A DNA stretch of 64,000 nucleotides from an uncultured Lachnospiraceae bacterium (lineage in GTDB: Bacteria; Bacillota; Clostridia; Lachnospirales; Lachnospiraceae), in assembly GCA_902799015.1 (NCBI GenBank), contig CADBZI010000002.1, forward strand, positions 17,213-81,212, read 5' to 3'. Made by a program: the position numbers and the translations under genes. Positions 1 through 64,000 of this stretch are shown in pieces (the stretch's first letter is position 1; each line of letters begins with the position of its first letter). The notes beneath the pieces were generated by a model. The model was not told the origin of the DNA, did no database searches, and was given only the letters and a program-made list of their open reading frames with translations.

Positions 1-530
1 CGGCCTCCATTGCGCCGTTCTCCGGAGGGGACCTCTTTACGGTGGGATATATCAGAGAACATCTGTTAAGGACGGTGAATGTTGCAGTTACGACGGTTTT
101 TACGGAAACAAGCAGACTGATATGGGAGTTTTTTGGCGGGAAGATGGGATCCATGTATCAAATTCAGATGCCATGGATGTATATACTTCTGTTTATCGGC
201 GTTTTTGTCATGGTGGGAAGACGGGATTCCGAAGGTTCTGTTATTGTGAGGCGCCTGAGCGTGGCAGGGATCGTGGTGATAACAGGCATGGTGATGGCCC
301 TGATCGCACTGTCGATGCTTCTTGCCGATACCACGACTTCAAGCAGTGCGATTTCCGGTCTGCAGGGAAGATATTATATTCCGGTGATGTTTGCACCGTT
401 AGCCGCTCTGTTTTCGCGGTGGAACTGTGAGCGGGAGGACGGGCCGGCAGTACCCGTTCATGTTGTGACTTGCTATTTTCTTGCGCAGTGTGTATTCTTA
501 TATAATATGATTCTGGTGATCTTCAGTTAA
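1..530 (+). CDS. DUF2142-like membrane protein, C-terminal part (5' end outside window)
   Basis: The frame is open to the first bases of the window, so only the C-terminal ~175 residues are seen; the GTG at 42 is unlikely to be the true start. The visible part has at least three hydrophobic segments and ends in a membrane helix. The motif GLQGRYYIPV just before the last segments is typical of DUF2142 polytopic proteins, which occur in polysaccharide loci and resemble GT-C glycosyltransferases. The next gene, a GT2 with a DUF2304 partner, fits a polyprenyl-phosphate-sugar pathway in which such a protein would use the lipid-linked sugar outside the membrane. The family call rests on one motif and topology; the function is inference. 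Confidence 0.6.
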   Translation, partial: ASIAPFSGGDLFTVGYIREHLLRTVNVAVTTVFTETSRLIWEFFGGKMGSMYQIQMPWMYILLFIGVFVMVGRRDSEGSVIVRRLSVAGIVVITGMVMALIALSMLLADTTTSSSAISGLQGRYYIPVMFAPLAALFSRWNCEREDGPAVPVHVVTCYFLAQCVFLYNMILVIFS

Positions 531-606
531 GGAAGATTGATCCAATTTGTGCTTTCTTAGAGGGGTTGGTTCGGCATACACACTACTGAAAGAGAGAAGT
601 GGCATC

Positions 607-1293
607 ATGAAAAAGCTGATTATTATTCCTGCGTTCAATGAACAGGAAAGTATTCTCGGTACGGTCAGCCGGATCCGTGAGCTGGCTCCGGATTATGATT
701 ATATCGTTGTAAATGACTGTTCGGAGGATGATACGCTTATGATCTGCCGCCGGAATCATATCAGGGTTTTGAACCTTCCGATCAATCTCGGCATCGGTGG
801 GGCAGTGCAGACAGGATACCGATATGCGTATGAGAACGGGTATGAGATCGCCGTGCAGATGGATGGAGACGGACAGCATGATCCTGCGTATCTGTCCGTA
901 CTGGAGGAGGCACTGGTTAAGGACGGGCTGGATATGGTGATCGGCTCCAGATTTATCGATAATCAGGGATTTCAGTCCTCTACGATCAGGAGGGTTGGGA
1001 TTCGGTTCTTCACGGCTTTGCTCCTGCTTCTGTTTGGGCAGAAGATTACGGATGCTACCTCTGGGATGAGGATGTGCAACCGGAGGGTGATGGAGCTCTT
1101 CATCCGGGACTATCCGAGGGATTATCCAGAGCCGGAGACGGTGGCAAGGCTCTTAAGGCACAGATTTGGTGTGCGGGAAGTTCCGGTGATGATGCGGGAA
1201 CGGCAGGGAGGCGTCTCTTCTATCTCTATGAAGAAATCCATCTACTATATGATGAAGGTATCGATGGCGATTCTGATTGAGCGTCTGAGGTGA
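607..1293 (+). CDS. Family 2 glycosyltransferase, polyprenyl-phosphate sugar synthase type
   Basis: A 228-residue GT-A protein starting at ATG 607, with a purine-rich RBS just upstream; an in-frame start at 547 would add an unconserved leader. It begins with the strand and turn IIIPAFNEQES, followed by VVNDCSEDDT and the metal and nucleotide-binding stretch MDGDGQHDP at residues 85-93, the pattern of the DPM1/dolichyl-phosphate mannosyltransferase-like branch. The family moves a sugar from a nucleotide donor to polyprenyl phosphate at the inner membrane face. It has no C-terminal membrane helices, and the next gene (DUF2304) probably supplies the membrane anchor, a common pairing. The sugar cannot be told from sequence. 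Confidence 0.88.
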   Translation: MKKLIIIPAFNEQESILGTVSRIRELAPDYDYIVVNDCSEDDTLMICRRNHIRVLNLPINLGIGGAVQTGYRYAYENGYEIAVQMDGDGQHDPAYLSVLEEALVKDGLDMVIGSRFIDNQGFQSSTIRRVGIRFFTALLLLLFGQKITDATSGMRMCNRRVMELFIRDYPRDYPEPETVARLLRHRFGVREVPVMMRERQGGVSSISMKKSIYYMMKVSMAILIERLR

Positions 1294-1320
1294 CCCGCGC
1301 AAGGCGGAGGACAAGGTGAT

Positions 1321-1722
1321 ATGATGTCATTGAAATTGCAGGTGATTCTTGGAGTGATCCTGTTTCTGGCACTGGTCGGTATCCTGAATATGGTGCGGAG
1401 CCGGGCTCTGGAACTGAAGTATGTGCTGGCTTGGATTTTGTGTGATCTTGCGCTGCTGATCATGGTGATCTTCCCTCAGTCTATGGGAGGTCTTTCCCGG
1501 CTGCTGGGAATCTCGTCACCGATGAATATGATCTTCTTTCTCGGATTCCTGTTTTTCCTGGGGATTATCTTTTCTCTGACGGTTGCGCTGTCCCGAACGA
1601 CAGAGCGGCTCAGGAAGCTGGCCCAGTCGGTCGCTCTCAGATTTGAGAAGCTCGAGGCGTGTGATGAACAGGGGGATGCAGTACAGGATCTGCCTGCAGA
1701 TACAGAAGAGGTCTCCCGATAA
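1321..1722 (+). CDS. DUF2304 small membrane protein
   Basis: A 133-residue protein with hydrophobic segments at about residues 6-23, 33-50 and 70-90, followed by a charged, helical tail (TTERLRKLAQSVALRFEKLE) likely to lie in the cytoplasm. Size, topology and tail match DUF2304, almost always encoded beside a DPM1-like GT2, as here with a 27-bp gap. It probably anchors or aids that enzyme at the membrane. A good RBS (GGCGGAGGACAAGG) precedes ATG 1321. No catalytic residues are apparent. Confidence 0.8.
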   Translation: MMSLKLQVILGVILFLALVGILNMVRSRALELKYVLAWILCDLALLIMVIFPQSMGGLSRLLGISSPMNMIFFLGFLFFLGIIFSLTVALSRTTERLRKLAQSVALRFEKLEACDEQGDAVQDLPADTEEVSR

Positions 1723-1727
1723 GATCC

Positions 1728-3161
1728 ATGAGTAAACTGGTACGAAATTTTGTATATGTAAATCTGCAGCAGCTGCTTACGATCATCATCCCGCTGATCA
1801 CAACGCCATATCTGACCAGGCACCTCGGAGCAACATCGTTGGGAATTGACGGCTATGTGCTGTCAGTTGTCACCTTGTGCGAGACATTCGGCTCTCTCGG
1901 AACGAATATTTACGCAAACAGGGAGATAGCCTATGTCCGCGATGACAAAGAACGGCTGACGAACGTGTTCTGGGAACTGATGCTGCTCCGACTGGGACTG
2001 GGAGGAATCACCGCGGCAGTCTATCTCGCTGTCGGATTCCTATCCTCTTATCGGGTGATCTTCTGTATCCAGATCATGCACCTGATCGGATATTTCGTAG
2101 ACACCTCGTGGCTTTTTGTCGGATTGGAGCGCATGCGCAGCGTTGTTCTGACGAATACGCTTGTCAAGACCGTGACAACCGTATGTATTTTCTTGCTGAT
2201 TCACCAGGCATCTGATCTTAGACTGTATGTCGTGATCACTGCGGCCGGACAGTTGGCCATGGCAGCCTTGATCCTGCTCCAGTGCAGGAATGTCATCGGA
2301 AGACTGCATCCATCGCGTCTTCGGGTTTTCCGACATTTGAGACAGATTATCGCGTTGTTTCTTCCGCAGGCGGCATCTTCCATTTATGTTCTGTTCGACA
2401 AGACGATGCTGGGTCTGCTGGCGTCGGATATTTCCTGCGTGTCCATTTACGACAAAGGCGAGGTGCTCGTGAAGACACCCTGTGTCCTTGCACTTGCGGT
2501 CACGACGGTTCTGATGCCCCGGATGGCCAATGCGCATGCCGCAGGAAGGAAGCAGGAGGTGAAAAGGCTGGTCCACTATGCTTTGCAATATATGTTCCTT
2601 CTGTTTGTGCCGCTCGCGGTCGGGTTTGCGCTGGTTGCGCCGCCCTTTGTTACGTGGTATCTGGGGGAAAACTATGCGGGCAGTGCGAGGGTAATCCAGA
2701 TCCTCTCGCCGATTATCCTTGCGATTGCACTAAGCAATGTGAGCGGGGCTCAGTATCTGATCGCCACGAATCAGACCCGGACGCTGACAATCTCCTACCT
2801 GTCTGCCGCGATTCTGAACCTTACAGGAAATTATTTTCTGATTCCGATATGGGAAGAGCTCGGAGCGGCATTCACGACCAGCCTGGCGGAGATCACAGTG
2901 ATGCTGGTTCAGTTTTATGCCATGAGAAAGGCGCTGGGCAGGCTCGGTATCTTTGAGCTTGCATGGAAGAAGCTGATTGCTGTGTGCGCTATGACAGCCC
3001 TGATTCTTTTCATACAGCGCTGGCAGACTACTGTGGCACTCTGGATTGGACAGATTCTGGCAGGAGCGGCTGTGTACTTTGTGGTTCTGTTCTTGCTTCG
3101 GGATGAGGCACTTGAGAGGGGAATAAGGATGATTCGGGGATTCAGGAAGGCAGGAGGCTGA
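1728..3161 (+). CDS. Wzx-type lipid-linked oligosaccharide flippase
   Basis: A 477-residue, almost wholly hydrophobic protein with some 12-14 membrane segments, the size and pattern of Polysacc_synt/MVF flippases. The N-terminus (FVYVNLQQLLTIIIPLITTPY) matches the start of Wzx/RfbX-type proteins, where the first helix carries LxxxxxxxxPxxTPY. It should turn undecaprenyl-diphosphate-linked repeat units to the outer membrane face. It starts 6 bp after the DUF2304 stop and is followed by GT2 genes, as expected in a polysaccharide operon. No Wzy-type polymerase is obvious nearby. Confidence 0.87.
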   Translation: MSKLVRNFVYVNLQQLLTIIIPLITTPYLTRHLGATSLGIDGYVLSVVTLCETFGSLGTNIYANREIAYVRDDKERLTNVFWELMLLRLGLGGITAAVYLAVGFLSSYRVIFCIQIMHLIGYFVDTSWLFVGLERMRSVVLTNTLVKTVTTVCIFLLIHQASDLRLYVVITAAGQLAMAALILLQCRNVIGRLHPSRLRVFRHLRQIIALFLPQAASSIYVLFDKTMLGLLASDISCVSIYDKGEVLVKTPCVLALAVTTVLMPRMANAHAAGRKQEVKRLVHYALQYMFLLFVPLAVGFALVAPPFVTWYLGENYAGSARVIQILSPIILAIALSNVSGAQYLIATNQTRTLTISYLSAAILNLTGNYFLIPIWEELGAAFTTSLAEITVMLVQFYAMRKALGRLGIFELAWKKLIAVCAMTALILFIQRWQTTVALWIGQILAGAAVYFVVLFLLRDEALERGIRMIRGFRKAGG

Positions 3162-3191
3162 CGGCTCAGATCCGTAGCCCGGAGGGTTAAA

Positions 3192-4196
3192 ATGTCAGAG
3201 AAAGTATCGATCATCATGCCGGTCTATAACGGTGAGGCGTTTCTGAGAGATTCAATCGGGTCTGTTTTTTGCCAGACCTACAAGAATATTGAACTGATCG
3301 CGATCGATGACGGATCCCTGGATGCTTCCATGCAGATTCTCAGAGAACTGGAGAATGTCGCCCCGCAGGGAGTTTCTGTCAGAGTGATGCATCAGGAGAA
3401 TCACGGGATCTGTTATACCAGAAACCGGGCACTGGATGCCGCGTCAGGCACTTATGTCATGTTCATGGATCAGGATGACAGTCTGAAGAAGAGATATGTG
3501 GAAAGGATGGTTCGCGGGATCGAGAAGGAGCAGGCGGATCTTCTGATCGGCGGATATGAGCTGGTCAGTGAAAAGAAGAAGGTGCTGAAAAAGGTTCATC
3601 TGAATCCCGCCCTTCCCTGGTCGCTGTATCAGATCAGCGCTCCGTGGGGAAGAATCTTTCGGAGAACTGTCATAGAGCAGGGACATGTTCGCTTTCTGAT
3701 CACAAAGATCAGCGAGGACTTTTATTTTAACATGGTCTTCATGAGCTGCTGCGACAGGATTGCCGTGACGGACTATGCGGGCTATGGATGGACGTTTAGG
3801 AAAATGTCGGAGTCTCATGCGCATATGAGTAGAGCTTCCGATGACCGGAATGTCCTTGATATGCTCTCGGCTGTACTCAGGGATATGAAGCAGCCGAACC
3901 GGCTGGATTGTGACCTGATCGAATACATGATGGTGAAGCATATCGTTTGGTATCTTCTATATACAGCGAAGAGCATGGATCGGACTGCCTTGAGACGTCA
4001 TTACACAGAGTGTATGCAATGGCTGGAGAGACGGTTTCCTGACTACAGGAAGAATCCTTATCTGGGATTCTTTACGCCGAAGGGAGAAGCGGTTCCTGTC
4101 CGTCTGATTGTGTATGGCGCAGTTAGGCTGAGCAGATGGAATCTTTTTTATCTGTTGCTCAGGCTCTACTCGAGGGTTGGAGGGATAGTGCGATGA
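3192..4196 (+). CDS. Family 2 glycosyltransferase
   Basis: A 334-residue GT-A enzyme with a strong RBS (GGAGGG) 7 bp before ATG 3192. It opens with VSIIMPVYNGEAFLRDSI and has IAIDDGSLDAS and the donor-binding motif MDQDDSL, all classic for the CpsI/EpsJ-like GT2 group. After the catalytic half comes a basic helical region near residues 290-330 that could sit on the membrane. It probably adds one sugar to the lipid-linked repeat unit. Its stop overlaps the next GT2 start (ATGA), which indicates translational coupling. Donor and acceptor are unknown. Confidence 0.88.
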   Translation: MSEKVSIIMPVYNGEAFLRDSIGSVFCQTYKNIELIAIDDGSLDASMQILRELENVAPQGVSVRVMHQENHGICYTRNRALDAASGTYVMFMDQDDSLKKRYVERMVRGIEKEQADLLIGGYELVSEKKKVLKKVHLNPALPWSLYQISAPWGRIFRRTVIEQGHVRFLITKISEDFYFNMVFMSCCDRIAVTDYAGYGWTFRKMSESHAHMSRASDDRNVLDMLSAVLRDMKQPNRLDCDLIEYMMVKHIVWYLLYTAKSMDRTALRRHYTECMQWLERRFPDYRKNPYLGFFTPKGEAVPVRLIVYGAVRLSRWNLFYLLLRLYSRVGGIVR

Positions 4197-5098
4197 GCGG
4201 GATTGTGAACGTGCTGATTTCTACGTATAATGGGGAAAAGTACATCAGGCAGCAGATTCGCAGTATTCAGAGGCAGACATATCCTGATATCCGAATCTAT
4301 GTCCGCGATGACGGTTCTTCGGACCGGACGGTTCAGATCCTGGAGGAATATGCGGAGAAAGAGGAGATCACACTTATCAGGAGCGATGGCGTCAATATCG
4401 GATACGGGAGAAGTTTCCTGAAGCTGCTGCGTGCGGCTGAAGAGGGGGATTTTTGGGCCTTCTGTGATCAGGATGATGTTTGGCATCCCAGCAAGGTGGA
4501 ATGGTCCCTCGAATGGCTGAGTATTCAGGGCGAAGGCATACCGGCTTTGGTGGGTAATTCCTATGTGCTGACTACGGAAGATCTTCGTATGGTGATCGGA
4601 ACAAACCGACCGCCCTCTTACCGGTTCGACTTTCGCAGGAGTATCACGGACTGCCTCTATCAGGGATTTGTGATGACCATTAATGCTCCTCTGAGAGAAC
4701 TGATGCTGAAGTGCGATGACACTCATCTGATCTCTCATGACTGGTGGGGTGTGATGCTGGCGGAGAAATTCGGGCGTTCTTACTTTGATTCCCGAATCGC
4801 CGCGAAACATCGGAGGCTTGATGCGAGCGTTTCTGTCATGACGCTGGGCAACCGGTTTCGCTGGCTGAAGCAGACGTTTTTGACGGGCAACTCCAGTATC
4901 AAGGCAAGTGCGAAAGAATATGAGCGGCTGTTCGGTTCGGTTATGCAGGACAGGGATGCACGGATCGCACATTGGTTTACGCACGATTCCTATCATCTTG
5001 CGGACTCCCTGAAGAAGGCGTTCTATCCGGGAAGGTGGAGGCCGTCTATGAGTTCTGAGATCGTGCTGCGATTCCTGATGTTGACAGGAAAAATTTGA
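4193..5098 (+). CDS. Family 2 glycosyltransferase, rhamnosyltransferase-like
   Basis: A 301-residue protein starting at ATG 4193, which overlaps the previous stop. A start at 4136 is possible but would run deep into the upstream gene. The N-terminus (NVLISTYNGEKYIRQQI), the YVRDDGSSDRT motif and CDQDDVWHP are characteristic of GT2 enzymes commonly annotated as alpha-L-Rha or related transferases in Gram-positive polysaccharide loci. It has a soluble cytoplasmic architecture without clear membrane helices. Specificity is not readable; the rhamnose label is only a resemblance. Confidence 0.87.
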   Translation: MSGIVNVLISTYNGEKYIRQQIRSIQRQTYPDIRIYVRDDGSSDRTVQILEEYAEKEEITLIRSDGVNIGYGRSFLKLLRAAEEGDFWAFCDQDDVWHPSKVEWSLEWLSIQGEGIPALVGNSYVLTTEDLRMVIGTNRPPSYRFDFRRSITDCLYQGFVMTINAPLRELMLKCDDTHLISHDWWGVMLAEKFGRSYFDSRIAAKHRRLDASVSVMTLGNRFRWLKQTFLTGNSSIKASAKEYERLFGSVMQDRDARIAHWFTHDSYHLADSLKKAFYPGRWRPSMSSEIVLRFLMLTGKI

Positions 5099-5221
5099 TG
5101 ATTATAGCGCCGAAAGCCTGACTTCCACGCAAGCTTGCTTGCAGTGGAGGGAAAGGGGGCTACGTTGTCCAATGGACGGATACAAAGAGTTTTGAATCGG
5201 CGTTTGACGGGTTGACTTGTA

Positions 5222-6238
5222 ATGGATGGTATGAAGCTGAGTGAGAGCCAGGTCGGAGTGAGTTATAACCTGCAGCTGATGCGGTTTCTTGCGGCGCTGG
5301 GTGTTGTATTTCATCATTCGTTTATTCTGTCCACAGGAAGCATGGACAGGGAATGGCTGAGCGCGGCGACCGGTGGCCAGCTGACGTTCGGGCTGGTCTC
5401 TGTTGGCCTTTTTTTTCTTGCGGGAGGCTATCTGATCGCAGGAAGCGCGCAGAAGAGCAGCAGCCTTTTTTCTTTTCTGAAGAGAAGGCTGATGCGGTTG
5501 ATCCCGCCGTTGCTGGCAGTGAATACTGTGGTAATCGTTGTGTGCTGTGCGTTCTCGTCTTTGCCGGCTGCACGGTATTTTTGTCATCCGGATACCTGGA
5601 AGTACCTTTTGAACAGCGTATTCATTCTGAGACATGATCTTCCGGGTGTCTTTACGGAGAATGTCTACACGCGAACCGTAAACGGTGCACTGTGGACGAT
5701 GCCTGTTGAATTCGGATGCTATTTGTTCTGCTATATTGTCAAGGCAGTCTTTGGATTTCGGAAGAAATCCTATGCAATTACGCTGCCGCTTGCGGGTGCC
5801 GGCATCGCGGTCGGAGTGTTGCTTCAAAAACGGATTCCGTTTCTCTCCGCTATGCTCCTCCCCTGCATCTTCTTTTATCTGGGGATGACGATCTGGGTTT
5901 ATAAAGAGTACATTCACCTGAACCGTTTACTGTTTGTGGCGGCCTGCGCCGTAATGGTGATCGGGTGTATGTTCGGAGTCGGAAAGGCAGCACTTTTGAT
6001 CGGAATGACGTATGCCGTGTTTTATCTGTCGTATGGAGTGCGTCAGATACCGAAACGGTGGGGTGCCGGCGGATTCTGGTCGTATGGTATCTATCTGTGG
6101 GCATTTCCGCTTCAGCAGATGATTATCCAGGGGTTCGGCGGGCAGATGAATTCTTACGTGAATTTTGCGATCTCGGCTCCGATCGTATGTGTGGGCGGAG
6201 CGTTGATTTATCATTTGATTGAAAAGAAGCGCGGATGA
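5222..6238 (+). CDS. Acyltransferase family 3 (OafA-like) membrane protein
   Basis: A 338-residue polytopic protein. The start NLQLMRFLAALGVVFHHSF contains the R/F/A and H residues of the first membrane helix in acyltransferase-3 proteins, where the His is needed for catalysis. The FFLAGGYLIAGSAQKSSS segment matches the FFxxSGFxx block. About ten helices follow. Such proteins O-acetylate or otherwise O-acylate polysaccharides across the membrane. It lacks the C-terminal SGNH domain found in some OafA members. It probably decorates the polymer made by the neighbouring transferases. Confidence 0.85.
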   Translation: MDGMKLSESQVGVSYNLQLMRFLAALGVVFHHSFILSTGSMDREWLSAATGGQLTFGLVSVGLFFLAGGYLIAGSAQKSSSLFSFLKRRLMRLIPPLLAVNTVVIVVCCAFSSLPAARYFCHPDTWKYLLNSVFILRHDLPGVFTENVYTRTVNGALWTMPVEFGCYLFCYIVKAVFGFRKKSYAITLPLAGAGIAVGVLLQKRIPFLSAMLLPCIFFYLGMTIWVYKEYIHLNRLLFVAACAVMVIGCMFGVGKAALLIGMTYAVFYLSYGVRQIPKRWGAGGFWSYGIYLWAFPLQQMIIQGFGGQMNSYVNFAISAPIVCVGGALIYHLIEKKRG

Positions 6239-6263
6239 GGGAAGCAGTGCGAAGGAGGAACAG

Positions 6264-7127
6264 ATGAAGGTTGTTGTGACTGGCGCAAGCGGGTACATGG
6301 GAAGATATGTTGTAAAGGAACTGCTGAACAGAGGACACGAAGTAACCGCTGTCGATCTCCACTACAAGGAGGTGGATACACGGGCTGCCTTTTCCGATGT
6401 TTCTATTTTTTCCGGTGATAAGGACATCTTCATGAAGCTGGGGCAGCCGGATCTGTGCATTCATCTGGCCTGGAGAGATGGATTCATCCATAATTCCCCA
6501 AAGCATATGGAGGATCTGTCAAAGCACTTTACGTTTCTGTATGATATGATCAAGGGTGGATGCAGACGGATTGCCGTGATGGGCACCATGCATGAGATCG
6601 GCTATTGGGAAGGAAAGGTAGATGCGGAGACACCGTGTCGTCCCCTCTCACAGTACGGTGTCGCGAAGAATGCGCTGCGGCAGTCCTTGCTGCTGCTGCA
6701 GGAGAAGGAAAATGTGAACCTGTACTGGCTTCGCGCGTTTTATATCACAGGGAACGATGAGCGCAATAGTTCTATTTTCACGAAACTGATCGAGGCCGCG
6801 GAGGATGGAAAGGAGTTTTTTCCGTTTACATCCGGGAAGAACCAGTATGACTTCATAGACATCAGAGAGCTGGCCAGGAGGATCGTTGCAGCGTCTACGC
6901 AGGATGAGTATACGGGGATCATTAATGTATGTTCGGGAAAGCCGGTCTCACTGAAGGATAAGGTTGAGTCTTTTATCAGGGAGAAAGGGTATCAGATCCG
7001 GTTGGACTATGGCGCATTTCCGGACAGGCCTTATGATTCTCCCGTGATCTACGGTGACAGCACAATCATCGACCGTATCATTAGAAAGCAGGAAGAGGAG
7101 AGTACAGCAGATGAAGTACACCGGTGA
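6264..7127 (+). CDS. NAD(P)-dependent sugar epimerase/reductase, extended SDR
   Basis: A 287-residue protein starting at ATG 6264 behind an excellent RBS (AAGGAGG). It has the Rossmann motif TGASGYMG at residues 6-13 and a SQYGVAK stretch giving the catalytic YxxxK. It is shorter than typical dehydratases and matches the general NAD-dependent epimerase family. It likely makes or modifies a nucleotide sugar for the adjacent GT2 enzymes. The start at 7111 of the next gene lies inside its 3' end, so the two are tightly coupled. The product cannot be named from sequence. Confidence 0.82.
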   Translation: MKVVVTGASGYMGRYVVKELLNRGHEVTAVDLHYKEVDTRAAFSDVSIFSGDKDIFMKLGQPDLCIHLAWRDGFIHNSPKHMEDLSKHFTFLYDMIKGGCRRIAVMGTMHEIGYWEGKVDAETPCRPLSQYGVAKNALRQSLLLLQEKENVNLYWLRAFYITGNDERNSSIFTKLIEAAEDGKEFFPFTSGKNQYDFIDIRELARRIVAASTQDEYTGIINVCSGKPVSLKDKVESFIREKGYQIRLDYGAFPDRPYDSPVIYGDSTIIDRIIRKQEEESTADEVHR

Positions 7128-7905
7128 AGATCTCACGATTGTCCTTTGTGCCTATAAGGAATGCCCTTATCTCGAAAAGAGCCTGAGGGCACTGATGAAT
7201 CAGACGGTAAAGTGCCATGTCGCGGTGTCAACTTCGACGCCGAATGAGTATATTTCGCGGATTGCCGGGAAATATCATGTTCCTGTTTGCGTGAATCCGG
7301 ACGGCGGCCATGTGAAGGATTACAATTTTGCCATGCGGCAGGTCAAAACGAAGTTGGGAATGATCGCGCATCAGGATGATCTTCTGAGTCAGAGGTTCGT
7401 GGAAAAGAGCCTGAAGTCGCTGAACATGGCATCTGATCCGATCCTGTCTTTCACGGATTATCTGGAGATTCATAATGATGTTCCAGACAGGAAGCCGTCT
7501 GTCATGATTCGCATCAAGCGACTGCTGGTATGGCCGATGCGGATTCCGCTCTTTCGCAGAACTGTCTTTGCTAAACGGCTGGGGCAGTGTATCGGCAATC
7601 CCATCACGCATCCTTCGGTGATTTGCGTGATGGACCGCATGCCGGATCCACTCTTCCGCCTGCAGTATCAGGCATCCATGGACTGGGATCTATGGGAGCG
7701 GCTCTCCTGGGAGAAGGGCGAGTTCGCCTATGTTGGCAGCGTGCTCCTGCTTCACAGGATGACGAGCGAGAACGCGACCGCAAAATTGATTCATTCAACG
7801 AACGCAAGATATTCCGAAGAGTACGAGATCTTGAGCAGATTCTGGCCAAAGCCGGTCGCCAGGATTATTATGCATTTTTATTCCAGATCTGCGAAATATT
7901 ATTGA
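7111..7905 (+). CDS. Family 2 glycosyltransferase, divergent
   Basis: A 264-residue protein starting at ATG 7111, with GGAAGAGGAG just upstream and a 17-bp overlap with the preceding epimerase gene. The N-terminal TIVLCAYKECPYLEKSLRA and the donor motif AHQDDLL show a GT-A fold, but the usual DDGS block is replaced by VSTSTPNEY, so it is a divergent member. The C-terminal half has conserved aromatic and basic patches (SMDWDLWERLSW). It probably adds a sugar to the same polymer. Confidence 0.8.
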   Translation: MKYTGEDLTIVLCAYKECPYLEKSLRALMNQTVKCHVAVSTSTPNEYISRIAGKYHVPVCVNPDGGHVKDYNFAMRQVKTKLGMIAHQDDLLSQRFVEKSLKSLNMASDPILSFTDYLEIHNDVPDRKPSVMIRIKRLLVWPMRIPLFRRTVFAKRLGQCIGNPITHPSVICVMDRMPDPLFRLQYQASMDWDLWERLSWEKGEFAYVGSVLLLHRMTSENATAKLIHSTNARYSEEYEILSRFWPKPVARIIMHFYSRSAKYY

Positions 7906-7923
7906 CTGTGATATCTTAAGATT

Positions 7924-9606
7924 ATGGGTATGGGACAGGAAAATCAAAGAGCTGCGGCCGTGGGGAATCCTCTGCTGAGGAAAGAATATGCTTTTAAAGG
8001 CAGGTTTGTAATATGGACAGATATTCTTAAATACCTGTTTTCACTGATGCTGCTTTTTTTCGCCTTCCGGGTGAAGGAAGAAGCTGGGATGCTGATCACG
8101 GCGCTTTTTGAGCTTGGATGCGTACTTGCCGTTTCGAATCTGATTCACGGCAGGATTCTTCGCAATATCGTCAGCGGGGTACTGCACCTTCTGTTTAATT
8201 GTCAGATGCTTTTTATGTACTTTGCGGGGACATACCTGTCTCTTGTGATGATCACGAATGTTGACAGCTTCTCTGCGTTGTCCGGTAAGATGGTGATCTA
8301 TCTGCTCGGTGCTGCGATGGTGGTTGTATTCAGCCTGCTTCCGATTCATGGCTGGAGCTTTTCGGCGGTTGGAAAACAAAGGATCCTTGCTTTATTTCTT
8401 GTGGCGGAACTCGTTGCGGTTATGATATTCGGGAACAGTGGTTCTCCTTATTATGCATATGGAGAACTGATCGCACAGGAGATCAATAATAAGAGACGGA
8501 AAATGCAGATAGAGAACGCGGAGGATATGACCCATGTGTTTTATCGGGAGGATATCGTAGGCGCGTCTTATGAGAAACCGGAGGATCTTCCGTCGCAGCC
8601 GAACATTATTCTGTTTTTTGCGGAGGGACTTTCGCAGAATGTGATCTCGGATGAACGGAATATCATGCCGTATACGGCAAAGCTTCAGAAGCAATCCTTG
8701 AATTTCATCAATTACTATAACCATACTTTCGCAACCTACCGTGGGCTGATCGGGCAGCTGTTTTCCGGCTATCAGCTTGAGAATATGGATTCGAACCATC
8801 TGATTTCTCTGCAAAGCATATTTTCGGATGAGGGGTACCATACAACGATCATCAATACGGAGCCGAACAATGTTGTTTTCCGGAATTATCTGAATGATCT
8901 GGGATTTGACCGGCTGATCAGCGAACCCGGGGAAGCGTATCAGGGAGCAACCGGCAGCCTCTCTGACAAAGAGGCCTTTGAGAAGCTGTATGAGGTTGCG
9001 GAGGAGGAATCTGGAAAGGATGTGCCCTTCTTTGTCGCGATGTATACATTCGGAACTCATGTCTCCCTGGATTCACCGGATGAGGTGTATGGAGACGGAT
9101 CGCTGGCAGAGCTGAATAAGTTTTACAATCTGGACTGCCAGTTCCAGACGTTTATGGAGAAGTTTGAGGACAGCCGTCTGGCGGATAATACCATCCTGAT
9201 CTTTACAACAGATCATGCATCCTATCAGGATAAATATTATCTGGAAGCATTTCCCGATTATGAGCGGCAGAACGGAATGGTCGATCAGATTCCGCTGTTT
9301 TTCTACTATAAAGGGATTAAGCCGGAAACTTTCGATGCGGAGGGAAGGAATTCCCTCGGTCTTGCGCCAACGGTTATGGATTATCTCGATCTGTCGAATC
9401 CAAACTATTTTCTGGGATCTTCGCTGTTCGCGTCAAGAGATAGCGCCATCACATCGACGGTTGATATGCTGAATACTGTTTTCACCACATCGCAGCCATA
9501 CATCAGTACGGATCGCGGAGATATCAGGATCTTTGAAGACGATGAGAGTGAGATCATCGATGCGGTAGTGACAAAATATTATATTGCAAAATCACAAACG
9601 CCATAG
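7924..9606 (+). CDS. LtaS/MdoB-like phosphoglycerol transferase (sulfatase fold)
   Basis: A 560-residue membrane enzyme. Five hydrophobic segments lie within about residues 35-190, followed by an extracellular alkaline-phosphatase-fold domain. Visible catalytic parts are IILFFAEGLS (metal-binding Glu), NHTFATYRG (candidate nucleophilic Thr) and FTTDHASY (metal-binding Asp-His), all equivalents of LtaS active-site elements. The family moves glycerol phosphate from phosphatidylglycerol onto a growing chain or onto glycans. In this locus it could build a lipoteichoic polymer or add phosphoglycerol to the wall glycan. A second paralog lies at 23697. The start could be ATG 7924 or 7930; the RBS is weak. 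Confidence 0.85.
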   Translation: MGMGQENQRAAAVGNPLLRKEYAFKGRFVIWTDILKYLFSLMLLFFAFRVKEEAGMLITALFELGCVLAVSNLIHGRILRNIVSGVLHLLFNCQMLFMYFAGTYLSLVMITNVDSFSALSGKMVIYLLGAAMVVVFSLLPIHGWSFSAVGKQRILALFLVAELVAVMIFGNSGSPYYAYGELIAQEINNKRRKMQIENAEDMTHVFYREDIVGASYEKPEDLPSQPNIILFFAEGLSQNVISDERNIMPYTAKLQKQSLNFINYYNHTFATYRGLIGQLFSGYQLENMDSNHLISLQSIFSDEGYHTTIINTEPNNVVFRNYLNDLGFDRLISEPGEAYQGATGSLSDKEAFEKLYEVAEEESGKDVPFFVAMYTFGTHVSLDSPDEVYGDGSLAELNKFYNLDCQFQTFMEKFEDSRLADNTILIFTTDHASYQDKYYLEAFPDYERQNGMVDQIPLFFYYKGIKPETFDAEGRNSLGLAPTVMDYLDLSNPNYFLGSSLFASRDSAITSTVDMLNTVFTTSQPYISTDRGDIRIFEDDESEIIDAVVTKYYIAKSQTP

Positions 9607-9628
9607 GGCGTTCAGGAGGAATAAGAGG

Positions 9629-11038
9629 TTGAGAAGAATTCGGGTTGTCTTCCTGATGGGGTTATTCCTGCTTCTGCTCAGGGCTGATGGTTATGCTGAC
9701 TGGGCGGTTACGAATTATCCCAGCAAGACGGGAAACATGGCGATTATTTATTCTGTCGTTAATCTGGATACTGGTGAGCTGGCACTGATAGACGGCGGCT
9801 ATGTCGAGGACGGACCGCAGGTCAAGGAACTGATGGATCAGTATGGAACCGTAAACACATGGATCCTTACCCATTTTCACGAGGATCACTGCGGAGCTTT
9901 TAATGCGCTCTGGAGTAATCAAAAGGACAGAGTTGGAAGAGTATTCGTCAGCGCGATTGATCCGCAGCTATTACTGAAGAATGCGCAGAGCTGGGATAAA
10001 ACGGGTTATCTGTCTTCGTTTTTAAAGAAGACGTCCGGCGATAAGAAGATCACCTCCCTTCATTCAGGAACAGAGATGAATGTTGTCGGCCTGAAAATGA
10101 ATGTATTTCTTGCCGGAGATGATCCTGTCGTTTTTGAAAATCTGGAGTCTATTTGGAATAACTGCTCCGTTGTGTTTAAGCTGTCCGGGAGAAGAGATGC
10201 GGTGTTGTTTCTTGGTGATTTGCAGGATGAAACGATAGGAAACTACCTTGTTGAGAAATATGGCGCCGGGAAGCTGCGTGCCGAATATGTACAGGCAGCA
10301 CATCATGGGCACTGGGGCTCGTCAACGAGCTTCTATGAAGTTGTCAAACCGGAGTTTATGTTCTTTGACGCGCCTGCATGGCTGATGAATGGAACACAGT
10401 TCACTGCAGGGAAGCTGAAGAAGTGGTGTGAGAAGCGGGGGATAAAAACCACAGATTACAGAGCTGGAGCTACGACCATTATTATTCGAAGCTCTGACCG
10501 ATATGATCTTTCTGATATTGCAGAGATCACAGGCCTTCGGGATATGAAGTACAACGGGTCGGAGCGAAAGACAGGTTTTAAGCTCAGATATAAGAAGAAT
10601 CTGTATAATCTTCAGAAAACCCTGGGAGAGTTGAAGGAGGGAAGAGACTACACTGTATCGTATAGCAATTATGTCGATGTTGGAACCGCGGTGGTCACCG
10701 TGTCGGGAATCAACCGGTTTTCAGGAACACTGCGTGGTGAATACCAGATTACCATGGGCCGGAAGCCTGCTTCGGTTAAAGCAAAGGTCAGAAAAAACAA
10801 GGTTACTGTCACGTGGAAAGCACCGAAGAGAAAATTTCGTAATCTTGTAAAGTCTGTTCAGGTGCAATATGCCACAGATCCGGAGTTCAGGGAAGACGTG
10901 CTGACAAAGCAGGTTGGAAAGAAAAAAACGAGTACGATTCTTAAGCTGTCGAAAGGGAAGAAATACTTTATCCGGGTGAGATTTGCCTTTGAAGCCGGAT
11001 ATTCAAAATGGAGTAAAGTAAAAAAAGTACGGCGGTGA
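9629..11038 (+). CDS. Secreted metallo-beta-lactamase-fold hydrolase with C-terminal FN3-like domain
   Basis: The start is TTG 9629, nine bases after a perfect AGGAGG; the frame extends upstream but without an RBS. Residues 5-19 are a hydrophobic signal-type segment. The catalytic domain has THFHEDH at 81-87, the HxHxDH zinc motif, and later AAHHGHWGSS. The C-terminal ~170 residues hold a bacterial Ig-like unit (KEGRDYTVSYSNY) and an FN3-like unit ending in YSKWSKVKKVRR. The core resembles COG2333 (ComEC tail-type) hydrolases. Its place inside a teichoic-acid locus recalls the pneumococcal phosphorylcholine esterase Pce, also a secreted MBL-fold enzyme, so a wall-polymer phosphodiesterase is a reasonable guess only. 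Confidence 0.82.
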   Translation: MRRIRVVFLMGLFLLLLRADGYADWAVTNYPSKTGNMAIIYSVVNLDTGELALIDGGYVEDGPQVKELMDQYGTVNTWILTHFHEDHCGAFNALWSNQKDRVGRVFVSAIDPQLLLKNAQSWDKTGYLSSFLKKTSGDKKITSLHSGTEMNVVGLKMNVFLAGDDPVVFENLESIWNNCSVVFKLSGRRDAVLFLGDLQDETIGNYLVEKYGAGKLRAEYVQAAHHGHWGSSTSFYEVVKPEFMFFDAPAWLMNGTQFTAGKLKKWCEKRGIKTTDYRAGATTIIIRSSDRYDLSDIAEITGLRDMKYNGSERKTGFKLRYKKNLYNLQKTLGELKEGRDYTVSYSNYVDVGTAVVTVSGINRFSGTLRGEYQITMGRKPASVKAKVRKNKVTVTWKAPKRKFRNLVKSVQVQYATDPEFREDVLTKQVGKKKTSTILKLSKGKKYFIRVRFAFEAGYSKWSKVKKVRR

Positions 11039-11225
11039 TTCTAAGGTGAAAGACTTTCTGGATGGTGTAACGGATAAGAGTAATGTTTGGAATGTCAATA
11101 CGAAAAAGAAATACCACGAGTAAGACTCAAAAGTCTGACACGTCAATTGCCGATTGCTCAATCGCCACGGTAAAAAATTACTAAAACCCAATTATCTGCA
11201 GATGTTTCGAGGGGAATTATTTTAC

Positions 11226-13277
11226 ATGCGGTCTGAACTGATGATGTTCATAGGATTGATTGCCCTGATGGAACTTGGGATGGGTTACTATACCCTGCTC
11301 CGAATCAGGTCGGAGATCGCGATGGCTTTTTCCGCTTTGACGCTGATTGCTGTCCTTCATGTGTGCGGTTATACCTGCGGCCTTCGTGCTGGCTGCTGGG
11401 TGTTCTGCGGCATTTCAGCGGCCGGACTGATCCTGTTCCTGTTCAGAGGAAAAGACCGGGCAGGTTTTTTTTCGCCGGGCATTGCAGCGATGGTGGTTCT
11501 GTTTGTCGCCGCGCTCCTTGCGTTTCACGGAGACTATATCCAGACGTATGACGATTTTCACCAGTGGGCGGCAGAAGTAAAGTACATGCTGTTGCACAAT
11601 TGGATTCCGACCGGCCCTGACTTCGTCGGGGATATAAATGTGCCGCCGGAGTCGAGCCTTTTTGTTGCGTTCTTCCAGATCTTAGGCGGATATAACGAAG
11701 GACATATGTACACGGCGGCTTTCCTTTTTACCGCTGTGGCTGCAGTAATCCCGCTGATGGAGCTGCGCTGGAAAGACTGGAGAAAGGGCATTCTGTATGT
11801 GCTTCTGGTCTATGCCGGTTTCTTTACTTTGTACAACCAGCCGTATAAGAGCATTTATGTGGATCTGCCGGCTGCTGTGTGGGCAGGAAGCGTCTGCATG
11901 CTGTGGACGCTTCTGGGGAATCATGCAGATCAGATTGCCGGTGCCCGTGCTGAGTATGTGGTAGATATAGTGGGGACTGCCGGCAGTGGAAGTGATGCCG
12001 GAGAATTGAAAATACTCTCTTTTAGAAAACGGTGTCTTCTGGTTCTTCCATTTCTGATCTTTCTGCCCCGCATCAAATGGGGTGTCAGCTTTCTGCTGTG
12101 GGCGTTTACGCTGGGATATATTCTGGTGGACTTTGCCACGCGGATTCCCTCCGATTATCTTCGTGCATTCTGGAAGCGCAGGTGGGCGTATGTTGTCGGG
12201 ACTATGGCGGCAGTGGCTGCGCTCCTTCTTGGCGCGTGGTTTTTCATCGGTGAGTCCTTAATACCGGTCAGCCTGTCCGGAATCGTGGAAGCACTTACAT
12301 TTTCCTCTAAGAAGGCAAGACTGACAGCAAGTACACTGGCGCACAATCTTTTCCAGAAGTCGTTGACCGGGAATCCGAACATGCCATTCCGCACCGTGCA
12401 GGCGACGATTCTCATCGTGATTCTTTTCTTTGTACTGGCGACCTGGTGTAGGAACTGCACGCGGAAAAGAGCGTTAATTTCACAGGCAATCTACTATTCG
12501 GTCTGCGTGATCCTGTATGCGATCGGACTGTATGTCTGTTATGTGAGTGTTTTTTCTTATGAGGAGAGTGTGAGGAACGCAACAGGATACCGATATCTGT
12601 CCATAGTGATTGTGTTCGGGTTTATCATATTCTGTGGACAGCTACTGGTGTCAATGACGGAGGAGCAGGGAGCCGGTTCTTCTGGTAAACGGTGGATCTC
12701 ATGGCCGGTCTGGATGGGTATATTCTTGTGCCTGCTTCTGCTTAGCAACTTCAACACAAAGATGATCTACAAGGCTTCCTCACTGCAGCCGTGGCGCAAC
12801 AAGAACTACAAGGTCATTAAGGAGACGAAGGATCACATCAACAGGATCCGGGAGATTATCACAGACAGCGATCGTGTCTATCTGCTCTCGAATGAATTCT
12901 CCCTGAAGGAGATGAATGAGTATCCGCTGTGTGTGTCGCTGTATTATCTGGACGGTCAGGTGAGCAACTACCTCAGAGAACCCTGGAAGTTTACGAAGGA
13001 CGGGAGCATCAGTTTCCTGCATGAGAAAGAGGCCTCAATCGAGCAGTTCCCGGGTATGCTGCAGGCCGGGGGATACACGTATATCTGGGTACATTCCTAT
13101 GACGCATATCTGCAGGAGAAGTTCCGGGAGTTGTTTGGCTGTGAGCTGGAGGCAGAGGGTCTGTATGAGATCGTGTACAGAGAAGACGGCAGCATGGGAC
13201 TTATGCTGAGAGAAGAGCTGGAGAGCAGCAATCCGCATGAAGAGAAGGCGGAAGAAGCTGAGGAAGAAGATAAGTGA
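11226..13277 (+). CDS. Large polytopic membrane protein, possible GT-C glycosyltransferase
   Basis: A 683-residue protein starting at ATG 11226 with CGAGGGGAA nine bases upstream; upstream in-frame starts lack an RBS. It has about 12 membrane segments. The first outer loop carries the acidic motif YDDFHQWAAEVKYM, and GT-C enzymes carry their catalytic acids in just this position. A soluble C-terminal domain of ~170 residues follows the last helices and ends in a Glu-rich tail. It likely uses a polyprenyl-phosphate sugar, perhaps made by the GT2 at 607. No close family is recognised, and the role is inference from topology and context. Confidence 0.6.
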   Translation: MRSELMMFIGLIALMELGMGYYTLLRIRSEIAMAFSALTLIAVLHVCGYTCGLRAGCWVFCGISAAGLILFLFRGKDRAGFFSPGIAAMVVLFVAALLAFHGDYIQTYDDFHQWAAEVKYMLLHNWIPTGPDFVGDINVPPESSLFVAFFQILGGYNEGHMYTAAFLFTAVAAVIPLMELRWKDWRKGILYVLLVYAGFFTLYNQPYKSIYVDLPAAVWAGSVCMLWTLLGNHADQIAGARAEYVVDIVGTAGSGSDAGELKILSFRKRCLLVLPFLIFLPRIKWGVSFLLWAFTLGYILVDFATRIPSDYLRAFWKRRWAYVVGTMAAVAALLLGAWFFIGESLIPVSLSGIVEALTFSSKKARLTASTLAHNLFQKSLTGNPNMPFRTVQATILIVILFFVLATWCRNCTRKRALISQAIYYSVCVILYAIGLYVCYVSVFSYEESVRNATGYRYLSIVIVFGFIIFCGQLLVSMTEEQGAGSSGKRWISWPVWMGIFLCLLLLSNFNTKMIYKASSLQPWRNKNYKVIKETKDHINRIREIITDSDRVYLLSNEFSLKEMNEYPLCVSLYYLDGQVSNYLREPWKFTKDGSISFLHEKEASIEQFPGMLQAGGYTYIWVHSYDAYLQEKFRELFGCELEAEGLYEIVYREDGSMGLMLREELESSNPHEEKAEEAEEEDK

Positions 13278-13372
13278 CAGAGCAGCCGAAGAAGCAGATT
13301 GATGGCGGTGCAGTTGTAGAAGCAGATCAGTAGCGGAGCAACGAAGAAACTGGTAATTATCGGGAGAACACA

Positions 13373-14533
13373 ATGCGACTGTTGGAGAATGAAACCTATC
13401 AGGCAGATCTGAGAGCGGTCTGTGGCCTTGACCTTCCCTGGGAGGAGCTGAATGGAAGAAGCATCCTGATCTCCGGCGCAACGGGAATGATCGGAAGCAC
13501 GTTGATCGACGTGCTGATGATGCGGAACCGTGAATTGGAGACTTCCTCCGGTGAAGCAGCGGGCAAAGACAATGCTGCCGGGCGGGGCTGCAGAATCATT
13601 GCACTCGGCCGCAGCGAAGAGAAGGCAAAGAATCGCTTTCGGGAATACTGGGAGGATCCGCGGTTTGTTTTTGTGAGGTGCGACATCAATGACCGGGAGA
13701 GCCTGGAGCGCGGATGTGTGGAGGCCGGTGTCTGCGGATCTCAGGATGGATCTGATCAGAACACAGCCGGCACGATCGACTATGTCTTTCATGCCGCGAG
13801 CAATACCCATCCGGTTGCGTACGCGAATGATCCGATCGGGACAGTTGTGACGAATATCATTGGCCTGGATAATCTTCTGCACTTTGCTTCGGAGCATGGC
13901 TGCCGGAGATTTCTCTTCGCCTCCTCGAATGAGATCTATGGCGAGAACCGCGGCGATGCGGAGCTGTTTGACGAGAAGTACTGCGGCTATATCGACTGCA
14001 ACACGCTGCGCGCCGGCTACCCGGAGAGCAAACGTGCAGGGGAAGCATTGTGCCAGGCGTATATCCGCCAGAAGGGACTCGATGTTGTGATCCCGCGGTT
14101 CACCAGATCATTCGGGCCAAGCCTGCTGCGTACGGATACAAAGGCGCTTTCCCAGTTTATCCGCAAGGGCATCGCGCGGGAGGACATCGTGCTGAAGAGT
14201 GCGGGAACACAGTTCTTCTCGTATACCTATGTCTGTGACGCAGTGAGCGGTCTTCTCTGCTGCCTGCTGAAGGGCTCCTGTGGAGAGGCTTACAATATTG
14301 CGGATGTCAGCTGTGATATCACACTGCGGGATCTGGCACAGACAATCGCGGATCTTGTAGGAACGAAGGTGGTCTTCGACCTGCCGGATGCGGTGGAGGC
14401 TGCAGGCTTCTCGAAGGCAACGAAAGCCCGGCTGGACAGTACGAAGCTTCAGGGGCTTGGCTGGAAGGCACAGTTTGATATGAAGACAGCGTTAGATCAT
14501 ACAATTGGGATTATGAGGGAGATCGAATCATGA
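13373..14533 (+). CDS. Extended SDR NAD-dependent epimerase/dehydratase
   Basis: A 386-residue protein with GATGMIG near residue 35, a YPESK motif (catalytic Tyr-Lys), and an AASNTHPV region like the AA-x-S/T blocks of UDP-sugar decarboxylases and dehydratases. An insertion rich in Gly, Asp and Ser near residues 55-70 and another near 115-128 are unusual for the family. The RBS GGGAG precedes ATG 13373. It overlaps the cytidylyltransferase gene by 4 bp (ATGA), so the pair may jointly supply one activated intermediate, for example a CDP-linked polyol or sugar. It is not the zinc alcohol dehydrogenase TarJ. Confidence 0.82.
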   Translation: MRLLENETYQADLRAVCGLDLPWEELNGRSILISGATGMIGSTLIDVLMMRNRELETSSGEAAGKDNAAGRGCRIIALGRSEEKAKNRFREYWEDPRFVFVRCDINDRESLERGCVEAGVCGSQDGSDQNTAGTIDYVFHAASNTHPVAYANDPIGTVVTNIIGLDNLLHFASEHGCRRFLFASSNEIYGENRGDAELFDEKYCGYIDCNTLRAGYPESKRAGEALCQAYIRQKGLDVVIPRFTRSFGPSLLRTDTKALSQFIRKGIAREDIVLKSAGTQFFSYTYVCDAVSGLLCCLLKGSCGEAYNIADVSCDITLRDLAQTIADLVGTKVVFDLPDAVEAAGFSKATKARLDSTKLQGLGWKAQFDMKTALDHTIGIMREIES

Positions 14534-15246
14534 ATGTTGCACTGATTATCGCCGGTGGCTCCGGACATCGCATGGGCCAGGATATTCCGAAGCAGTTTAT
14601 CAATGTTTACGACAAGCCGGTTCTGATCTATACCCTGGAAGGGTTTCAGCGGCATCCGATGATTGATGCCATTGAACTGGTATGCATCGACGGCTGGCAT
14701 GATGTGGCGCGTGCATACGCGAAGCAGTTTGGGATCGACAAGCTGAAGTGGATCATCTCGGGAGGAGAGACCGGGCAGGAATCCATCCGCAACGGTGTCT
14801 ATCATCTGGAGGATCAGTGCGCGGAAGAGGACATCGTTGTGATCCATGACGGCATCCGTCCGCTGGTGGACGCATCCGTTCTGACTGATGTGATCCGAAA
14901 GTGCGAGCAGTACGGAAACGGCGTGACAAGCATGCCTTACAATGAACAGATCTTCATTGTTGACGATGAGCTGTCTACCACAAAGTATATCCCGCGGGAG
15001 ACATTGCGCCGGGTTCAGACGCCGCAGGCGTACAAGTATGGAATGCTTGACCGTGCCTATCACAGAGCTTTCGAAGAAGGGATCGGAATCAAGGGATCGG
15101 CTTACACGAATACGATGATGGTCGAGCTGGGAGAGCGGCTGTACTTTGCAGCCGGCTCTGACAAGAACATCAAGCTGACGACGAAGGATGACCTGGAGCT
15201 GTTCAAGGCTTACCTGAAGATGGATCCCGACAACTGGCTGAAGTAA
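14530..15246 (+). CDS. IspD/TarI-family cytidylyltransferase, probable polyol-phosphate type
   Basis: A 238-residue enzyme with the nucleotide-binding start LIIAGGSGHRMGQDIPKQF, in which the G-x-G-x-R-M and PKQ residues match the IspD/TarI/Bcs1 family. The VIHDGIRPLVD motif and the RRVQTPQAYKYG block are also diagnostic. Family members join CTP to methylerythritol phosphate, ribitol phosphate or related polyol phosphates. Lying inside a teichoic-acid locus and next to a CDP-polyol transferase, it probably makes CDP-ribitol or a similar donor rather than an isoprenoid precursor. The start overlaps the previous stop. Confidence 0.85.
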   Translation: MNVALIIAGGSGHRMGQDIPKQFINVYDKPVLIYTLEGFQRHPMIDAIELVCIDGWHDVARAYAKQFGIDKLKWIISGGETGQESIRNGVYHLEDQCAEEDIVVIHDGIRPLVDASVLTDVIRKCEQYGNGVTSMPYNEQIFIVDDELSTTKYIPRETLRRVQTPQAYKYGMLDRAYHRAFEEGIGIKGSAYTNTMMVELGERLYFAAGSDKNIKLTTKDDLELFKAYLKMDPDNWLK

Positions 15247-15254
15247 GTGGCCTT

Positions 15255-15308
15255 GGAAAGCCGCTCAAGCGGCTGCGCGGTCGGGTACAAGTACGGCGGC
15301 GTCGTACC
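15255..15308 (+). repeat. Copy 1 of a hairpin-bearing intergenic repeat
   Basis: Bases 15255-15295 match 22060-22100 at 36 of 41 positions. The copy holds a perfect hairpin, GCCGCT-CA-AGCGGC (15260-15273), followed by a second arm pair GTACG/CGTAC (15291-15295 and 15303-15307). It fills much of the gap between the cytidylyltransferase and the first CDP-glycerol transferase. It lacks a T-tract and is not a normal terminator. A small mobile repeat or a conserved RNA fold are the likeliest explanations. Confidence 0.65.
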
Positions 15309-15371
15309 GGAACGCAGAAGCTTTTGCGCAGGGGAATGAGGGGAAAAGAGTCGGTAAGCGGAGAATAGTGT

Positions 15372-16679
15372 ATGGATATCAGATTCCAGACAAAACAGGT
15401 GATCAAGCAGGCGGTGCAGAATGTTGTGCTGCCTGTTTGCTATCAGATGAGCCGGAGCAGAGCGGTAGATCCGGAGCTTGTCGTATTCGCGGACGCGCAT
15501 CACAACAGCCGTCCGGCTGCGATGGAGCTTCTGTACCACAGGCTGAAGAAGCAAGGCACCTTCCGGATCGTGGAGCATTATCTGGATTACGGAAGTGCCG
15601 GCGCGGCGGCGGTGGCGGAGCATTCCATGCGCTTCATGCAGCTGTATGCGTCTGCCCGGTATGTTGTGATCTGCGATAATTTCCTGCCGGTGGCCTCCTG
15701 CGCGAAACGGAAAGAGACAAAGGTCATCCAGCTGTGGCATGCCTGCGGCTGCTATAAGAGGTTCGGCTATGATGCGCCGGATGATATCCCGAAGGATTAT
15801 CATGGCGCGAATGTCTACAGGAATGCGGATTTGGTGACCGTTTCCGGCAAGGCAGCGGTCAGGCCATTTGCCTCAGCCATGCGCCTACCGGAGCATTGTG
15901 TGCAGCCGATTGGGGTAAGCCGTACCGATCTGTATGCCCGCAAGGCCTGGAGAGACAGATGCCGGAAGCAATTCTATGAGAAGTATCCGCTGGTGGTGGG
16001 AACGTTGGAAGAAGCGTTGGAAGAAGTTTCACCAGATTCCTGCAGCAGCGAAAATAAAAGCAGCGGAAATAAGAATAAAAAGAAAGTCGTCCTGTGGGCA
16101 CCGACCTTCCGCGGCAATGCCGGTGTACCACAGCTGCCGGCACTGGATCTGAACCGGCTGCAGATGGAATTAGGGGAGGATTATCTTGTCCTTGCCTGCC
16201 TGCACCCGCATCTGCTGCGTGCGATGAAACAAGGTGCCGGGAAGCAGACCGGTTCCATGCAGGCCGGTATCAGGAATGGGGAAACCGGAGACAGCTATGA
16301 GCCTTTCGAAGATTTCGTCTGTGACATTCCCACGGAGGAACTTTATCCTGTCGCGGATGTGCTGATCGCGGACTACTCTTCCCTGATCTACGAGTATCTG
16401 CTGTTCCAAAAGCCGCTGGTGCTGTATGTACCGGATCTGGAAGCATATCGCAGCAGGCGGGGCTTTTATATGGAGATCGAAGAGATTCCGGGGCAGATTG
16501 TGAAAAAGGAGCAGGAGCTGGCTGCGGCCGTGAAACAGGCGGTGGAGTCTTCTGGGAAACATGCAGGGAGGAATGGCAGCCCGGGCGACTGCGCAAAGCT
16601 GGAGAAGTTCCTTTCAACCTATATGGGTGCCTGTGACGGAAAGGCGACAGAACGCATTGCTGCGTGGATGACACAGTAA
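15372..16679 (+). CDS. CDP-glycerol/CDP-ribitol glycerophosphotransferase (TagB/TagF/TarL family), copy 1
   Basis: A 435-residue enzyme with GGAG eight bases before ATG 15372. It has the family landmarks QLWHACGCYKRFG (catalytic His region), PIGVSRTD, LWAPTFRGN, and ADYSSLIYEYLL near the C-terminus. The domain adds polyol phosphates from CDP donors to a lipid-linked acceptor on the cytoplasmic membrane face. At ~435 residues it lacks the long N-terminal part of TagF, so it could be a primase or a short polymerase. It sits directly after a TarI-like enzyme that may make its substrate. It converges with the phosphatase gene on the other strand, 25 bp away. Confidence 0.9.
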   Translation: MDIRFQTKQVIKQAVQNVVLPVCYQMSRSRAVDPELVVFADAHHNSRPAAMELLYHRLKKQGTFRIVEHYLDYGSAGAAAVAEHSMRFMQLYASARYVVICDNFLPVASCAKRKETKVIQLWHACGCYKRFGYDAPDDIPKDYHGANVYRNADLVTVSGKAAVRPFASAMRLPEHCVQPIGVSRTDLYARKAWRDRCRKQFYEKYPLVVGTLEEALEEVSPDSCSSENKSSGNKNKKKVVLWAPTFRGNAGVPQLPALDLNRLQMELGEDYLVLACLHPHLLRAMKQGAGKQTGSMQAGIRNGETGDSYEPFEDFVCDIPTEELYPVADVLIADYSSLIYEYLLFQKPLVLYVPDLEAYRSRRGFYMEIEEIPGQIVKKEQELAAAVKQAVESSGKHAGRNGSPGDCAKLEKFLSTYMGACDGKATERIAAWMTQ

Positions 16680-16704
16680 GCCATCGCAGCAGCACCATTC
16701 AGAA

Positions 16705-17409
16705 TTATTCTCCCCGCAGGATTCTTCCGGGATTTTCTTCGAAGAGCTCTTTGGCAGCTTCTTCCCCGTACTTTTTCCGGACAAAGGAGAAGCATTCGCC
16801 CATATGGGACGCCCGCTCAACCAGATCGTGGGCGTCGCTGGCGATGTAGCTGACAAGATCAAGATCGAGGAATTTTCGGGAGGCCTTCTTCACGGCGCGC
16901 CCGTCGAGACCGAGAATGGAATTCGCATTGACCTGAATCTGCGCGCCGGCATCCACAACCTCTTCTGCCAGACGGGGCTTGCGGTGGAAGACCTCATAGC
17001 GTTCCGCATGCGCGATGACCGGCTTCCAGCCGCGCAGAATAAGCTCCTGCGTATAGCTCAGGATCCGATCCAGACTGTCAGAATAAGAATACTCCGTCAG
17101 GACATAGCTGGTATCCGCAAGGGAGTGCACACGGCCTGTCTCCAGGTGATCAAAGATATCATGGTCAACATGATACTCGCATCCGGGGAACAGGCTGATC
17201 TGCTTTGAGGCGGCATATTCTCTGAGAACCTGATAGGCCTCCTCGATCTGCTGTGTCGGATAGTGGAACATATGATGCCGGTAATGAGGGGTTGCGATCA
17301 CAGCCGTCACACCCATCTGTGCCATCTGGTCAATCATCAGCTGGCTGATCTGCAGATCCATGGATCCGTCATCAACGCCGTAAAGGACGTGGCAGTGTAT
17401 ATCGATCAT
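16705..17409 (-). CDS. CpsB/YwqE-type protein-tyrosine phosphatase (PHP fold)
   Basis: The only clear gene on the minus strand. The start is the ATG at 17409, giving 234 residues that begin MIDIHCHVLYGVDDGS, the exact opening pattern of Mn-dependent CpsB/YwqE phosphatases. Further metal ligands are seen in IATPHYRHH, PGCEYH, IAHAERYE and IASDAHD. Upstream frame extension lacks an RBS, while AAGGGG lies just before this start. These enzymes dephosphorylate the tyrosine kinase (CpsD/EpsB) that tunes polysaccharide chain assembly. No kinase gene is seen in this window, so its partner must lie elsewhere or be absent. Confidence 0.9.
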   Translation of the reverse strand: MIDIHCHVLYGVDDGSMDLQISQLMIDQMAQMGVTAVIATPHYRHHMFHYPTQQIEEAYQVLREYAASKQISLFPGCEYHVDHDIFDHLETGRVHSLADTSYVLTEYSYSDSLDRILSYTQELILRGWKPVIAHAERYEVFHRKPRLAEEVVDAGAQIQVNANSILGLDGRAVKKASRKFLDLDLVSYIASDAHDLVERASHMGECFSFVRKKYGEEAAKELFEENPGRILRGE

Positions 17410-17504
17410 ATCGGTTCCCCTTCTTGTTTTCAGCATCCTTCCGCCGAAAGGCAGGGTGCTTCGTGCGCGGCAGCTTTGGCTGCATACGATGAACTCCTTT
17501 TTGC

Positions 17505-17534
17505 AGAATAGCACGGACAGGGAGGCGCGTTCAA
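17505..17534 (-). promoter_or_regulatory. Predicted sigma-A promoter for the CpsB-type phosphatase
   Basis: Read on the minus strand: -35 TTGAAC (17534-17529), an 18-bp spacer, and -10 TATTCT (17510-17505), about 95 bp before the start codon at 17409. The fit to consensus is moderate, but the gene is isolated on its strand and needs its own promoter here. Confidence 0.45.
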
Positions 17535-17821
17535 GAGAAACCATCCTGAATTAGTCGTGATTTCATCTGTATCGAAACAGTTTGCAAGCGGTAATCCGCG
17601 CTATGTTGCCGGCATGAATGGCTGTGAACTCGCAAGGCTTGTTCTTGAATCTGCTGATGCTCAGTAGATCCCTTCATTGCCGTATGGAGGATCTGATGGA
17701 GTACGTTCCCATATGAAAAGAGGTATTTGCATGAATCTCTATTCTCATGTAAAATCAATTGGTTATGTACGATCTGTGGATGCATGTGTTTGCGTTTATG
17801 AAAAGTTGAGTCGTTTTTCAT
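17535..17821. other. Intergenic stretch between divergent genes
   Basis: With the phosphatase leader this makes a ~410-bp gap. I see no convincing coding signal on either strand; a minus-strand open frame covering most of it has no RBS and a His/Gln/Ser-rich composition unlike its neighbours. On the + strand TTGCAT (17727-17732), 17 bp, TAAAAT (17750-17755) is a usable promoter for the gene at 17822. That spacing leaves a short leader of about 60 bp. Confidence 0.45.
17727..17755 (+). promoter_or_regulatory. Candidate promoter for the 17822-22045 transcription unit
   Basis: -35-like TTGCAT at 17727-17732 and -10-like TAAAAT at 17750-17755, with an optimal 17-bp spacer, upstream of the DUF6273-type gene that starts the TagG/TagH group. 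Only three of six -35 positions match, so this is a candidate. Confidence 0.42.
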
Positions 17822-19264
17822 ATGGCTAAGATTAAGTTTGGAGATTACCTGAAATCAAAAGAGCGCAGGGAAGCTGTCTATGAGTCGGATGAGTTGATCG
17901 CGAAGCGCGCAAGGGCTTTGATCGACGCGGATTCGTATGCCGTACAGCCGAAGTTCCGCGTGGAGAATTATAAGAAGGCAATGGACCTTCTGGAGCAGAT
18001 TCCGGATCATCCCGATGCAGCCGGAATGCTTGAGGAATGCCGCGCAGGGATCAGTCAGGCACAGGCCGATATGGCCAGGACGGACTTTGAAAAAGGCAGG
18101 TATCATCTGGAGAATGCTGCGACCGAGCATGAATTCAAAAAGTCTTCCGAGGAGCTTGCGGCGATCTCGGAAGAGCTGAAGCAGCAGAAGGATGATCTGT
18201 CAAAAAGTCAGAACACATCGGATGCTGCAGGCTCTGCCCCGGAATATGAAGACATGATCCGTCAGACAGAAGCGATGAAGGTGCAGGCGGAGGAGAAGGT
18301 TGCGATCTATGCGAAAAAGACCACGCGCAGCAGATACATTGCCTTGGTCGTCTTTCTTGCGATCGTGGCTGCGTTGATCTATGCGATGGTGAGCGGATAC
18401 GGGTGGTATCTGGCTGCGAAGATTGAGGGCCTGAGCGGCATGTATGATTCGGCGTACAGCCGGTTCTATAAGCTCGGCGATTACTTGGACAGCCGCGAGC
18501 AGTATCAGCTGTACAAAGAAAAGTACCTCAGGCAGCGGGAGCAGGAGGAGAGCCGGGATCTTCCGGACGCGGATGTGGGAGACACGGTTGCGTTCTCCGG
18601 CTTCAACTGGCTGGTTCTGGAGAAGGAAGATACCACATTGCGCCTGATCTGCACGGCACCGGACAAGAACAGCGTATTCTTCGGCGTATCCTATGACGGG
18701 CCGCAGAAGAAGCTCCGGGAGGAGATGAGCATCGAACCGGAGACGGGCGAGGCAGAGCATATGGCGGATGAGGAATCTGCTGTGACAGAATCGGAGCAGA
18801 CAGAAGCGGATCAGCAAAGTGCTGCCGGGAAGGGCGGCAGTGCGGGCCGGACAGAAGAAACAGCGGACCCGGAGAAGGTTACAACATGGAAGGATTCCTC
18901 TCTCCGCGCCTATCTGAATGAGACAGTGCCGGAACATGAATTCACACCGGCGGAGATTGCGGCGATGGTTCCGCAGAACTCGGAAACCACACAGAATGCA
19001 CAGTACGGGACGAAGCAGGAGGAGACGGTGGAAGACCTGGTCTCGATCCTGAGTGCGGAGCAGGTGCAGGCGTACCTCGAGGATGGAGTGATGAAGACGC
19101 CGTCTGTCGATATGTGGCTGCGTACCCCCGGGCATGATCTGCACAGTGCCGCGTATATGACTTCGAAGGGAAATATAATTCTGTACGGAAATGATGTGAC
19201 GGATGACAGCCTTTCTGTGTGTCCGATGATTGTTGTGGACTATACAAAGATGGAGAGCGAATGA
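17822..19264 (+). CDS. Membrane protein with tetratricopeptide-like N-terminus and DUF6273-type outer domain
   Basis: A 480-residue protein. Residues ~1-155 are cytoplasmic, helical and charged, with a YKKAMDLLEQIPDHPDA unit that looks TPR-like and a coiled-coil-prone stretch (SSEELAAISEELKQQKDDL). One membrane helix lies at ~177-200 (YIALVVFLAIVAALIYAMV). A second repeat-like unit follows (GMYDSAYSRFYKLGDYLDS). The last ~250 residues hold FSGFNWLVLEKEDTTLRLIC and DMWLRTPG, the pattern of DUF6273-type domains, split by an acidic linker. It overlaps tagG by 4 bp. A regulatory or scaffold role in export is only a guess. Confidence 0.72.
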   Translation: MAKIKFGDYLKSKERREAVYESDELIAKRARALIDADSYAVQPKFRVENYKKAMDLLEQIPDHPDAAGMLEECRAGISQAQADMARTDFEKGRYHLENAATEHEFKKSSEELAAISEELKQQKDDLSKSQNTSDAAGSAPEYEDMIRQTEAMKVQAEEKVAIYAKKTTRSRYIALVVFLAIVAALIYAMVSGYGWYLAAKIEGLSGMYDSAYSRFYKLGDYLDSREQYQLYKEKYLRQREQEESRDLPDADVGDTVAFSGFNWLVLEKEDTTLRLICTAPDKNSVFFGVSYDGPQKKLREEMSIEPETGEAEHMADEESAVTESEQTEADQQSAAGKGGSAGRTEETADPEKVTTWKDSSLRAYLNETVPEHEFTPAEIAAMVPQNSETTQNAQYGTKQEETVEDLVSILSAEQVQAYLEDGVMKTPSVDMWLRTPGHDLHSAAYMTSKGNIILYGNDVTDDSLSVCPMIVVDYTKMESE

Positions 19265-20049
19265 GTACTCTGAAATTCCGGATACGGATGTTTATCAAAT
19301 ATAAAGATCTTCTGGCCGAGCTGATCAAGCGCGATATCAAGCTGAAGTACCGCAGAAGCTTTCTGGGGTATGTCTGGAGCGTGCTGAATCCGCTGCTGAT
19401 CATGATCGTTATGACCGTTGTGTTCTCTGCAATGTTCAAGAAGAACATCGAGAATTATCCGATCTATCTTCTGACCGGCCGGACGCTGTTTGAGTTCATG
19501 AAGAATGGAACGCAGAAGGGAATGAAGAGTGTCACCCAGAATGCGCTTTTGATGAAGAAAACGTACATTCCGAAATACATCTTCACCGTATCCACCGTGA
19601 CGAGTGTCTTCATCGATACCGTATTCTCACTGGCGGCGTTCTTTATCGTGATGATTGCGACGCGCTCCCCGTTCTATGTGGAGCTGTTCTATCTGCCGGT
19701 GATTTTGGTCCAGCTGTATCTGTTTACGCTTGGCCTCAGCTTTTTCCTGGCGGAGCTGCATGTGTTCTTCCGCGATATCGAGTATATCTATCATGCGGTC
19801 TGCACCGCGTGGATGTATCTGTCCGCGCTGTTCTATCCAGTGGAGTCCCTGCCGCATCTTCTGCAGGTGCTGGTGAAGACGGTGAATCCGATGTATTACT
19901 ACATCGCGCAGTTCCGTGACATCGCCCTGTACGGGAGAATGCCGGGTATGCGCATCGTCGTGGGAGGCTGGATCTGGGGAATCGCACTGATGGCGTTTGG
20001 ACTCTTCATGTTCCAGAAGAACAAGGACAAGTTCGTTCTGTATCTGTAA
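19261..20049 (+). CDS. tagG: Teichoic-acid/polysaccharide ABC exporter permease (TagG/Wzm)
   Basis: A 262-residue protein starting at ATG 19261, which overlaps the preceding stop. It opens with KDLLAELIKRDIKLKYRRSFLGYVWSVLNPL, the cytoplasmic coupling helix and first membrane helix that define ABC-2 permeases of the TagG/Wzm group, and has six membrane segments. With TagH it should move a finished lipid-linked polymer to the outer face of the membrane. The neighbouring ATPase lies 46 bp downstream, and CDP-polyol transferases on both sides support a wall teichoic-acid role. Confidence 0.92.
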   Translation: MSTLKFRIRMFIKYKDLLAELIKRDIKLKYRRSFLGYVWSVLNPLLIMIVMTVVFSAMFKKNIENYPIYLLTGRTLFEFMKNGTQKGMKSVTQNALLMKKTYIPKYIFTVSTVTSVFIDTVFSLAAFFIVMIATRSPFYVELFYLPVILVQLYLFTLGLSFFLAELHVFFRDIEYIYHAVCTAWMYLSALFYPVESLPHLLQVLVKTVNPMYYYIAQFRDIALYGRMPGMRIVVGGWIWGIALMAFGLFMFQKNKDKFVLYL

Positions 20050-20095
20050 AAAACTGCAGCAGGCCGCGTGTCTGCAACGATTTCAGGGAAATAAT

Positions 20096-22045
20096 ATGGA
20101 GAAGGAAAACATCATTGATGTGGATCATCTTTCCATCCAGTTTAATCTGGGCAATGTAAAGGTGAACAATCTGAAGGAATACACCATCCGGCGGCTGAAG
20201 CATGAGCTGACATTTCAGGAGTTTCTGGCGCTGAAGGATGTCGACCTGCATGTGAAGAAGGGCGAGTCCTGGGGGCTGATCGGGACAAACGGCTCGGGCA
20301 AGAGTACCCTGCTGAAAACGATCACCGGGATCATGAAGCCTTACAAGGGGACCGTGAAGGTGCGCGGCAAGATCGCGCCGATGATCGAGCTTGGCGCCGG
20401 CTTCGACCAGGAGCTGACGGCGAGAGAGAATATCTTCCTGAACGGCGCGGTGCTCGGACACTCGAAGAAGTTCATGGAGGAGCATTTTGACGAGATTGTC
20501 GAGTTCGCAGAGCTGCAGCGCTTTCTGAACTCTCCGATCAAGAACTATTCGTCGGGTATGAAGGCGCGTCTTGGCTTCGCGGTGGCGACCATGGTGGATC
20601 CGGACATCCTGATCTGCGATGAGGTTCTGGCCGTGGGAGACGAGGCATTCCGCAAGCGCTGCGAGGAGAGGATGCAGCATATGCTTTCGGGCGGTACGAC
20701 GCTTCTGTATGTGTCGCATGACATCGAGTCCGTCAAGCAGCTGTGCGATCATGTTCTGTGGCTGGATCACGGCGAGGTCCTGATGTCGGGCGATCCGGAT
20801 ACGGTGTGCGATGCCTATGCGAGAAGGCTGGACAAGGTCTATTCCTTCCGCAGGAAGCTGGAGGAGGATCGGGAGCAGCTCGAGCGCGGCGATCATGTGG
20901 ACTATCTCGTGGTTGGAGCCGGATTGTTCGGGTCTGTCTTTGCGCATGAGGCGAAGAAGGCCGGAAAGAAGGTTGCCGTCATCGAAAAGCGGGACCACAT
21001 CGGCGGAAATATCTACACGGAGAAGGTCAACGGAATCCACGTGCACAAGTATGGCGCGCATATCTTCCATACCTCTGACCGGAAGGTCTGGAATTATGTC
21101 AACCGGTACGCGGAGTTCAACCAGTACATCAATGCGCCGGTGGCCAGGTACAGGGACGAGCTGTACAATCTGCCGTTTAACATGAACACCTTCTCAAGGA
21201 TGTGGGGTGTGGTGACGCCGGAAGAAGCCCGCTCGAAGATTCAGGAGCAGATCAGCCAGCTGAGCATCACCGAGCCGAAGAACCTGGAGGAGCAGGCGCT
21301 GTCTCTGGTTGGCCGTGATGTGTACGAGAAGCTGGTGAAGGATTATACGGAAAAACAGTGGGGCAGAGACTGTAAGGACCTGCCGGCCTTTATCATCCGG
21401 CGGCTGCCGATGCGCTTCACCTACGACAACAATTATTTCAATGACCGCTATCAGGGAATCCCGATCGGCGGCTATACGCAGATTGTGGAGAAGCTGCTCG
21501 CCGGTGTGCCGACGCTGCTTGGCACGTCATGGCAGGAGTACGCGAAGGCGCATCCGGACAGCTATGACAAGCTGATCTTTACCGGACCCATCGACGAGTA
21601 TTTTGATTACGCGCTGGGCAAGCTGCAGTACCGCACCGTGCGGTTTGAGACTGAGGTGCTGGAGACAGACAATTACCAGGGCAACGCTGTTGTGAACTAT
21701 ACGGGGCATGAGGTTCCGTGGACGCGGATCATTGAACACAAGTGGTTCGAGTTCGGGAAGGATGCTTCTGGCAGGGACATTCCGGGGACAGTGATCTCGA
21801 AGGAGTTCTCGACGGAATGGAAGAGCGGGATGGAGCCGTATTACCCGGTCAATGACGAGGAGAACGGAGCGCTCTATGAGAAGTACCGTCAGCTGGCGGA
21901 GAAGGAAGAGCGGGTGATCTTCGGCGGACGGCTCGGGACCTACAAGTATTACAACATGGACCAGGTCGTCGCCCAGGCCCTGGAGCTGTGCGAGAAGGAG
22001 CTGGGGCACAGGGTGAGTGTGTCGTCCAGGCATGTGAATCTGTAA
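20096..22045 (+). CDS. tagH-glf: TagH/Wzt-type ABC ATPase fused to UDP-galactopyranose mutase
   Basis: A single 649-residue frame from ATG 20096. Residues 1-~245 are a TagH-type ATPase with Walker A GTNGSGKS at 63-70, signature YSSGM at 151-155 and Walker B ILICDEVL at 171-178. After a charged linker (~246-267), residues 268-649 are a full UDP-galactopyranose mutase, with the FAD-binding GxGxxG (VVGAGLFGS, 272-280), HIGGN at 301-305 and YGAHIFHT at 319-326. No in-frame Met lies between the parts, and the in-frame GTG codon near the junction has no RBS, so the mutase is not an obvious separate gene. The mutase makes UDP-Galf; coupling to the exporter suggests a Galf-bearing exported polymer. 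The Wzt-like carbohydrate-binding tail is absent. Confidence 0.93.
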   Translation: MEKENIIDVDHLSIQFNLGNVKVNNLKEYTIRRLKHELTFQEFLALKDVDLHVKKGESWGLIGTNGSGKSTLLKTITGIMKPYKGTVKVRGKIAPMIELGAGFDQELTARENIFLNGAVLGHSKKFMEEHFDEIVEFAELQRFLNSPIKNYSSGMKARLGFAVATMVDPDILICDEVLAVGDEAFRKRCEERMQHMLSGGTTLLYVSHDIESVKQLCDHVLWLDHGEVLMSGDPDTVCDAYARRLDKVYSFRRKLEEDREQLERGDHVDYLVVGAGLFGSVFAHEAKKAGKKVAVIEKRDHIGGNIYTEKVNGIHVHKYGAHIFHTSDRKVWNYVNRYAEFNQYINAPVARYRDELYNLPFNMNTFSRMWGVVTPEEARSKIQEQISQLSITEPKNLEEQALSLVGRDVYEKLVKDYTEKQWGRDCKDLPAFIIRRLPMRFTYDNNYFNDRYQGIPIGGYTQIVEKLLAGVPTLLGTSWQEYAKAHPDSYDKLIFTGPIDEYFDYALGKLQYRTVRFETEVLETDNYQGNAVVNYTGHEVPWTRIIEHKWFEFGKDASGRDIPGTVISKEFSTEWKSGMEPYYPVNDEENGALYEKYRQLAEKEERVIFGGRLGTYKYYNMDQVVAQALELCEKELGHRVSVSSRHVNL

Positions 22046-22059
22046 AACACAACCACAGT

Positions 22060-22114
22060 GGAAAGCTGCTAAAGCGGCCGCGCGGTCGGGCGCAAGTACG
22101 CCGGTGGCGTACTT
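22060..22114 (+). repeat. Copy 2 of the hairpin-bearing intergenic repeat
   Basis: Bases 22060-22100 match copy 1 at 36 of 41 positions. They are followed by a perfect hairpin AAGTACGCC-GGT-GGCGTACTT (22094-22114). The reverse complement of that hairpin, with one mismatch, recurs at 50226-50246. Confidence 0.65.
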
Positions 22115-22277
22115 GAACCGATACAGGCAGTCCCCCACCTCTAAGCAGTGGAAGCGTAGGTGGGGGTAAGGGGACTTGCCTGTGTCAGGAGGGGATTACA
22201 AAGCCCCTCCTGACAGAGCCCGCGAAGCGGGCATCGGTTCACGAGCAAGTAGCGAAGCGGATTGCGAGTGTCCGCTT
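22114..22277 (+). other. Multi-branched inverted-repeat element (possible structured RNA or MITE)
   Basis: An outer pair TGAACCGAT (22114-22122) and ATCGGTTCA (22233-22241) encloses three hairpins. The first is ACAGGCA/TGCCTGT (22123-22129, 22177-22183) containing CCCCCACCT/AGGTGGGGG (22132-22140, 22158-22166). The second is an 11-bp stem GTCAGGAGGGG/CCCCTCCTGAC (22184-22194, 22204-22214). The third is GCCCGC-GAA-GCGGGC (22218-22232). A further hairpin AAGCGGA/TCCGCTT spans 22255-22277. No T-tract follows. The region lies in the 314-bp gap before the second CDP-glycerol transferase; I see no gene in it. Confidence 0.72.
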
Positions 22278-22359
22278 TACCAGGAATCATGGAACATCCA
22301 GATATCGTCGAAAGTGCAAGTCCGAAGGACGAAGTCAGATATGAGGGGATAAGAAAGAT

Positions 22360-23667
22360 ATGAGTGGGAAAAAGAAGAGCGTAAAAAGAATGGTAATCGA
22401 CGCGATTAAGCGTACGCCGCTGAAGTCGGTTGTGGATGGAGTGAAGCAGGTTCCTCCGATGTATCAGATCCGCCATTATCTGATTGACAAGCATGAGGAC
22501 AAGCTGTTCTTTGAATGGTATCCGGATATTTACAACAGACATTCCTCCGATCCGATCGATGAGAAGAAGGTCGTCATCATCGAGAACGCGATGACCGGAC
22601 TGAGCAATTCTCTTCAGCAGATCTATCAGGATCTGAAGGCTTCCGGGAAATACAGGATTCACATCCATCACATCGGCCGGAATCTGATCCACGCGGAGGA
22701 TTCCGACAAGAACGGCGCCCGCCTGGCCAATGACCTTGGCGACGCGCGGTATGTGTTCCTGAGCGAGGCCTGCAGGGTGCTCAGCTGCCTGCCGCTGCGT
22801 CCGGAGACGACGGTGGTACAGCTGTGGCACGGATGCGGCGCGTTCAAAAAGTTCGGAAGAAGCACCGCGGATCTGAAGTTCGGCCTGGATCTGGCACATG
22901 CGGACCGGCATCCGCAGTACGCGAATTATACCTATGTCACGATCTCCAGCCCGGAGGTTGCGTGGGCGTATGAGCAGGCAATGGGATATGAGGATAAGAA
23001 GGATGTGATCCGCCCGATCGGCGTGAGCCGGACGGATGTGTTCTTTGATCCTAAGTTCTGCGCGCAGGCGTCGGAGCGGGTGTTTGAGAAGGTTCCGCAG
23101 GCCCGGGGCAAGAAGATCTTCCTCTACGCGCCGACCTTCCGCGGTGGCGTGGCGGTCGCCGAAACGCCGAACTACAAACAGTTTGATCTGGAGCGCCTGC
23201 ATGTCGTGCTTGGGGATGACGCGATTATCCTGATCAAGCATCATCCGATCATCAAGGATATCTATATGCCGAAGATTCCGGAGAATCTGAAGGATACCTT
23301 CGCGGTCGACGTGACACGTACGCTGTCGATCGAGGATCTGATGATTACCGCGGATGTCTGCATCACGGACTATTCGTCGCTGATCTTCGAGTATTCCCTG
23401 CTGAACAAGCCGCTGGTCTTCTATGCGTATGACTTGAAGAAGTTCTTTGACTGGCGCGGGTTCTACTATGATTATGAGGAGCTGACGCCCGGCCCGGTGT
23501 GCTATACGATGGACGAGCTGGTGGATGTGCTGTGGCAGGAAGAATGCGGGTATGATCCGGAGGTCATGCAGGCATTCCGGGAGAAGTTTATGAGCAGCTG
23601 CGACGGACATTCGACGGAGCGGATCGAGGAGCTGGTGTTCGGGAAGAGCCTGCGGACAAAGAATTAA
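22360..23667 (+). CDS. CDP-glycerol/CDP-ribitol glycerophosphotransferase (TagB/TagF/TarL family), copy 2
   Basis: A 435-residue enzyme. The N-terminal ~60 residues are basic and may bind the membrane. Landmarks are QLWHGCGAFKKFG, PIGVSRTDVFF, YAPTFRGGVA, KHHPIIKD and ITDYSSLIFEYSLLN, giving both catalytic His regions and the C-terminal donor-binding part. It is closer in these blocks to the copy at 42198 than to copy 1. It follows the exporter ATPase-mutase fusion and precedes an LtaS-like enzyme, so it probably extends or primes the exported polymer. The chemistry of the polyol is not readable. Confidence 0.9.
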   Translation: MSGKKKSVKRMVIDAIKRTPLKSVVDGVKQVPPMYQIRHYLIDKHEDKLFFEWYPDIYNRHSSDPIDEKKVVIIENAMTGLSNSLQQIYQDLKASGKYRIHIHHIGRNLIHAEDSDKNGARLANDLGDARYVFLSEACRVLSCLPLRPETTVVQLWHGCGAFKKFGRSTADLKFGLDLAHADRHPQYANYTYVTISSPEVAWAYEQAMGYEDKKDVIRPIGVSRTDVFFDPKFCAQASERVFEKVPQARGKKIFLYAPTFRGGVAVAETPNYKQFDLERLHVVLGDDAIILIKHHPIIKDIYMPKIPENLKDTFAVDVTRTLSIEDLMITADVCITDYSSLIFEYSLLNKPLVFYAYDLKKFFDWRGFYYDYEELTPGPVCYTMDELVDVLWQEECGYDPEVMQAFREKFMSSCDGHSTERIEELVFGKSLRTKN

Positions 23668-23696
23668 GGCTTGCGTGATCGAAGGGAAAGGGATAC

Positions 23697-25838
23697 ATGG
23701 ATCGTTATCCGAATAATAGTCCGAAGAGAAGTAAGATTCTGATTGGCAAGTGGATTGGCACCGCGCTTTTGGCAGCGGTGCTGGTGTATTTCTTTCTGAA
23801 TCCGGCGCTCTATCATAAGGTGATAACCGCGGCAGATCCCTCTCAGGGGACGACATCCGTGATGGATTACGGGCAGATCATTGCAACAGTGCTTCTGGCT
23901 GCGCTGGGGATCGCCGCGCTCTGGGCTCCTTGTCCTTTTTCTGCAAAGCAGAAGAAGATTCTGGGACCTGCCGGCTTCCTGCTGACAAGCGGGGTTTGCA
24001 TCTTCGCGCTGGAGTACGCGAACATCTACGTGCATCGTCTGCCCTGGGAGGCAGTTCATTCGATCGGCCTGAAGAAGTTGTTCCTGACTTGGACGGTGGT
24101 GATCCTGATCGCGGCGTGGTTCGCGGTCCTGACGAACCGGTGGCAGCTGTCGTCGGTCCTGACCGCGGCGGTCATCTGCGTATTCGGCGTTGTCTGCTAT
24201 TTCGTCTATGCGCTGAGAGGCGTCGCATTTCTTGCGACAGACCTGACGACGATCCAGACTGCCGCAAATGTGGTGGGCGGTTACGAGTATCATGTGGATT
24301 CCTATACCTTCACGCTGATCCTCTTTACGATCGTCTGGTGCGATGTGATCAAGTGGACCGGCAAGGAGAAGATCTTCCGGACATGGAAGCGGCGGGGGGT
24401 AGCATGCGTGTGCGTGCTTGCGCTGACCATTTTGTCTGACCGCGTCTACCTGCATACGGAAATGCTTCGTCACAGGGGCGTGACGGTGAATACCTTCCGG
24501 CCGGAAAAGAGCTATGGAAACAACGGGGCGATCCTGACGTTCCTGCGCAGCATTCGCCTGATGATCGTGGAAGAGCCGAAGGGCTACAGCGTAGAGCGAG
24601 TGAAGGAGATTGAATCCGCTTATCTTGAAAAGACACCCCGGGAGACGCAGACCTCTGCCACAGAAGCGCTGGGCAGTACGGAAACGGAGTCTTCTGCGGC
24701 CTTGGCGGCAGCCGGGACCGAGTCGGTTCAGCCGAATGTTATCATCGTCATGGACGAGGCCTTCTGCGATATGCAGTCCTGGATGGACTTTGAGACGGAT
24801 CAGGAAGCGTGCCCGTTCTTTGCGAATCTGACCGAGAATACGATCCGCGGGAAGCTGTATGTTTCTTCTTATGGAGGCCGCACTGCGAATACGGAATATG
24901 AGGTTCTGACCGGTGACTCGATGGCATTTTTGCCGCCGGCGTCGACCCCGTATCAGCTTTACATCAAGGATCCTATGCCGAATCTGAACACTGCCCTGAA
25001 GGCGGCAGGCTATCGTCATACGGTTGGCATGCATCCTTACCGGCCTTCCGGCTATAACCGCGCGAAGGTCTATGAACTGTTCGGATTCGATCAGCTGGTG
25101 TTCCTGGATGACTTCCAGGGGGCGGAGACGATCGCTGATAAGGTAACGGATGAGGCGGATGTTGACCGGATCATCGCGGAGTACGAAGAAGCGAAGAGTG
25201 AGAGCGACGCGCCGTTCCTGATCCAGAACGTAACCATGCAGAATCACGCGCCCTATATCGGGAATGCGGATGATCTGGGGGATCCGGTTCATGTGATCAG
25301 CGGGACCGGCAGCTATCCGGACGCGGACGTCTACCTGACAATGATCCATAAGTCAGACCAGGCGCTGGAAAAGCTGGTGCATTACTTTGAACAGACAGAC
25401 GATCCGACCGTGATCATTTTCTTCGGAGATCATCAGCCGAACCTCGACGATTCCTTCTATGAGATGGCGTATGGCAAGACCATGAGTCAGATGGACGGAG
25501 AGGAGCTGATGCAGTTCTACCACTCCAATTATCTGATCTGGGCGAACTACGAGATCGAGGAAAAGGAGATGGACCTGAGCTCCAACTACCTGATTCCGGT
25601 GATGAAGCAGGCGGCAGGCATGGAGCTGACCGGCTATGACAGATTCCTGCTTTCTTTGCATGAGGATCTGCCCATCGTATCGCTGAACGGATATTGGGAC
25701 AAGGACGGCGTCTATTATAAAAAGGCGGAGGACACTTCTTCCCCCTGGTACGACCGGCTGCAGGAGTATAACATGCTGGTGTACAATCATCTGTTTGATA
25801 CGGAGCATCGGACAGACGAGTTTTTTGACGGAGAATAG
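23697..25838 (+). CDS. LtaS/MdoB-like phosphoglycerol transferase (sulfatase fold), paralog 2
   Basis: A 713-residue membrane enzyme with a strong RBS (AAGGGAAAGGG). Five hydrophobic segments span about residues 17-250, then a linker rich in Thr, Glu and Ala, then the catalytic domain from ~345. Key sites are VIIVMDEAF (metal-binding acid), SSYGGRTANTEYEVLTG (nucleophilic Thr) and FFGDHQPN (metal-binding Asp-His). The GGRTANTEYE block is closer to standard LtaS than the paralog at 7924. Expected role: transfer of glycerol phosphate outside the membrane. Three glycerophosphodiesterases follow, suggesting build and turnover of a glycerol-phosphate polymer in one locus. Confidence 0.88.
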   Translation: MDRYPNNSPKRSKILIGKWIGTALLAAVLVYFFLNPALYHKVITAADPSQGTTSVMDYGQIIATVLLAALGIAALWAPCPFSAKQKKILGPAGFLLTSGVCIFALEYANIYVHRLPWEAVHSIGLKKLFLTWTVVILIAAWFAVLTNRWQLSSVLTAAVICVFGVVCYFVYALRGVAFLATDLTTIQTAANVVGGYEYHVDSYTFTLILFTIVWCDVIKWTGKEKIFRTWKRRGVACVCVLALTILSDRVYLHTEMLRHRGVTVNTFRPEKSYGNNGAILTFLRSIRLMIVEEPKGYSVERVKEIESAYLEKTPRETQTSATEALGSTETESSAALAAAGTESVQPNVIIVMDEAFCDMQSWMDFETDQEACPFFANLTENTIRGKLYVSSYGGRTANTEYEVLTGDSMAFLPPASTPYQLYIKDPMPNLNTALKAAGYRHTVGMHPYRPSGYNRAKVYELFGFDQLVFLDDFQGAETIADKVTDEADVDRIIAEYEEAKSESDAPFLIQNVTMQNHAPYIGNADDLGDPVHVISGTGSYPDADVYLTMIHKSDQALEKLVHYFEQTDDPTVIIFFGDHQPNLDDSFYEMAYGKTMSQMDGEELMQFYHSNYLIWANYEIEEKEMDLSSNYLIPVMKQAAGMELTGYDRFLLSLHEDLPIVSLNGYWDKDGVYYKKAEDTSSPWYDRLQEYNMLVYNHLFDTEHRTDEFFDGE

Positions 25839-25940
25839 AGATGGACAGGGAACCGGAAAAGATCTTTGATCAATTGAGACGGACAGGAGTCAGCATAGTT
25901 CTTGGATGGTGAAGAGAGACAGACAGGGAGTCAGGAAAGC

Positions 25941-27047
25941 ATGAAGAAATTCCGGGTTCTATGGATTGTGGGAGCGGCCGTGTATGCGGCTGTTTTCGCA
26001 TGCCTGTTTGAACTCGGCCAGCGCTCTGCCTATGTCTGGTCCTTGATGGAGGACAAGGCGTCTGTCAAAGAGGTGTTGTCCGGGGACTGGGAGATGGTCC
26101 TGATCGCAGTGATCCTCGGTCTGATTCTGGGCGGTGTGACCTGCCTGATGGCGGTGAAAGTCCGGGCCTTCTGGGAGATCCGGATCGGAAAGAAAAAGGT
26201 GCGGATCAGCGCGCTTGTCATCCTGCTGCTGGTGGATCTTCTGGCGGTTGGATATCTTGGTTATGAAGCGTATGCCAGAAACCGCAGGTATCATGAGGAG
26301 CGGGATCAGATTGCGTCAGTCCGGGCGCTGCTTGCACAGCAGAAGCGGATCTTTCACGCAGGCGGAGAGATTGCCGGTCCGGATGGAGCGGTTCACAGAT
26401 ATACGAACAGCCGGGAAGCATTCCAGCAGTGTCTGGATCGCGGCGTCTGCTTTGTGGAGCTGGACTTCCGTTTCACAACCGATGGCGAGATGGCCTGCAT
26501 TCACAAGTGGCATGAGGACTTTGTGAAGGCGGACGGAACTCTGGCAGAGGAAGCGGTTTCCCTGGAGGAGTTTCTGCAGGGAAAGATCCAGGGATGCCTG
26601 ACGCCGATGACGGTGGAGGATGTGGCAGCAGCCATGCGGGAGCATCCCGACCTGTACATTGTCGTTGACTTAAAGGGGGAGGATGTGATCCGCGGCTACC
26701 GGATCCTGGCGAAGCGATATCCGGACCTGATCACACGCATGATTCCGCAGTTTTATCATGCGACGCAGTTTAACTATCTGCACAATCTTGGATATCGCGC
26801 TATGATCTTTACGCTGTATCGGAGCGGCGACTGGGAGCTGACGGAATCGGCGCTGAACTCCTTCACGATGCGGCAGATGCTGGTGGGAGTCACGATGGGA
26901 ACCTACCGGGTGGGCGATGGAAGCCTGGTCCGGCAGGTGCTCAAAACCAGACAGCCGGTCTACATCCACACCGTGGATGATCCGGCACTGGCACAGGAAT
27001 TGTATGACATGGGCGTATCGGCGGTATACACGAATGTGATTTCGTAA
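25941..27047 (+). CDS. Membrane glycerophosphodiester phosphodiesterase (GDPD)
   Basis: A 368-residue protein starting at ATG 25941, with AGGAAAG upstream. Three hydrophobic segments (~6-24, 52-74 and 89-108) precede an outer GDPD domain. The domain has FVELDFRFTTDGEMACIHKWHED, giving the metal-binding Glu and Asp and the catalytic His. The usual HRG..PENT start is replaced by FHAGGEIAGPDG, so the first catalytic block is atypical. The C-terminal HTVDDPALAQELYDMGVSAVYTN matches GDPD ends. It likely cleaves glycerophosphodiesters or teichoic-acid ends outside the cell. Confidence 0.85.
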   Translation: MKKFRVLWIVGAAVYAAVFACLFELGQRSAYVWSLMEDKASVKEVLSGDWEMVLIAVILGLILGGVTCLMAVKVRAFWEIRIGKKKVRISALVILLLVDLLAVGYLGYEAYARNRRYHEERDQIASVRALLAQQKRIFHAGGEIAGPDGAVHRYTNSREAFQQCLDRGVCFVELDFRFTTDGEMACIHKWHEDFVKADGTLAEEAVSLEEFLQGKIQGCLTPMTVEDVAAAMREHPDLYIVVDLKGEDVIRGYRILAKRYPDLITRMIPQFYHATQFNYLHNLGYRAMIFTLYRSGDWELTESALNSFTMRQMLVGVTMGTYRVGDGSLVRQVLKTRQPVYIHTVDDPALAQELYDMGVSAVYTNVIS

Positions 27048-27174
27048 GCGTGATGCGCTTGCGGTGGCGCAGGTTTGCCTGCGGCAGACGTGAACATAGT
27101 TGGGACAAAAGGTACTTTTGACACCAACATCATGATATGTCTGACAGACCTGCACATGGGAAAGGAAAAGCAAG

Positions 27175-27558
27175 ATGGCTGTAATGATTAGTTTTCTGAA
27201 CCTGTTTCTGGTTCCGTTTATTTCTGTTTCCATCTACAGCAGGAGGCATGGCGAAACCGTGACGCTGTCCGGAACCTGGCTGGTACGGTACGCGGTGTTT
27301 GCGGTTTGCAACGTCCCCATCACCTATGCCGGGATCTATGCCGTGCGGTTCTTCCTGCACCGGGAGGTATTTCAGGAATCTGCGCGCTATACGGTTGTCG
27401 CAATGTGCGTCGCCTTTGTGCTGCCTTATGTGTGCGACCTCTTGAATAAGGTGTTCTCCCGCGTCGGGTTTCATGTGGAGAAGAGGGAAGACGCCGGAGG
27501 AAACATTCGGGTACTTTCCGGATCGGATGCCTGCGAAGAAGAGGGAAGAAGACGATGA
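27175..27558 (+). CDS. Small membrane protein of unknown function
   Basis: A 127-residue protein with three hydrophobic segments (~3-20, 36-58 and 74-92) and a charged, acidic tail. It has an RBS (AAAGGAAAAG) before ATG 27175 and sits between two GDPD genes, overlapping an alternative start of the next one. I recognise no family. Its position suggests it belongs to the same transcript as the GDPD and LtaS-like genes. Confidence 0.6.
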   Translation: MAVMISFLNLFLVPFISVSIYSRRHGETVTLSGTWLVRYAVFAVCNVPITYAGIYAVRFFLHREVFQESARYTVVAMCVAFVLPYVCDLLNKVFSRVGFHVEKREDAGGNIRVLSGSDACEEEGRRR

Positions 27559-27575
27559 AGGACAGGAGCTTACCA

Positions 27576-28592
27576 ATGAAGAAGTTCATCAAGACTGCGT
27601 TTGCCGGTTTGCTTTTATGCCTGCTGCTTCTTGCCGGTTCGATCAGTGTTCATGCACAGATTCATTTTGACCGCGCCAGTGTCAATGTCTTGAATGGGAG
27701 TTCCCGAAAGGTCAGGATTTCCTGCAAGGGGAAGTACAGTGTCGCCACGACAGACGATTCGATCGCGACCGTTACGCACAGTGGAAAGGTGAAAGGGAAG
27801 AAAGCCGGAAGCTGCGAGATCGTTGTCACCTGCGGAGCGGAATCTGCAAGGCTTCCTGTTCATGTGCTGCGTTCGCTGCGTGATGGAAGTATTCTTTTCC
27901 TGGGGCACAGGGGGTATCAGGGGAAGTATCCGGAGAATACAATCTCCTCCTTCAAAGGAGCCCTGAATTACGGTGCAGACGGTGTTGAGCTGGATGTTCA
28001 TATTACCAATTCCAAAGCTCTTGTTGTTTTTCATGACGGCTCTCTTTCGAGAGTGAGCGGGAAACAGGGGAAGATCCGGAATCTCACGGAACAGACTCGT
28101 AAGAAGTACCGGGTAAAAGGAGGCGGAAAGAGCGATCAGATTCCGACGCTGGAGGAAGCGCTGCGCTATCTGAAAAGCAGAAATGCGACCGTGTTCATTC
28201 ATCTGAAGAACGGGAAAAAGTTTACAGGCAGCAATGCGGATCTCGTTGCGCGCTGCATCCGGGAGTGCGGGATGGAAAAACAGTGCGTTGTGTTCAACAG
28301 CAATTGCGACAGCATCTGGTATTTCACGGCACATCATCCGGATATCCCGACAGGGTTTTTCTATGGCGGCAGTTCTCCCTCTCAGGCGCGTGGCCGTATG
28401 CGAAAAGCTGCTTCCAGAGGTGCCTCGTGGTTCTTCTTTTACAGTAAAAGACCTGTTTCCTTCAGTATGATTCAGTATGCGCATCAATGCGGCCTGAGAG
28501 CAGGACTCTATCAGACGAGAAAGAAGAGTGATATCCTTCAGCTGCTGGACTACGGGGCTGATTTCACAATCATGTATCGAAGACTCATATGA
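27576..28592 (+). CDS. Secreted GDPD with N-terminal Ig-like domain, tandem copy A
   Basis: A 338-residue protein counted from ATG 27576; a start at 27555 is also possible. The choice rests on its downstream twin, which has exactly the same length from the matching MKK. A signal peptide (1-27, cut after SVHA) is followed by a small Ig-like (BIG2-type) domain (~33-95; TTDDSIATVTHSGKVKGKKAG) and a GDPD domain with HRG at 111-113, PENT, VELDVH at ~137-142 and a catalytic His at 153. All standard catalytic blocks are intact. It should release glycerol phosphate or alcohols from glycerophosphodiesters at the wall. Confidence 0.88.
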   Translation: MKKFIKTAFAGLLLCLLLLAGSISVHAQIHFDRASVNVLNGSSRKVRISCKGKYSVATTDDSIATVTHSGKVKGKKAGSCEIVVTCGAESARLPVHVLRSLRDGSILFLGHRGYQGKYPENTISSFKGALNYGADGVELDVHITNSKALVVFHDGSLSRVSGKQGKIRNLTEQTRKKYRVKGGGKSDQIPTLEEALRYLKSRNATVFIHLKNGKKFTGSNADLVARCIRECGMEKQCVVFNSNCDSIWYFTAHHPDIPTGFFYGGSSPSQARGRMRKAASRGASWFFFYSKRPVSFSMIQYAHQCGLRAGLYQTRKKSDILQLLDYGADFTIMYRRLI

Positions 28593-28624
28593 CAACTTCG
28601 GCAAAAAAGGAGGACAGACAGCAC

Positions 28625-29641
28625 ATGAAGAAACTCAGAAGAACTGTTTTTGCCGGCTTATTTTTATGCCTGCTGATTCTGGCGGGTTCGGTCAGTGTTC
28701 ATGCGGAGATTCATTTTGACCGCGCGAGCGTCAATGTTTTGAAGGGAAAGACCAGAAAGGTCAGGATTTTCTGCAAGGGAAAGTACAGTATTGCAACGAC
28801 CAACAAATCGGTCGCGACGGTTACCCACAGCGGAAAGGTAAAGGGAAAGAGAGCCGGAAACTGCGAGATCGTTGTTACCTGCGGCACGGAGTCTGCGAGG
28901 ATTCCTGTTCATGTGCTGAGATCGCTGCGCGCGGGAGACATTCTTTTCGTCGGACACAGAGGGGATCAGAAAAAGTACCCGGAGAATACCATTCCCTCCT
29001 TCATGGGGGCATTGAATTATGGCGCTGATGGCGTTGAGTTTGATGTTCATCTGACCAATTCCGGAGACCTTCTTGTATTCCATGATCGTTCCCTTTCCAG
29101 AATGTGCGGGAAACCGGGAGACATTCAGGATCTTACAGAAAAGACACGGGCAGATTACCCGGTAACGAAAAACAAAAAGCGTGCCCTGATCCCGACGCTG
29201 GAGGAAACCCTTCGTTATCTGAAAAGCAGGAATGCGGTCGCATTTATCCACTTAAAAAATGCAAGCAGATTCATTGGACGAGGCACAGACCTGGTTGTAC
29301 AATGTATCCGGGCGTGCGGGATGGAAGAACAGAGTGTAGTGTTCAACAGCAGCTATGATGCGATTTTGTATTTCCATACGCATTATCCGGAGATTCAAAG
29401 CGGGTATTGCTATAGCGGCAGTTCTTTGTCCGAAGCACACGCTGCTATGAGGCATGCATCCGACTGCGGAGCATCCTGGTTCTACTTTTTCGATAAGAAT
29501 ATGATCTCCTACAGCAATATCCAGTTTGCGCATCAGTGCGGTCTGAAAGCAGGACTGTATAGGACGAGGAAAAAGAGTGAGATTTTTGCTCTGCTGGACT
29601 ACGGAGCTGACTTCACAATGATGTACCGGAGATTGATATGA
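28625..29641 (+). CDS. Secreted GDPD with N-terminal Ig-like domain, tandem copy B
   Basis: A 338-residue protein starting at ATG 28625 behind AAAAAAGGAGG. It has the same order as copy A: signal peptide ending SVHA, Ig-like domain with VTHSGKVKGKRAG, and GDPD domain with GHRGDQKKYPENT, VEFDVH and FHDRS. Long stretches are identical to copy A, including the C-terminal LLDYGADFT.MYRRLI, so this is a recent tandem duplication. The catalytic blocks are intact, with Phe in place of Leu between the metal-binding Glu and Asp. It overlaps the next gene by 4 bp. Confidence 0.88.
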   Translation: MKKLRRTVFAGLFLCLLILAGSVSVHAEIHFDRASVNVLKGKTRKVRIFCKGKYSIATTNKSVATVTHSGKVKGKRAGNCEIVVTCGTESARIPVHVLRSLRAGDILFVGHRGDQKKYPENTIPSFMGALNYGADGVEFDVHLTNSGDLLVFHDRSLSRMCGKPGDIQDLTEKTRADYPVTKNKKRALIPTLEETLRYLKSRNAVAFIHLKNASRFIGRGTDLVVQCIRACGMEEQSVVFNSSYDAILYFHTHYPEIQSGYCYSGSSLSEAHAAMRHASDCGASWFYFFDKNMISYSNIQFAHQCGLKAGLYRTRKKSEIFALLDYGADFTMMYRRLI

Positions 29642-30531
29642 TGAGGTTCATAAGCAGATTACACAATTCTCTCCCGGCAAGAACTCTCATGTTACTGACG
29701 GTGCTGGTGTGCATGGTTTTGACGCAGGCCACTCCGGCTCAGGCGAAAAAGCATTCCAAGGGCAAAGGGAATACTTACGGCACGAAAGTCATCAGCATTG
29801 AAAGCTTTGCGAAAGAAGCGGACAGCGATTCGTCAGGGACAGACAGCACGAAGCTGGACTGGATGAACGGAACCTGGGTGAACGGCTGTTATGTCAATGA
29901 CCGCGGCGAAGTAATGGCGCGCCTGAGCGACGCGGACCGGGAACCATTTCTTTCGTTCAAAAAGAAGAAAAAGTGTAATATCCTGTTTATCGGGGCTTCC
30001 CAGACAACGAGAACAGCGCAGGCGGTGAAGGATAAAAATGTTTTCTTCTATGGAATGGGCGGAGCTACGTTTGCGTGGTTCTTTGTGGCGGAGCATAAGC
30101 ACAGGGTTTACTATCCCGCCTACCAGGTGATCCGTTCCTTTATCAAGCTTCACCCGCATGGCACTGTGATTATCGATATGGGAGGGAACGACATCCACAA
30201 TGTCGAGGCATATGCAGGTTTCTACCGGGATCTGGTGAATCTGTATCCCCGTGTAAAGTTTTACTTCCGGGGCGTTCCGCCCAGGGATATCGGAGACCCG
30301 AAGAATGGAAAGAGGCTGGAGTTTAACCGTCGGCTGGAAAGCGCGGTACCCGGACATGTGATCAACCTGTTTGAGGAGATCTATACATTCCCGGAATTTG
30401 TGACAGTAGATGGGGCGCACTTTTCGATAGAGGTGACCCGGGGAATTTACCAGCTGACGATGGATGCAATCGGGCGCAAGGTGAAGGTCAATGTAAAAAA
30501 CGGGAAAGTCGGGAAGTCGAAGAAGAAATGA
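29638..30531 (+). CDS. Secreted SGNH-fold hydrolase-like protein, copy A
   Basis: A 297-residue protein with a signal peptide (1-~36, AQA site), a Ser/Asp-rich linker, and an SGNH core. Block I is FIGASQTT with Ser121, block III is DMGGNDIHN (182-185) and block V is VDGAHFS with Asp258 and His261, a full catalytic triad. It ends in a Lys-rich tail. ATG 29638 overlaps the GDPD stop. SGNH proteins in MBOAT loci act as O-acyltransferases or esterases. Placed before an MBOAT gene, it may transfer or remove the acyl group, or be a soluble helper. Confidence 0.82.
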   Translation: MMRFISRLHNSLPARTLMLLTVLVCMVLTQATPAQAKKHSKGKGNTYGTKVISIESFAKEADSDSSGTDSTKLDWMNGTWVNGCYVNDRGEVMARLSDADREPFLSFKKKKKCNILFIGASQTTRTAQAVKDKNVFFYGMGGATFAWFFVAEHKHRVYYPAYQVIRSFIKLHPHGTVIIDMGGNDIHNVEAYAGFYRDLVNLYPRVKFYFRGVPPRDIGDPKNGKRLEFNRRLESAVPGHVINLFEEIYTFPEFVTVDGAHFSIEVTRGIYQLTMDAIGRKVKVNVKNGKVGKSKKK

Positions 30532-30537
30532 ATAATG

Positions 30538-30569
30538 GACAGCGCCTGTGATAATCCGCAGGCGTTGTC
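30538..30569 (+). terminator. 11-bp hairpin between the SGNH paralogs
   Basis: GACAGCGCCTG (30538-30548) pairs along its full length, with one G-T pair, with CAGGCGTTGTC (30559-30569) around a 10-base loop. Only three T residues follow, spread out. It may be a weak terminator, an attenuator or an RNA-processing site within the operon. It sits 7 bp after the stop of copy A. Confidence 0.5.
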
Positions 30570-30719
30570 TGCGTTTCAAGGGTTCACACCTGCCGGAAAT
30601 TATGATAAGATAACCCAAACTGTGCTGATTCGCAGGGGAGAAGCAATCACGAATCAGGCATACGAATCAAAGATAGTCTGGAGTCATTTCAAAGTAAGGG
30701 GCAATAAGGGGTTTGACAC

Positions 30720-31643
30720 ATGAGAAATGAGAACAATCTTGTAATTTCCAAAGGAAAGAAGAGGCGTGCTGTCTGCTGGCGTGTCTGTTTGCTGCTGACG
30801 GTGCTCTGCGTTTTGCTGATGGCTGCACCGGCTATGGCGAAGGGAAAAAAGAAGGCCAATAAGAAACGTGCCGCGTTGCGTGCTGCGTATATCGAGAATG
30901 AGAGAGAGATTCTGGCAACTGATTGGACAGGCGGCTCCTGGGAAGGCACCCGTTATATCAATGCAACGGGAACAGTCTTGGCGGATCTGGTCGAGGAGAA
31001 TCAGGAACCGCTGATCAGAATGAAGGGCCTTGGCAAGAAGAGTATTCTTTACATTGGCGCGTCCCATACTGAGCGGACGAAGCATGCCGTGAAGGATCCG
31101 GACGTCTTCTTCTATGGCTGTCCTTCCGCCTGCTTCCGCTGGTTTTTCTACCCGAGGTTCTATCTCGGAAAGAGGGTGCTTCCTGCTTATCAGGTGATCC
31201 GTGCTTATCTGAAGGCACGTCCTGCCGGAACAGTGATCATCGATATGGGTGGAAATGATCTGGCGAATGCTGATGTTTACATTGGCTTTTACAAGGCGTT
31301 GATCAGACGATATCCCAGAGCGACGTTCTATTTTAAGGTCTGCATGCCGCGTGAGAGTGGCAACAGTACCAATGGAACCCGGATGGAATTCAATAAAAAG
31401 CTTGCCGCCGAGTTCCCGGAACAGACGATTGACCTGTTCGAGAAAATCTATTCTCTTCCCAACTTCATGACCATCGATGGCGCGCATTATGCGAAGCGGC
31501 TGTATCGCAGGATCTATCAGATGACGATGGATGAGATCGGGCGCAAGGTTGTTGTCAATGTGGCAAATGGCAAGGTTACTGTGAAGCAGAAAAGAGGAGC
31601 GGGCAAAGCAGGTTCCAATACTGCGGAGGCCGAAGTAGAGTAA
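30720..31643 (+). CDS. Secreted SGNH-fold hydrolase-like protein, copy B
   Basis: A 307-residue paralog of the upstream gene. A hydrophobic signal segment (~17-40, ending AMA) is followed by a Lys/Arg-rich spacer and the SGNH core. Block I is YIGASHTERT (Ser115), block III is DMGGNDLANAD and block V is IDGAHYA. The shared frame DVFFYG, YQVIR and FYFK shows a tandem duplication older than the GDPD one. The tail is Lys-rich, then acidic. It ends 1 bp before the MBOAT start, so it is very likely co-translated with it. Confidence 0.82.
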   Translation: MRNENNLVISKGKKRRAVCWRVCLLLTVLCVLLMAAPAMAKGKKKANKKRAALRAAYIENEREILATDWTGGSWEGTRYINATGTVLADLVEENQEPLIRMKGLGKKSILYIGASHTERTKHAVKDPDVFFYGCPSACFRWFFYPRFYLGKRVLPAYQVIRAYLKARPAGTVIIDMGGNDLANADVYIGFYKALIRRYPRATFYFKVCMPRESGNSTNGTRMEFNKKLAAEFPEQTIDLFEKIYSLPNFMTIDGAHYAKRLYRRIYQMTMDEIGRKVVVNVANGKVTVKQKRGAGKAGSNTAEAEVE

Positions 31644-31644
31644 T

Positions 31645-33222
31645 ATGACACTTACATCCATACAGTTTCCTCTGTTTTGCCTGCTTCTTACGGTTTTGTA
31701 TTTTCTGGTGCCGGGATCCTGGCAATGGATCCTGCTGCTGGGATTCAGTCTATATTTCTATACGAGGTCGGGGTATCTGGCGCTGGCGTTTTTACTGACG
31801 GCAGCCCTGGCCGCATTTTTGACCGGTCTTTGGATGGAGCGTGAGCTGGAGCGTGCGAAGCTGCAGCTGTTCGAGTGTAAAGATCGCTCTCAGAAGGCAG
31901 CGATCCGGGAAGCATCCGGAAAAAAACGCCGCCATGCCTTTATCCTGATGTGTGTCGTAGTCTTTGGCATCTGGATTGTCACGAAGTACAGCTCCATGAT
32001 CGTGAGTACGATCGCGCCTTTTCTTTCTCCGGCGCAGATGGACGGAGCCATGTCCTTTGTAGACCGGATGATCGTGCCGCTCGGGATCTCGTTCTACACG
32101 TTCAATTGTGCAGGCTATGTGATCGACGTGAGCCGGAAGAAGTATCCGGCCGAGAAGAATCCGCTTCGCCTGCTTCTTTATGTATCCTTCTTCCCGCATA
32201 TTATCCAGGGTCCGTTCAGCCGTTTCGACCGGCTGGGAAAGACGCTCTTTGCCCCGCATAAGTTCGACTGGGACAGAATGTGCAGCGGACTTGGCCGCAT
32301 CCTGTACGGCTACTGTGAGAAAATGCTGGTGGCCGACAAGCTTTCACCCGCGGTCAACGCGGTGCTTGCCGATCCTTCGAAGACGCCGGGCATCTATCTT
32401 CTGGTCGCGATCCTGGGATACGGCATTCAGCTGTACGCGGACTTCTCCGGCTATATGAATATCATGTGCGGCCTCTGCCAGGTGCTGGGAATTGAACTGG
32501 AGGAGAACTTCCGCCAGCCGTATTTTGCGGTATCTATCCAGAATTACTGGAGAAGATGGCACATCACGCTTGGCAACTGGTATACGGACTATGTCTTCTA
32601 TCCGGCTTCCATGGGAAAGACGGCGCAGAAGATCGGCCGCAAGGCGAGAGAGAAGTTCGGCCCGCGTATGGGCAAGCTTCTTCCGAGCTACTTTGCCATG
32701 ATCTTTGTCTGGACCCTGACCGGCCTGTGGCATGGCGCCAGCTGGACCTTTGTCGTGTGGGGATGGCTGAACTTTGTCATCATCGTGTTCAGCATGCAGG
32801 CACAGCCTGCCTATGACTGGACAAAGCAGAAGCTGCATATCAAGGATTCCAATATTCTGTGGAGAATCTTCCAGGTGATCCGCACGATTCTCCTGGTAAG
32901 CCTGCTCAGAATCTTCTACTGCAGCCCGTCGGTGGGAGCGGCGATCAACTATATCCGTATGATGTTCACACCGAACTGGAGCCTGCTCGTGACAGCGCCG
33001 AAGAAGGTCATGCTGACTTCGCTCGCGCAGAGCGGCATTGCGCTGAAGTACATCCTTGCCGGTACATTTGCCATCTTTATTGTGGATCTCGTGAAGGAAA
33101 ATGAGAAGAAAATCCGCATCCCGATGCCTGTCCGCATGGTTTTCTGGGGGCTTCTGTTCTGCGTTCTGATCATCGGAATGGAGAGAGGCTCTACGGGAGG
33201 ATTCATGTATGCGCAGTACTGA
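31645..33222 (+). CDS. MBOAT-family membrane O-acyltransferase (AlgI/DltB-like)
   Basis: A 525-residue polytopic protein with about 11 membrane segments. The family blocks are present: SFYTFNCAGYVIDV, FFPHIIQGPFSRF, NYWRRWHITLGNWYTDYVFYP and LTGLWHGASW, whose His363 is the invariant MBOAT catalytic His. Size fits AlgI better than the ~400-residue DltB. An MBOAT moves an acyl group from a cytoplasmic donor (a carrier-protein thioester in Dlt) through the membrane to an outer SGNH partner. Here the flanking SGNH genes, ligase and carrier protein make a complete set. It overlaps the next gene by 14 bp. Confidence 0.92.
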   Translation: MTLTSIQFPLFCLLLTVLYFLVPGSWQWILLLGFSLYFYTRSGYLALAFLLTAALAAFLTGLWMERELERAKLQLFECKDRSQKAAIREASGKKRRHAFILMCVVVFGIWIVTKYSSMIVSTIAPFLSPAQMDGAMSFVDRMIVPLGISFYTFNCAGYVIDVSRKKYPAEKNPLRLLLYVSFFPHIIQGPFSRFDRLGKTLFAPHKFDWDRMCSGLGRILYGYCEKMLVADKLSPAVNAVLADPSKTPGIYLLVAILGYGIQLYADFSGYMNIMCGLCQVLGIELEENFRQPYFAVSIQNYWRRWHITLGNWYTDYVFYPASMGKTAQKIGRKAREKFGPRMGKLLPSYFAMIFVWTLTGLWHGASWTFVVWGWLNFVIIVFSMQAQPAYDWTKQKLHIKDSNILWRIFQVIRTILLVSLLRIFYCSPSVGAAINYIRMMFTPNWSLLVTAPKKVMLTSLAQSGIALKYILAGTFAIFIVDLVKENEKKIRIPMPVRMVFWGLLFCVLIIGMERGSTGGFMYAQY

Positions 33223-34660
33223 TAAGAAGATCATCCGCCGTGTGATTGCAGTCGGAATTCTGATCGCGGTGATCCTTTGCATGAATCATGTTGCGGTGCT
33301 GAGCTTTGACAGAGTCCGGAACGCGGATTATTTCAACTATGATATGGAGCAGCTGGAGAAGCAGCACGCGGATGTTGACCTGATGATCGTCGGCGCTTCT
33401 CAGGTGTATCACGGTTGCAATCCGGATGTGATCTCTGCCGAAATGGGCATCCATGAGGTAGTGGAGTGTGCATCGGCCGCGTCTCACAATGACGGCATGT
33501 ATTATATGCTGAAGGATCTGCTGGGGAGGTTTACGCCGAAGTGCGTCGTGATTGACTTGACCTGGTCGAAATTCATGGATAAAAATGTGCCGGTTCTCAG
33601 CATGGCAAAGCTTTTGAGCGCGGACAGAATGTCGTGGCCGAGGAAGCTCGAGTACGCGGCACATAATTTCAACCTGGATGAATGGATGAAATTGTTGTTC
33701 CCCATGTACCGGTACGGCGGCTCTGTGTGGGGATTCAGCCAGCTGAAGGCGAATTATTTCGCCCGCAAAGCGGTTCGGGCAGGAAACTGGGTGGATGAGT
33801 CCAAGCGTCGCTACAGGAAAAATGGATTTACCTGGGTCAATGCCGGCTGCCCGCAGGGAAGCATTCCTTCCGAGGTGGTCTCCTATTCAAATGACCTTGT
33901 CAGCTCATACGAAACCGACTACATGAAAAAGCTGTGGAAGTTGTGTGATGAGAAGGGCGTTCAGGTGATCTGGTGTACGCTGCCGACTTCGATGGTAGAA
34001 CTATACGGAATTCAGAACTATCAGGATTCTCCGGATTACATGAAGGCGTTTGCGGAAGAGCTGGGATGCACCTACCTGAACTTCAACCTTCTGAAGGGCA
34101 GGGAAGCATTTCTGCCGGATACCTGTTTCTCGGATAAGGTACATCTGAACGGAACGGGATCCGTGGCGTTTTCCAAAGTGTTTGCGCAGGCGGTTAAGAA
34201 GGTCCTGGATGGGGAAGATCCGTCCGGCATGTTCTACGAGAACATAGACGAGATGAAAAAGAATGTACACCGGATTGTTGGCTGCAACGGAATGGTGAAT
34301 CCTGTCGGGAACGGCACTCTGTCCGTAACGGTGACGAGTCTGCAGAATGAGGATATCACGCCGGAATACCGGCTCGTGCTGATGGAGAAAGGGAAAAAGA
34401 AAAAAGCCCGGAAAAACAACGACGTAAGCGGCAGCGGCGCGGGAGATGCGGATGCAGATGAGGATGTCGGCACAGATGCGGGAGCGGAGAATTATCCCGA
34501 GGTCCGCCCCTGGCAGGAAGAGACGGCCTTTTCTGTGGAGGAATCCGAGGTTCCTGACGGATATGCCCTGCGGGTTGAGGTCCGGCAGAAAGGGAAGCGT
34601 GACATGGAAGCTTTCCAGGATGAGCTGGGGAGTACCTATAAGATCAAAATGGGAGACTGA
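33209..34660 (+). CDS. DltD-like membrane-anchored SGNH protein, copy A
   Basis: A 483-residue protein; GGGAGG lies eight bases before ATG 33209. One N-terminal membrane helix (~10-27) anchors an outer SGNH-like domain. IVGASQVYHGCNPDVI gives the candidate nucleophile Ser64, and SDKVHLNGTG gives the Asp and His of the triad. A C-terminal module follows, split by an acidic Gly/Ala/Asp linker (~410-430) and closed by PWQEETAFSVEESE and EVRQKGKRD. Architecture and place right after an MBOAT match DltD, AlgX and related partners. It would pass the acyl group to the polymer. Confidence 0.82.
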   Translation: MRSTDKKIIRRVIAVGILIAVILCMNHVAVLSFDRVRNADYFNYDMEQLEKQHADVDLMIVGASQVYHGCNPDVISAEMGIHEVVECASAASHNDGMYYMLKDLLGRFTPKCVVIDLTWSKFMDKNVPVLSMAKLLSADRMSWPRKLEYAAHNFNLDEWMKLLFPMYRYGGSVWGFSQLKANYFARKAVRAGNWVDESKRRYRKNGFTWVNAGCPQGSIPSEVVSYSNDLVSSYETDYMKKLWKLCDEKGVQVIWCTLPTSMVELYGIQNYQDSPDYMKAFAEELGCTYLNFNLLKGREAFLPDTCFSDKVHLNGTGSVAFSKVFAQAVKKVLDGEDPSGMFYENIDEMKKNVHRIVGCNGMVNPVGNGTLSVTVTSLQNEDITPEYRLVLMEKGKKKKARKNNDVSGSGAGDADADEDVGTDAGAENYPEVRPWQEETAFSVEESEVPDGYALRVEVRQKGKRDMEAFQDELGSTYKIKMGD

Positions 34661-34713
34661 CGGGAGAGAAAGATCGTCAGAAAATCACTGAAACACTCTG
34701 TATGAGCTAAAAT

Positions 34714-36231
34714 ATGGATACAAATGGAAAAAGATCCCGGAAATACCTGTTCCGCGTGATCGGTGTCGGAATTCTTCTGGCAACGATTCTCGGCGTCAAT
34801 TATATTGCTTCGCTGTGCTTCGGCCAGGTTCGCGTTGCGGATTACTACAAATATGATCTGAACCGTCTTCAGCAGGAGAACACAGCTGTAGATCTGGTCA
34901 TTGTGGGTGCCTCCCATGTTTATTCAGGGTGCAACCCGGATGTGATCTCTGAAGAGATGGGGATCGGTGAGGTGATCGACTGTTCTTTCGCGGTGGGATA
35001 CGCCGATGGCGAGTACTATATGCTGAAGGATACGCTGAACCGGTTCACCCCGAAGTATGTCGTGATTGATCTGCCATGGCACAGATTCCAGGAGAACCGT
35101 GATCCGGCCGCAAAGCTGGGAAAGTATCTGAGCACGGACCGGATGGAATGGCGGGGCAGGCTGGACTATGCGCTTCATTGCTTTGACTTTGTGGACTGGG
35201 TCAACCTGCTGTGCCCGATGTATCGGTATGGGGATTCTGTCTGGGGATTCGGCCAGCTGAAACGGAATTATACATCCCGCAAGGCGGTGGAAGCAGGACA
35301 TTGGGCAGAAGAATCAAAGCGTGCCTACCGGAAGAACGGATATCTCTGGAGTGCGAGAAGCTGTCCGCAGGGAAGCATTCCGGTGCAGGAAAGCAGTTAT
35401 TCCCAGGATCGCTTCAGCGAATACAATGTTCGGTATGTGCGGAAGATGTGCAAGCTGTGTCAGGAGAAGGGGATTCCCGTTGTTCTGGTAACGATCCCTA
35501 CAACCCTGGAAGATATTTACGGTACCGAGAACTATCAGGCATCTCCGGATTACATGGAATCCTTTGCCGAAGAACTCGGGTGTCCTTACCTGAACTTCAA
35601 CCTGCTCAGAGACCGGGAGGAGATCTTTCCGGATCCGATGTTCAAGGACCGGCTTCATCTGAGCGGGGAAGGCTCGGTGATCTTCTCAAGGATTTTCGCC
35701 GGAGCTGTTCAGATGGCGCTGAACGGCGAGAATACAGACGACCTGTTCTACAAGAATGTTGAGGAGCTGCAGAAGGATGTCCACCGGATCGTCGCGAGCA
35801 ACGGGCGTGCGGTTCCGGATGGAAACGGAACGCTCACTGTGGAGGCGAAGAGCCTGCAGAATGAGGATGTCACGCCTGAGTATCGGCTGGTGCTGATCGA
35901 TGCAAAAGAGGCAGCCGCGGGAGCAGCCCCGGCAGGCTCGGACGAAGAAGGCAGCGATGCGGCTGATGGCGCCGGAGCGGAAGATGCCGGCGTGGAAGGA
36001 GCAGTTGGCAGCGCTGCGGAAGATGACAGCAGTGCAGCAGATGCGGCACCGGAATCTCAGGATGGCCAGGAGATCCGGCCGTGGCAGGAGGAGACGACTT
36101 TCACGGTCAGCGAATCCGAGATTCCCAAAGGATACGTTCTGCGGCTCGAGGTCCGGCAGAAGGGACAGACAGAAGCAGAAGCCTACACGAATGGACTGAC
36201 GGAAGAGTTTCAGATTTCCAAGGACATGTGA
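34714..36231 (+). CDS. DltD-like membrane-anchored SGNH protein, copy B
   Basis: A 505-residue paralog of the preceding gene with the same order: membrane helix (~12-34), IVGASHVYSGCNPDVI with Ser67, and KDRLHLSGEG with the triad Asp and His. The acidic linker is much longer (about residues 392-448, Ala/Gly/Glu/Asp only) before the conserved IRPWQEETTFTVSESE module. The RBS is weak, which may lower its level or indicate coupling. Two adjacent DltD-like proteins behind one MBOAT are unusual and may give two acceptors or two sites of action. Confidence 0.82.
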   Translation: MDTNGKRSRKYLFRVIGVGILLATILGVNYIASLCFGQVRVADYYKYDLNRLQQENTAVDLVIVGASHVYSGCNPDVISEEMGIGEVIDCSFAVGYADGEYYMLKDTLNRFTPKYVVIDLPWHRFQENRDPAAKLGKYLSTDRMEWRGRLDYALHCFDFVDWVNLLCPMYRYGDSVWGFGQLKRNYTSRKAVEAGHWAEESKRAYRKNGYLWSARSCPQGSIPVQESSYSQDRFSEYNVRYVRKMCKLCQEKGIPVVLVTIPTTLEDIYGTENYQASPDYMESFAEELGCPYLNFNLLRDREEIFPDPMFKDRLHLSGEGSVIFSRIFAGAVQMALNGENTDDLFYKNVEELQKDVHRIVASNGRAVPDGNGTLTVEAKSLQNEDVTPEYRLVLIDAKEAAAGAAPAGSDEEGSDAADGAGAEDAGVEGAVGSAAEDDSSAADAAPESQDGQEIRPWQEETTFTVSESEIPKGYVLRLEVRQKGQTEAEAYTNGLTEEFQISKDM

Positions 36232-36257
36232 TCTTTTATTTAGACAGTAAGGTGTGA

Positions 36258-37838
36258 ATGATGGATGAAGTAAAGTATCAGGCGCGTTCTCTCGCGGAGG
36301 CGGTTTACCGCTATTCGGTTCTGATACCGGAGAGGAACGCGATCGTTGACAAGCAGGGTCCGCATACCTTTGCGCAGCTGTGGGAGGAGATCGCGCAGTG
36401 CGCGGAGGTGCTGAAGGAACTGGGGGTGAAAAAGGGCGACAGGGTTGTGATGGAGTGCTCTCAGGACGCTCTGTTCCTGTCCGTGAATCTGTCCTGCCAG
36501 CTGCTGGAGGCGATCTTTGTGGGCGTTGAGCGGAGAGTTGCCCGCGGCCGCCTGGAGGATATCGTCCGCCAGACGGAGCCGGCGCTTTTGCTGACAGCGA
36601 AGGCAGTGGAGCAGCCGGAAGACGCAAAGGAAGCATTCTACCGCAGGAATCTGACGGTCAAGGAATTCGCGCAGCTTCTTAAGAAGCAGCGGGAGAATCA
36701 AGTATCCGGACAGTCTGAAATGGCTGGTTCCGGCCTCCCGGAACCGTGTCTTCAGTCCGCAGTCAAGGCAGTGGAGCACCTTGACCGGGAAACGGTCTCC
36801 GAGATTCTCTTCTCAACCGGGACGACCGGCAAGACGAAGGGCGCTATCCTCACCAACCGGGCCAATGTCGCGAACGCGCAGAATATCATCGACGGTGTCT
36901 GCATGGAGCAGGACGCGGTGGAGCTGGTTCCGCTTCCGATCAATCATGCGCACGGACTGAGAACCTCTTATGCACATCTTCTGAACGGCAGCTGCGTGCT
37001 GATCGTGAACGGGATTACATTTCCGCGTGTCGTCTTTGACACGATGGCGAAGTATGGAGCAAACGCAATTGATCTGTCGCCGAGTGCGGCGCAGATGCTG
37101 ATGAATACCTCCGCAGACAGGCTGAAGGAAATCTCCCACACCATCCGATATGTGGAGGTGGGGGCGGCATTTCTGCCTGAGTCTACCAAGCAGCAGCTGA
37201 AAGAATGCTTCCCGACATCAAGGCTGTATAACTGCTATGGCTCTTCCGAGTCCGGCAGAACATGCAACCTGGAATTCAGTACGGACCAGGATATGCCCGG
37301 CTGTATCGGCCTGCCGGTGCCGAACGCAGCCTTTGCCGTGATCGGGAAGGACGGGAAGCCGATTCAGTCAGACGCGGAGCATACGGGACTTCTCGCTTCT
37401 GCGGGTCCCATGAACATGTCGGGCTACTGGAGAGAGCCTGAGCTGAGCGCGCAGACATTGAAGGACGGCTATGTCCTGACAGCGGATCTTTCTTACATCG
37501 ATGAGAATGGATATATCTATGTGCTTGGAAGACAGGACGACGTGATCGTCTACAAGGGCATCAAGATCTCTCCGGAGGAGATAGAAGAGGTGGCTGCCGG
37601 GTGTGAGATGGTTGCCGACTGCGCATGTATTCCGGAAGAGGATGAGATGGCCGGACAGGTGCCGAAACTCTTTGTTGTCCCGAAGGATCCGGAAGCTTAT
37701 AATGAGGCGGAGCTGTTCGCCTACCTGAAGGAGCACATCGATGACAACCGGATGCCGCGGACCATCGAGCGGATCGGGGAGATTCCAAGGACCTACAACG
37801 GGAAGATCCTTCGGAAAAAGCTGGCGGCAAGGACATAA
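36258..37838 (+). CDS. Adenylate-forming acyl ligase (ANL superfamily) of the acylation cluster
   Basis: A 526-residue ligase; the start could be ATG 36258 or 36261, with AAGGTG just upstream. The AMP-binding P-loop is STGTTGKTKG at 186-195, YGSSES at 327-332 is the A5 motif, ADLSYIDENGY and GRQDDVIVYKG are the A7 and A8 motifs, and NGKILRKKL holds the catalytic Lys. The region PLPINHAHG (225-233) matches the PLFHxxG block of acyl-CoA ligases, where DltA has an FDxSvxD segment whose Asp holds the D-Ala amine. It should load an acyl group onto the adjacent carrier protein. Substrate unknown; probably not an amino acid. Confidence 0.87.
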   Translation: MMDEVKYQARSLAEAVYRYSVLIPERNAIVDKQGPHTFAQLWEEIAQCAEVLKELGVKKGDRVVMECSQDALFLSVNLSCQLLEAIFVGVERRVARGRLEDIVRQTEPALLLTAKAVEQPEDAKEAFYRRNLTVKEFAQLLKKQRENQVSGQSEMAGSGLPEPCLQSAVKAVEHLDRETVSEILFSTGTTGKTKGAILTNRANVANAQNIIDGVCMEQDAVELVPLPINHAHGLRTSYAHLLNGSCVLIVNGITFPRVVFDTMAKYGANAIDLSPSAAQMLMNTSADRLKEISHTIRYVEVGAAFLPESTKQQLKECFPTSRLYNCYGSSESGRTCNLEFSTDQDMPGCIGLPVPNAAFAVIGKDGKPIQSDAEHTGLLASAGPMNMSGYWREPELSAQTLKDGYVLTADLSYIDENGYIYVLGRQDDVIVYKGIKISPEEIEEVAAGCEMVADCACIPEEDEMAGQVPKLFVVPKDPEAYNEAELFAYLKEHIDDNRMPRTIERIGEIPRTYNGKILRKKLAART

Positions 37839-37906
37839 AAGGCAGAAAAGACTGATCGGTTCCGTGATTGACAATGCCGGAACACGGGGAAAGAAAGGGA
37901 AAAGAA

Positions 37907-38152
37907 ATGGGAAATGACAGTGACAGAGAGCAGTTGATAGAGATCCTGAACAGTGTTCGTCCGGATGTGGACTTTGAGGCGGAGGACGCATTGATCGACG
38001 ACGAGATCCTCTCCTCCTTTGACATCATCGCGATGGTGAGTGAGATCAATGTTCAGTACGGCATTGAGATCCGGGTAGACGATCTGCTTCCGGAGAATTT
38101 TAATTCCGTGGACGCAATCCTGGAGCTGATCGAGCGCATGGAGAACGAATAA
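37907..38152 (+). CDS. Acyl carrier protein (DltC/ACP type)
   Basis: An 81-residue acidic protein starting at ATG 37907 with AAGGGAAAAG upstream. The start at 37868 would add a basic leader without an RBS. The phosphopantetheine site lies in EILSSFDIIAMV, with Ser37 in SSF taking the place of DSL or the DSF/DSM of DltC. The helical pattern and the final NSVDAILELIERM match carrier proteins. Coming 69 bp after the ligase, it is that enzyme's likely acceptor and the cytoplasmic donor for the MBOAT. It is the last gene before a strong terminator. Confidence 0.9.
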   Translation: MGNDSDREQLIEILNSVRPDVDFEAEDALIDDEILSSFDIIAMVSEINVQYGIEIRVDDLLPENFNSVDAILELIERMENE

Positions 38153-38194
38153 GACGCGAAGAACGGACCGCGCGGGAAACAATAACAGGAAGGG

Positions 38195-38226
38195 ACCGCA
38201 GACAGCATCCTGCTGCCTGCGGTTTT
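38195..38226 (+). terminator. Rho-independent terminator closing the acylation cluster
   Basis: ACCGCAG and CTGCGGT (38195-38201, 38217-38223) enclose an inner stem CAGCA/TGCTG, and the hairpin runs straight into TTTT. It separates the carrier-protein gene from the LysR gene, so the acylation genes form the end of one transcription unit. Confidence 0.82.
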
Positions 38227-38248
38227 GCATGTGTGCTTTCTGCTCATG

Positions 38249-38277
38249 TTGACACGCGTGCAGACGGGTGTTAGAAT
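38249..38277 (+). promoter_or_regulatory. Strong sigma-A promoter for the LysR regulator and transporter
   Basis: A perfect -35 TTGACA (38249-38254), 17-bp spacer and -10 TAGAAT (38272-38277). It lies between the terminator and the LysR start at 38341, and probably drives the regulator together with the importer genes behind it. Confidence 0.82.
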
Positions 38278-38340
38278 GCGGAAGATAAAACTTATAGAAA
38301 TATAAGCAATCACTAATGGTTGGCACAGATTGGACTTTCT

Positions 38341-39342
38341 ATGACAGATGAAAGTATCAATTGCATAAGAACCGTATTGCAGGAAAAAAGCTTTTCCAGG
38401 GCAGCGAAGAAGCTGTCGGTTTCACAGCCTGCGATTTCCCTCCAGATCAAGAAGGTGGAGAAGGAGCTGGACATTACGATCTTTGACCGGAAGTCTCATC
38501 CTCTGAGCCTGACCCAGGAAGGGGAGACACTGCTGGAATACCTGAACCAGAGAGACCTTCTGGAAAAGGATTTCCGCGAGCGGCTTCGTTCTCTGAGCAG
38601 CCTGGAGCGGGGAACCCTGCGGATCGGCGGAACCAGCGCATTTAACCTGGCGTTTGTGCCGGATATGGTATCGAGGTTTTCCGAGCTTTACCCGGGCGTG
38701 GATATCAAGGTGATGGATGGCACGATCGCGCAGCTTCGCAGAGAGCTCCTTGACGGGAATCTGGATCTGTCGATCCTGTCTCCGACGCAGATGCGGAGTG
38801 GTCTTCATCTTGAGCCGCTGAAGGAGACAAAGATCTACTACTGTCTGCCGCCGCACATCAAGCTGTCACCGGAGCTTGCCGGGCTGGAGATTCCCTTTGA
38901 CCGGATCGACGCGCCGGGTGAGGACCCGGAGGCAACCCTGCCGATGTTCCGGGATCTTGCACAAGCCAATGGATGGGATCCGGTAAGAGGCCTTCCGGTG
39001 ATCCGGCTCTCGCCGGAGCGGAATCTGGGCCAGATGCTGGATGCGCTGCTGGACCGGGATCAGGTGGAGGAACGGATTCCTGTCATGGTAGACCAGGCGC
39101 TGACCGCCTACATCATGACGCTGAAGGGAGTCGGAACCTGCCTGATGAGCGGTCTTGATATCCGAAGCTTCCCGGTGAAAGAGCATCCGCACTGCTTCAT
39201 GCTGAGCAATCTGATCTGCCGGCGCATGATGTACCTGGCGTGGAAAGAAGGAGCAGTGCTTTCTCCGGCAGCAAAGGCTTATGTCAATCTGCTTAGAGAG
39301 AGTCTGCGGGAGGAAATGCACCGGGCAAAGAATCCCGGTTGA
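38341..39342 (+). CDS. LysR-family transcriptional regulator
   Basis: A 333-residue protein from ATG 38341; a TTG at 38320 could add seven residues, and neither start has a strong RBS. The N-terminal winged helix has SFSRAAKKLSVSQPAISLQIKKVEKEL, the signature of LysR DNA-binding domains, followed by a periplasmic-binding-type effector domain (~90-300) starting GTLRIGGTSAFN. It is 38 bp before the importer permease on the same strand, which is unusual because LysR genes often point away from their targets. It probably senses the imported compound. Confidence 0.88.
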   Translation: MTDESINCIRTVLQEKSFSRAAKKLSVSQPAISLQIKKVEKELDITIFDRKSHPLSLTQEGETLLEYLNQRDLLEKDFRERLRSLSSLERGTLRIGGTSAFNLAFVPDMVSRFSELYPGVDIKVMDGTIAQLRRELLDGNLDLSILSPTQMRSGLHLEPLKETKIYYCLPPHIKLSPELAGLEIPFDRIDAPGEDPEATLPMFRDLAQANGWDPVRGLPVIRLSPERNLGQMLDALLDRDQVEERIPVMVDQALTAYIMTLKGVGTCLMSGLDIRSFPVKEHPHCFMLSNLICRRMMYLAWKEGAVLSPAAKAYVNLLRESLREEMHRAKNPG

Positions 39343-39380
39343 GAGAATTGCGGAAGGAAAGAAAAGGAAGGTTTCCGGAA

Positions 39381-40193
39381 ATGGAATTAGAAGACAAAAA
39401 GGAGCGGCGGCGCGCCCTGATCACAAAGATTGTTTTCATTGTGGCAGTGCTGGCGCTGTGGGAGATTCTTGCGAAGGCGCATATCTTCGGAAAACGGTCG
39501 GAGCTGGTGTTCCCGCCGCTGGAGACGATCGGCGCCGCGTTCATTAAAAATTTCGACACCGGTTACGCGGGAACGAGTCTCTGGGTTTATATCCTGAACT
39601 CGATGCTGCTGCTGGTTGAGGGACTTGCCATCGGAATCGTGATTGCATTTCTCTTCTCCGGACTGAGCATGATCAGCAAGACCGTCGATACCATCTTTAA
39701 CCTGTGCGTATCGATCTTTGATCTGCTTCCCGGCGTGGCATTGCTGCCGGTCGTGATCGTGATCTTCGGCGTGAAGCCGGGCGTCATCGTGTTCCTGGTG
39801 GTACACGCGGTCCTCTGGCCGATGGCCAGAAATGTGCTGGATGGCTTCAAAGCGGTCCCGGAGATCTATGTGGAAGGCGGACGGAACCTTGGCATGAGCA
39901 GTACGCAGATGCTGACGGGCATCTATGTTCCTGCTTCCGCGACCTATATCATCTCCGGACTGAAGGTCGGCTGGGCGAGAGCGTGGAGAGGCCTGCTGAG
40001 CGCGGAGATGATCTTCGGCATCGCGTCCAGCCCGGGAATCGGCATGTACATCAATCAGATGCGTACGAACCTGAATAACGCGGAAATGTACGCAACGCTG
40101 ATCGTAATTATCATCATCGGCCTGGTGGTGCAGTATGGTATTCTGGAACCCATCGAGCGCGCAACCGTGAAGAAATGGGGGATGACGAAATGA
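39381..40193 (+). CDS. ABC importer permease, SsuC/TauC type
   Basis: A 270-residue protein starting at ATG 39381 with AAGGAAGG upstream. It has six membrane segments and the BPD_transp_1 coupling motif in EGGRNLGMSSTQMLTGIYVPAS (EAA-type loop). The family imports nitrate, sulfonate, taurine, thiamine-precursor and similar compounds. The ATPase gene overlaps its stop by 4 bp. The substrate is not readable. Confidence 0.9.
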   Translation: MELEDKKERRRALITKIVFIVAVLALWEILAKAHIFGKRSELVFPPLETIGAAFIKNFDTGYAGTSLWVYILNSMLLLVEGLAIGIVIAFLFSGLSMISKTVDTIFNLCVSIFDLLPGVALLPVVIVIFGVKPGVIVFLVVHAVLWPMARNVLDGFKAVPEIYVEGGRNLGMSSTQMLTGIYVPASATYIISGLKVGWARAWRGLLSAEMIFGIASSPGIGMYINQMRTNLNNAEMYATLIVIIIIGLVVQYGILEPIERATVKKWGMTK

Positions 40194-40948
40194 GTGAAAC
40201 CGTACTGGAGGTCAGGAATCTGTCGAAGTCCTTTTTGAATTCCGGCGGAAAAGATACGAATGATGTCCTCAATGATCTGAGCCTGTCGGTCGAGAGAAAG
40301 GAATTCCTGTGCATTCTGGGTCCTTCCGGCTGCGGAAAGACAACCCTGCTGCGGTGCGTGGCGGGATTCGAGACCTATACGGGGGAGATCCTGACAGAGG
40401 GCAGAGTGAACCATGGACCGGGTACAGACCGGATTATGGTATTTCAGGATTTCAACCAGCTGTTCCCGTGGAAAAGCGTGGAGAAAAACATTCAGTACGC
40501 GCTGAAGATGCAGGGAATCAAGGACAAGGCGCTTCTGAAGAAGAAGTCGGACGAGGCGCTTCACAAGGTTAAGCTGGATGGCTATCAGAACTACTATCCG
40601 TATCAGCTGAGCGGCGGCATGAAGCAAAGAGTCGCCATCGCGAAAGCATTTGCCCTGAAACCGGGCATTATCCTGATGGACGAGCCCTTCGCGGCGCTGG
40701 ATGCCATGACGAGAAACCGTCTGCAGAAGAAGCTGCTTGAGCTTCATGATGAGGAGGGCTGCACGATTCTTTTCATCACGCACAACATTCTGGAAGCGAT
40801 CTCGCTTGGAACACGGGTCATTGTACTGCAGAACGGCGGAAAGATCGTGGTGGATGAGAAGAATCCGATCCCGCGTCCGGTCACGCCGGACTCTCCGGGA
40901 TACGGTGCGTTCTGGACGAAGCTGCACGATGCGCTGTATGTGGAGTGA
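40190..40948 (+). CDS. ABC importer ATPase, SsuB/TauB type
   Basis: A 252-residue ATPase from ATG 40190. Walker A is GPSGCGKTT, the Q-loop is MVFQDFNQLFPW, the signature is LSGGMKQR and Walker B is IILMDEPFAALD, followed by the H-loop ITHNILEA. The VFQDxxLxPW-like Q-loop is typical of nitrate/sulfonate-type transporters. It is coupled to the permease gene. No regulatory domain is attached. Confidence 0.92.
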   Translation: MSETVLEVRNLSKSFLNSGGKDTNDVLNDLSLSVERKEFLCILGPSGCGKTTLLRCVAGFETYTGEILTEGRVNHGPGTDRIMVFQDFNQLFPWKSVEKNIQYALKMQGIKDKALLKKKSDEALHKVKLDGYQNYYPYQLSGGMKQRVAIAKAFALKPGIILMDEPFAALDAMTRNRLQKKLLELHDEEGCTILFITHNILEAISLGTRVIVLQNGGKIVVDEKNPIPRPVTPDSPGYGAFWTKLHDALYVE

Positions 40949-41102
40949 GGCAGGAAAGCAGGTATAGCGCAGCCAGGAACAGACAGACGCGCAGAATTAC
41001 GGAATCAGCCTGAGACCGGCTCCGGACACCCGGCCGACAGGATTGATCATATAAAAAATGGCAGATTGCCAGGATATCAGTGATTCAGAAAGGGGATTAG
41101 AC

Positions 41103-42077
41103 ATGAAGAAATCAATTAAGATGCTGACTTCTGCTGCCCTTGCTGCGGCGATGACCGCGACAATGGCTGTCAGTGCATTCGCCGACGGAGCGGAACTGAA
41201 TATTACGTATCAGTACGGACTGGCTTATACACCGGCTGTGATCGCCATGGATCAGGGTCTGATCGAGGCTGCCTACAAGGAAGCGACCGGGGAAGACCTG
41301 ACTGTCAACTGGACGCAGATGAACAATGGTTCCGACATCAACACTGCCTTTGCGGCCGGTGAGATCGATGCAGGCTTCCTGGCACTCGGTCCGATCGTTT
41401 CAGGTGTTTCGAAGGGAATCGGCTACAAGATCTTCTCCAACAGCTCAGGACAGCCGCACGCGCTGATGACCAATGATCCGGATGTCAAGGAACTCAAGGA
41501 CCTGATCGGTACGGATAAGCAGATCGCGCTTGTCACGATTGGCTCTCTGCACCATGTCCTGCTGGCGATGGCGCTGGACGAGGCCGGCGAGGACCCGCAC
41601 GCGCTGGACGCCAACCTGATCGGCATGAAGCATCCGGACGGCATGGCTGCTCTGGAAAATGGACAGATCGCCGCGCATCTGACTTCCAGCCCGTACATCC
41701 AGATGGAGCGCAAGAACGAGGAGCTGCATGAGGTCGGAGATATGTCCGCTGTCTGGTCTGCGGAGAATTCTTATATCGTCGGCGTTGCTTCCGAGGAGCT
41801 GCACGACGAGAAACCGGAGATCTATCAGGCACTGTGCGACGGCATCAAGGCTGCGATGGATTACATCAACGAGAATCCGGAAGAGACGGCAGAGTTCACA
41901 GCTGAGCTGGACGGCAATACCGTCGAGGATGAGCTGGAGTATCTGAAGGACGGCAACTATCATCCGGAAGTGAAGGGCATCGGCCGCTTCGCGAAGTTCA
42001 TGGAGGAAGCGGAATTCCTCGATGGCGAGGCTCCGGCGTTTGAGGATATGGTATTTGACAACGTCGTCGGAGATTGA
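41103..42077 (+). CDS. ABC importer substrate-binding protein, NMT1/SsuA-like, without lipobox
   Basis: A 324-residue secreted protein from ATG 41103, with GAAAGGGG upstream. The signal peptide ends SAFADG and has no Cys, so it is not a standard lipoprotein, although Gram-positive binding proteins usually are. The mature part begins with ITYQYGLAYTPAVIAMDQGLI, as in NMT1/SsuA-type proteins, and a TAFAAGEIDAGFLALGP block follows. It belongs with the permease and ATPase just upstream. How it stays at the cell without a lipid anchor is unclear. Substrate unknown. Confidence 0.87.
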   Translation: MKKSIKMLTSAALAAAMTATMAVSAFADGAELNITYQYGLAYTPAVIAMDQGLIEAAYKEATGEDLTVNWTQMNNGSDINTAFAAGEIDAGFLALGPIVSGVSKGIGYKIFSNSSGQPHALMTNDPDVKELKDLIGTDKQIALVTIGSLHHVLLAMALDEAGEDPHALDANLIGMKHPDGMAALENGQIAAHLTSSPYIQMERKNEELHEVGDMSAVWSAENSYIVGVASEELHDEKPEIYQALCDGIKAAMDYINENPEETAEFTAELDGNTVEDELEYLKDGNYHPEVKGIGRFAKFMEEAEFLDGEAPAFEDMVFDNVVGD

Positions 42078-42116
42078 GAGAATAGAAACAGCTGACATCG
42101 GCGAGAATTGACAGTA

Positions 42117-42147
42117 CAGGGAATGTCGGATGATCCGGCATTCCCTG
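42117..42147 (+). terminator. 15-bp inverted repeat downstream of the importer
   Basis: CAGGGAATGTCGGAT and ATCCGGCATTCCCTG are inverted copies with one T-G wobble, separated by a single base, so a real hairpin would open a few inner pairs. No T-tract follows. It probably ends or slows transcription between the importer and the CDP-glycerol transferase gene, though a protein-binding palindrome is possible. Confidence 0.5.
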
Positions 42148-42197
42148 AGTGTGCATTAAAAGAGCGCCGAAAGACAGACAGATCTGAGAGGAGAAAT

Positions 42198-43523
42198 ATG
42201 ACAGGAGGGGAAAGATCCATACGATCGTTTGTACGTGACACTTATAAGAATATGACCCTGAAGAATCTGTATCCCTCACGCTACCGCGCGTCGTGCAGGA
42301 AAGCAGTGGTGCCGGGGCGCGTCGTATTTCTTGAGATCCGGGAGAAGGCTCTGTCTGATAACTTCCGGATGATCCGGGCCGCCCTGGAAAAATGGAATCA
42401 GAAGAAGGCGGATTCTGACAGCACCGCGGCTGACGCGAAGGAGCCCGTGCTCTGGACGATGGAGACCGTCTGCATCCGCGAGGGCATGGAGAATAACGGC
42501 GCCGTGATGAAGAATTGTCTGGCGGCGATTCCGCAGCTGGCGCAGGCGCAGTTTATTTTCGTGAATGAGAGCTCTTACTTCCTGAGCAGTCTTCCCATCC
42601 GCCCGGAGACGACGGTGATCCAGACCTGGCATGCGTGCGGCGCATTCAAGAAGTTCGGCTACAGCGCGGTCGGAAGCGGATTCGGAACGACGAAGGAAGA
42701 CCTTGATACGTATCCGGTGCACCGGAACTTTTCCTACGTGACGGTGTCCGCCCCGGAGGTGGTGTGGGCGTACGCGGAAGCATTTCATATGGAAGACAGG
42801 GTGGAGCGGATTCTGCCCATCGGCGTGAGCCGGACCGATATGTTCTTCAGCCGGAAGTACCGTGAGAAGGCGTATGGGAAGACCGCCTGGATTCTGAGAA
42901 GAATGGCGCCGAACCTGTTCCCGAAGCATGGAGATGTGTATTCAGACCGCGAGGAGGACCGGGATCAGGTGAAGGATCTGTCGGCGGTTCCGGGAAAGAA
43001 GCTCCTGCTCTACGCGCCGACCTTCCGCGGAACAGTCGGACGGGCGAAGGCGCCGGATGCGCTGGACATTCCCACGCTGAAGCGTCTGCTCGGCAAGGAC
43101 TACATCCTCCTGATCAACCATCATCCCTTCATCAAGGCGAAGGACCGGCCGAAGATTCCGGACAGCTGCAGGGATTTTGCATTTGACATGACAGACCATC
43201 TGGCGATCGAGGAGCTGCTGACGGCAGCGGACGTCTGCATCACGGATTATTCGTCCCTGATCTTCGAGTATTCGCTGTTCGAGCGTCCCATGATCTTCTT
43301 TGCCTATGATCTGGAGCATTACCTCAATGAGAGGGGCTTCTACTATCCGGTCACCGAGATGATGCCCGGCCCGGTCTGCCGCACGACGGAGGAGGTGGCC
43401 GAGGCGCTGCGCAAGGATGTGGAATTTGACCTGAAGCGGGTTCGGGAATTCAAGTACCGGTTCATGAGCGGCTGCGACGGACACGCCACGGCGCGGGTGC
43501 TGAAGCTGATGGAGAAGAGCTGA
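42198..43523 (+). CDS. CDP-glycerol/CDP-ribitol glycerophosphotransferase (TagB/TagF/TarL family), copy 3
   Basis: A 441-residue enzyme from ATG 42198, with GAGAGGAG upstream; an earlier in-frame start would run through the hairpin region. Landmarks are QTWHACGAFKKFG, PIGVSRTDMFF, YAPTFRGTVG, NHHPFIKAK and ITDYSSLIFEYSLFE. It is a close relative of copy 2 but is encoded away from the main locus, behind an unrelated importer. It may add a different polyol phosphate, or the linkage unit. A basic N-terminus could bind the membrane. Confidence 0.9.
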   Translation: MTGGERSIRSFVRDTYKNMTLKNLYPSRYRASCRKAVVPGRVVFLEIREKALSDNFRMIRAALEKWNQKKADSDSTAADAKEPVLWTMETVCIREGMENNGAVMKNCLAAIPQLAQAQFIFVNESSYFLSSLPIRPETTVIQTWHACGAFKKFGYSAVGSGFGTTKEDLDTYPVHRNFSYVTVSAPEVVWAYAEAFHMEDRVERILPIGVSRTDMFFSRKYREKAYGKTAWILRRMAPNLFPKHGDVYSDREEDRDQVKDLSAVPGKKLLLYAPTFRGTVGRAKAPDALDIPTLKRLLGKDYILLINHHPFIKAKDRPKIPDSCRDFAFDMTDHLAIEELLTAADVCITDYSSLIFEYSLFERPMIFFAYDLEHYLNERGFYYPVTEMMPGPVCRTTEEVAEALRKDVEFDLKRVREFKYRFMSGCDGHATARVLKLMEKS

Positions 43524-43692
43524 GGAAAGTGCGGAGAGAAAGAGCTTGCAGGCAGGATCCGGGAAAAAGGGCTTGCAGACAGGATCTCGAAAGAAAGACC
43601 GGGGGAGAGGGACCCGGATAACAGAGGATCGGGAGACAAGAAAAAACAGAAAATCAAGAACGAACAGGAACTTGGGAAAGCCTGGGAGCAGG

Positions 43693-44994
43693 ATGGGAAT
43701 GGTGCGTGCGATGAAAAGAAGCGGAAAGAATAAGGTATGCCTGGCAGCATGCTTCTGCGTCATGATGCTGTGGGCAGTAATGTCAGCGGGTGGAAGTCGT
43801 GTGCATGCTGCTTCTGTCAGGGATTCCCTCCCCATCCTGAAGCTGAAGACACTGAAAGAGATGCCCGTGCCTGCGGGTTCTTCTTACTTAGAGGGCGGAA
43901 CCGCGGTGCCATCCGGCTATGTGGTGACATTTCTCAGCAGCAGCGCGTCGGATCCGAATCAGATTCTGCTTCTGAGCACGGCGAACTGGTCAGCCGTGAA
44001 GATGGGAAACGCGCCCCTGTCCCATGCGAATGATATGTGCTATGCCCCGAAGAATGGGGGCGAGATCTATGTCACGCCGATGGACAATTCCTGTATCATC
44101 GTGCTGGACGCCGCGACGCTGTCACAGAAATCGATTCTCACCCCTCAGACGCGGCAGGCCTATCACGCGATCGGCTACGATACGAAGACGGACAGCTTCG
44201 CGTGTATGTATGTGGACGGTACCGGAGCGGGCCGGCGTTTTACCTGTGATATCCTGGACGGAAAGCTCGAAAGAAAGAGCTCCTTTTCCGTCAGCACCAA
44301 CCTGACGTATCAGGGATTGACGGTGCACAATTCTTTGATCTATTACACCTGCTGGGAACGGGGCGGCGTAAACAGTCTGTATGAACCGGTCTATGACGGA
44401 GTCTTCCAGAAAAATGACAATGTCATCTATGTCTATGATTTCTCCGGCAGGCTGGTGAAGAGCCTGCTGATCCCCTGTCCGCAGGGATATTCCAAGTTCG
44501 AGATTGAGACGGCTTCCTTTCTCGGAGACCGGATGATCCTGCAGTGCAATATTACAAAGAACGGAACCAGGTACTTTGGTCTCTACGAAGTCACAGGGGA
44601 AGAACCCTCTCTGGCGCAGCAGGCCGCTGAAAAAGCCGCGAAGGAAAAAGCCGCCAGGGCGCAGGCTGACGCGGAGCGTGCGGCTTCCGCGAAGATGAAG
44701 CCTGCAAGACCGAAGATCACAGGGATCACAAAGAAGAAAAGAGCGGTCAGTCTGAAGTGGAAGAAGGTCAAGATCGGGAACAAGAAGGTGACTGGCTATG
44801 AAGTCCAGATCTGCAAGAACAGATCATTTACCGGAGATACACGCCGGATGTTCCGTGTCCCCATCGTCAAGTGTACGATCAGAGGACTGGACCGGAAGAC
44901 GCGCTATTTTGTCCGTGTCCGCGCGTACCAGAAGGTTGGGACCGGCAGAGCATACTCCGCCTGGTCCGTGATCCGGAAAGTAAAGACAAAGTAA
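43693..44994 (+). CDS. Secreted protein with beta-propeller-like body and FN3-like tail
   Basis: A 433-residue protein from ATG 43693, with GGGAG close by; upstream in-frame codons give an Arg/Lys-rich leader with no RBS. The signal segment is CLAACFCVMMLWAVMSAGG, cut after VHA. The body (~50-310) alternates short beta-strand repeats (GEIYVTPMDNSCIIVLDAATL, DNVIYVYDFSGRLVKSL) like a propeller. An Ala/Lys-rich helix (~318-340) links to an FN3-like domain ending YSAWSVIRKVKTK, much like the tail of the MBL protein at 9629. The function is unknown; a wall or polymer-binding role is likely. Confidence 0.7.
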   Translation: MGMVRAMKRSGKNKVCLAACFCVMMLWAVMSAGGSRVHAASVRDSLPILKLKTLKEMPVPAGSSYLEGGTAVPSGYVVTFLSSSASDPNQILLLSTANWSAVKMGNAPLSHANDMCYAPKNGGEIYVTPMDNSCIIVLDAATLSQKSILTPQTRQAYHAIGYDTKTDSFACMYVDGTGAGRRFTCDILDGKLERKSSFSVSTNLTYQGLTVHNSLIYYTCWERGGVNSLYEPVYDGVFQKNDNVIYVYDFSGRLVKSLLIPCPQGYSKFEIETASFLGDRMILQCNITKNGTRYFGLYEVTGEEPSLAQQAAEKAAKEKAARAQADAERAASAKMKPARPKITGITKKKRAVSLKWKKVKIGNKKVTGYEVQICKNRSFTGDTRRMFRVPIVKCTIRGLDRKTRYFVRVRAYQKVGTGRAYSAWSVIRKVKTK

Positions 44995-45013
44995 TAAAGT
45001 CTCCGTTCAGGAG

Positions 45014-45042
45014 CCCTGTGTATGCATTGTGCCTATACAGGG
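45014..45042 (+). terminator. Weak terminator-like hairpin after the FN3-tailed gene
   Basis: CCCTGTGTA and TATACAGGG pair over nine positions with one wobble around an 11-base loop. Only a short, broken T stretch follows, so efficiency is doubtful. It separates the secreted protein gene from the liv operon. Confidence 0.5.
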
Positions 45043-45093
45043 TGTGACTTGCAACTATGTGAGGACGAAATAGGGCGGAGATGAAAAAACATC

Positions 45094-45122
45094 TTTCCTT
45101 TAGTACATTAAAGTGATATACT
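45094..45122 (+). promoter_or_regulatory. Candidate promoter for the liv operon
   Basis: -10 TATACT (45117-45122) preceded at 17 bp by a poor -35 (TTTCCT, 45094-45099). It lies 55 bp before the binding-protein start. The -10 is good and the -35 weak, as in promoters helped by an activator. Confidence 0.4.
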
Positions 45123-45176
45123 ATCGACTGTACAGTTTACCCGCAAATGACCGGGAAGAAGAGGAGGGAAAATCTT

Positions 45177-46328
45177 ATGATGAAAAAACTGGCAGCTGTG
45201 ACATGTGTTCTGTCGATGGCTCTGTCGGGGATGGCAATGGCGGATACCGTCACGATCGGTGTCTTCGAACCGGCTTCCGGCGACAACGGAGCAGGCGGAA
45301 AGCAGGAAGTGCTTGGCATGCAGTACGCGAACCAGGTACAGCCGACCGTTGAGATCGATGGCACAGAGTATGATGTCGTACTGAACATCGTCGACAATGA
45401 GTCCTCTACTGACAAGGCGACTTCCGCGGCGACAGCGGCGGCAGAAGGCGCAAGCGTTGTGCTCGGCTCCTACGGCTCTGCGGTTTCCATCGCGGCTGGC
45501 GATATCTTCAAGAGCGCAGGCGTCGGCGCGATCGGCGTTACCTGCACGAACCCGCAGGTTACAGAGGGAAATGACAACTATTTCCGTATCTGCTTCCTGG
45601 ATCCGTTCCAGGGCACGGTCCTTGCGAACTATGCAAATGACGCGATCGGCGCGAAGAAGGCTTATGTCCTGACCAAGCTCGGCGACGACTATTCCGCAGG
45701 CCTTGGCCACTACTTCAGCGATGCGTTCAAGAAGCTCGGCGGAGAGGTAATCGAGGAGACATTCCCGCCTGAAACTGCTGACTTCACTTCCTACATCACG
45801 ACCGCGAAGAACGAAGGCGTTGATGTCATCATGGCTCCGACCTCCACTGAGGCGGCTCAGCTGATCATCGAGGCGGCTTCCACACAGGGCGTCACGGTTC
45901 CGCTTCTTGCAGGCGACACCTGGGATTCCAATGTTATCCTGAGCGCGGCTGAGGGGAAGGACATCGAGATCTACGTCACCACCTTCTATCAGGAAGGCGC
46001 GGATGAAGAATTCGATACCGGCATCAAGGAATACATCAACGGCGACAAGACCGCTCTGGCGAACAATGGCGGCGATGACACTGTCGCAGCGGTTTCCGCG
46101 ATGGGTTATGACGCATACTTCGTAGCGCTTGAGTGCATCAAGAATGCTGCTTCCACCGATCCGGCGGATGTCCTTGCAGCGATTCCGGCCACCACTTATG
46201 ACGGCGTAACCGGCCACATCGAATTCGGTGAGAACGGCGACGCGGTTCGCTCTGAGGCGGTTGTCAAGAAGGCGAACAACGAGACCGGCAGCTGGGAGTT
46301 CGTCGCAACACAGGGTGTCAGCGAGTAA
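45177..46328 (+). CDS. livJ: Branched-chain amino-acid ABC importer binding protein (LivJ/K), without lipobox
   Basis: A 383-residue secreted protein from ATG 45177 behind GAGGAGGG. The signal peptide ends SGMAMADT with no lipobox Cys, as in the other binding protein of this window. The mature start VTIGVFEPASGDNGAGGKQE and the blocks VVLGSYGSAVSIAAGDIF and GVTCTNPQVT are typical of type I Liv/AmiC-like proteins. It heads a full operon of two permeases and two ATPases, and the large distance to the permease gene with hairpins between fits higher expression of the binding protein. Confidence 0.92.
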   Translation: MMKKLAAVTCVLSMALSGMAMADTVTIGVFEPASGDNGAGGKQEVLGMQYANQVQPTVEIDGTEYDVVLNIVDNESSTDKATSAATAAAEGASVVLGSYGSAVSIAAGDIFKSAGVGAIGVTCTNPQVTEGNDNYFRICFLDPFQGTVLANYANDAIGAKKAYVLTKLGDDYSAGLGHYFSDAFKKLGGEVIEETFPPETADFTSYITTAKNEGVDVIMAPTSTEAAQLIIEAASTQGVTVPLLAGDTWDSNVILSAAEGKDIEIYVTTFYQEGADEEFDTGIKEYINGDKTALANNGGDDTVAAVSAMGYDAYFVALECIKNAASTDPADVLAAIPATTYDGVTGHIEFGENGDAVRSEAVVKKANNETGSWEFVATQGVSE

Positions 46329-46345
46329 TCCAGCAAAGACACAAG

Positions 46346-46470
46346 GCGCCGGTGCGTAATCCGGCGCACAGGGTTTTCGGATCTCAAAAAGTAAAGAACG
46401 CGCTTTGCTGAGCGCATATGCATTTTCTTTCCAGCGCGGAACGTCCGAGGGGCGTTCCGTGCCGGAATTT
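46346..46470 (+). promoter_or_regulatory. Two attenuator-like hairpins between binding protein and permease
   Basis: Hairpin 1: GCGCCGG/CCGGCGC (46346-46352, 46361-46367), followed 6 bp later by TTTT. Hairpin 2: a 13-bp stem GCGCGGAACGTCC/GGGCGTTCCGTGC (46434-46446, 46450-46462) with two wobble pairs, followed by a TTTT run ending at 46470. Such partial terminators often cut downstream expression so that the binding protein is made in excess. Confidence 0.6.
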
Positions 46471-46501
46471 TCCTGATCAATCTGATTTCAAAGGATTTCA
46501 C

Positions 46502-47386
46502 ATGGACTTCTTCTCTAAAAACTTACCCTATCTGCTCGCGGGCGTATCGGTCGGCGGACAGTATGCCCTGATCGCCATCGGCTATACGATGGTGTATGGC
46601 ATCCTGCGTCTGATCAACTTTGCCCATGGCGATATCTTTATGGTTGCGGGACTTGTGACAATATATGCGAGCACCGTGATGCCGCTGTATCTTTCACTCC
46701 CGCTGACGGTCATTGTCACGGTCATCCTCGGTATGACGATTGAGAAGGTGGCGTATAAGCCGCTTCGAAATGCGCCGAGAATGTCTGTCATGATCTCCGC
46801 GATCGGCGTTTCCTATCTGCTGCAGAACCTGGCTCTGTACATTACGGGCGGTCTGGCGCAGGTATATCCGACGATCCCGTTTATTTCGAATACTATCACC
46901 ATCGGTTCGGCAACGACGAAGGTGGTTACAGTCCTGACACCGATCCTGATGATCGTGCTTGTCGTAGCGCTGATCCAGTTGATCAACCACACAAAGATCG
47001 GTATGGCGATGCGTTCGGTGTCTACGGACTTTGAGACGAGCCGCCTCATGGGAATCAACGTGAACAGGGTCATCTCCATGACCTTTATCATCGGTTCCTT
47101 CCTCGCGGCGGTCGGCTCGATTCTGTACTTTACCAATTATCCGTCGGTCATCCCGACCTCGGGCGGCATGCCCGGCCTGAAGGCATTTGTCGCCGCCGTG
47201 TTCGGTGGAATCGGCTCGATTCCCGGCGCGGTCATCGGTGCCATGCTGATCGGTATCGTGGAGAACCTGATCAAAGGCGCAGGCTGGACGACCTTCTCGG
47301 ATGCATTTACCTTTGTACTTCTGATCGTGGTGCTGCTGTTCAAGCCGACCGGCCTGTTCGGGGAAGCCGCGACGGACAAGGTCTGA
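46502..47386 (+). CDS. livH: Branched-chain amino-acid ABC importer permease (LivH)
   Basis: A 294-residue protein from ATG 46502, with AAAGGA upstream. It has eight or so membrane segments; GQYALIAIGYTMVYGILRLINFAHGDIFM is the hallmark N-terminus of LivH, and GGMPGLKAFVAAVFGGIGSIPGAVIGA is the family's C-terminal block. It pairs with LivM 15 bp downstream. Confidence 0.95.
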   Translation: MDFFSKNLPYLLAGVSVGGQYALIAIGYTMVYGILRLINFAHGDIFMVAGLVTIYASTVMPLYLSLPLTVIVTVILGMTIEKVAYKPLRNAPRMSVMISAIGVSYLLQNLALYITGGLAQVYPTIPFISNTITIGSATTKVVTVLTPILMIVLVVALIQLINHTKIGMAMRSVSTDFETSRLMGINVNRVISMTFIIGSFLAAVGSILYFTNYPSVIPTSGGMPGLKAFVAAVFGGIGSIPGAVIGAMLIGIVENLIKGAGWTTFSDAFTFVLLIVVLLFKPTGLFGEAATDKV

Positions 47387-47401
47387 GAAAGGAGGACAGA
47401 C

Positions 47402-48475
47402 ATGACAAAGAAAAAAGATCTGATCTTTGCCCTCATCCTCCTGGCAGCAGCGGTGGCGCTGGTTGCAGTGCTGGACCGCGTGCTTCCGCAGACGGGCATT
47501 ATCATGACGGTTCTGAAAAAGGGCTGCATCTATTCACTGGTTGCGGTTTCCATGAACCTGCTGAATGGTTTCACGGGGCTTTTCTCCCTGGGCCAGGCGG
47601 GCTTCATGCTGATCGGCGGCTACACCTACGCGATTCTGACGATTCCGGCTGCGGACCGCGCGAGTGTATACCAGTACTTTGACGGCGGCATCGTGCAGTT
47701 CTCGATTCCGTTCTGGGCGGGACTGATCTGTGCCGGCCTTGTGAGCGCGCTGCTGGCATGGCTGATCGGGCTTCCGGTGCTGCGCCTCAAGAGTGACTAC
47801 CTGGCGATCGCGACGCTCGGCTTCGCGGAGATCATGCGTGCCTTCTTCCAGTGGGATACGCTGGGTCCGCTGACCAATGGATCCAACATGCTCCGTAAGT
47901 ATCCGAGCTTTACGACGCTGATGTTTCCGTTCGTGGTGTCGGCGATCTGCATCGCGCTGATCGTGATGCTGATCAACTCCTCGTTCGGAAGAGCATTTAA
48001 GGCGATCCGCGACGACGAGATCGCTGCGGAGGCGATGGGGATTAACCTGGCGCATCACAAACGGATGAGCTTCTGCATCTCCTCTTTCTTCGCCGGTGTG
48101 GGCGGAGCGCTGCTGGCCATGTACCAGACGACCATCCAGGCGCAGGCCTTCAAGTCGAACATGACCTATGAGATTCTTCTGATTGTCGTCATCGGCGGAC
48201 TTGGTTCGGTCACGGGCTCCGTGCTCGCAACCTTCCTGTTCTATGCGGCGAGTGAATGGTGGTTGAGATTCCTCGACTCTCCGCTGATGATCGGGGACTG
48301 GCAGGTTCCGCTGCTTCGTTCCGGTTTCCGGAAGGTTGTCTTCTCGGTTGTCATCATGGCGATCGTGCTGTTTGCCCGGCAGGGAATCATGGGCGACCAT
48401 GAATTCTCACTGTCCGGCCTGATGAAGCTTTTCAGCCGCAAGCGCAAGGGAAAGGAGGCATCCGCAAATGAGTGA
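47402..48475 (+). CDS. livM: Branched-chain amino-acid ABC importer permease (LivM)
   Basis: A 357-residue protein with AAAGGAGG before ATG 47402. It has LLNGFTGLFSLGQAGFMLIGGYTYA and RLKSDYLAIATLGFAEIMR, both LivM-specific, and ends with a basic tail. The livG start lies inside its 3' end (8-bp overlap). Confidence 0.95.
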   Translation: MTKKKDLIFALILLAAAVALVAVLDRVLPQTGIIMTVLKKGCIYSLVAVSMNLLNGFTGLFSLGQAGFMLIGGYTYAILTIPAADRASVYQYFDGGIVQFSIPFWAGLICAGLVSALLAWLIGLPVLRLKSDYLAIATLGFAEIMRAFFQWDTLGPLTNGSNMLRKYPSFTTLMFPFVVSAICIALIVMLINSSFGRAFKAIRDDEIAAEAMGINLAHHKRMSFCISSFFAGVGGALLAMYQTTIQAQAFKSNMTYEILLIVVIGGLGSVTGSVLATFLFYAASEWWLRFLDSPLMIGDWQVPLLRSGFRKVVFSVVIMAIVLFARQGIMGDHEFSLSGLMKLFSRKRKGKEASANE

Positions 48476-49316
48476 TTCGAATGCGAATGTGCTTCGCCTG
48501 GAGCATATCACCATGCAGTTTGGCGGCGTGGTGGCGGTCAATGATTTTTCGATGGAAGTCAACAAGGGCGAGATCGTCGCGCTGATCGGCCCGAATGGTG
48601 CCGGCAAGACGACAGCCTTCAATGTCATCACGGGTGTGTATGAGCCGACCAACGGTACCGTCTATTTCGACGGCAAGCCGATCGTGGAGAACCATCCGCG
48701 CGGGAAGATGAAGAAGCTTTATCAGGGCGACGAAGCGCTGATGTGCGACAAGGTTATCTCCCAGACACCGGACAAGATCACGAAGCTCGGCATCGCCCGT
48801 ACCTTCCAGAACATCCGTCTGTTCAAGAAGATGACGGTTTTCGACAACGTGCTGATCGCGCGCCATCTCCGTTCGAAGGCGAACTTTATGAGCGCGACGC
48901 TGCGCCTGAACGCCGCGGAGGAGAAGCACAACCGTGAGAAGACATTAGAGCTTCTGGAACTCGTGGGACTTGCGGAGAACAAGGATGATCTTGCAACCTC
49001 GCTGCCATACGGCAAGCAGAGACGCCTCGAGATCGCCCGCGCGCTCGCAACCGAGCCCCGGCTCCTGCTCCTCGATGAGCCGGCCGCCGGCATGAACCCG
49101 CAGGAAACCATCGAACTCGCCCACTTCATCCGGAAGATCAAGGACCAGTTCAACCTGACCGTCTTCGTCATCGAGCACCACATGGATCTGGTCATGGAGA
49201 TCTCGGACCGCATCTACGTCCTGGACTTCGGACGTATGATCGCAGCGGGAACCCCCGCAGAGATCCAGTCCAACCAGCACGTCATCGATGCTTACCTCGG
49301 CGTACAAGAAGAGTAG
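48468..49316 (+). CDS. livG: Branched-chain amino-acid ABC importer ATPase (LivG)
   Basis: A 282-residue ATPase with AAAGGAGG upstream. Walker A is GPNGAGKTT, the TFQNIRLFKKMTVFDN stretch follows the Q-loop, and LLLLDEPAAGMNP is Walker B with the LivG-type AAGMNP block. The signature region is SLPYGKQRRLEIARAL. A ~25-residue insert (around ENHPRGKMKKLYQGDEALMC) before the Q-loop is longer than usual. Confidence 0.95.
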   Translation: MSDSNANVLRLEHITMQFGGVVAVNDFSMEVNKGEIVALIGPNGAGKTTAFNVITGVYEPTNGTVYFDGKPIVENHPRGKMKKLYQGDEALMCDKVISQTPDKITKLGIARTFQNIRLFKKMTVFDNVLIARHLRSKANFMSATLRLNAAEEKHNREKTLELLELVGLAENKDDLATSLPYGKQRRLEIARALATEPRLLLLDEPAAGMNPQETIELAHFIRKIKDQFNLTVFVIEHHMDLVMEISDRIYVLDFGRMIAAGTPAEIQSNQHVIDAYLGVQEE

Positions 49317-49390
49317 AACGGAATGAGAAGGAACTCCATACGCACTTGGTACAGGTACAGTATGGAAAAACAAGTAAGGAATTCACAGGC

Positions 49391-50209
49391 ATGAGTAAAA
49401 ACACGAATCAGGCGTCAACGGGAAATACGGTTGGAAAAGTCGGCAGCGTCAGTGCGAACTGGGACCATCTCGGAAAAAGAGGAGACGGACCGGCAAGGAA
49501 TCTCCTGGAGGTTCGTGACCTGCAGGTTGCTTACGGCGGCATTCAGGCCGTGCGCGGGATCAGCTTCGATGTTCCGGAGCATGAGATCGTAACGCTTATC
49601 GGCGCCAACGGAGCAGGCAAGAGTTCCACACTGCGCTCGATCGTCGCACTAGAGAAGCCCGCCGGCGGTTCCATCCGTTTCGAGGGAAATGAGCTGATCG
49701 GCCAGGGAACGGAGCAGATTGTAAAAACCGGTATCACGCTTGTTCCCGAAGGAAGACGGGTATTCGTCAACCTGTCCGTCTATGAGAATCTGCGCATGGG
49801 AGCATATCTGCGCAGCGACGATCTGCAGCAGGACCTCGACTGGGTCTACACCTTGTTCCCGCGTCTGAAGGAACGTCACTGGCAGGCAGCCGGAACACTG
49901 TCCGGCGGTGAGCAGCAGATGCTCGCGATCGCCCGTGCCCTCATGAGCCGCCCGAAAATGATCATGATGGACGAGCCTTCTCTGGGCCTTGCCCCGATCA
50001 TCGTGCAGGAAGTATTTGAGATCATCCGTGAGATCAACAAGATGGGCATGACGATCCTGCTGGTTGAGCAGAACGCTAACATGGCATTGAAAGCCGCCGA
50101 CATCGGCTATGTCATGGAAACCGGAAGCATTACGCTCTCCGGCACCGGCAAAGATCTGGCTGAGAACCCGGTCGTCAAGGAAGCTTACCTTGGCAAGGCA
50201 AGACAGTAA
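49391..50209 (+). CDS. livF: Branched-chain amino-acid ABC importer ATPase (LivF) with N-terminal extension
   Basis: A 272-residue ATPase from ATG 49391. The catalytic core starts only at ~residue 38 (LLEVRDLQVAYGGIQAVRGI), leaving a polar Ser/Asn/Gly-rich extension not usual in LivF, which generally starts at that motif. Walker A is GANGAGKSS, the signature LSGGEQQM and Walker B IMMDEPSLGLAP. It completes the liv operon. The start could be even further upstream (49346), but that region lacks an RBS. Confidence 0.94.
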   Translation: MSKNTNQASTGNTVGKVGSVSANWDHLGKRGDGPARNLLEVRDLQVAYGGIQAVRGISFDVPEHEIVTLIGANGAGKSSTLRSIVALEKPAGGSIRFEGNELIGQGTEQIVKTGITLVPEGRRVFVNLSVYENLRMGAYLRSDDLQQDLDWVYTLFPRLKERHWQAAGTLSGGEQQMLAIARALMSRPKMIMMDEPSLGLAPIIVQEVFEIIREINKMGMTILLVEQNANMALKAADIGYVMETGSITLSGTGKDLAENPVVKEAYLGKARQ

Positions 50210-50225
50210 AAGGGTCTAACACTCC

Positions 50226-50246
50226 AGGTACGCCACCGGCGTACTT
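50226..50246 (-). repeat. Copy 3 (hairpin only, inverted) of the intergenic repeat
   Basis: This 21-bp hairpin, GTACGCC-ACC-GGCGTAC at its core, is the reverse complement, with one mismatch, of the hairpin at 22094-22114. It sits between livF and telA and may double as a transcription end point, although no T-tract follows. Confidence 0.55.
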
Positions 50247-50291
50247 GCTTATCAAAGAGAATCTTAAAGAGTAAGAGGAGGTACAATTCCC

Positions 50292-51737
50292 ATGGCTGAT
50301 GAACAGAACCCGGTTTTTGATCAGACACTACCAACTCCGGAACCGATCACACTGACCTTTGGCGAGGAGAGTGCTCCCGAAGGGAAGGCGCCGGAGCAGA
50401 GTGCGGCAGCGAACCCGACGGAGAGTGCTTCTGATGCGCTTGCGCAGGCAAAGGATGCTCTGTCACAGGCGCAGGGTGTGCTTTCAGATGTACAGAATGC
50501 AGCTGGCGCGACATTTGCTTCGAATGGCGTTTCTGTGGTTGACGCAGTCAATGCTGCGGGAGCGGCTATGGCGGCGGCGCCGGCGTCGGCTCCGTCTGCA
50601 AGCGCTACTTTGAACGCGGCTATGGCGGCAGCACCGGCAGCGCCGGGCGTCTCCTATGGAACGACGGCAGCGCAGAGCGCGGCAGCGGCAGCACAGGATA
50701 CAAGCTTCGCATTCTCGCCGGAAGAACAGGCACAGGTAGATGCATTTGCGGAGCGGATTGATCTGCACAATTCAAATGCGATCATGCAGTATGGTGCCGG
50801 TACGCAGAAGAAGATGTCGGACTTCTCTGACCTTGCGCTGGAAAATGTCAAGAACAAGGACATGGGTGAAGTCGGCAAGATGATCTCCGGTCTGGTTACC
50901 GAGCTGACGGACTTTGATGTCAAAGAGGATGACGGAGGAATCTTCAAGTTCTTCAAGAAGCAGACCAATAAGCTTGTCGCCATGAAGGCGAAGTATGAGA
51001 AGACCGAGAAGTCGGTGGACGACATCGTACGTGTTCTGGAAGGTCATCAGGTTCAGCTGCTGAAGGATGTCGCGACACTCGATAAGATGTACGACATGAA
51101 CCTGGCGTATTTTAAGGAACTGTCCATGTACATCGCAGCCGGCAAGAAGCGGCTGGCCGAGGTCCGGAATGGTGAGCTGAAGCAGCTGCAGGAAAAGGCA
51201 GCAGCCAGCGGAGACGCACAGGATGCTCAGGCAGCAAAGGATCTCGGCGCGCTTTGCGATCGTTTTGAGAAGAAGCTGCATGACCTGGAGCTGACACGCC
51301 AGATTGCGATTCAGACCGGACCGCAGATTCGCCTGGTGCAGGACGCCGATACGCTGATGGCAGAGAAGATCCAATCGACGATCGTCAATACGATTCCGCT
51401 GTGGAAGAATCAGATGGTCATCGCCATGGGAGTCGAGCACTCGAATCAGGCGGCGAAGGCGCAGCATGAGGTTTCGGAGCTGACCAACAATCTTCTGAAG
51501 AAGAACGCAGAGCAGCTGCACACGGCTTCTGTGGAAACCGCGAAAGAATCCGAGAGGGGAATCGTGGATATCGAGACATTGAAGAAGACAAATGCAGAGC
51601 TGATCTCGACGCTGGATGATGTGCTGAAGATTCAGGAGGAAGGCCGCCAGAAGCGTGCAACCGCTGAGCAGGAGATGGCCAAGATGGAATCCGAACTGAA
51701 GGCGAAGCTGCTGGAGCTGTCGAAGACATCGAAGTGA
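50292..51737 (+). CDS. telA: TelA-family (toxic anion resistance) protein
   Basis: A 481-residue soluble protein with AGAGGAGG upstream. The first ~130 residues are Ala/Pro/Gly-rich and probably disordered. From ~155 the helical TelA domain follows, with NSNAIMQYGAGTQKKMSDFSD near its start, YDMNLAYFKELSMYIAAG, and IQSTIVNTIPLWKNQMVIAMG, the family's most conserved block. TelA proteins occur with XpaC in stress or tellurite loci; their exact role is unsettled. The XpaC gene follows 318 bp later, and the stop is followed by a strong terminator. Confidence 0.92.
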   Translation: MADEQNPVFDQTLPTPEPITLTFGEESAPEGKAPEQSAAANPTESASDALAQAKDALSQAQGVLSDVQNAAGATFASNGVSVVDAVNAAGAAMAAAPASAPSASATLNAAMAAAPAAPGVSYGTTAAQSAAAAAQDTSFAFSPEEQAQVDAFAERIDLHNSNAIMQYGAGTQKKMSDFSDLALENVKNKDMGEVGKMISGLVTELTDFDVKEDDGGIFKFFKKQTNKLVAMKAKYEKTEKSVDDIVRVLEGHQVQLLKDVATLDKMYDMNLAYFKELSMYIAAGKKRLAEVRNGELKQLQEKAAASGDAQDAQAAKDLGALCDRFEKKLHDLELTRQIAIQTGPQIRLVQDADTLMAEKIQSTIVNTIPLWKNQMVIAMGVEHSNQAAKAQHEVSELTNNLLKKNAEQLHTASVETAKESERGIVDIETLKKTNAELISTLDDVLKIQEEGRQKRATAEQEMAKMESELKAKLLELSKTSK

Positions 51738-51776
51738 TGGCGCAGACGTACCCAGCGGATGAAAAGAGCAAGTGTA

Positions 51777-51808
51777 AGACAGGACCCTCGCAGGAGGGTC
51801 CTGTCTTT
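51777..51808 (+). terminator. Rho-independent terminator after telA
   Basis: A perfect 13-bp stem, AGACAGGACCCTC/GAGGGTCCTGTCT, with a GCAG loop, followed by a short T stretch. It ends the telA transcript 40 bp after the stop codon. Confidence 0.78.
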
Positions 51809-51818
51809 GCAGTTAAAT

Positions 51819-51940
51819 GTCACCCCCTCCCTGACCAGGCACAAGGCATACACAGGGCTCCTGAACGGAGACTTTTGGGGGCGCAGCGGAGACTCGGAGC
51901 GAGGAGCCCTGTGTACGCCGCAGTACTGGGAGGGGGTGAC
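51819..51940 (+). other. Nested inverted-repeat element (possible MITE or structured RNA)
   Basis: An outer 13-bp pair GTCACCCCCTCCC (51819-51831) and GGGAGGGGGTGAC (51928-51940) encloses an inner 18-bp pair GGCATACACAGGGCTCCT (51845-51862) and AGGAGCCCTGTGTACGCC (51902-51919) with one mismatch. The central loop holds two copies of CGGAGACT. The element fills the middle of the 318-bp gap between telA and xpaC. I see no gene in this gap; the rest holds the telA terminator and the xpaC promoter. Confidence 0.72.
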
Positions 51941-51987
51941 CCGTAATGCCCGCAGGCAGGCGCTTCAAAGATCCCGTCAGGACCAGA

Positions 51988-52016
51988 TGGAGTTTTTTCT
52001 GCATTTGTTCTATAAT
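51988..52016 (+). promoter_or_regulatory. Candidate promoter for the xpaC-like gene
   Basis: A consensus -10 TATAAT (52011-52016), with a weak -35 (TGGAGT, 51988-51993) at 17 bp. The start codon is 40 bp downstream of the -10. Confidence 0.55.
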
Positions 52017-52055
52017 AGCTTAAATACTGCATGATCCATGGAAGGTGAGACTGTC

Positions 52056-53480
52056 ATGAGTGATAGGAAAGAAAAGTTTGATCCGATCGATGCGGTCGGC
52101 AATATTGCGGATATTGTCAACAAGTCCCTTGCTTCGGGTGACTATTCTTCGCTGAACCGCGAGATTACGAAAGCGTTGAATGAGGCGGCGGACGCTGTGC
52201 ATGATTCGATTTTCTCCACACCGTTTTTCAGGGTGGATGGGGCGAAGACGTATCGCGCCGATACCAAGAGCAGCTACAACGATGCGTGGAATGGGAAACG
52301 CTCCGCTCGTTCCTCCAGGTCTTCGAAGAACGATGGGGTAGTGAGCTCTGCCGGCGCTCATGCAAGGGTGATCCTCGGCACGGTGTCTGCCTGTTTCTGC
52401 GGCATCTTGTTCGCCGCGGGAATCGGGATCGGGGAAGGCGCGTTTGCCGCGTTTTTCGGCGCTTTGACTGCGTTCAGCGGCTGGAATATGTTTAAGGGCT
52501 TCCAGAAGATCGGCCGGATCAACCGGGCGAAGAAGATCCTGAAGATGATGGAGGGGCGCGACACCATCACGATCGAAGAGATCGCAGCTGCATTTGGCAA
52601 GAGCGAGCAATGGGTTGCCGACGACATCCAGGCAATGGTGCGCGATGGCATTTTCATGGGAAAGACGTACATGGACAAGGAAGAGACCGCGTTCATGATC
52701 AGCCACGAGGCCTACAATCAGTACCGCGAAACGATGCGTGCCTACGAGGAGCGCCGGAAAGCAGAAGAGAAGGAGAGCGTTTTCCGGAAAGAGGATCTGA
52801 AGGAATATGGCAAGATGGAGCGAAATGCCGCCAAGCGTGAGCAAAACAGCGTGCGTGAGGCTGCCCGCCTTGACAAGGAGACCGCGGAGATGGTCGATGA
52901 GGGGAAGGCTTTCATCTCGCACATCCATCAGAAGAATGAAGAGGTTCCGGATCCGGTCTTTACCGAGAAGGTGGACCGGCTTGAGAAGATTGTCACCAAT
53001 ATCTTCGATCGTGTAGCGGCATCCCCGGAAAATGCACCTGATCTGCATCGTCTGATGAAGTATTATCTTCCAACCACGCAGAAACTGGTGGACACCTACG
53101 CGACCCTGGATAAGCAGGCGGTGCAGGGAGAAAACATCGAGAACGCAAAACGCGAGATCATTTCCTCACTGGATACGATCAATGAGGCGTTTGAAAAGTT
53201 CCTGGATCAGTTCTTCCAGTCGACGGCCTGGGATGTGTCCAGTGACATCTCTGTGATGAACCAGATGATGGCGCAGGACGGGCTGACAGGCGGAAATGAT
53301 TTTGCCAGGGCTGCGGCTGCCGCGAAGGCGGCGTCAGAGGCGCAGGTGCAGCAGGCGGCGCAGGAAGCCGCACAGCAGACGACACAGCAGACGACACAGC
53401 AGGCCGCGCAGCATACAGGCGGCGTAAAAGTTCAGACAATGGGCGGCGTGCAGGCACTGGTGCAGGAAGAAGAGCAGTAA
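52056..53480 (+). CDS. xpaC: XpaC-family (5-bromo-4-chloroindolyl phosphate hydrolysis) membrane protein
   Basis: A 474-residue protein from ATG 52056, with GAAGGTGAG eight bases upstream; ATG 52038 lacks an RBS. Two hydrophobic segments lie at about 109-130 and 132-150. A winged-helix-like part (TITIEEIAAAFGKSEQWVADDIQAMVRDGIF) and a charged helical part follow, then the conserved XpaC C-terminal block (KVDRLEKIVTNIFDRV, RLMKYYLPTTQKLVDTYATL). The last ~50 residues are Ala/Gln repeats (QAAQEAAQQTTQQ). XpaC and TelA pairs are widespread in Bacillota. The role is unsettled. Confidence 0.9.
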   Translation: MSDRKEKFDPIDAVGNIADIVNKSLASGDYSSLNREITKALNEAADAVHDSIFSTPFFRVDGAKTYRADTKSSYNDAWNGKRSARSSRSSKNDGVVSSAGAHARVILGTVSACFCGILFAAGIGIGEGAFAAFFGALTAFSGWNMFKGFQKIGRINRAKKILKMMEGRDTITIEEIAAAFGKSEQWVADDIQAMVRDGIFMGKTYMDKEETAFMISHEAYNQYRETMRAYEERRKAEEKESVFRKEDLKEYGKMERNAAKREQNSVREAARLDKETAEMVDEGKAFISHIHQKNEEVPDPVFTEKVDRLEKIVTNIFDRVAASPENAPDLHRLMKYYLPTTQKLVDTYATLDKQAVQGENIENAKREIISSLDTINEAFEKFLDQFFQSTAWDVSSDISVMNQMMAQDGLTGGNDFARAAAAAKAASEAQVQQAAQEAAQQTTQQTTQQAAQHTGGVKVQTMGGVQALVQEEEQ

Positions 53481-53481
53481 C

Positions 53482-53510
53482 TTGCGGTCTTTTACAATTC
53501 GCGTTATAAT
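53482..53510 (+). promoter_or_regulatory. Promoter for the zinc-ribbon membrane protein gene
   Basis: TTGCGG (53482-53487), 17-bp spacer, and a perfect TATAAT (53505-53510). It lies right after the xpaC stop and 37 bp before the next start. Confidence 0.6.
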
Positions 53511-53546
53511 GGCCCATAGTATGTCAGTTTCACGGGAGATGTGGAT

Positions 53547-55175
53547 ATGAAAAGATGTATGTACTGCGGACATGAGAATGAGGATTCCCTTACATCGTGT
53601 TCCGTATGCGGGAATAAGCTGGGAAATGCGCTGCTGACGCAGGAGCCGGTGACGGCTGAGGAGGCTGCCGCGCAGGAGAGCATGCCGGACGAGGCGGGTG
53701 CTTCAGGCGGCATGACGGAGGATGGAGCGCAGCGTGCGGCCGGTGCCGGGGAGATGCCGGGCGGTGCGCAGAAGGATGCTGCGGGAGATGACAGCTACGG
53801 TGCGCAGCAGGATGCACAGTATGGTGCGTCGGAGGCATCAGACAGCCAGAGCGCCGCGGACGAAGCAATGTATTCGCAGGAGCCGGCATTTGCGGGACAG
53901 ATCCCCGTGAACAGCCAGTTCGGCGAGACAGCGCCTGCGGGACAGTTCCAGGATGGTGAGAACACCTACGCAGGCCAGCCGGCAGGCGGGAATGCAGGTT
54001 CCTATACGGGTGAGAATCCGTACGCCAGCCATTATACCGGAGAGAATCCGTATACCGGTCAGACACCGGATATGACGCCCGGGTACGGTGAGGACTGGAG
54101 ACAGGATGTCGGCCGCGGCCAGACGTATGGCGCCAGAACGCAGTACAGGGAAAGACGTGAGGCGCGGCGTTCTCAGAACGCGCAGCGGGAAGGCGTTTCC
54201 GGCGGTGTGTACAACAACGGCAGCAATCAGTATGGCGCAAGCGGCCGTGATCAGTATGGCAGCTCCGGATATGGTTATCGCCAGCCGGGCGGACAGGAAG
54301 TGCAGGGTGCGCGCGGAGACTACGGAAGACGTGAGAGCACCGGCGGCAGCAAGATGTTCATGGTCAAGGCGCGCAAGAGAGTCAAGAGCGTGACATTTTT
54401 CCTGATGGCTCTGACCTTCACAGCGATGTTTGCGCTGAATGTCTATAACATTTACTGCGGAAATGCACTCCGCAATATTACCGATTCCGAGTCGATGCTT
54501 GCGAACATCCTCTCCGGAACAGGGACAAACTTCTTCACGCAGATGCTGACGGAGCTGGCCTCCCAGATGGTGAAGATGGTTGTGAATGTGCAGGGCATCA
54601 TTGCACAGCTGGGTAAGACAGTTGAGCTTGGAATCGCGATTGTATTCCTCGTACCGAATGTACTTTACTGCCTGGCACTGTGGCTGATGTTCTTCCGCAC
54701 CGATACGAAGCGCCGCCAGTTCCCGATGGGCGGCTACACACTGGCCAGAGTCATGATGATTCTGAAGTTCCTTGTTGCATGCCTGGTGCTTGCCATAGGC
54801 CTGGTTATTTCCGTGTACTTTGTCGTTGTCGGCGCGCAGAGGAAGTCCGGTTCCATTGATTCTTCGCTGATCCAGGGCGTGATTCTCCTGATCGTGATGA
54901 TCGTTGTGTCCATCTTTGTGGTGATGTATTACATCCAGTGGATGTTCTGCCTCAAGGTCGTCAGAGACAATGCAAAGAAAGGAACGGATCCCGGCCGGAT
55001 GCCCGGATTCGTGGTATTCCTCTCGATCCTTTGTGCGGCGATCTGTGTTCTTCTCATGATTCCCATGGCGCCGAATGATTACATCGGACTTGCGTCACGC
55101 GGAGCAGCAGCACTGTACTTCCTGGTCTCGGGTCTGTGGGTGCTGATCTACAAGATCAAGGTCAAGAGGAATTAA
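53547..55175 (+). CDS. Zinc-ribbon membrane protein with long Gly/Gln/Tyr-rich linker
   Basis: A 542-residue protein from ATG 53547, with CGGGAG eight bases upstream; the GTG at 53541 is too close to the RBS. An N-terminal zinc ribbon (CMYCGHENEDSLTSCSVCG, two CxxC pairs) is followed by ~240 residues of low complexity containing ENPYASHY- and ENPYTGQ-like repeats. From ~280 come five membrane segments (LMALTFTAMFALNVYNIY, LGIAIVFLVPNVLYCLALWLMF and later ones). This is common zinc-ribbon membrane architecture with unknown function. It may join TelA and XpaC in an envelope stress role. Confidence 0.75.
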   Translation: MKRCMYCGHENEDSLTSCSVCGNKLGNALLTQEPVTAEEAAAQESMPDEAGASGGMTEDGAQRAAGAGEMPGGAQKDAAGDDSYGAQQDAQYGASEASDSQSAADEAMYSQEPAFAGQIPVNSQFGETAPAGQFQDGENTYAGQPAGGNAGSYTGENPYASHYTGENPYTGQTPDMTPGYGEDWRQDVGRGQTYGARTQYRERREARRSQNAQREGVSGGVYNNGSNQYGASGRDQYGSSGYGYRQPGGQEVQGARGDYGRRESTGGSKMFMVKARKRVKSVTFFLMALTFTAMFALNVYNIYCGNALRNITDSESMLANILSGTGTNFFTQMLTELASQMVKMVVNVQGIIAQLGKTVELGIAIVFLVPNVLYCLALWLMFFRTDTKRRQFPMGGYTLARVMMILKFLVACLVLAIGLVISVYFVVVGAQRKSGSIDSSLIQGVILLIVMIVVSIFVVMYYIQWMFCLKVVRDNAKKGTDPGRMPGFVVFLSILCAAICVLLMIPMAPNDYIGLASRGAAALYFLVSGLWVLIYKIKVKRN

Positions 55176-55202
55176 GTGCAGCATATATCGGAAGATCAAA
55201 AT

Positions 55203-55228
55203 AGCCGGGCGCTGGGAGCCCGGCTTTT
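55203..55228 (+). terminator. Rho-independent terminator after the zinc-ribbon gene
   Basis: AGCCGGGC/GCCCGGCT with a 7-base loop, running directly into TTTT. It lies 28 bp after the stop codon. Confidence 0.87.
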
Positions 55229-55261
55229 CCTTCTGAAAATCTTAACAATTCTTTTCGGGAA

Positions 55262-55289
55262 TTGAGTGATGACGTACGCAATTGATAAT
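55262..55289 (+). promoter_or_regulatory. Candidate promoter for the first L,D-transpeptidase gene
   Basis: TTGAGT (55262-55267), 16 bp, GATAAT (55284-55289). It is the best of several AT-rich options in the gap between the terminator and the start at 55393, which leaves a leader of about 100 bp. Confidence 0.4.
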
Positions 55290-55392
55290 GATATATTGTG
55301 TATATCCTGAAAACAAGGATCGATGAGAATCGAACCAAGGGGCAGTTATAAACGTTATAAACAGGGGTAGAAAGAAACAGGGGTACAGAACA

Positions 55393-56817
55393 TTGACTAA
55401 GATTATGACATGGATTCTCGGTGTTGCTGCAGCGCTGCTTGCCGCGATTATCCTCATTTCTTTTTTGTTTTTGCGCAAAGAGTGGAATCGGACCACATTC
55501 TTTGACCATACCTCCATCAATGGCTTTGATGTGTCGGGCAAGAGTCCGGAGGAGGTTCTTCCGATCTTTACTGAGGAATACACGAAGGCACAGGTCCATC
55601 TGACAGAGAATGGCAAGGATGAGGCGGTGTGGTCTTTGGCGGAGGTCGGTTATACGATCGATGAGACCGCGCTGATGTCCGGTATCCAGGATGCGATCGG
55701 AAAGCAGAAGAGCTCGATCCCGGTACTGCTGGATTCCCTGATGAACGGGAATTCATTTGAGATCGATGTCCCGTTCCGCTTCGATGCTCAGACGCTCAAT
55801 GCCGCGGTGACAACTGCAAATATGGCAGACGAGCGCATTCAGAATGAGGATGCCGAGATTACATACGACCAGGAAACGAAGACCTATGCCATCAAGCCTG
55901 AGGTACAGGGAACCATGCTGAACGATTCTGATATTCAGCATCTTGTTCAGCAGGCTGTGGACGGAGCGGTCGGCGGCACGCAGCCGCAGACACAGATCCA
56001 GGCTGCGATTCCCGAATCGCTGTACATCGTTCCGTCGATTCTTTCCACAGATGCGGGCCTGAACCTTAAAGTGAATACATTTAACGCCTATGATAAGGCT
56101 GTCATCACCTATGTATTCGGCGACGAGAAGGAAGTGCTCGACTGGAACACAGTCTGTGACTGGGTGGTCTTTGAGGGAGATCAGGGCTATCTGAGCGAGG
56201 AGAAGCTCCGCGAGTATGTCATGAACATGGGGCAGAAGTACAACACGATCTATTATGACCGTGTCTTCCATACAACGGGCGGCAGCGACATTACCTTCTC
56301 GGAGAATGACAACAATTACGGATATCTGATTGACGAAGAAGGGGAGTATGCGCAGCTGCTTGCGGATCTTCAGGCCAATACCCAGACGGAGCGTGAGCCG
56401 ATCTATGCGTACACCGGTGTTGGCCGGCATGGAAGAGATGACATGGCGTCTTATGTCGAGGTGTCGATCGGCGCGCAGCATCTGTGGTTCTACAAGGATT
56501 ATCAGCTGATGATTGAGACCGATGTCGTGACCGGATGCATCGCGAAGAACACGCCGACGCAGACAGGCATATTCCCGATTGCCTACAAGGAAAGCCCTGC
56601 AACCCTGATCCCGTCCAATGAGACAAATGGAACGCCGGTGCAGTACTGGATGCCGTTCTACGACGGGCAGGGGCTGCACGACGCGAGCTGGAGAGCAGCA
56701 TTCGGCGGGCAGATCTACCAGACCGCCGGTTCACACGGGTGCGTCAATATGCCTTACTATGCTGCAGAGTACATTTTCAACAATGCCGATACCGGAACAC
56801 CGGTGGTGTTGTATTAA
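55393..56817 (+). CDS. L,D-transpeptidase with PG-binding_4-like region (YkuD), copy A
   Basis: A 474-residue protein. The start is taken as TTG 55393, nine bases after AGGGG; ATG 55405 is an alternative. One membrane helix (~5-26) is followed by PG-binding_4-like sequence with TSINGFDVSGKSPEEV at ~37, typical of Clostridia, and a YkuD domain from ~345 (YVEVSIGAQHLWFYKDYQLM). The catalytic motif is SHGCVNMP, with its Cys and His present. It should form 3-3 cross-links in peptidoglycan or attach proteins. A larger paralog follows at 57046. Confidence 0.9.
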   Translation: MTKIMTWILGVAAALLAAIILISFLFLRKEWNRTTFFDHTSINGFDVSGKSPEEVLPIFTEEYTKAQVHLTENGKDEAVWSLAEVGYTIDETALMSGIQDAIGKQKSSIPVLLDSLMNGNSFEIDVPFRFDAQTLNAAVTTANMADERIQNEDAEITYDQETKTYAIKPEVQGTMLNDSDIQHLVQQAVDGAVGGTQPQTQIQAAIPESLYIVPSILSTDAGLNLKVNTFNAYDKAVITYVFGDEKEVLDWNTVCDWVVFEGDQGYLSEEKLREYVMNMGQKYNTIYYDRVFHTTGGSDITFSENDNNYGYLIDEEGEYAQLLADLQANTQTEREPIYAYTGVGRHGRDDMASYVEVSIGAQHLWFYKDYQLMIETDVVTGCIAKNTPTQTGIFPIAYKESPATLIPSNETNGTPVQYWMPFYDGQGLHDASWRAAFGGQIYQTAGSHGCVNMPYYAAEYIFNNADTGTPVVLY

Positions 56818-56934
56818 GCATTTTACGAACCGTTCTTCGTGAATCTGTCAGGACCTGTATCTTCGTGGAAAAGTATGTGTATAACCGGTGTAAAAGACGG
56901 TGAAAACTTTTTCCGGAAACAGGTCTCTTTTTAA

Positions 56935-56962
56935 TTGAATTTCCGGTGTGATTCGATATAAT
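56935..56962 (+). promoter_or_regulatory. Promoter for the second L,D-transpeptidase gene
   Basis: TTGAAT (56935-56940), 16-bp spacer, TATAAT (56957-56962), 84 bp before the start at 57046. The match is good in both boxes. Confidence 0.68.
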
Positions 56963-57045
56963 AGAAACGTATTATGTGCAAAGGGGAGCTGAACCGGCAA
57001 TTAAGGGGGCCGGGTCAGTGAGGAACAGTTAGTAAGGGGCAGCAG

Positions 57046-59430
57046 ATGAATAGGGGCAATCTGGCGGAAGATCCAAGGTCGGGTCTGTCGTCTTCAAGCC
57101 GTTATTCCCGCAATGGAGGGGAGAAGAATTCCCTTCTGTATGTCGACAGCAGTTCTCTGAGGAAAGAGCGGAGAGCAGCAGAGCGCAGAGCCGGGAATCA
57201 GGCCAGCACGATTAAGGGTAATCACAACGCGAAAAGGAAAAAGAGCGTCGGACGCGGTCTTGCTGACAGCCATATGGACAGGCTGGAGGTGGGAAGCGAC
57301 GGACGCTTGTTTCGCGTTAAGGAATCTTCAGAATCTGCCTCCTCTATGCATAAGCAAGGCAACGTGGAAACGACCGCTGCCTCTGCCCATACATCCACTC
57401 TAACCTCTTCCGATTCTGAGCATACAAACCAGCCTGCAGCTGAAAACACTGCAAATGCTGCACCGCAGATCCGTCCTGCAATCACCGGAGAGATCATCAC
57501 GCAGACTGCAAAGCCGCAGCGGAGCTACCTCACCCAGAAAAATCCTCTTCTGAAAAAGAAGCCCGCAAAAAACGCGGGATTCAAGCGCAGGGCGAAAGCA
57601 AAGACGGCCGTTGCCTCCCAGGAGGAAAGCGCGGCAGCCGAGAAGTCGGCAGCATCTGGCGAAGTGTCTACACCGGCGGTCAGGGAAACGGAAGCTGCGA
57701 ATGAGCAGTCCGCACCGGCGGTCAAGGAAACGGAAGAGCGGAATGAGCAGTCCGCACCGGCGGTCAAGGAAACGGATGAGCGGAATGCACAGTTTGCACC
57801 GGGCATCAGGACGATGCTGCGCCGGTTTCGCGTTCCGATCATCGTGTCAGCCGTGACGCTTGCGTCGGCAGGCTATGGCTATGCAGCATGGCATTACAGT
57901 GACCGCTTCTATCCGGGAACAGAGTTTTTCGGAATTCCTGCGGCAGAGCTTTCGGTGTATGACGTGAAGGCTGCGGTGAAGGCGAAGGTGGATTCCTACA
58001 GTCTGCAGCTGGAGGCGAGGAAGCCTTTTGTGGACTCCTCCGAACAGGAAGAGTCTGCGTTTGCGAGTAAGAACGTGATTGACGCGGAAGACGTTGAGAT
58101 GGTCTACTGCGACAACAATGAGATCGATGACGCAATGAAGCGTCAGAGAAGCTGGGCATGGCCGGTTATGATGCTTGCGCAGCTGTTTGGCGAACGCAAT
58201 TCTGCGTTTGAGACTTCTTACAATGCGGATCTGGTTCCGGAAGCGGTAAGCAATCTGGCATGCATGCAGAAGTCGAATATGATCAAGCCGCAGAACGCGC
58301 AGGTGGTTCTGACAGATGACGGTGCCCGGGTTCAGACAGAGATCTATGGAACGACGCTGGATGTGGAGAAGACGGAAGAGACGGTTAAAAAAGCATTGAA
58401 CGATGGATGCACATCCATCGATCTGGATGCGCTCGGCCTGTATGTGAATCCGAAAGTGAACAGCAGTGACCTCAGCCTTGCCTCAAAGGCGATGGCAATG
58501 AACAAGGTTCTCGGCGCGAAGATTCTTCTGAGATTCGGAAACCGCACGGAAGTGATCAACTCTGAGGTGATCGCGAGATTCCTTACCAAAGAAGGCAGCT
58601 CGTACACACTGAACGAAGAGAAGGTCAGAAGGTATGTGTCCCGTCTTGCGAAGAAGTACGATACCTATCAGTGCGAGCGCGAGTTCTTCACAAGCATCGG
58701 CACGAAGGTGACGCTGGAAGAAGGCATCGGAGATTACGGCTGGCTGCTCGATCAGGAAGCTGTTTACGAGCAGATCCTCGAGGCAATCCGCAGCCAGAAG
58801 AAAACAACGATTACACCGATCTTTACGCGGGAAGCGTACTGCGCAGATGCAGATGATATCGGAGACACTTACGTTGAGATCAGCCTGACGAATCAGATGA
58901 TGTGGTTCTACAAGAATGGCATGCTGGTTGTAAAGACGCCCGTCGTCACGGGGAATCCTTACGCAGGACATGAGACTCCTTCGGGCGGCGTATGGTCATT
59001 AAAGGGTAAGATGCGGAATCAGACACTGAGCGGTCAGGGCTATGCTTCTCCGGTTGACTACTGGATGCCGTTCAACAATGGTGTTGGGATTCATGATATG
59101 CAGAGCAGGGCATATTTCGGCGGAACCATCTATCTGGGAAGCGGATCCCACGGGTGTGTGAACACGCCGCTCTCGGCAGTGAAGCTGATCTATGACCAGA
59201 TCGAAGAAGGCGTCCCGGTTATTGTCTATAAGGATGAATCGGAGGAGGCTTACGCACACTGCACGGACCCGGTTGATGTACAGAGCCTGAACGCACAGAT
59301 TGAAGACAGCTACGGAACGGTTGAGGATGATGGGATCGGATCGATCGTGGCATGGTCCAGGTCAAAGGCAGCACAGGCGGCTGTCAGTGCGCAGCAGGCA
59401 GCGGTTCAGAACACAACACCGGTCACGTAA
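57046..59430 (+). CDS. L,D-transpeptidase with long cytoplasmic region (YkuD), copy B
   Basis: A 794-residue protein from ATG 57046, with AAGGGG upstream. Residues 1-~260 are hydrophilic and low in order, with Ser/Thr/Ala/Lys-rich parts and three 14-residue repeats. A membrane helix (~262-282) follows, then a PG-binding_4-like region (~300-580) and a YkuD domain (YVEISLTNQMMWFYKNGMLV onward). The catalytic motif SGSHGCVNTP is intact. The cytoplasmic part is far longer than in copy A and might tie the enzyme to a division or growth complex; that is inference. Confidence 0.9.
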   Translation: MNRGNLAEDPRSGLSSSSRYSRNGGEKNSLLYVDSSSLRKERRAAERRAGNQASTIKGNHNAKRKKSVGRGLADSHMDRLEVGSDGRLFRVKESSESASSMHKQGNVETTAASAHTSTLTSSDSEHTNQPAAENTANAAPQIRPAITGEIITQTAKPQRSYLTQKNPLLKKKPAKNAGFKRRAKAKTAVASQEESAAAEKSAASGEVSTPAVRETEAANEQSAPAVKETEERNEQSAPAVKETDERNAQFAPGIRTMLRRFRVPIIVSAVTLASAGYGYAAWHYSDRFYPGTEFFGIPAAELSVYDVKAAVKAKVDSYSLQLEARKPFVDSSEQEESAFASKNVIDAEDVEMVYCDNNEIDDAMKRQRSWAWPVMMLAQLFGERNSAFETSYNADLVPEAVSNLACMQKSNMIKPQNAQVVLTDDGARVQTEIYGTTLDVEKTEETVKKALNDGCTSIDLDALGLYVNPKVNSSDLSLASKAMAMNKVLGAKILLRFGNRTEVINSEVIARFLTKEGSSYTLNEEKVRRYVSRLAKKYDTYQCEREFFTSIGTKVTLEEGIGDYGWLLDQEAVYEQILEAIRSQKKTTITPIFTREAYCADADDIGDTYVEISLTNQMMWFYKNGMLVVKTPVVTGNPYAGHETPSGGVWSLKGKMRNQTLSGQGYASPVDYWMPFNNGVGIHDMQSRAYFGGTIYLGSGSHGCVNTPLSAVKLIYDQIEEGVPVIVYKDESEEAYAHCTDPVDVQSLNAQIEDSYGTVEDDGIGSIVAWSRSKAAQAAVSAQQAAVQNTTPVT
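57672..57797 (+). repeat. Three 42-bp tandem repeats inside the transpeptidase gene
   Basis: Units at 57672-57713, 57714-57755 and 57756-57797 encode PAVRETEAANEQSA, PAVKETEERNEQSA and PAVKETDERNAQFA. The last two units are nearly identical at DNA level, so copy number may vary between strains. Confidence 0.85.
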
Positions 59431-59478
59431 ACAGCGCAGCAGGCAGCGGTCCGGAACACAACACCGGTCACGTAAACA
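59389..59478 (+). repeat. 45-bp tandem duplication across the transpeptidase stop codon
   Basis: 59389-59433 and 59434-59478 are near-identical, with two changed bases side by side, and a third partial copy begins at 59479. The unit holds the last 13 codons and the TAA of the gene, so the second copy is untranslated. Confidence 0.85.
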
Positions 59479-59619
59479 GTGCAGCAGGGATACGGCTGCA
59501 CTCAGCCGATAGGGGCACGTTTCGACAGGCGGCGGGTAACAGGCATTCGCCTGATAGCGGAGAAAACCTGGCATAGAGCCGGCTGAGTTGATTTGAACAA
59601 ATGTCGGAACATATCGACA

Positions 59620-59650
59620 AATCGATAAAGATCGATTAAAAAGATATACA
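59620..59650 (+). promoter_or_regulatory. arsR-type promoter with overlapping inverted-repeat operator
   Basis: Predicted -35 TCGATA (59622-59627), 17 bp, -10 TATACA (59645-59650). A perfect inverted repeat AATCGAT-AAAG-ATCGATT (59620-59626, 59631-59637) covers the -35 and spacer, where an ArsR repressor would block transcription. The rest of the 282-bp gap before the gene holds the tandem repeat and nothing else I recognise. Confidence 0.5.
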
Positions 59651-59712
59651 ATTCGAAAATTACAATTCATCGATGCCGATGGATTTGAATAAATAGATAA
59701 GGGGAGATCAGT

Positions 59713-60180
59713 ATGAATAACAGTGCCATCTATGCAGGGGGAGAAAGGTTTGATCGTTTTTTCAAAGCACTTGGAGATCCGCACAGGATTAAGATTCTTG
59801 CATTGCTGAGAGAGAGGGAGCTCAGTGCAGGGGAGATTCTTGAAGCGATTGATATTGTGCAGTCGACACTGTCGCATCATATGAAAACACTCACCGATGC
59901 CGAAGCGGTGATCGCCGTGCGCCACGGCAAGTGGACGTATTATTCTTTGAATGGAGCAATGCTGGAGGAGGCATCCGCATTTCTTAAGATATACGCGGAA
60001 GGAACAAAGGAAAAAAGACAGGAAACAGAAGTACCGGGGACTCAGACCTCTGCCGTAACAGACAGAAGGAGGAAAGAAGAACCGGCAGCCGACCCGGCCC
60101 TGAAGAGTGCCGGCAAGGATGCAGACAAGAGCAGCAAAAAGAAAGATAAGAAAAGTAAGAAGAGCAAAAAGAAAAAGTGA
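59713..60180 (+). CDS. ArsR-family winged-helix regulator with poly-lysine tail
   Basis: A 155-residue protein with AAGGGGAG upstream. Residues ~10-95 form the winged helix: FFKALGDPHRIKILALLRERELSAGEI and VQSTLSHHMKTLTDAEAV are textbook ArsR. No CxC or other metal site typical of ArsR or SmtB sensors is visible, so it may answer to a different signal. The last ~55 residues are an unusual polar tail ending in KKKDKKSKKSKKKK, which could strengthen DNA or RNA binding. It precedes citrate synthase but probably has its own transcript. Confidence 0.87.
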   Translation: MNNSAIYAGGERFDRFFKALGDPHRIKILALLRERELSAGEILEAIDIVQSTLSHHMKTLTDAEAVIAVRHGKWTYYSLNGAMLEEASAFLKIYAEGTKEKRQETEVPGTQTSAVTDRRRKEEPAADPALKSAGKDADKSSKKKDKKSKKSKKKK

Positions 60181-60301
60181 GGAATCGAACGGTTTGTCTG
60201 CAGTCCTGCGACAGTTTTTTGGAGTGACGGCAGGCAATACGGACAGACTGTGTACGGAAACTGATCGGGAAAAAGTGCGGGGGGGAGCCCAGGCTCCTTG
60301 T

Positions 60302-60328
60302 TTGACAGATGCCCGCCTATGTTATAAT
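60302..60328 (+). promoter_or_regulatory. Promoter for citrate synthase
   Basis: Perfect boxes TTGACA (60302-60307) and TATAAT (60323-60328), but with a short 15-bp spacer, which may hold basal activity down. A GC-rich hairpin (GGAG/CTCC, 60284-60297) just upstream could end the arsR transcript. Confidence 0.65.
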
Positions 60329-60379
60329 CTAACACCATAAAATGAGAGAGAAAAAGGCACTAAGCTCGGGAGGTAATGC

Positions 60380-61744
60380 ATGCTGAGTGATGCGGAGAAG
60401 AAGGAGCGCGATGCCCGGCTGTATGAGCTGACGGATGTTGCGCTGAATGCGAACAAGATGGACATGGGGCTCTATCAGAAGTACGATGTGAAGAGAGGGC
60501 TTCGTGAGTCGAACGGACGGGGTGTTCTGACAGGACTGACAGAGATTTCGGATGTCAACGGACATAAGGACATAGACGGGAAGTCAGTGCCGATCGAAGG
60601 GGAACTGTATTTTCAGGGATATAAGGTAAGCGAACTGGTTGAAGGAAACCGGAACCGGAAGTTTATGTTTGAGGAGGCAACGTACCTTCTTCTGTTCGGG
60701 GAACTGCCGACCAGGGCAGAGCTGAGGGAATTCATCCACCTGCTTTCCCAGTACAGGGAGCTGCCGTCAAAGTTTGTGCGGGATGTTATCTTAAAGGCAC
60801 CGAGCAAGAACATCATGAACGGGATGCAGCGGTCGGTTCTGACACTGTATTCTTATGACAGGAACCCGGATGATACAACCGTTCAGAACGTATTTCGTCA
60901 GGCACTTTCGCTGATCGGCGTTATGCCGCTGATCGCTGTCTATAATTATCATGCGTATCAGCATTATAACAATGAGCGATCGCTGATTATCCGTTATCCG
61001 AGCGAGGAACTGTCCACAGCGGAGAATATTCTGCGGATGCTTCGGGATGACGGCGCGTATACGGATCTGGAAGCCAGGGTTCTGGATGAATGTCTGGTCA
61101 TCCATGCGGAGCATGGCGGCGGTAACAATTCGACCTTTACAACCCATGTCGTCTCCTCGACCGGTACCGACACCTATTCCGCGGTGGCCGCGTCCCTGGC
61201 CTCCCTGAAGGGCCCGAAGCACGGCGGCGCCAACCTGAAGGTGGAGAAGATGTTCGAGGACATCAAGTCGCATCTTTCCAACTGGGAGGACGAGGCACAG
61301 ATTCAGGATTATCTGGAAAAGATCATGAAGAAGGAAGCATTTGACCGTTCCGGATTGATCTACGGAATGGGACATGCGATCTACACGCTGAGCGATCCCC
61401 GCGCGGTGATCCTGAAGGAGGCTGCGAAGCGGCTTTCAGAGGCGAAGGGCCTGGAGGAAGAATTTGCCCTTTATGAGTCGGTGGAGCGGATCTCGGCGAA
61501 GCTTCTGACAGAGCGCAAACAGCTGTCCAAACCGATCTGCTGCAATGTTGACTTCTATTCCGGATTCGTATATTCGATGCTTGGAATACCGAAGCAGCTT
61601 TATACCCCGATCTTTGCGATCGCGAGGATCTCGGGCTGGGCGGCACATCGGATGGAGGAACTGATCAATGAAGGTAAGCTGATTCGTCCTGCATATAAGT
61701 ATGTCGGGCATCATCGAACCTATCGGAAACTGGAGGACAGGTAA
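60380..61744 (+). CDS. gltA: Citrate synthase
   Basis: A 454-residue enzyme with GGGAGGTAATGC before ATG 60380. It joins oxaloacetate and acetyl-CoA. Active-site blocks are HAEHGGGNNSTFTTHVVSS, SLKGPKHGGAN, GMGHAIYTLSDPRAVIL and DFYSGFVYSMLG, holding the expected His and Asp residues. The N-terminal ~50 residues are longer than in short bacterial forms. In anaerobes this usually feeds glutamate synthesis by a partial TCA pathway. The 6-phosphofructokinase gene begins 68 bp downstream, so they may be co-transcribed. Confidence 0.95.
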   Translation: MLSDAEKKERDARLYELTDVALNANKMDMGLYQKYDVKRGLRESNGRGVLTGLTEISDVNGHKDIDGKSVPIEGELYFQGYKVSELVEGNRNRKFMFEEATYLLLFGELPTRAELREFIHLLSQYRELPSKFVRDVILKAPSKNIMNGMQRSVLTLYSYDRNPDDTTVQNVFRQALSLIGVMPLIAVYNYHAYQHYNNERSLIIRYPSEELSTAENILRMLRDDGAYTDLEARVLDECLVIHAEHGGGNNSTFTTHVVSSTGTDTYSAVAASLASLKGPKHGGANLKVEKMFEDIKSHLSNWEDEAQIQDYLEKIMKKEAFDRSGLIYGMGHAIYTLSDPRAVILKEAAKRLSEAKGLEEEFALYESVERISAKLLTERKQLSKPICCNVDFYSGFVYSMLGIPKQLYTPIFAIARISGWAAHRMEELINEGKLIRPAYKYVGHHRTYRKLEDR

Positions 61745-61811
61745 CCGCTCCGCGATCGCGAATGCGGGGGGCCTGAGAAAACAGGCAGACTGGAATACAG
61801 GAGAACAGGGT

Positions 61812-62786
61812 ATGGCTTCAAAGATCAAAACGATTGGAGTTCTGACAAGCGGAGGAGATGCGCCGGGCATGAACGCGGCGATCCGTGCGGTTGTCCGGAT
61901 GGCAATCAACAAAGGAATCAAGGTAAAGGGAATCTACCAGGGCTATAAAGGTCTTCTGAATGAAGAGATCGTTGACCTGGACGCAAGAGCTGTTTCAGAC
62001 ACCATATCCAAGGGCGGCACATTTTTGTATACAGCCCGGAGCATGGAGTTCCGCACCCCCGAAGGACAGAAGCAGGCAGCTGAGAACTGCAGAAAAAATG
62101 GAATCGAGGGTCTTGTTGTCATCGGCGGCGACGGGTCATTTGCGGGAGCGGGAAAACTGGCGGAGCTGGGGATCAACACCATCGGTGTCCCCGGAACGAT
62201 TGATCTTGATATCGCCTGCACGGAATACACCATCGGATTCGACACGGCTGTCAATACGGCCATGGATGCGATTGACAAGGTCCGTGATACGTCGACCTCT
62301 CACGAGCGCTGCTCGATCATCGAGGTGATGGGCAGACGCGCCGGATACATCGCTCTGTGGTGCGGTATCGCGAATGGCGCGGAGGACATCCTGCTTCCGG
62401 AAACCTACGATTATGATGAGCAGAAGCTGATCAACAATATCATTGACTGCAGACGCCGCGGAAAGAAGCATCATATTATCGTGAACGCGGAGGGCAATGG
62501 GCATTCGGCTTCCATGGCCCGCCGAATCGAGGCGGCGACCGGCGTGGAGACCAGAGCGACCATTCTGGGACACATGCAGCGCGGCGGCTCTCCGACCTGC
62601 AAGGACAGAGTCTATGCGTCGATGATGGGCGCCTATGCGGTGGATCTGCTGGCGGAGGGAAAGAGCAACCGTGTGGTCGGCTACCGCGATGGTGACTGGG
62701 TAGACTTTGATATGGCCCAGGCGCTTGCCATGCAGAAGGAATTGCCGGATTATATGGTCCGCGTTGCGAAAGCGCTGTCGATATGA
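61812..62786 (+). CDS. pfkA: 6-phosphofructokinase (ATP type)
   Basis: A 324-residue enzyme from ATG 61812, with AGGAG upstream. The N-terminus (TIGVLTSGGDAPGMNAAIRAVV) and the GGDGSFAGA motif, with Gly in the position that marks ATP use rather than PPi, define the family. The catalytic block reads TIDLDIACTEYTIGFDTA; most PfkA have TIDND, so Asn is replaced by Leu while the catalytic Asp remains. HMQRGGSPTCKDR is the fructose-phosphate-binding part. It catalyses the committed step of glycolysis. Confidence 0.95.
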   Translation: MASKIKTIGVLTSGGDAPGMNAAIRAVVRMAINKGIKVKGIYQGYKGLLNEEIVDLDARAVSDTISKGGTFLYTARSMEFRTPEGQKQAAENCRKNGIEGLVVIGGDGSFAGAGKLAELGINTIGVPGTIDLDIACTEYTIGFDTAVNTAMDAIDKVRDTSTSHERCSIIEVMGRRAGYIALWCGIANGAEDILLPETYDYDEQKLINNIIDCRRRGKKHHIIVNAEGNGHSASMARRIEAATGVETRATILGHMQRGGSPTCKDRVYASMMGAYAVDLLAEGKSNRVVGYRDGDWVDFDMAQALAMQKELPDYMVRVAKALSI

Positions 62787-63595
62787 TCTCCAGTACGGGA
62801 AACGCAAAGATCCGGGAACTCGTCAGGCTCAGGAAGAGCGCGAAGGAGCGCATGAAGCGGGGCTTATTTCTCGTGGAAGGGCCGAAGATGTTCCGGGAGA
62901 TTCCCCGCGGTCTGTGCACAGAGGTATATGTGTCGGAAGCATTCCTTCAGACCGGAGAGGGAAAGGCGGCCGGAGAAGTGCTTGACGGAACCTCCTGTCA
63001 GATAGAGGTGGTTTCGGATCCGGTCTTCCGGTATCTTTCCGATACACAGTCCCCGCAGGGGATTCTTGCTCTGGTGCGGCAGCTTCGGTATGAGCTTAAG
63101 GATGTACTGACAGCAAGATGTTCCGGCGCTCCTTTGGTTGTCGTCCTTGAGAACCTGCAGGATCCGGGGAATCTCGGAACCATTCTGCGTACAGCGGAGG
63201 CGGCCGGCGCATCGGGCATCCTGCTCAGTCAGGGCTGTGCCGATCTCTACAATCCGAAGGTGACCCGGTCCACGATGGGGAGCATTTTCCGGGTTCCGTT
63301 TGTCTATACACAGGATCTGAAAGGCGCGATCGTTCAGATGAAGGAGTGCGGCGTACGTATACTGGCCGCGCATCTGAAGGGAAGCGTTGACCTCTATGAG
63401 GAATCTCTTACCGGTCCGACCGTGATTCTGATCGGAAATGAGAGCCGCGGCCTGACAGATGAGACAGCGGCGCTTGCCAATCAGGCGATCCGCATCCCCA
63501 TGAGCGGACGCGTGGAGTCTCTGAACGCGGCGGTCGCCACGGCTGTCTGTCTGTTCGAGGCAAAGCGCCAGAGAAGGATCCGGACAGAGAAGTAA
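62783..63595 (+). CDS. SpoU/TrmH-family RNA 2'-O-methyltransferase
   Basis: A 270-residue enzyme whose start overlaps the pfkA stop by 4 bp. An N-terminal substrate-binding part (KIRELVRLRKSAKERMKRGLFLVEGPKMF) precedes the knotted SPOUT domain with VVLENLQDPGNLGTILRTAEA (motif 1), IGNESRGL (motif 2) and IPMSGRVESLNAAVATAVCLFE (motif 3). It methylates a ribose in rRNA or tRNA, as in the TsnR/RlmB-like group. The exact target is not readable. Confidence 0.93.
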   Translation: MISSTGNAKIRELVRLRKSAKERMKRGLFLVEGPKMFREIPRGLCTEVYVSEAFLQTGEGKAAGEVLDGTSCQIEVVSDPVFRYLSDTQSPQGILALVRQLRYELKDVLTARCSGAPLVVVLENLQDPGNLGTILRTAEAAGASGILLSQGCADLYNPKVTRSTMGSIFRVPFVYTQDLKGAIVQMKECGVRILAAHLKGSVDLYEESLTGPTVILIGNESRGLTDETAALANQAIRIPMSGRVESLNAAVATAVCLFEAKRQRRIRTEK

Positions 63596-63616
63596 AAAGA
63601 GAAGATTACAAACATC

Positions 63617-63649
63617 GGAAGGGAGACTGTCATATAGAGTCTCCCTTCC
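63617..63649 (+). terminator. Terminator-like hairpin after the methyltransferase
   Basis: A perfect 12-bp stem, GGAAGGGAGACT/AGTCTCCCTTCC, with a 9-base loop. Few T residues follow, but stem strength and position 22 bp after the stop fit a terminator. Confidence 0.68.
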
Positions 63650-63652
63650 TGC

Positions 63653-63684
63653 ATCGTACGATTACTTTTCTGAAATCGTACGAT
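63653..63684. promoter_or_regulatory. Paired palindromes, likely operator of the toxin-antitoxin pair
   Basis: Two identical 10-bp palindromes ATCGTACGAT (63653-63662 and 63675-63684), with centres 22 bp apart, about two helical turns. They lie just upstream of the -35 box, and such paired sites are typical for binding by antitoxin dimers. Confidence 0.65.
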
Positions 63685-63689
63685 TTCTA

Positions 63690-63718
63690 TTGCGTTCACC
63701 GTCCGTTTCTGCTATGCT
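63690..63718 (+). promoter_or_regulatory. Promoter of the toxin-antitoxin pair
   Basis: TTGCGT (63690-63695), 17-bp spacer, TATGCT (63713-63718), with the antitoxin start 27 bp downstream. The fit is moderate but the spacing is ideal. Confidence 0.58.
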
Positions 63719-63744
63719 GAAGCCAGAGAAAGGAGGTGCGCCCT

Positions 63745-63960
63745 ATGTCAATCACTGCTACAGAATTAAAAGCCAATCTCAGCAAGTACCTGCTTCTTGC
63801 TGCCACAGAAGATGTTTTCATTACACAGTACGGCAAGATCGTAGCCAAGCTGACCAATCCGTTTCAGAACAGGGTAGAGATCGCGGAGTCCCTTTTCGGC
63901 ATCCTCCCGCAGACCATGACTCTCGAAGAAGCCAGGGAGGAGCGTCTGAGCGAAATATGA
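63745..63960 (+). CDS. Phd/YefM-type antitoxin
   Basis: A 71-residue protein from ATG 63745, with AAAGGAGG eight bases upstream; an in-frame GTG at 63736 lies in the RBS itself and can be ruled out. The start SITATELKANLSKYLLLAA and ITQYGKIVAKLTNP match the Phd/YefM DNA-binding fold, followed by an acidic C-terminal part (MTLEEAREERLSEI) that would bind the toxin. The next gene overlaps by 4 bp, as usual in these modules. Confidence 0.88.
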   Translation: MSITATELKANLSKYLLLAATEDVFITQYGKIVAKLTNPFQNRVEIAESLFGILPQTMTLEEAREERLSEI

Positions 63961-64000
63961 AAGCAATCCTTGATACCAATGTTGTCGTAGACGTACTCCA
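63957..64000 (+). CDS. PIN-domain (VapC-type) toxin, N-terminal fragment cut by window end
   Basis: ATG 63957 overlaps the antitoxin stop. Only 14 full codons are present, reading MKAILDTNVVVDVL, the first strand of a PIN domain including the first catalytic Asp (LDTN). VapC toxins cut specific RNAs and are held by the cognate antitoxin. The rest lies beyond the window. Confidence 0.82.
   Translation, partial: MKAILDTNVVVDVL

Follow-up and report, generated by a model that had tools for sequence, protein, structure and literature searches.

A candidate Dlt-like surface acylation locus pairing a non-DltA ligase and carrier with a tail-fused MBOAT

MBOAT/SGNH pathways for surface acylation have been described in two layouts. 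Dlt (DltA, B, C, D and X) is fed by a carrier protein and has a separate DltX, and the other pathways treated in a 2025 paper are tail-fused and carrier-less (PMC12148441). In the excerpts of that paper used here, the Discussion presents PatAB, AlgIJX, WssHI and PatA1B1 as having no carrier protein and evidently using acyl-CoA, and it names no carrier-fed pathway other than Dlt with D-alanine; an FxYxx(F) hexapeptide, at the MBOAT C-terminus or in DltX, is given as the acyl shuttle. In excerpts on DltA, Asp197 binds the D-alanine amine and Cys268 serves chirality (PMC8972799).

The locus described here lies in 64 kb of DNA from an uncultured Lachnospiraceae bacterium (the window) and appears to work like Dlt, yet by sequence its ligase, MBOAT and carrier fall outside the Dlt families and no plausible DltX-like frame accompanies them in the window. 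Shared with Dlt are an ATP-dependent ligase, a carrier, an MBOAT, an SGNH protein resembling DltD by a low-TM structural match, and teichoic-type neighbours. It differs in that its ligase lies outside DltA and lacks the DltA amine pocket, its longer MBOAT has the shuttle peptide fused where Dlt uses the DltX microprotein, and its SGNH proteins come as a membrane pair and a secreted pair, with importer genes adjoining. With PatAB, AlgIJX, WssHI and PatA1B1 it shares a larger MBOAT ending in FxYxx(F/Y) and a separate SGNH protein, whereas the ligase and carrier set it apart. A tail-fused MBOAT together with a ligase and carrier in one locus appears to be a combination not found described; an open-licence literature search returned no recognised account of a locus in which an MBOAT is accompanied by a carrier and a ligase other than DltA. 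Were our reading correct, a second carrier-fed branch with a different acid would exist, the known chemistry of teichoic-type polymers would become broader, and a single machine would merge both layouts on record (DltX with a carrier; a fused tail with acyl-CoA).

Layout of the locus

The ORF list of the window holds seven frames at 29638-38152, all on one strand (Table 1), in agreement with the run of genes given in the preliminary description. The carrier is likely to start at ATG 37907, giving 81 aa as in the related locus L025, rather than at TTG 37868. The sulfatase-family protein at 23697..25838 might perhaps be called LtaS-like. The run had also been said to close with a terminator. The region 38188-38234 folds at -21.1 kcal/mol (z -2.3, equalled by 4 of 200 shuffles) and has a U tract of only four residues, some of them paired in the prediction; the consensus scan listed no + strand terminator after the carrier gene. 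A foldable hairpin with its U tract is present, a textbook terminator is not, and the element is best regarded as a candidate.

Table 1. Features of the locus and its surroundings in the window
Feature	Coordinates	Strand	Remarks
CDP-glycerol glycerophosphotransferase homologue (teichoic-type polymer)	22360..23667	+	sequence match
Membrane sulfatase-family protein	23697..25838	+	Pfam Sulfatase
Secreted SGNH protein 1	29638..30531	+	N-terminal hydrophobic segment; GAS, GGND, DGAH blocks
Secreted SGNH protein 2	30720..31643	+	paralogue of secreted SGNH protein 1, 46% identical
MBOAT, 525 aa	31645..33222	+	PF03062; WHG motif; C-terminal acyl-shuttle hexapeptide FMYAQY
Membrane-anchored SGNH protein 1	33209..34660	+	DltD-like by Foldseek; Ser64, D309-x-x-H312
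Membrane-anchored SGNH protein 2	34714..36231	+	paralogue of membrane SGNH protein 1, 54% identical
ANL ligase, not DltA	36258..37838	+	H230 and R235 in A4 segment; Ala231; Gly302
Carrier protein, 81 aa	37907..38152	+	likely ATG start; mechanical ORF from TTG 37868
Candidate intrinsic terminator hairpin, four-T tract	38192..38226	+	RNA folding; absent from consensus scan list
Promoter-like site TTGACA-17-TAGAAT, 11/12, ahead of next unit	38249..38277	+	consensus match only
LysR-type regulator	38320..39342	+	domain match
ABC importer permease, Ssu/Tau/Ntr type	39339..40193	+	sequence matches
ABC importer ATPase	40175..40948	+	sequence matches
ABC importer binding protein, SsuA/TauA-like (NMT1_2)	41058..42077	+	putative donor-acid importer part
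CDP-glycerol-type poly(polyol phosphate) polymerase homologue	42108..43523	+	best NCBIfam match TarL, below cut-off; putative role in making the acceptor

Ligase identity and specificity pocket

The ligase matches PF00501 (1.5e-55) and AMP-binding_C in Pfam, and alignment shows the conserved ANL motifs T187-K194, G424-R425 and K516, which we take to be the P-loop, the A8 hinge and the catalytic lysine. Against the DltA family (TIGR01734) it scores 106 bits, below the cut-off of 560. Its best NCBIfam-type score, 286 bits against PRK06187, a general family of acyl-CoA ligases, stays under the cut-off of that family; the third-best is TIGR03098, the exosortase A-associated AMP-forming ligase, likewise an ANL ligase of an envelope-related system, at 190 bits and so far below its 592-bit cut-off. 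The solved relatives are acyl/aryl-CoA ligases, with 4-coumarate, feruloyl and succinylbenzoate CoA ligases among the best, and in an HMM comparison the top total score went to a two-domain NRPS (332 bits; best single domain 190), a fatty-acid ligase reaching 244 bits. In a tree of the adenylation domain, from which eight duplicate loci and the partial ligase of contig C101 were left out, 25 clade ligases (support 100/99) are separated by a 100/100 split from 35 DltA, DltA-like and NRPS rows. Only two other acyl ligases are in the tree, and the program flagged their branches as long; where the clade belongs in the ANL family as a whole is thus beyond what this tree can show.

The preliminary description had argued from a PLPINHAHG segment that the ligase was not DltA and lacked the aspartate holding the D-alanine amine. 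The segment spans residues 225-233, with Ala231 aligned to DltA Asp197, and Gly302 takes the position of Cys268; tree, pocket and scores all uphold that argument. H230 and R235 are present in 25/25 clade ligases. In a wider set of 43 that includes the window's own sequence and omits L031 (a 155-aa fragment) and L032 (score below 350), R235 occurs in 42, H230 in 41 and Asp at 231 in none. The seven amino-acid-type comparators all have Phe-Asp at 230-231, and the two other acyl-ligase comparators have the His and lack the Arg. By HMM alignment R235 lies four residues past the amine-binding Asp of the NRPS domain, presumably pocket position 239 of NRPS numbering. It is equally constant in the long and SDR-linked ligase subgroups, which have no importer, and may therefore be structural or bind another group.

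MBOAT, carrier, SGNH proteins and relatives of the locus

The MBOAT (PF03062, 5.5e-12) is AlgI-sized, as had been noted, and over residues 115-420 of 525 it scores 133.7 bits against DltB (TIGR04091), below the cut-off of 375. It contains WHG, presumably the active-site histidine motif of MBOATs, and its C-terminal residue is the Tyr that ends the shuttle-like FMYAQY. An F.Y..[FYW] tail is found in the window and in 28 of the 29 relative ligase loci with an MBOAT match, the sole exception being cut by a contig end. A pattern search of the 64-kb window for a DltX-like frame gave nothing plausible besides this tail; the remaining two matches lie in a 15-codon frame and an antisense 62-codon frame, and a DltX microprotein was rejected.

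The carrier falls slightly below the PF00550 cut-off (18.6 vs 20.8 bits), has SSFD at its serine site and reaches 21.3 bits against DltC (NF003464, cut-off 68). It adjoins the ligase, and 32 of 42 fetched ligase loci have one. A simple AlgI/PatA-type acetylation locus, of the carrier-less acyl-CoA kind, was rejected on the ground that the locus includes a ligase and a carrier.

Pfam returned a single match for the four SGNH proteins, a sub-cut-off Lipase_GDSL_2 in membrane SGNH protein 2. All four have the GAS nucleophile motif and a D-x-x-H block, both secreted ones have G-x-N-D in addition, and secretion or membrane anchoring is predicted from one N-terminal hydrophobic segment each. For an AlphaFold model of membrane SGNH protein 1 (pLDDT 78), the best eight Foldseek matches are DltD structures, the best at E 7e-6 with a low TM of about 0.30; an NCBIfam search gave no DltD family match for the membrane proteins. 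By motifs and fold together, the MBOAT operon has its partner SGNH protein. A model of secreted SGNH protein 1 (pLDDT 74, three-row alignment) matched SGNH esterases in a structure search (best E 8e-6), which suggests that it is esterase-like and perhaps removes the acyl group.

The ligase family has 35 matches in 31 of 397 genomes. The 42 fetched loci, some of them nearly identical in pairs (L038 and L085) and some truncated by contig ends, contain an MBOAT on the ligase's strand in 29 and neither MBOAT nor carrier within the fetched stretch in eight. L168 has ligase, carrier and importer adjoining a NeuB gene, with no MBOAT in the fetched stretch; this and the eight loci suggest that O-acylation is not the role of every member of the clade. 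Sister subgroups have SDR genes (L043, L045, L164) or long ligases with a nitroreductase domain, the Pfam search for which covered L044, the other ten being grouped by length (665-703 aa). These features hint at a tailored donor, a reading set aside as no help for the window.

Importers and the proposed acceptor and donor

Of the 35 family matches, 13 have an importer close to the ligase, an Ssu/Tau-type ABC system in eight (scored by its binding protein) and a DASS symporter in five; the fetched stretch of the other 22 has none. Importers accompany 13 of 16 unfused, non-SDR ligase matches of at least 600 bits (G098, L177, with a weak SDR match, counted as lacking SDR) and none of the 11 long ones (Fisher 3e-5, kinship uncorrected), a subgrouping set after inspection of the data. 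Among 18 matches fetched after the importer idea arose, five have an importer, and these are 5/5 of the close kind. Genome-wide, the binding protein occurs in 14 of 397 genomes, 13 of which have the ligase (Fisher 3e-15, again without correction for kinship), and all six genomes in the best-scoring DASS tier, likewise defined after inspection and with a query taken from a ligase locus, have it too. The window's sequence was absent from the seed sets used for the binding protein, permease and polymerase in the relatives search.

Linkage is incomplete. No importer lies near the ligase in G217, a genome of another family, or in three close relatives (L027, L028, L031), where a polymerase gene directly follows the carrier gene; the genome of L028 (G201) has both importer types elsewhere. 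Six genomes, the source genome with its second copy among them, have the binding protein away from the ligase. These remote copies (L181-L187; L186-L188 in part only) form importer units, several of which include a LysR gene; their surrounding genes gave no hint, and naming the donor from them was abandoned. Downstream of the candidate terminator, the window importer has a promoter-like site of its own and may thus have a different role. In the DASS protein the first motif has PN where VcINDY has SN, which makes a dicarboxylate cargo uncertain.

In the window, as in L025, L027, L028, L029 and L031, the locus has CDP-glycerol-type polymerase genes beside it. By this adjacency the neighbouring teichoic-type polymer is a plausible acceptor, as had been proposed.

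The observed gene content, motifs, ligase phylogeny, linkage and co-occurrence suggest reactions, a donor class, an importer cargo and an acceptor, which we infer as follows. The ligase would adenylate a small carboxylic acid that lacks an alpha-amine and probably has another anionic group, as a dicarboxylate or sulfonated acid does, and load it onto the carrier. The MBOAT would bring the acyl group through the membrane to the Tyr of its own C-terminal FMYAQY, from where a DltD-like membrane SGNH protein would pass it, as an ester, to the teichoic-type polymer encoded alongside, and this ester would probably be trimmed or edited by the secreted SGNH proteins. The acid would enter through the adjoining Ssu/Tau-type importer or, in some relatives, a DASS symporter. 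We give an even chance to this Dlt-like, carrier-fed O-acylation of a teichoic-type polymer with a different, probably imported, anionic acid. More tentatively, a scavenged anionic acid might add negative charge to a wall teichoic polymer, the opposite of the positive charge that Dlt brings, through a Dlt-type carrier and a Pat-type self-shuttling MBOAT that could coexist with Dlt; a scavenged surface acid would then link habitat chemistry to envelope charge.

The donor had previously been described as a plain or hydroxy acid rather than D-alanine. The absence of the amine pocket sustains the second half; an acid with a second anionic group seems likelier than a plain short one because of the pocket Arg and because ABC or DASS importers often accompany the ligase. 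It is possible, at perhaps half the weight we give the imported anionic acid, that the same machinery uses a plain short acid that the cell itself produces (acetate, butyrate, lactate or 3-hydroxybutyrate) and that the importers are unrelated neighbours. Such bacteria produce these acids, the best sub-cut-off family score and the solved acyl/aryl-CoA ligases fit, and so do the 22 matches lacking a nearby importer; an Arg at the specificity position would be odd for a plain acyl chain, and linkage and genome-wide co-occurrence of importers also count against it.

Less probable is an aromatic acid of phenylpropionate, hydroxycinnamate or phthalate type scavenged from the environment. The aryl-CoA ligases among the best solved relatives point that way, and the binding-protein superfamily of the window importer includes aromatic-acid importers; the constant Arg counts against it, and the replacement of the importer by a DASS symporter in some relatives fits small anions better. 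That ligase and carrier feed N-acylation of cytoplasmic sugars instead of the MBOAT is unlikely: the NeuB-linked L168 and L163, which has ligase and importer and no MBOAT or carrier match in the fetched stretch, would suit it, and the frequent co-oriented MBOAT and the full shuttle motif in the window speak against it. Least credible is a D-alanine system with a diverged ligase, rejected on the tree, the missing Asp and Cys and the co-occurrence in G217 of a window-type system with a dlt-type operon encoding a DltX-like protein, with sub-cut-off DltA, DltB and DltC scores and the lack of a DltD family match and of a DltX-like frame in the window adding to the case, even though ligase, carrier, MBOAT and DltD-like SGNH proteins stand beside teichoic-type genes and DltB and DltC match weakly.

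A separate dlt operon in the same genome had been suggested as a check. No ligase in the source assembly (85% complete) exceeds the DltA cut-off; DltA-like ligase loci do occur on contigs C31 and C101. Butirosin synthesis by BtrI, BtrJ and BtrK uses carrier chemistry. It bears on the second locus, on C31, rather than on the window operon, whose ligase has neither an amine pocket nor a decarboxylase partner: the C31 locus combines a DltA-like ligase and a carrier with a decarboxylase that has BtrK among its solved relatives.

Gene run and ligase

The preliminary description named a run of secreted SGNH proteins, an MBOAT, membrane SGNH proteins, an ANL ligase and a carrier protein, and this run is confirmed on a single strand (Table). 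The secreted SGNH proteins are 46% identical to each other and the membrane pair 54%. The source genome is a draft of 2.64 Mb in 168 contigs (completeness 85%), and the nearest named relatives of the ligase lie on MAG contigs of uncultured Lachnospiraceae or uncultured Clostridia. Folding places a hairpin 3' of the run (-21.1 kcal/mol, short four-U tract), which is absent from the listing of a consensus terminator scan. Beyond it come a promoter-like site, a gene for a LysR-type regulator and an ABC importer of the Ssu/Tau type encoded by three genes.

Table. Coordinates of the features discussed
Feature	Sequence	Position	Content
Two-domain frame	window	19997-22045	single 682-aa frame, ABC ATPase then UDP-galactopyranose mutase domain; ABC-2 permease gene adjoins
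GDPD-family proteins	window	25902-29641	three, directly upstream of the run; Big_2 matches in two, one below cut-off
Acylation run	window	29638-38152	two secreted SGNH, MBOAT, two membrane SGNH, ANL ligase, carrier protein
ABC importer	window	39339-42077	Ssu/Tau type
Second binding protein	own genome, contig C36 (L186)	near 8985-10100	Ssu/Tau type, 52-54% identical, apart from the acylation locus
Second Dlt-like locus	own genome, contig C31 (L033)	144-5936
Third DltA-like ligase	own genome, contig C101 (L034)	2043-3068	partial; lies where a short contig ends

With the DltA model (cut-off 560) the window ligase reaches 106 bits, and with a general acyl-CoA ligase family 286 bits, likewise under the cut-off. 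A maximum-likelihood tree with 62 rows places it in one clade of 25 ligases (support 100/99). A fully supported split sets this clade, together with two long-branch acyl ligases, opposite 35 rows of near-canonical DltA, DltA-like proteins and NRPS domains. DltA holds the D-Ala amine with Asp197, among other residues, and selects the enantiomer with Cys268, according to PMC8972799. The aligned positions of the window ligase carry Ala231 and Gly302. Score, tree and residues agree that the ligase is not DltA; the earlier proposal of a Dlt-like system whose donor is not D-Ala is supported.

Two further residues, H230 and R235, are present in all 25 clade rows; in a wider set that includes the window, R235 is found in 42/43 and H230 in 41/43. 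The histidine is common to two other acyl ligases, the arginine is not. When the ligase is aligned by profile with an NRPS adenylation domain, R235 falls four residues past the amine-binding Asp, a position which, by the NRPS position code, we take to be in the substrate pocket. We infer that the pocket would fit an acid that lacks an alpha-amine and has an anionic or polar far end.

Export proteins and acceptor

The window MBOAT ends in FMYAQY. An F-x-Y-x-x-[FYW] end occurs in 28 of the 29 fetched ligase loci having an MBOAT match, the sole exception being an MBOAT cut by a contig end. According to PMC12148441, the C-terminal peptide of PatA bears the acyl group as acyl-tyrosine, the Dlt shuttle peptide sits on DltX, and other MBOAT/SGNH pathways have a fused shuttle peptide and no carrier protein. 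A pattern search found no plausible DltX-like frame within the window. The window locus differs from Dlt in having the peptide fused to the MBOAT, and from the other pathways, which share that fusion, in having a ligase and a carrier; its export half is a hybrid of the two layouts. The modelled structure of the first membrane SGNH protein resembles DltD (the best eight Foldseek matches, at low TM), and that of the first secreted SGNH protein resembles SGNH esterases. The system is read here as a variant form of MBOAT-SGNH surface acylation, with activity, donor and acceptor all predicted.

CDP-glycerol-type polymerase genes flank the run on both sides. In five other ligase loci (L025, L027, L028, L029, L031) the carrier gene or the importer is followed by a gene homologous to the downstream polymerase, an arrangement that supports a teichoic-type polymer as the probable acceptor at the window locus. 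Surroundings vary elsewhere: locus L168 has NeuB, and no MBOAT was seen in its fetched stretch. The GDPD-family proteins upstream of the run perhaps trim glycerophosphate polymers.

Importers and the donor

The family survey covered 397 genomes and gave 35 ligase matches in 31 of them; the surroundings of all 35 were fetched. An ABC binding protein of the window type lies in eight stretches (genomes G000, G176:C3, G027, G081, G436, G504, G388:C41, G517) and a DASS symporter in five (G143, G033, G125, G177, G442). The remainder comprise three with SDR genes, 11 long ligases without an importer and eight with none of these. In nine of the 13 cases the importer gene is on the ligase's strand, at a distance of 1 to 104 bases. 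Importers accompany 13/16 unfused, non-SDR ligase matches of at least 600 bits versus 0/11 long ligases (Fisher 3e-5, with post hoc grouping and kinship ignored). Eighteen of the matches were fetched after an importer link had been proposed; five of them are accompanied by an importer, namely all five of the close unfused kind. The window's closest relatives are mixed, with an ABC importer in L024 and L025 and none in L027, L028 and L031.

At the level of whole genomes, 14/397 have the binding protein (E <= 1e-60), and 13 of these carry the ligase (Fisher 3e-15, kinship ignored); in five of these 13 it is found only away from the ligase. The best-scoring DASS tier (at least 581 bits) comprises six genomes, all with the ligase, for a query taken from a ligase locus and with kinship ignored; weaker matches occur in 12 genomes, one with the ligase. 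By family name, SsuA/TauA-type proteins would carry sulfonates, and DASS proteins dicarboxylates, citrate or sulfate. Combined with R235, these names suggest a dianionic acid as donor, although R235 is equally constant in subgroups without importers. The plain or hydroxy acid originally proposed is possible, but R235 and the importers make an imported acid that bears a second charge the likelier donor, an assignment of moderate confidence.

The long ligases (L044, L046, L047, L097, L169-L175), sisters of the window type, have 665-703 aa and an extra C-terminal part, which in L044 is a nitroreductase (Pfam). An MBOAT match lies nearby in 10/11 of their loci. The extra domain suggests that the carrier-bound acyl group may be oxidised or reduced. 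At the sister ligase loci L043, L045 and L164, SDR genes adjoin ligase and carrier, and an importer was not found there.

Dlt-type loci in the same genomes

Of 245 genomes drawn from across the class, two match the ligase profile at E <= 1e-100: the window's own and G217, a genome of a different family. G217 carries two loci. Its dlt-type operon encodes a DltA just below the cut-off (549 of 560 bits), a 395-aa MBOAT with no tail and a carrier-like protein. A 420-aa product occupies the position of DltD, and a further one of 75 aa resembles DltX in its FTYAEF end. The second locus encodes a carrier, a ligase of the present type and an MBOAT with FVYRNF at its end; the SGNH position is taken by a 381-aa protein. 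A home-made teichoic-transferase profile gives three matches there, and the fetched stretch showed no importer. Since G217 has both, the window-type and dlt-type systems are not substitutes for each other.

The second Dlt-like locus of the window's own genome encodes a DltA-like ligase containing FDFDVSVKD, a carrier, a decarboxylase and an MBOAT whose end reads PIYAEF, with another protein in the SGNH position. BtrK is among the solved relatives of the decarboxylase (86 bits, fourth in the list). A decarboxylated amino acid, GABA for instance, is perhaps what this locus adds to the surface. Loci L089, L094, L095 and L098 have a similar combination of ligase, decarboxylase, carrier and MBOAT.
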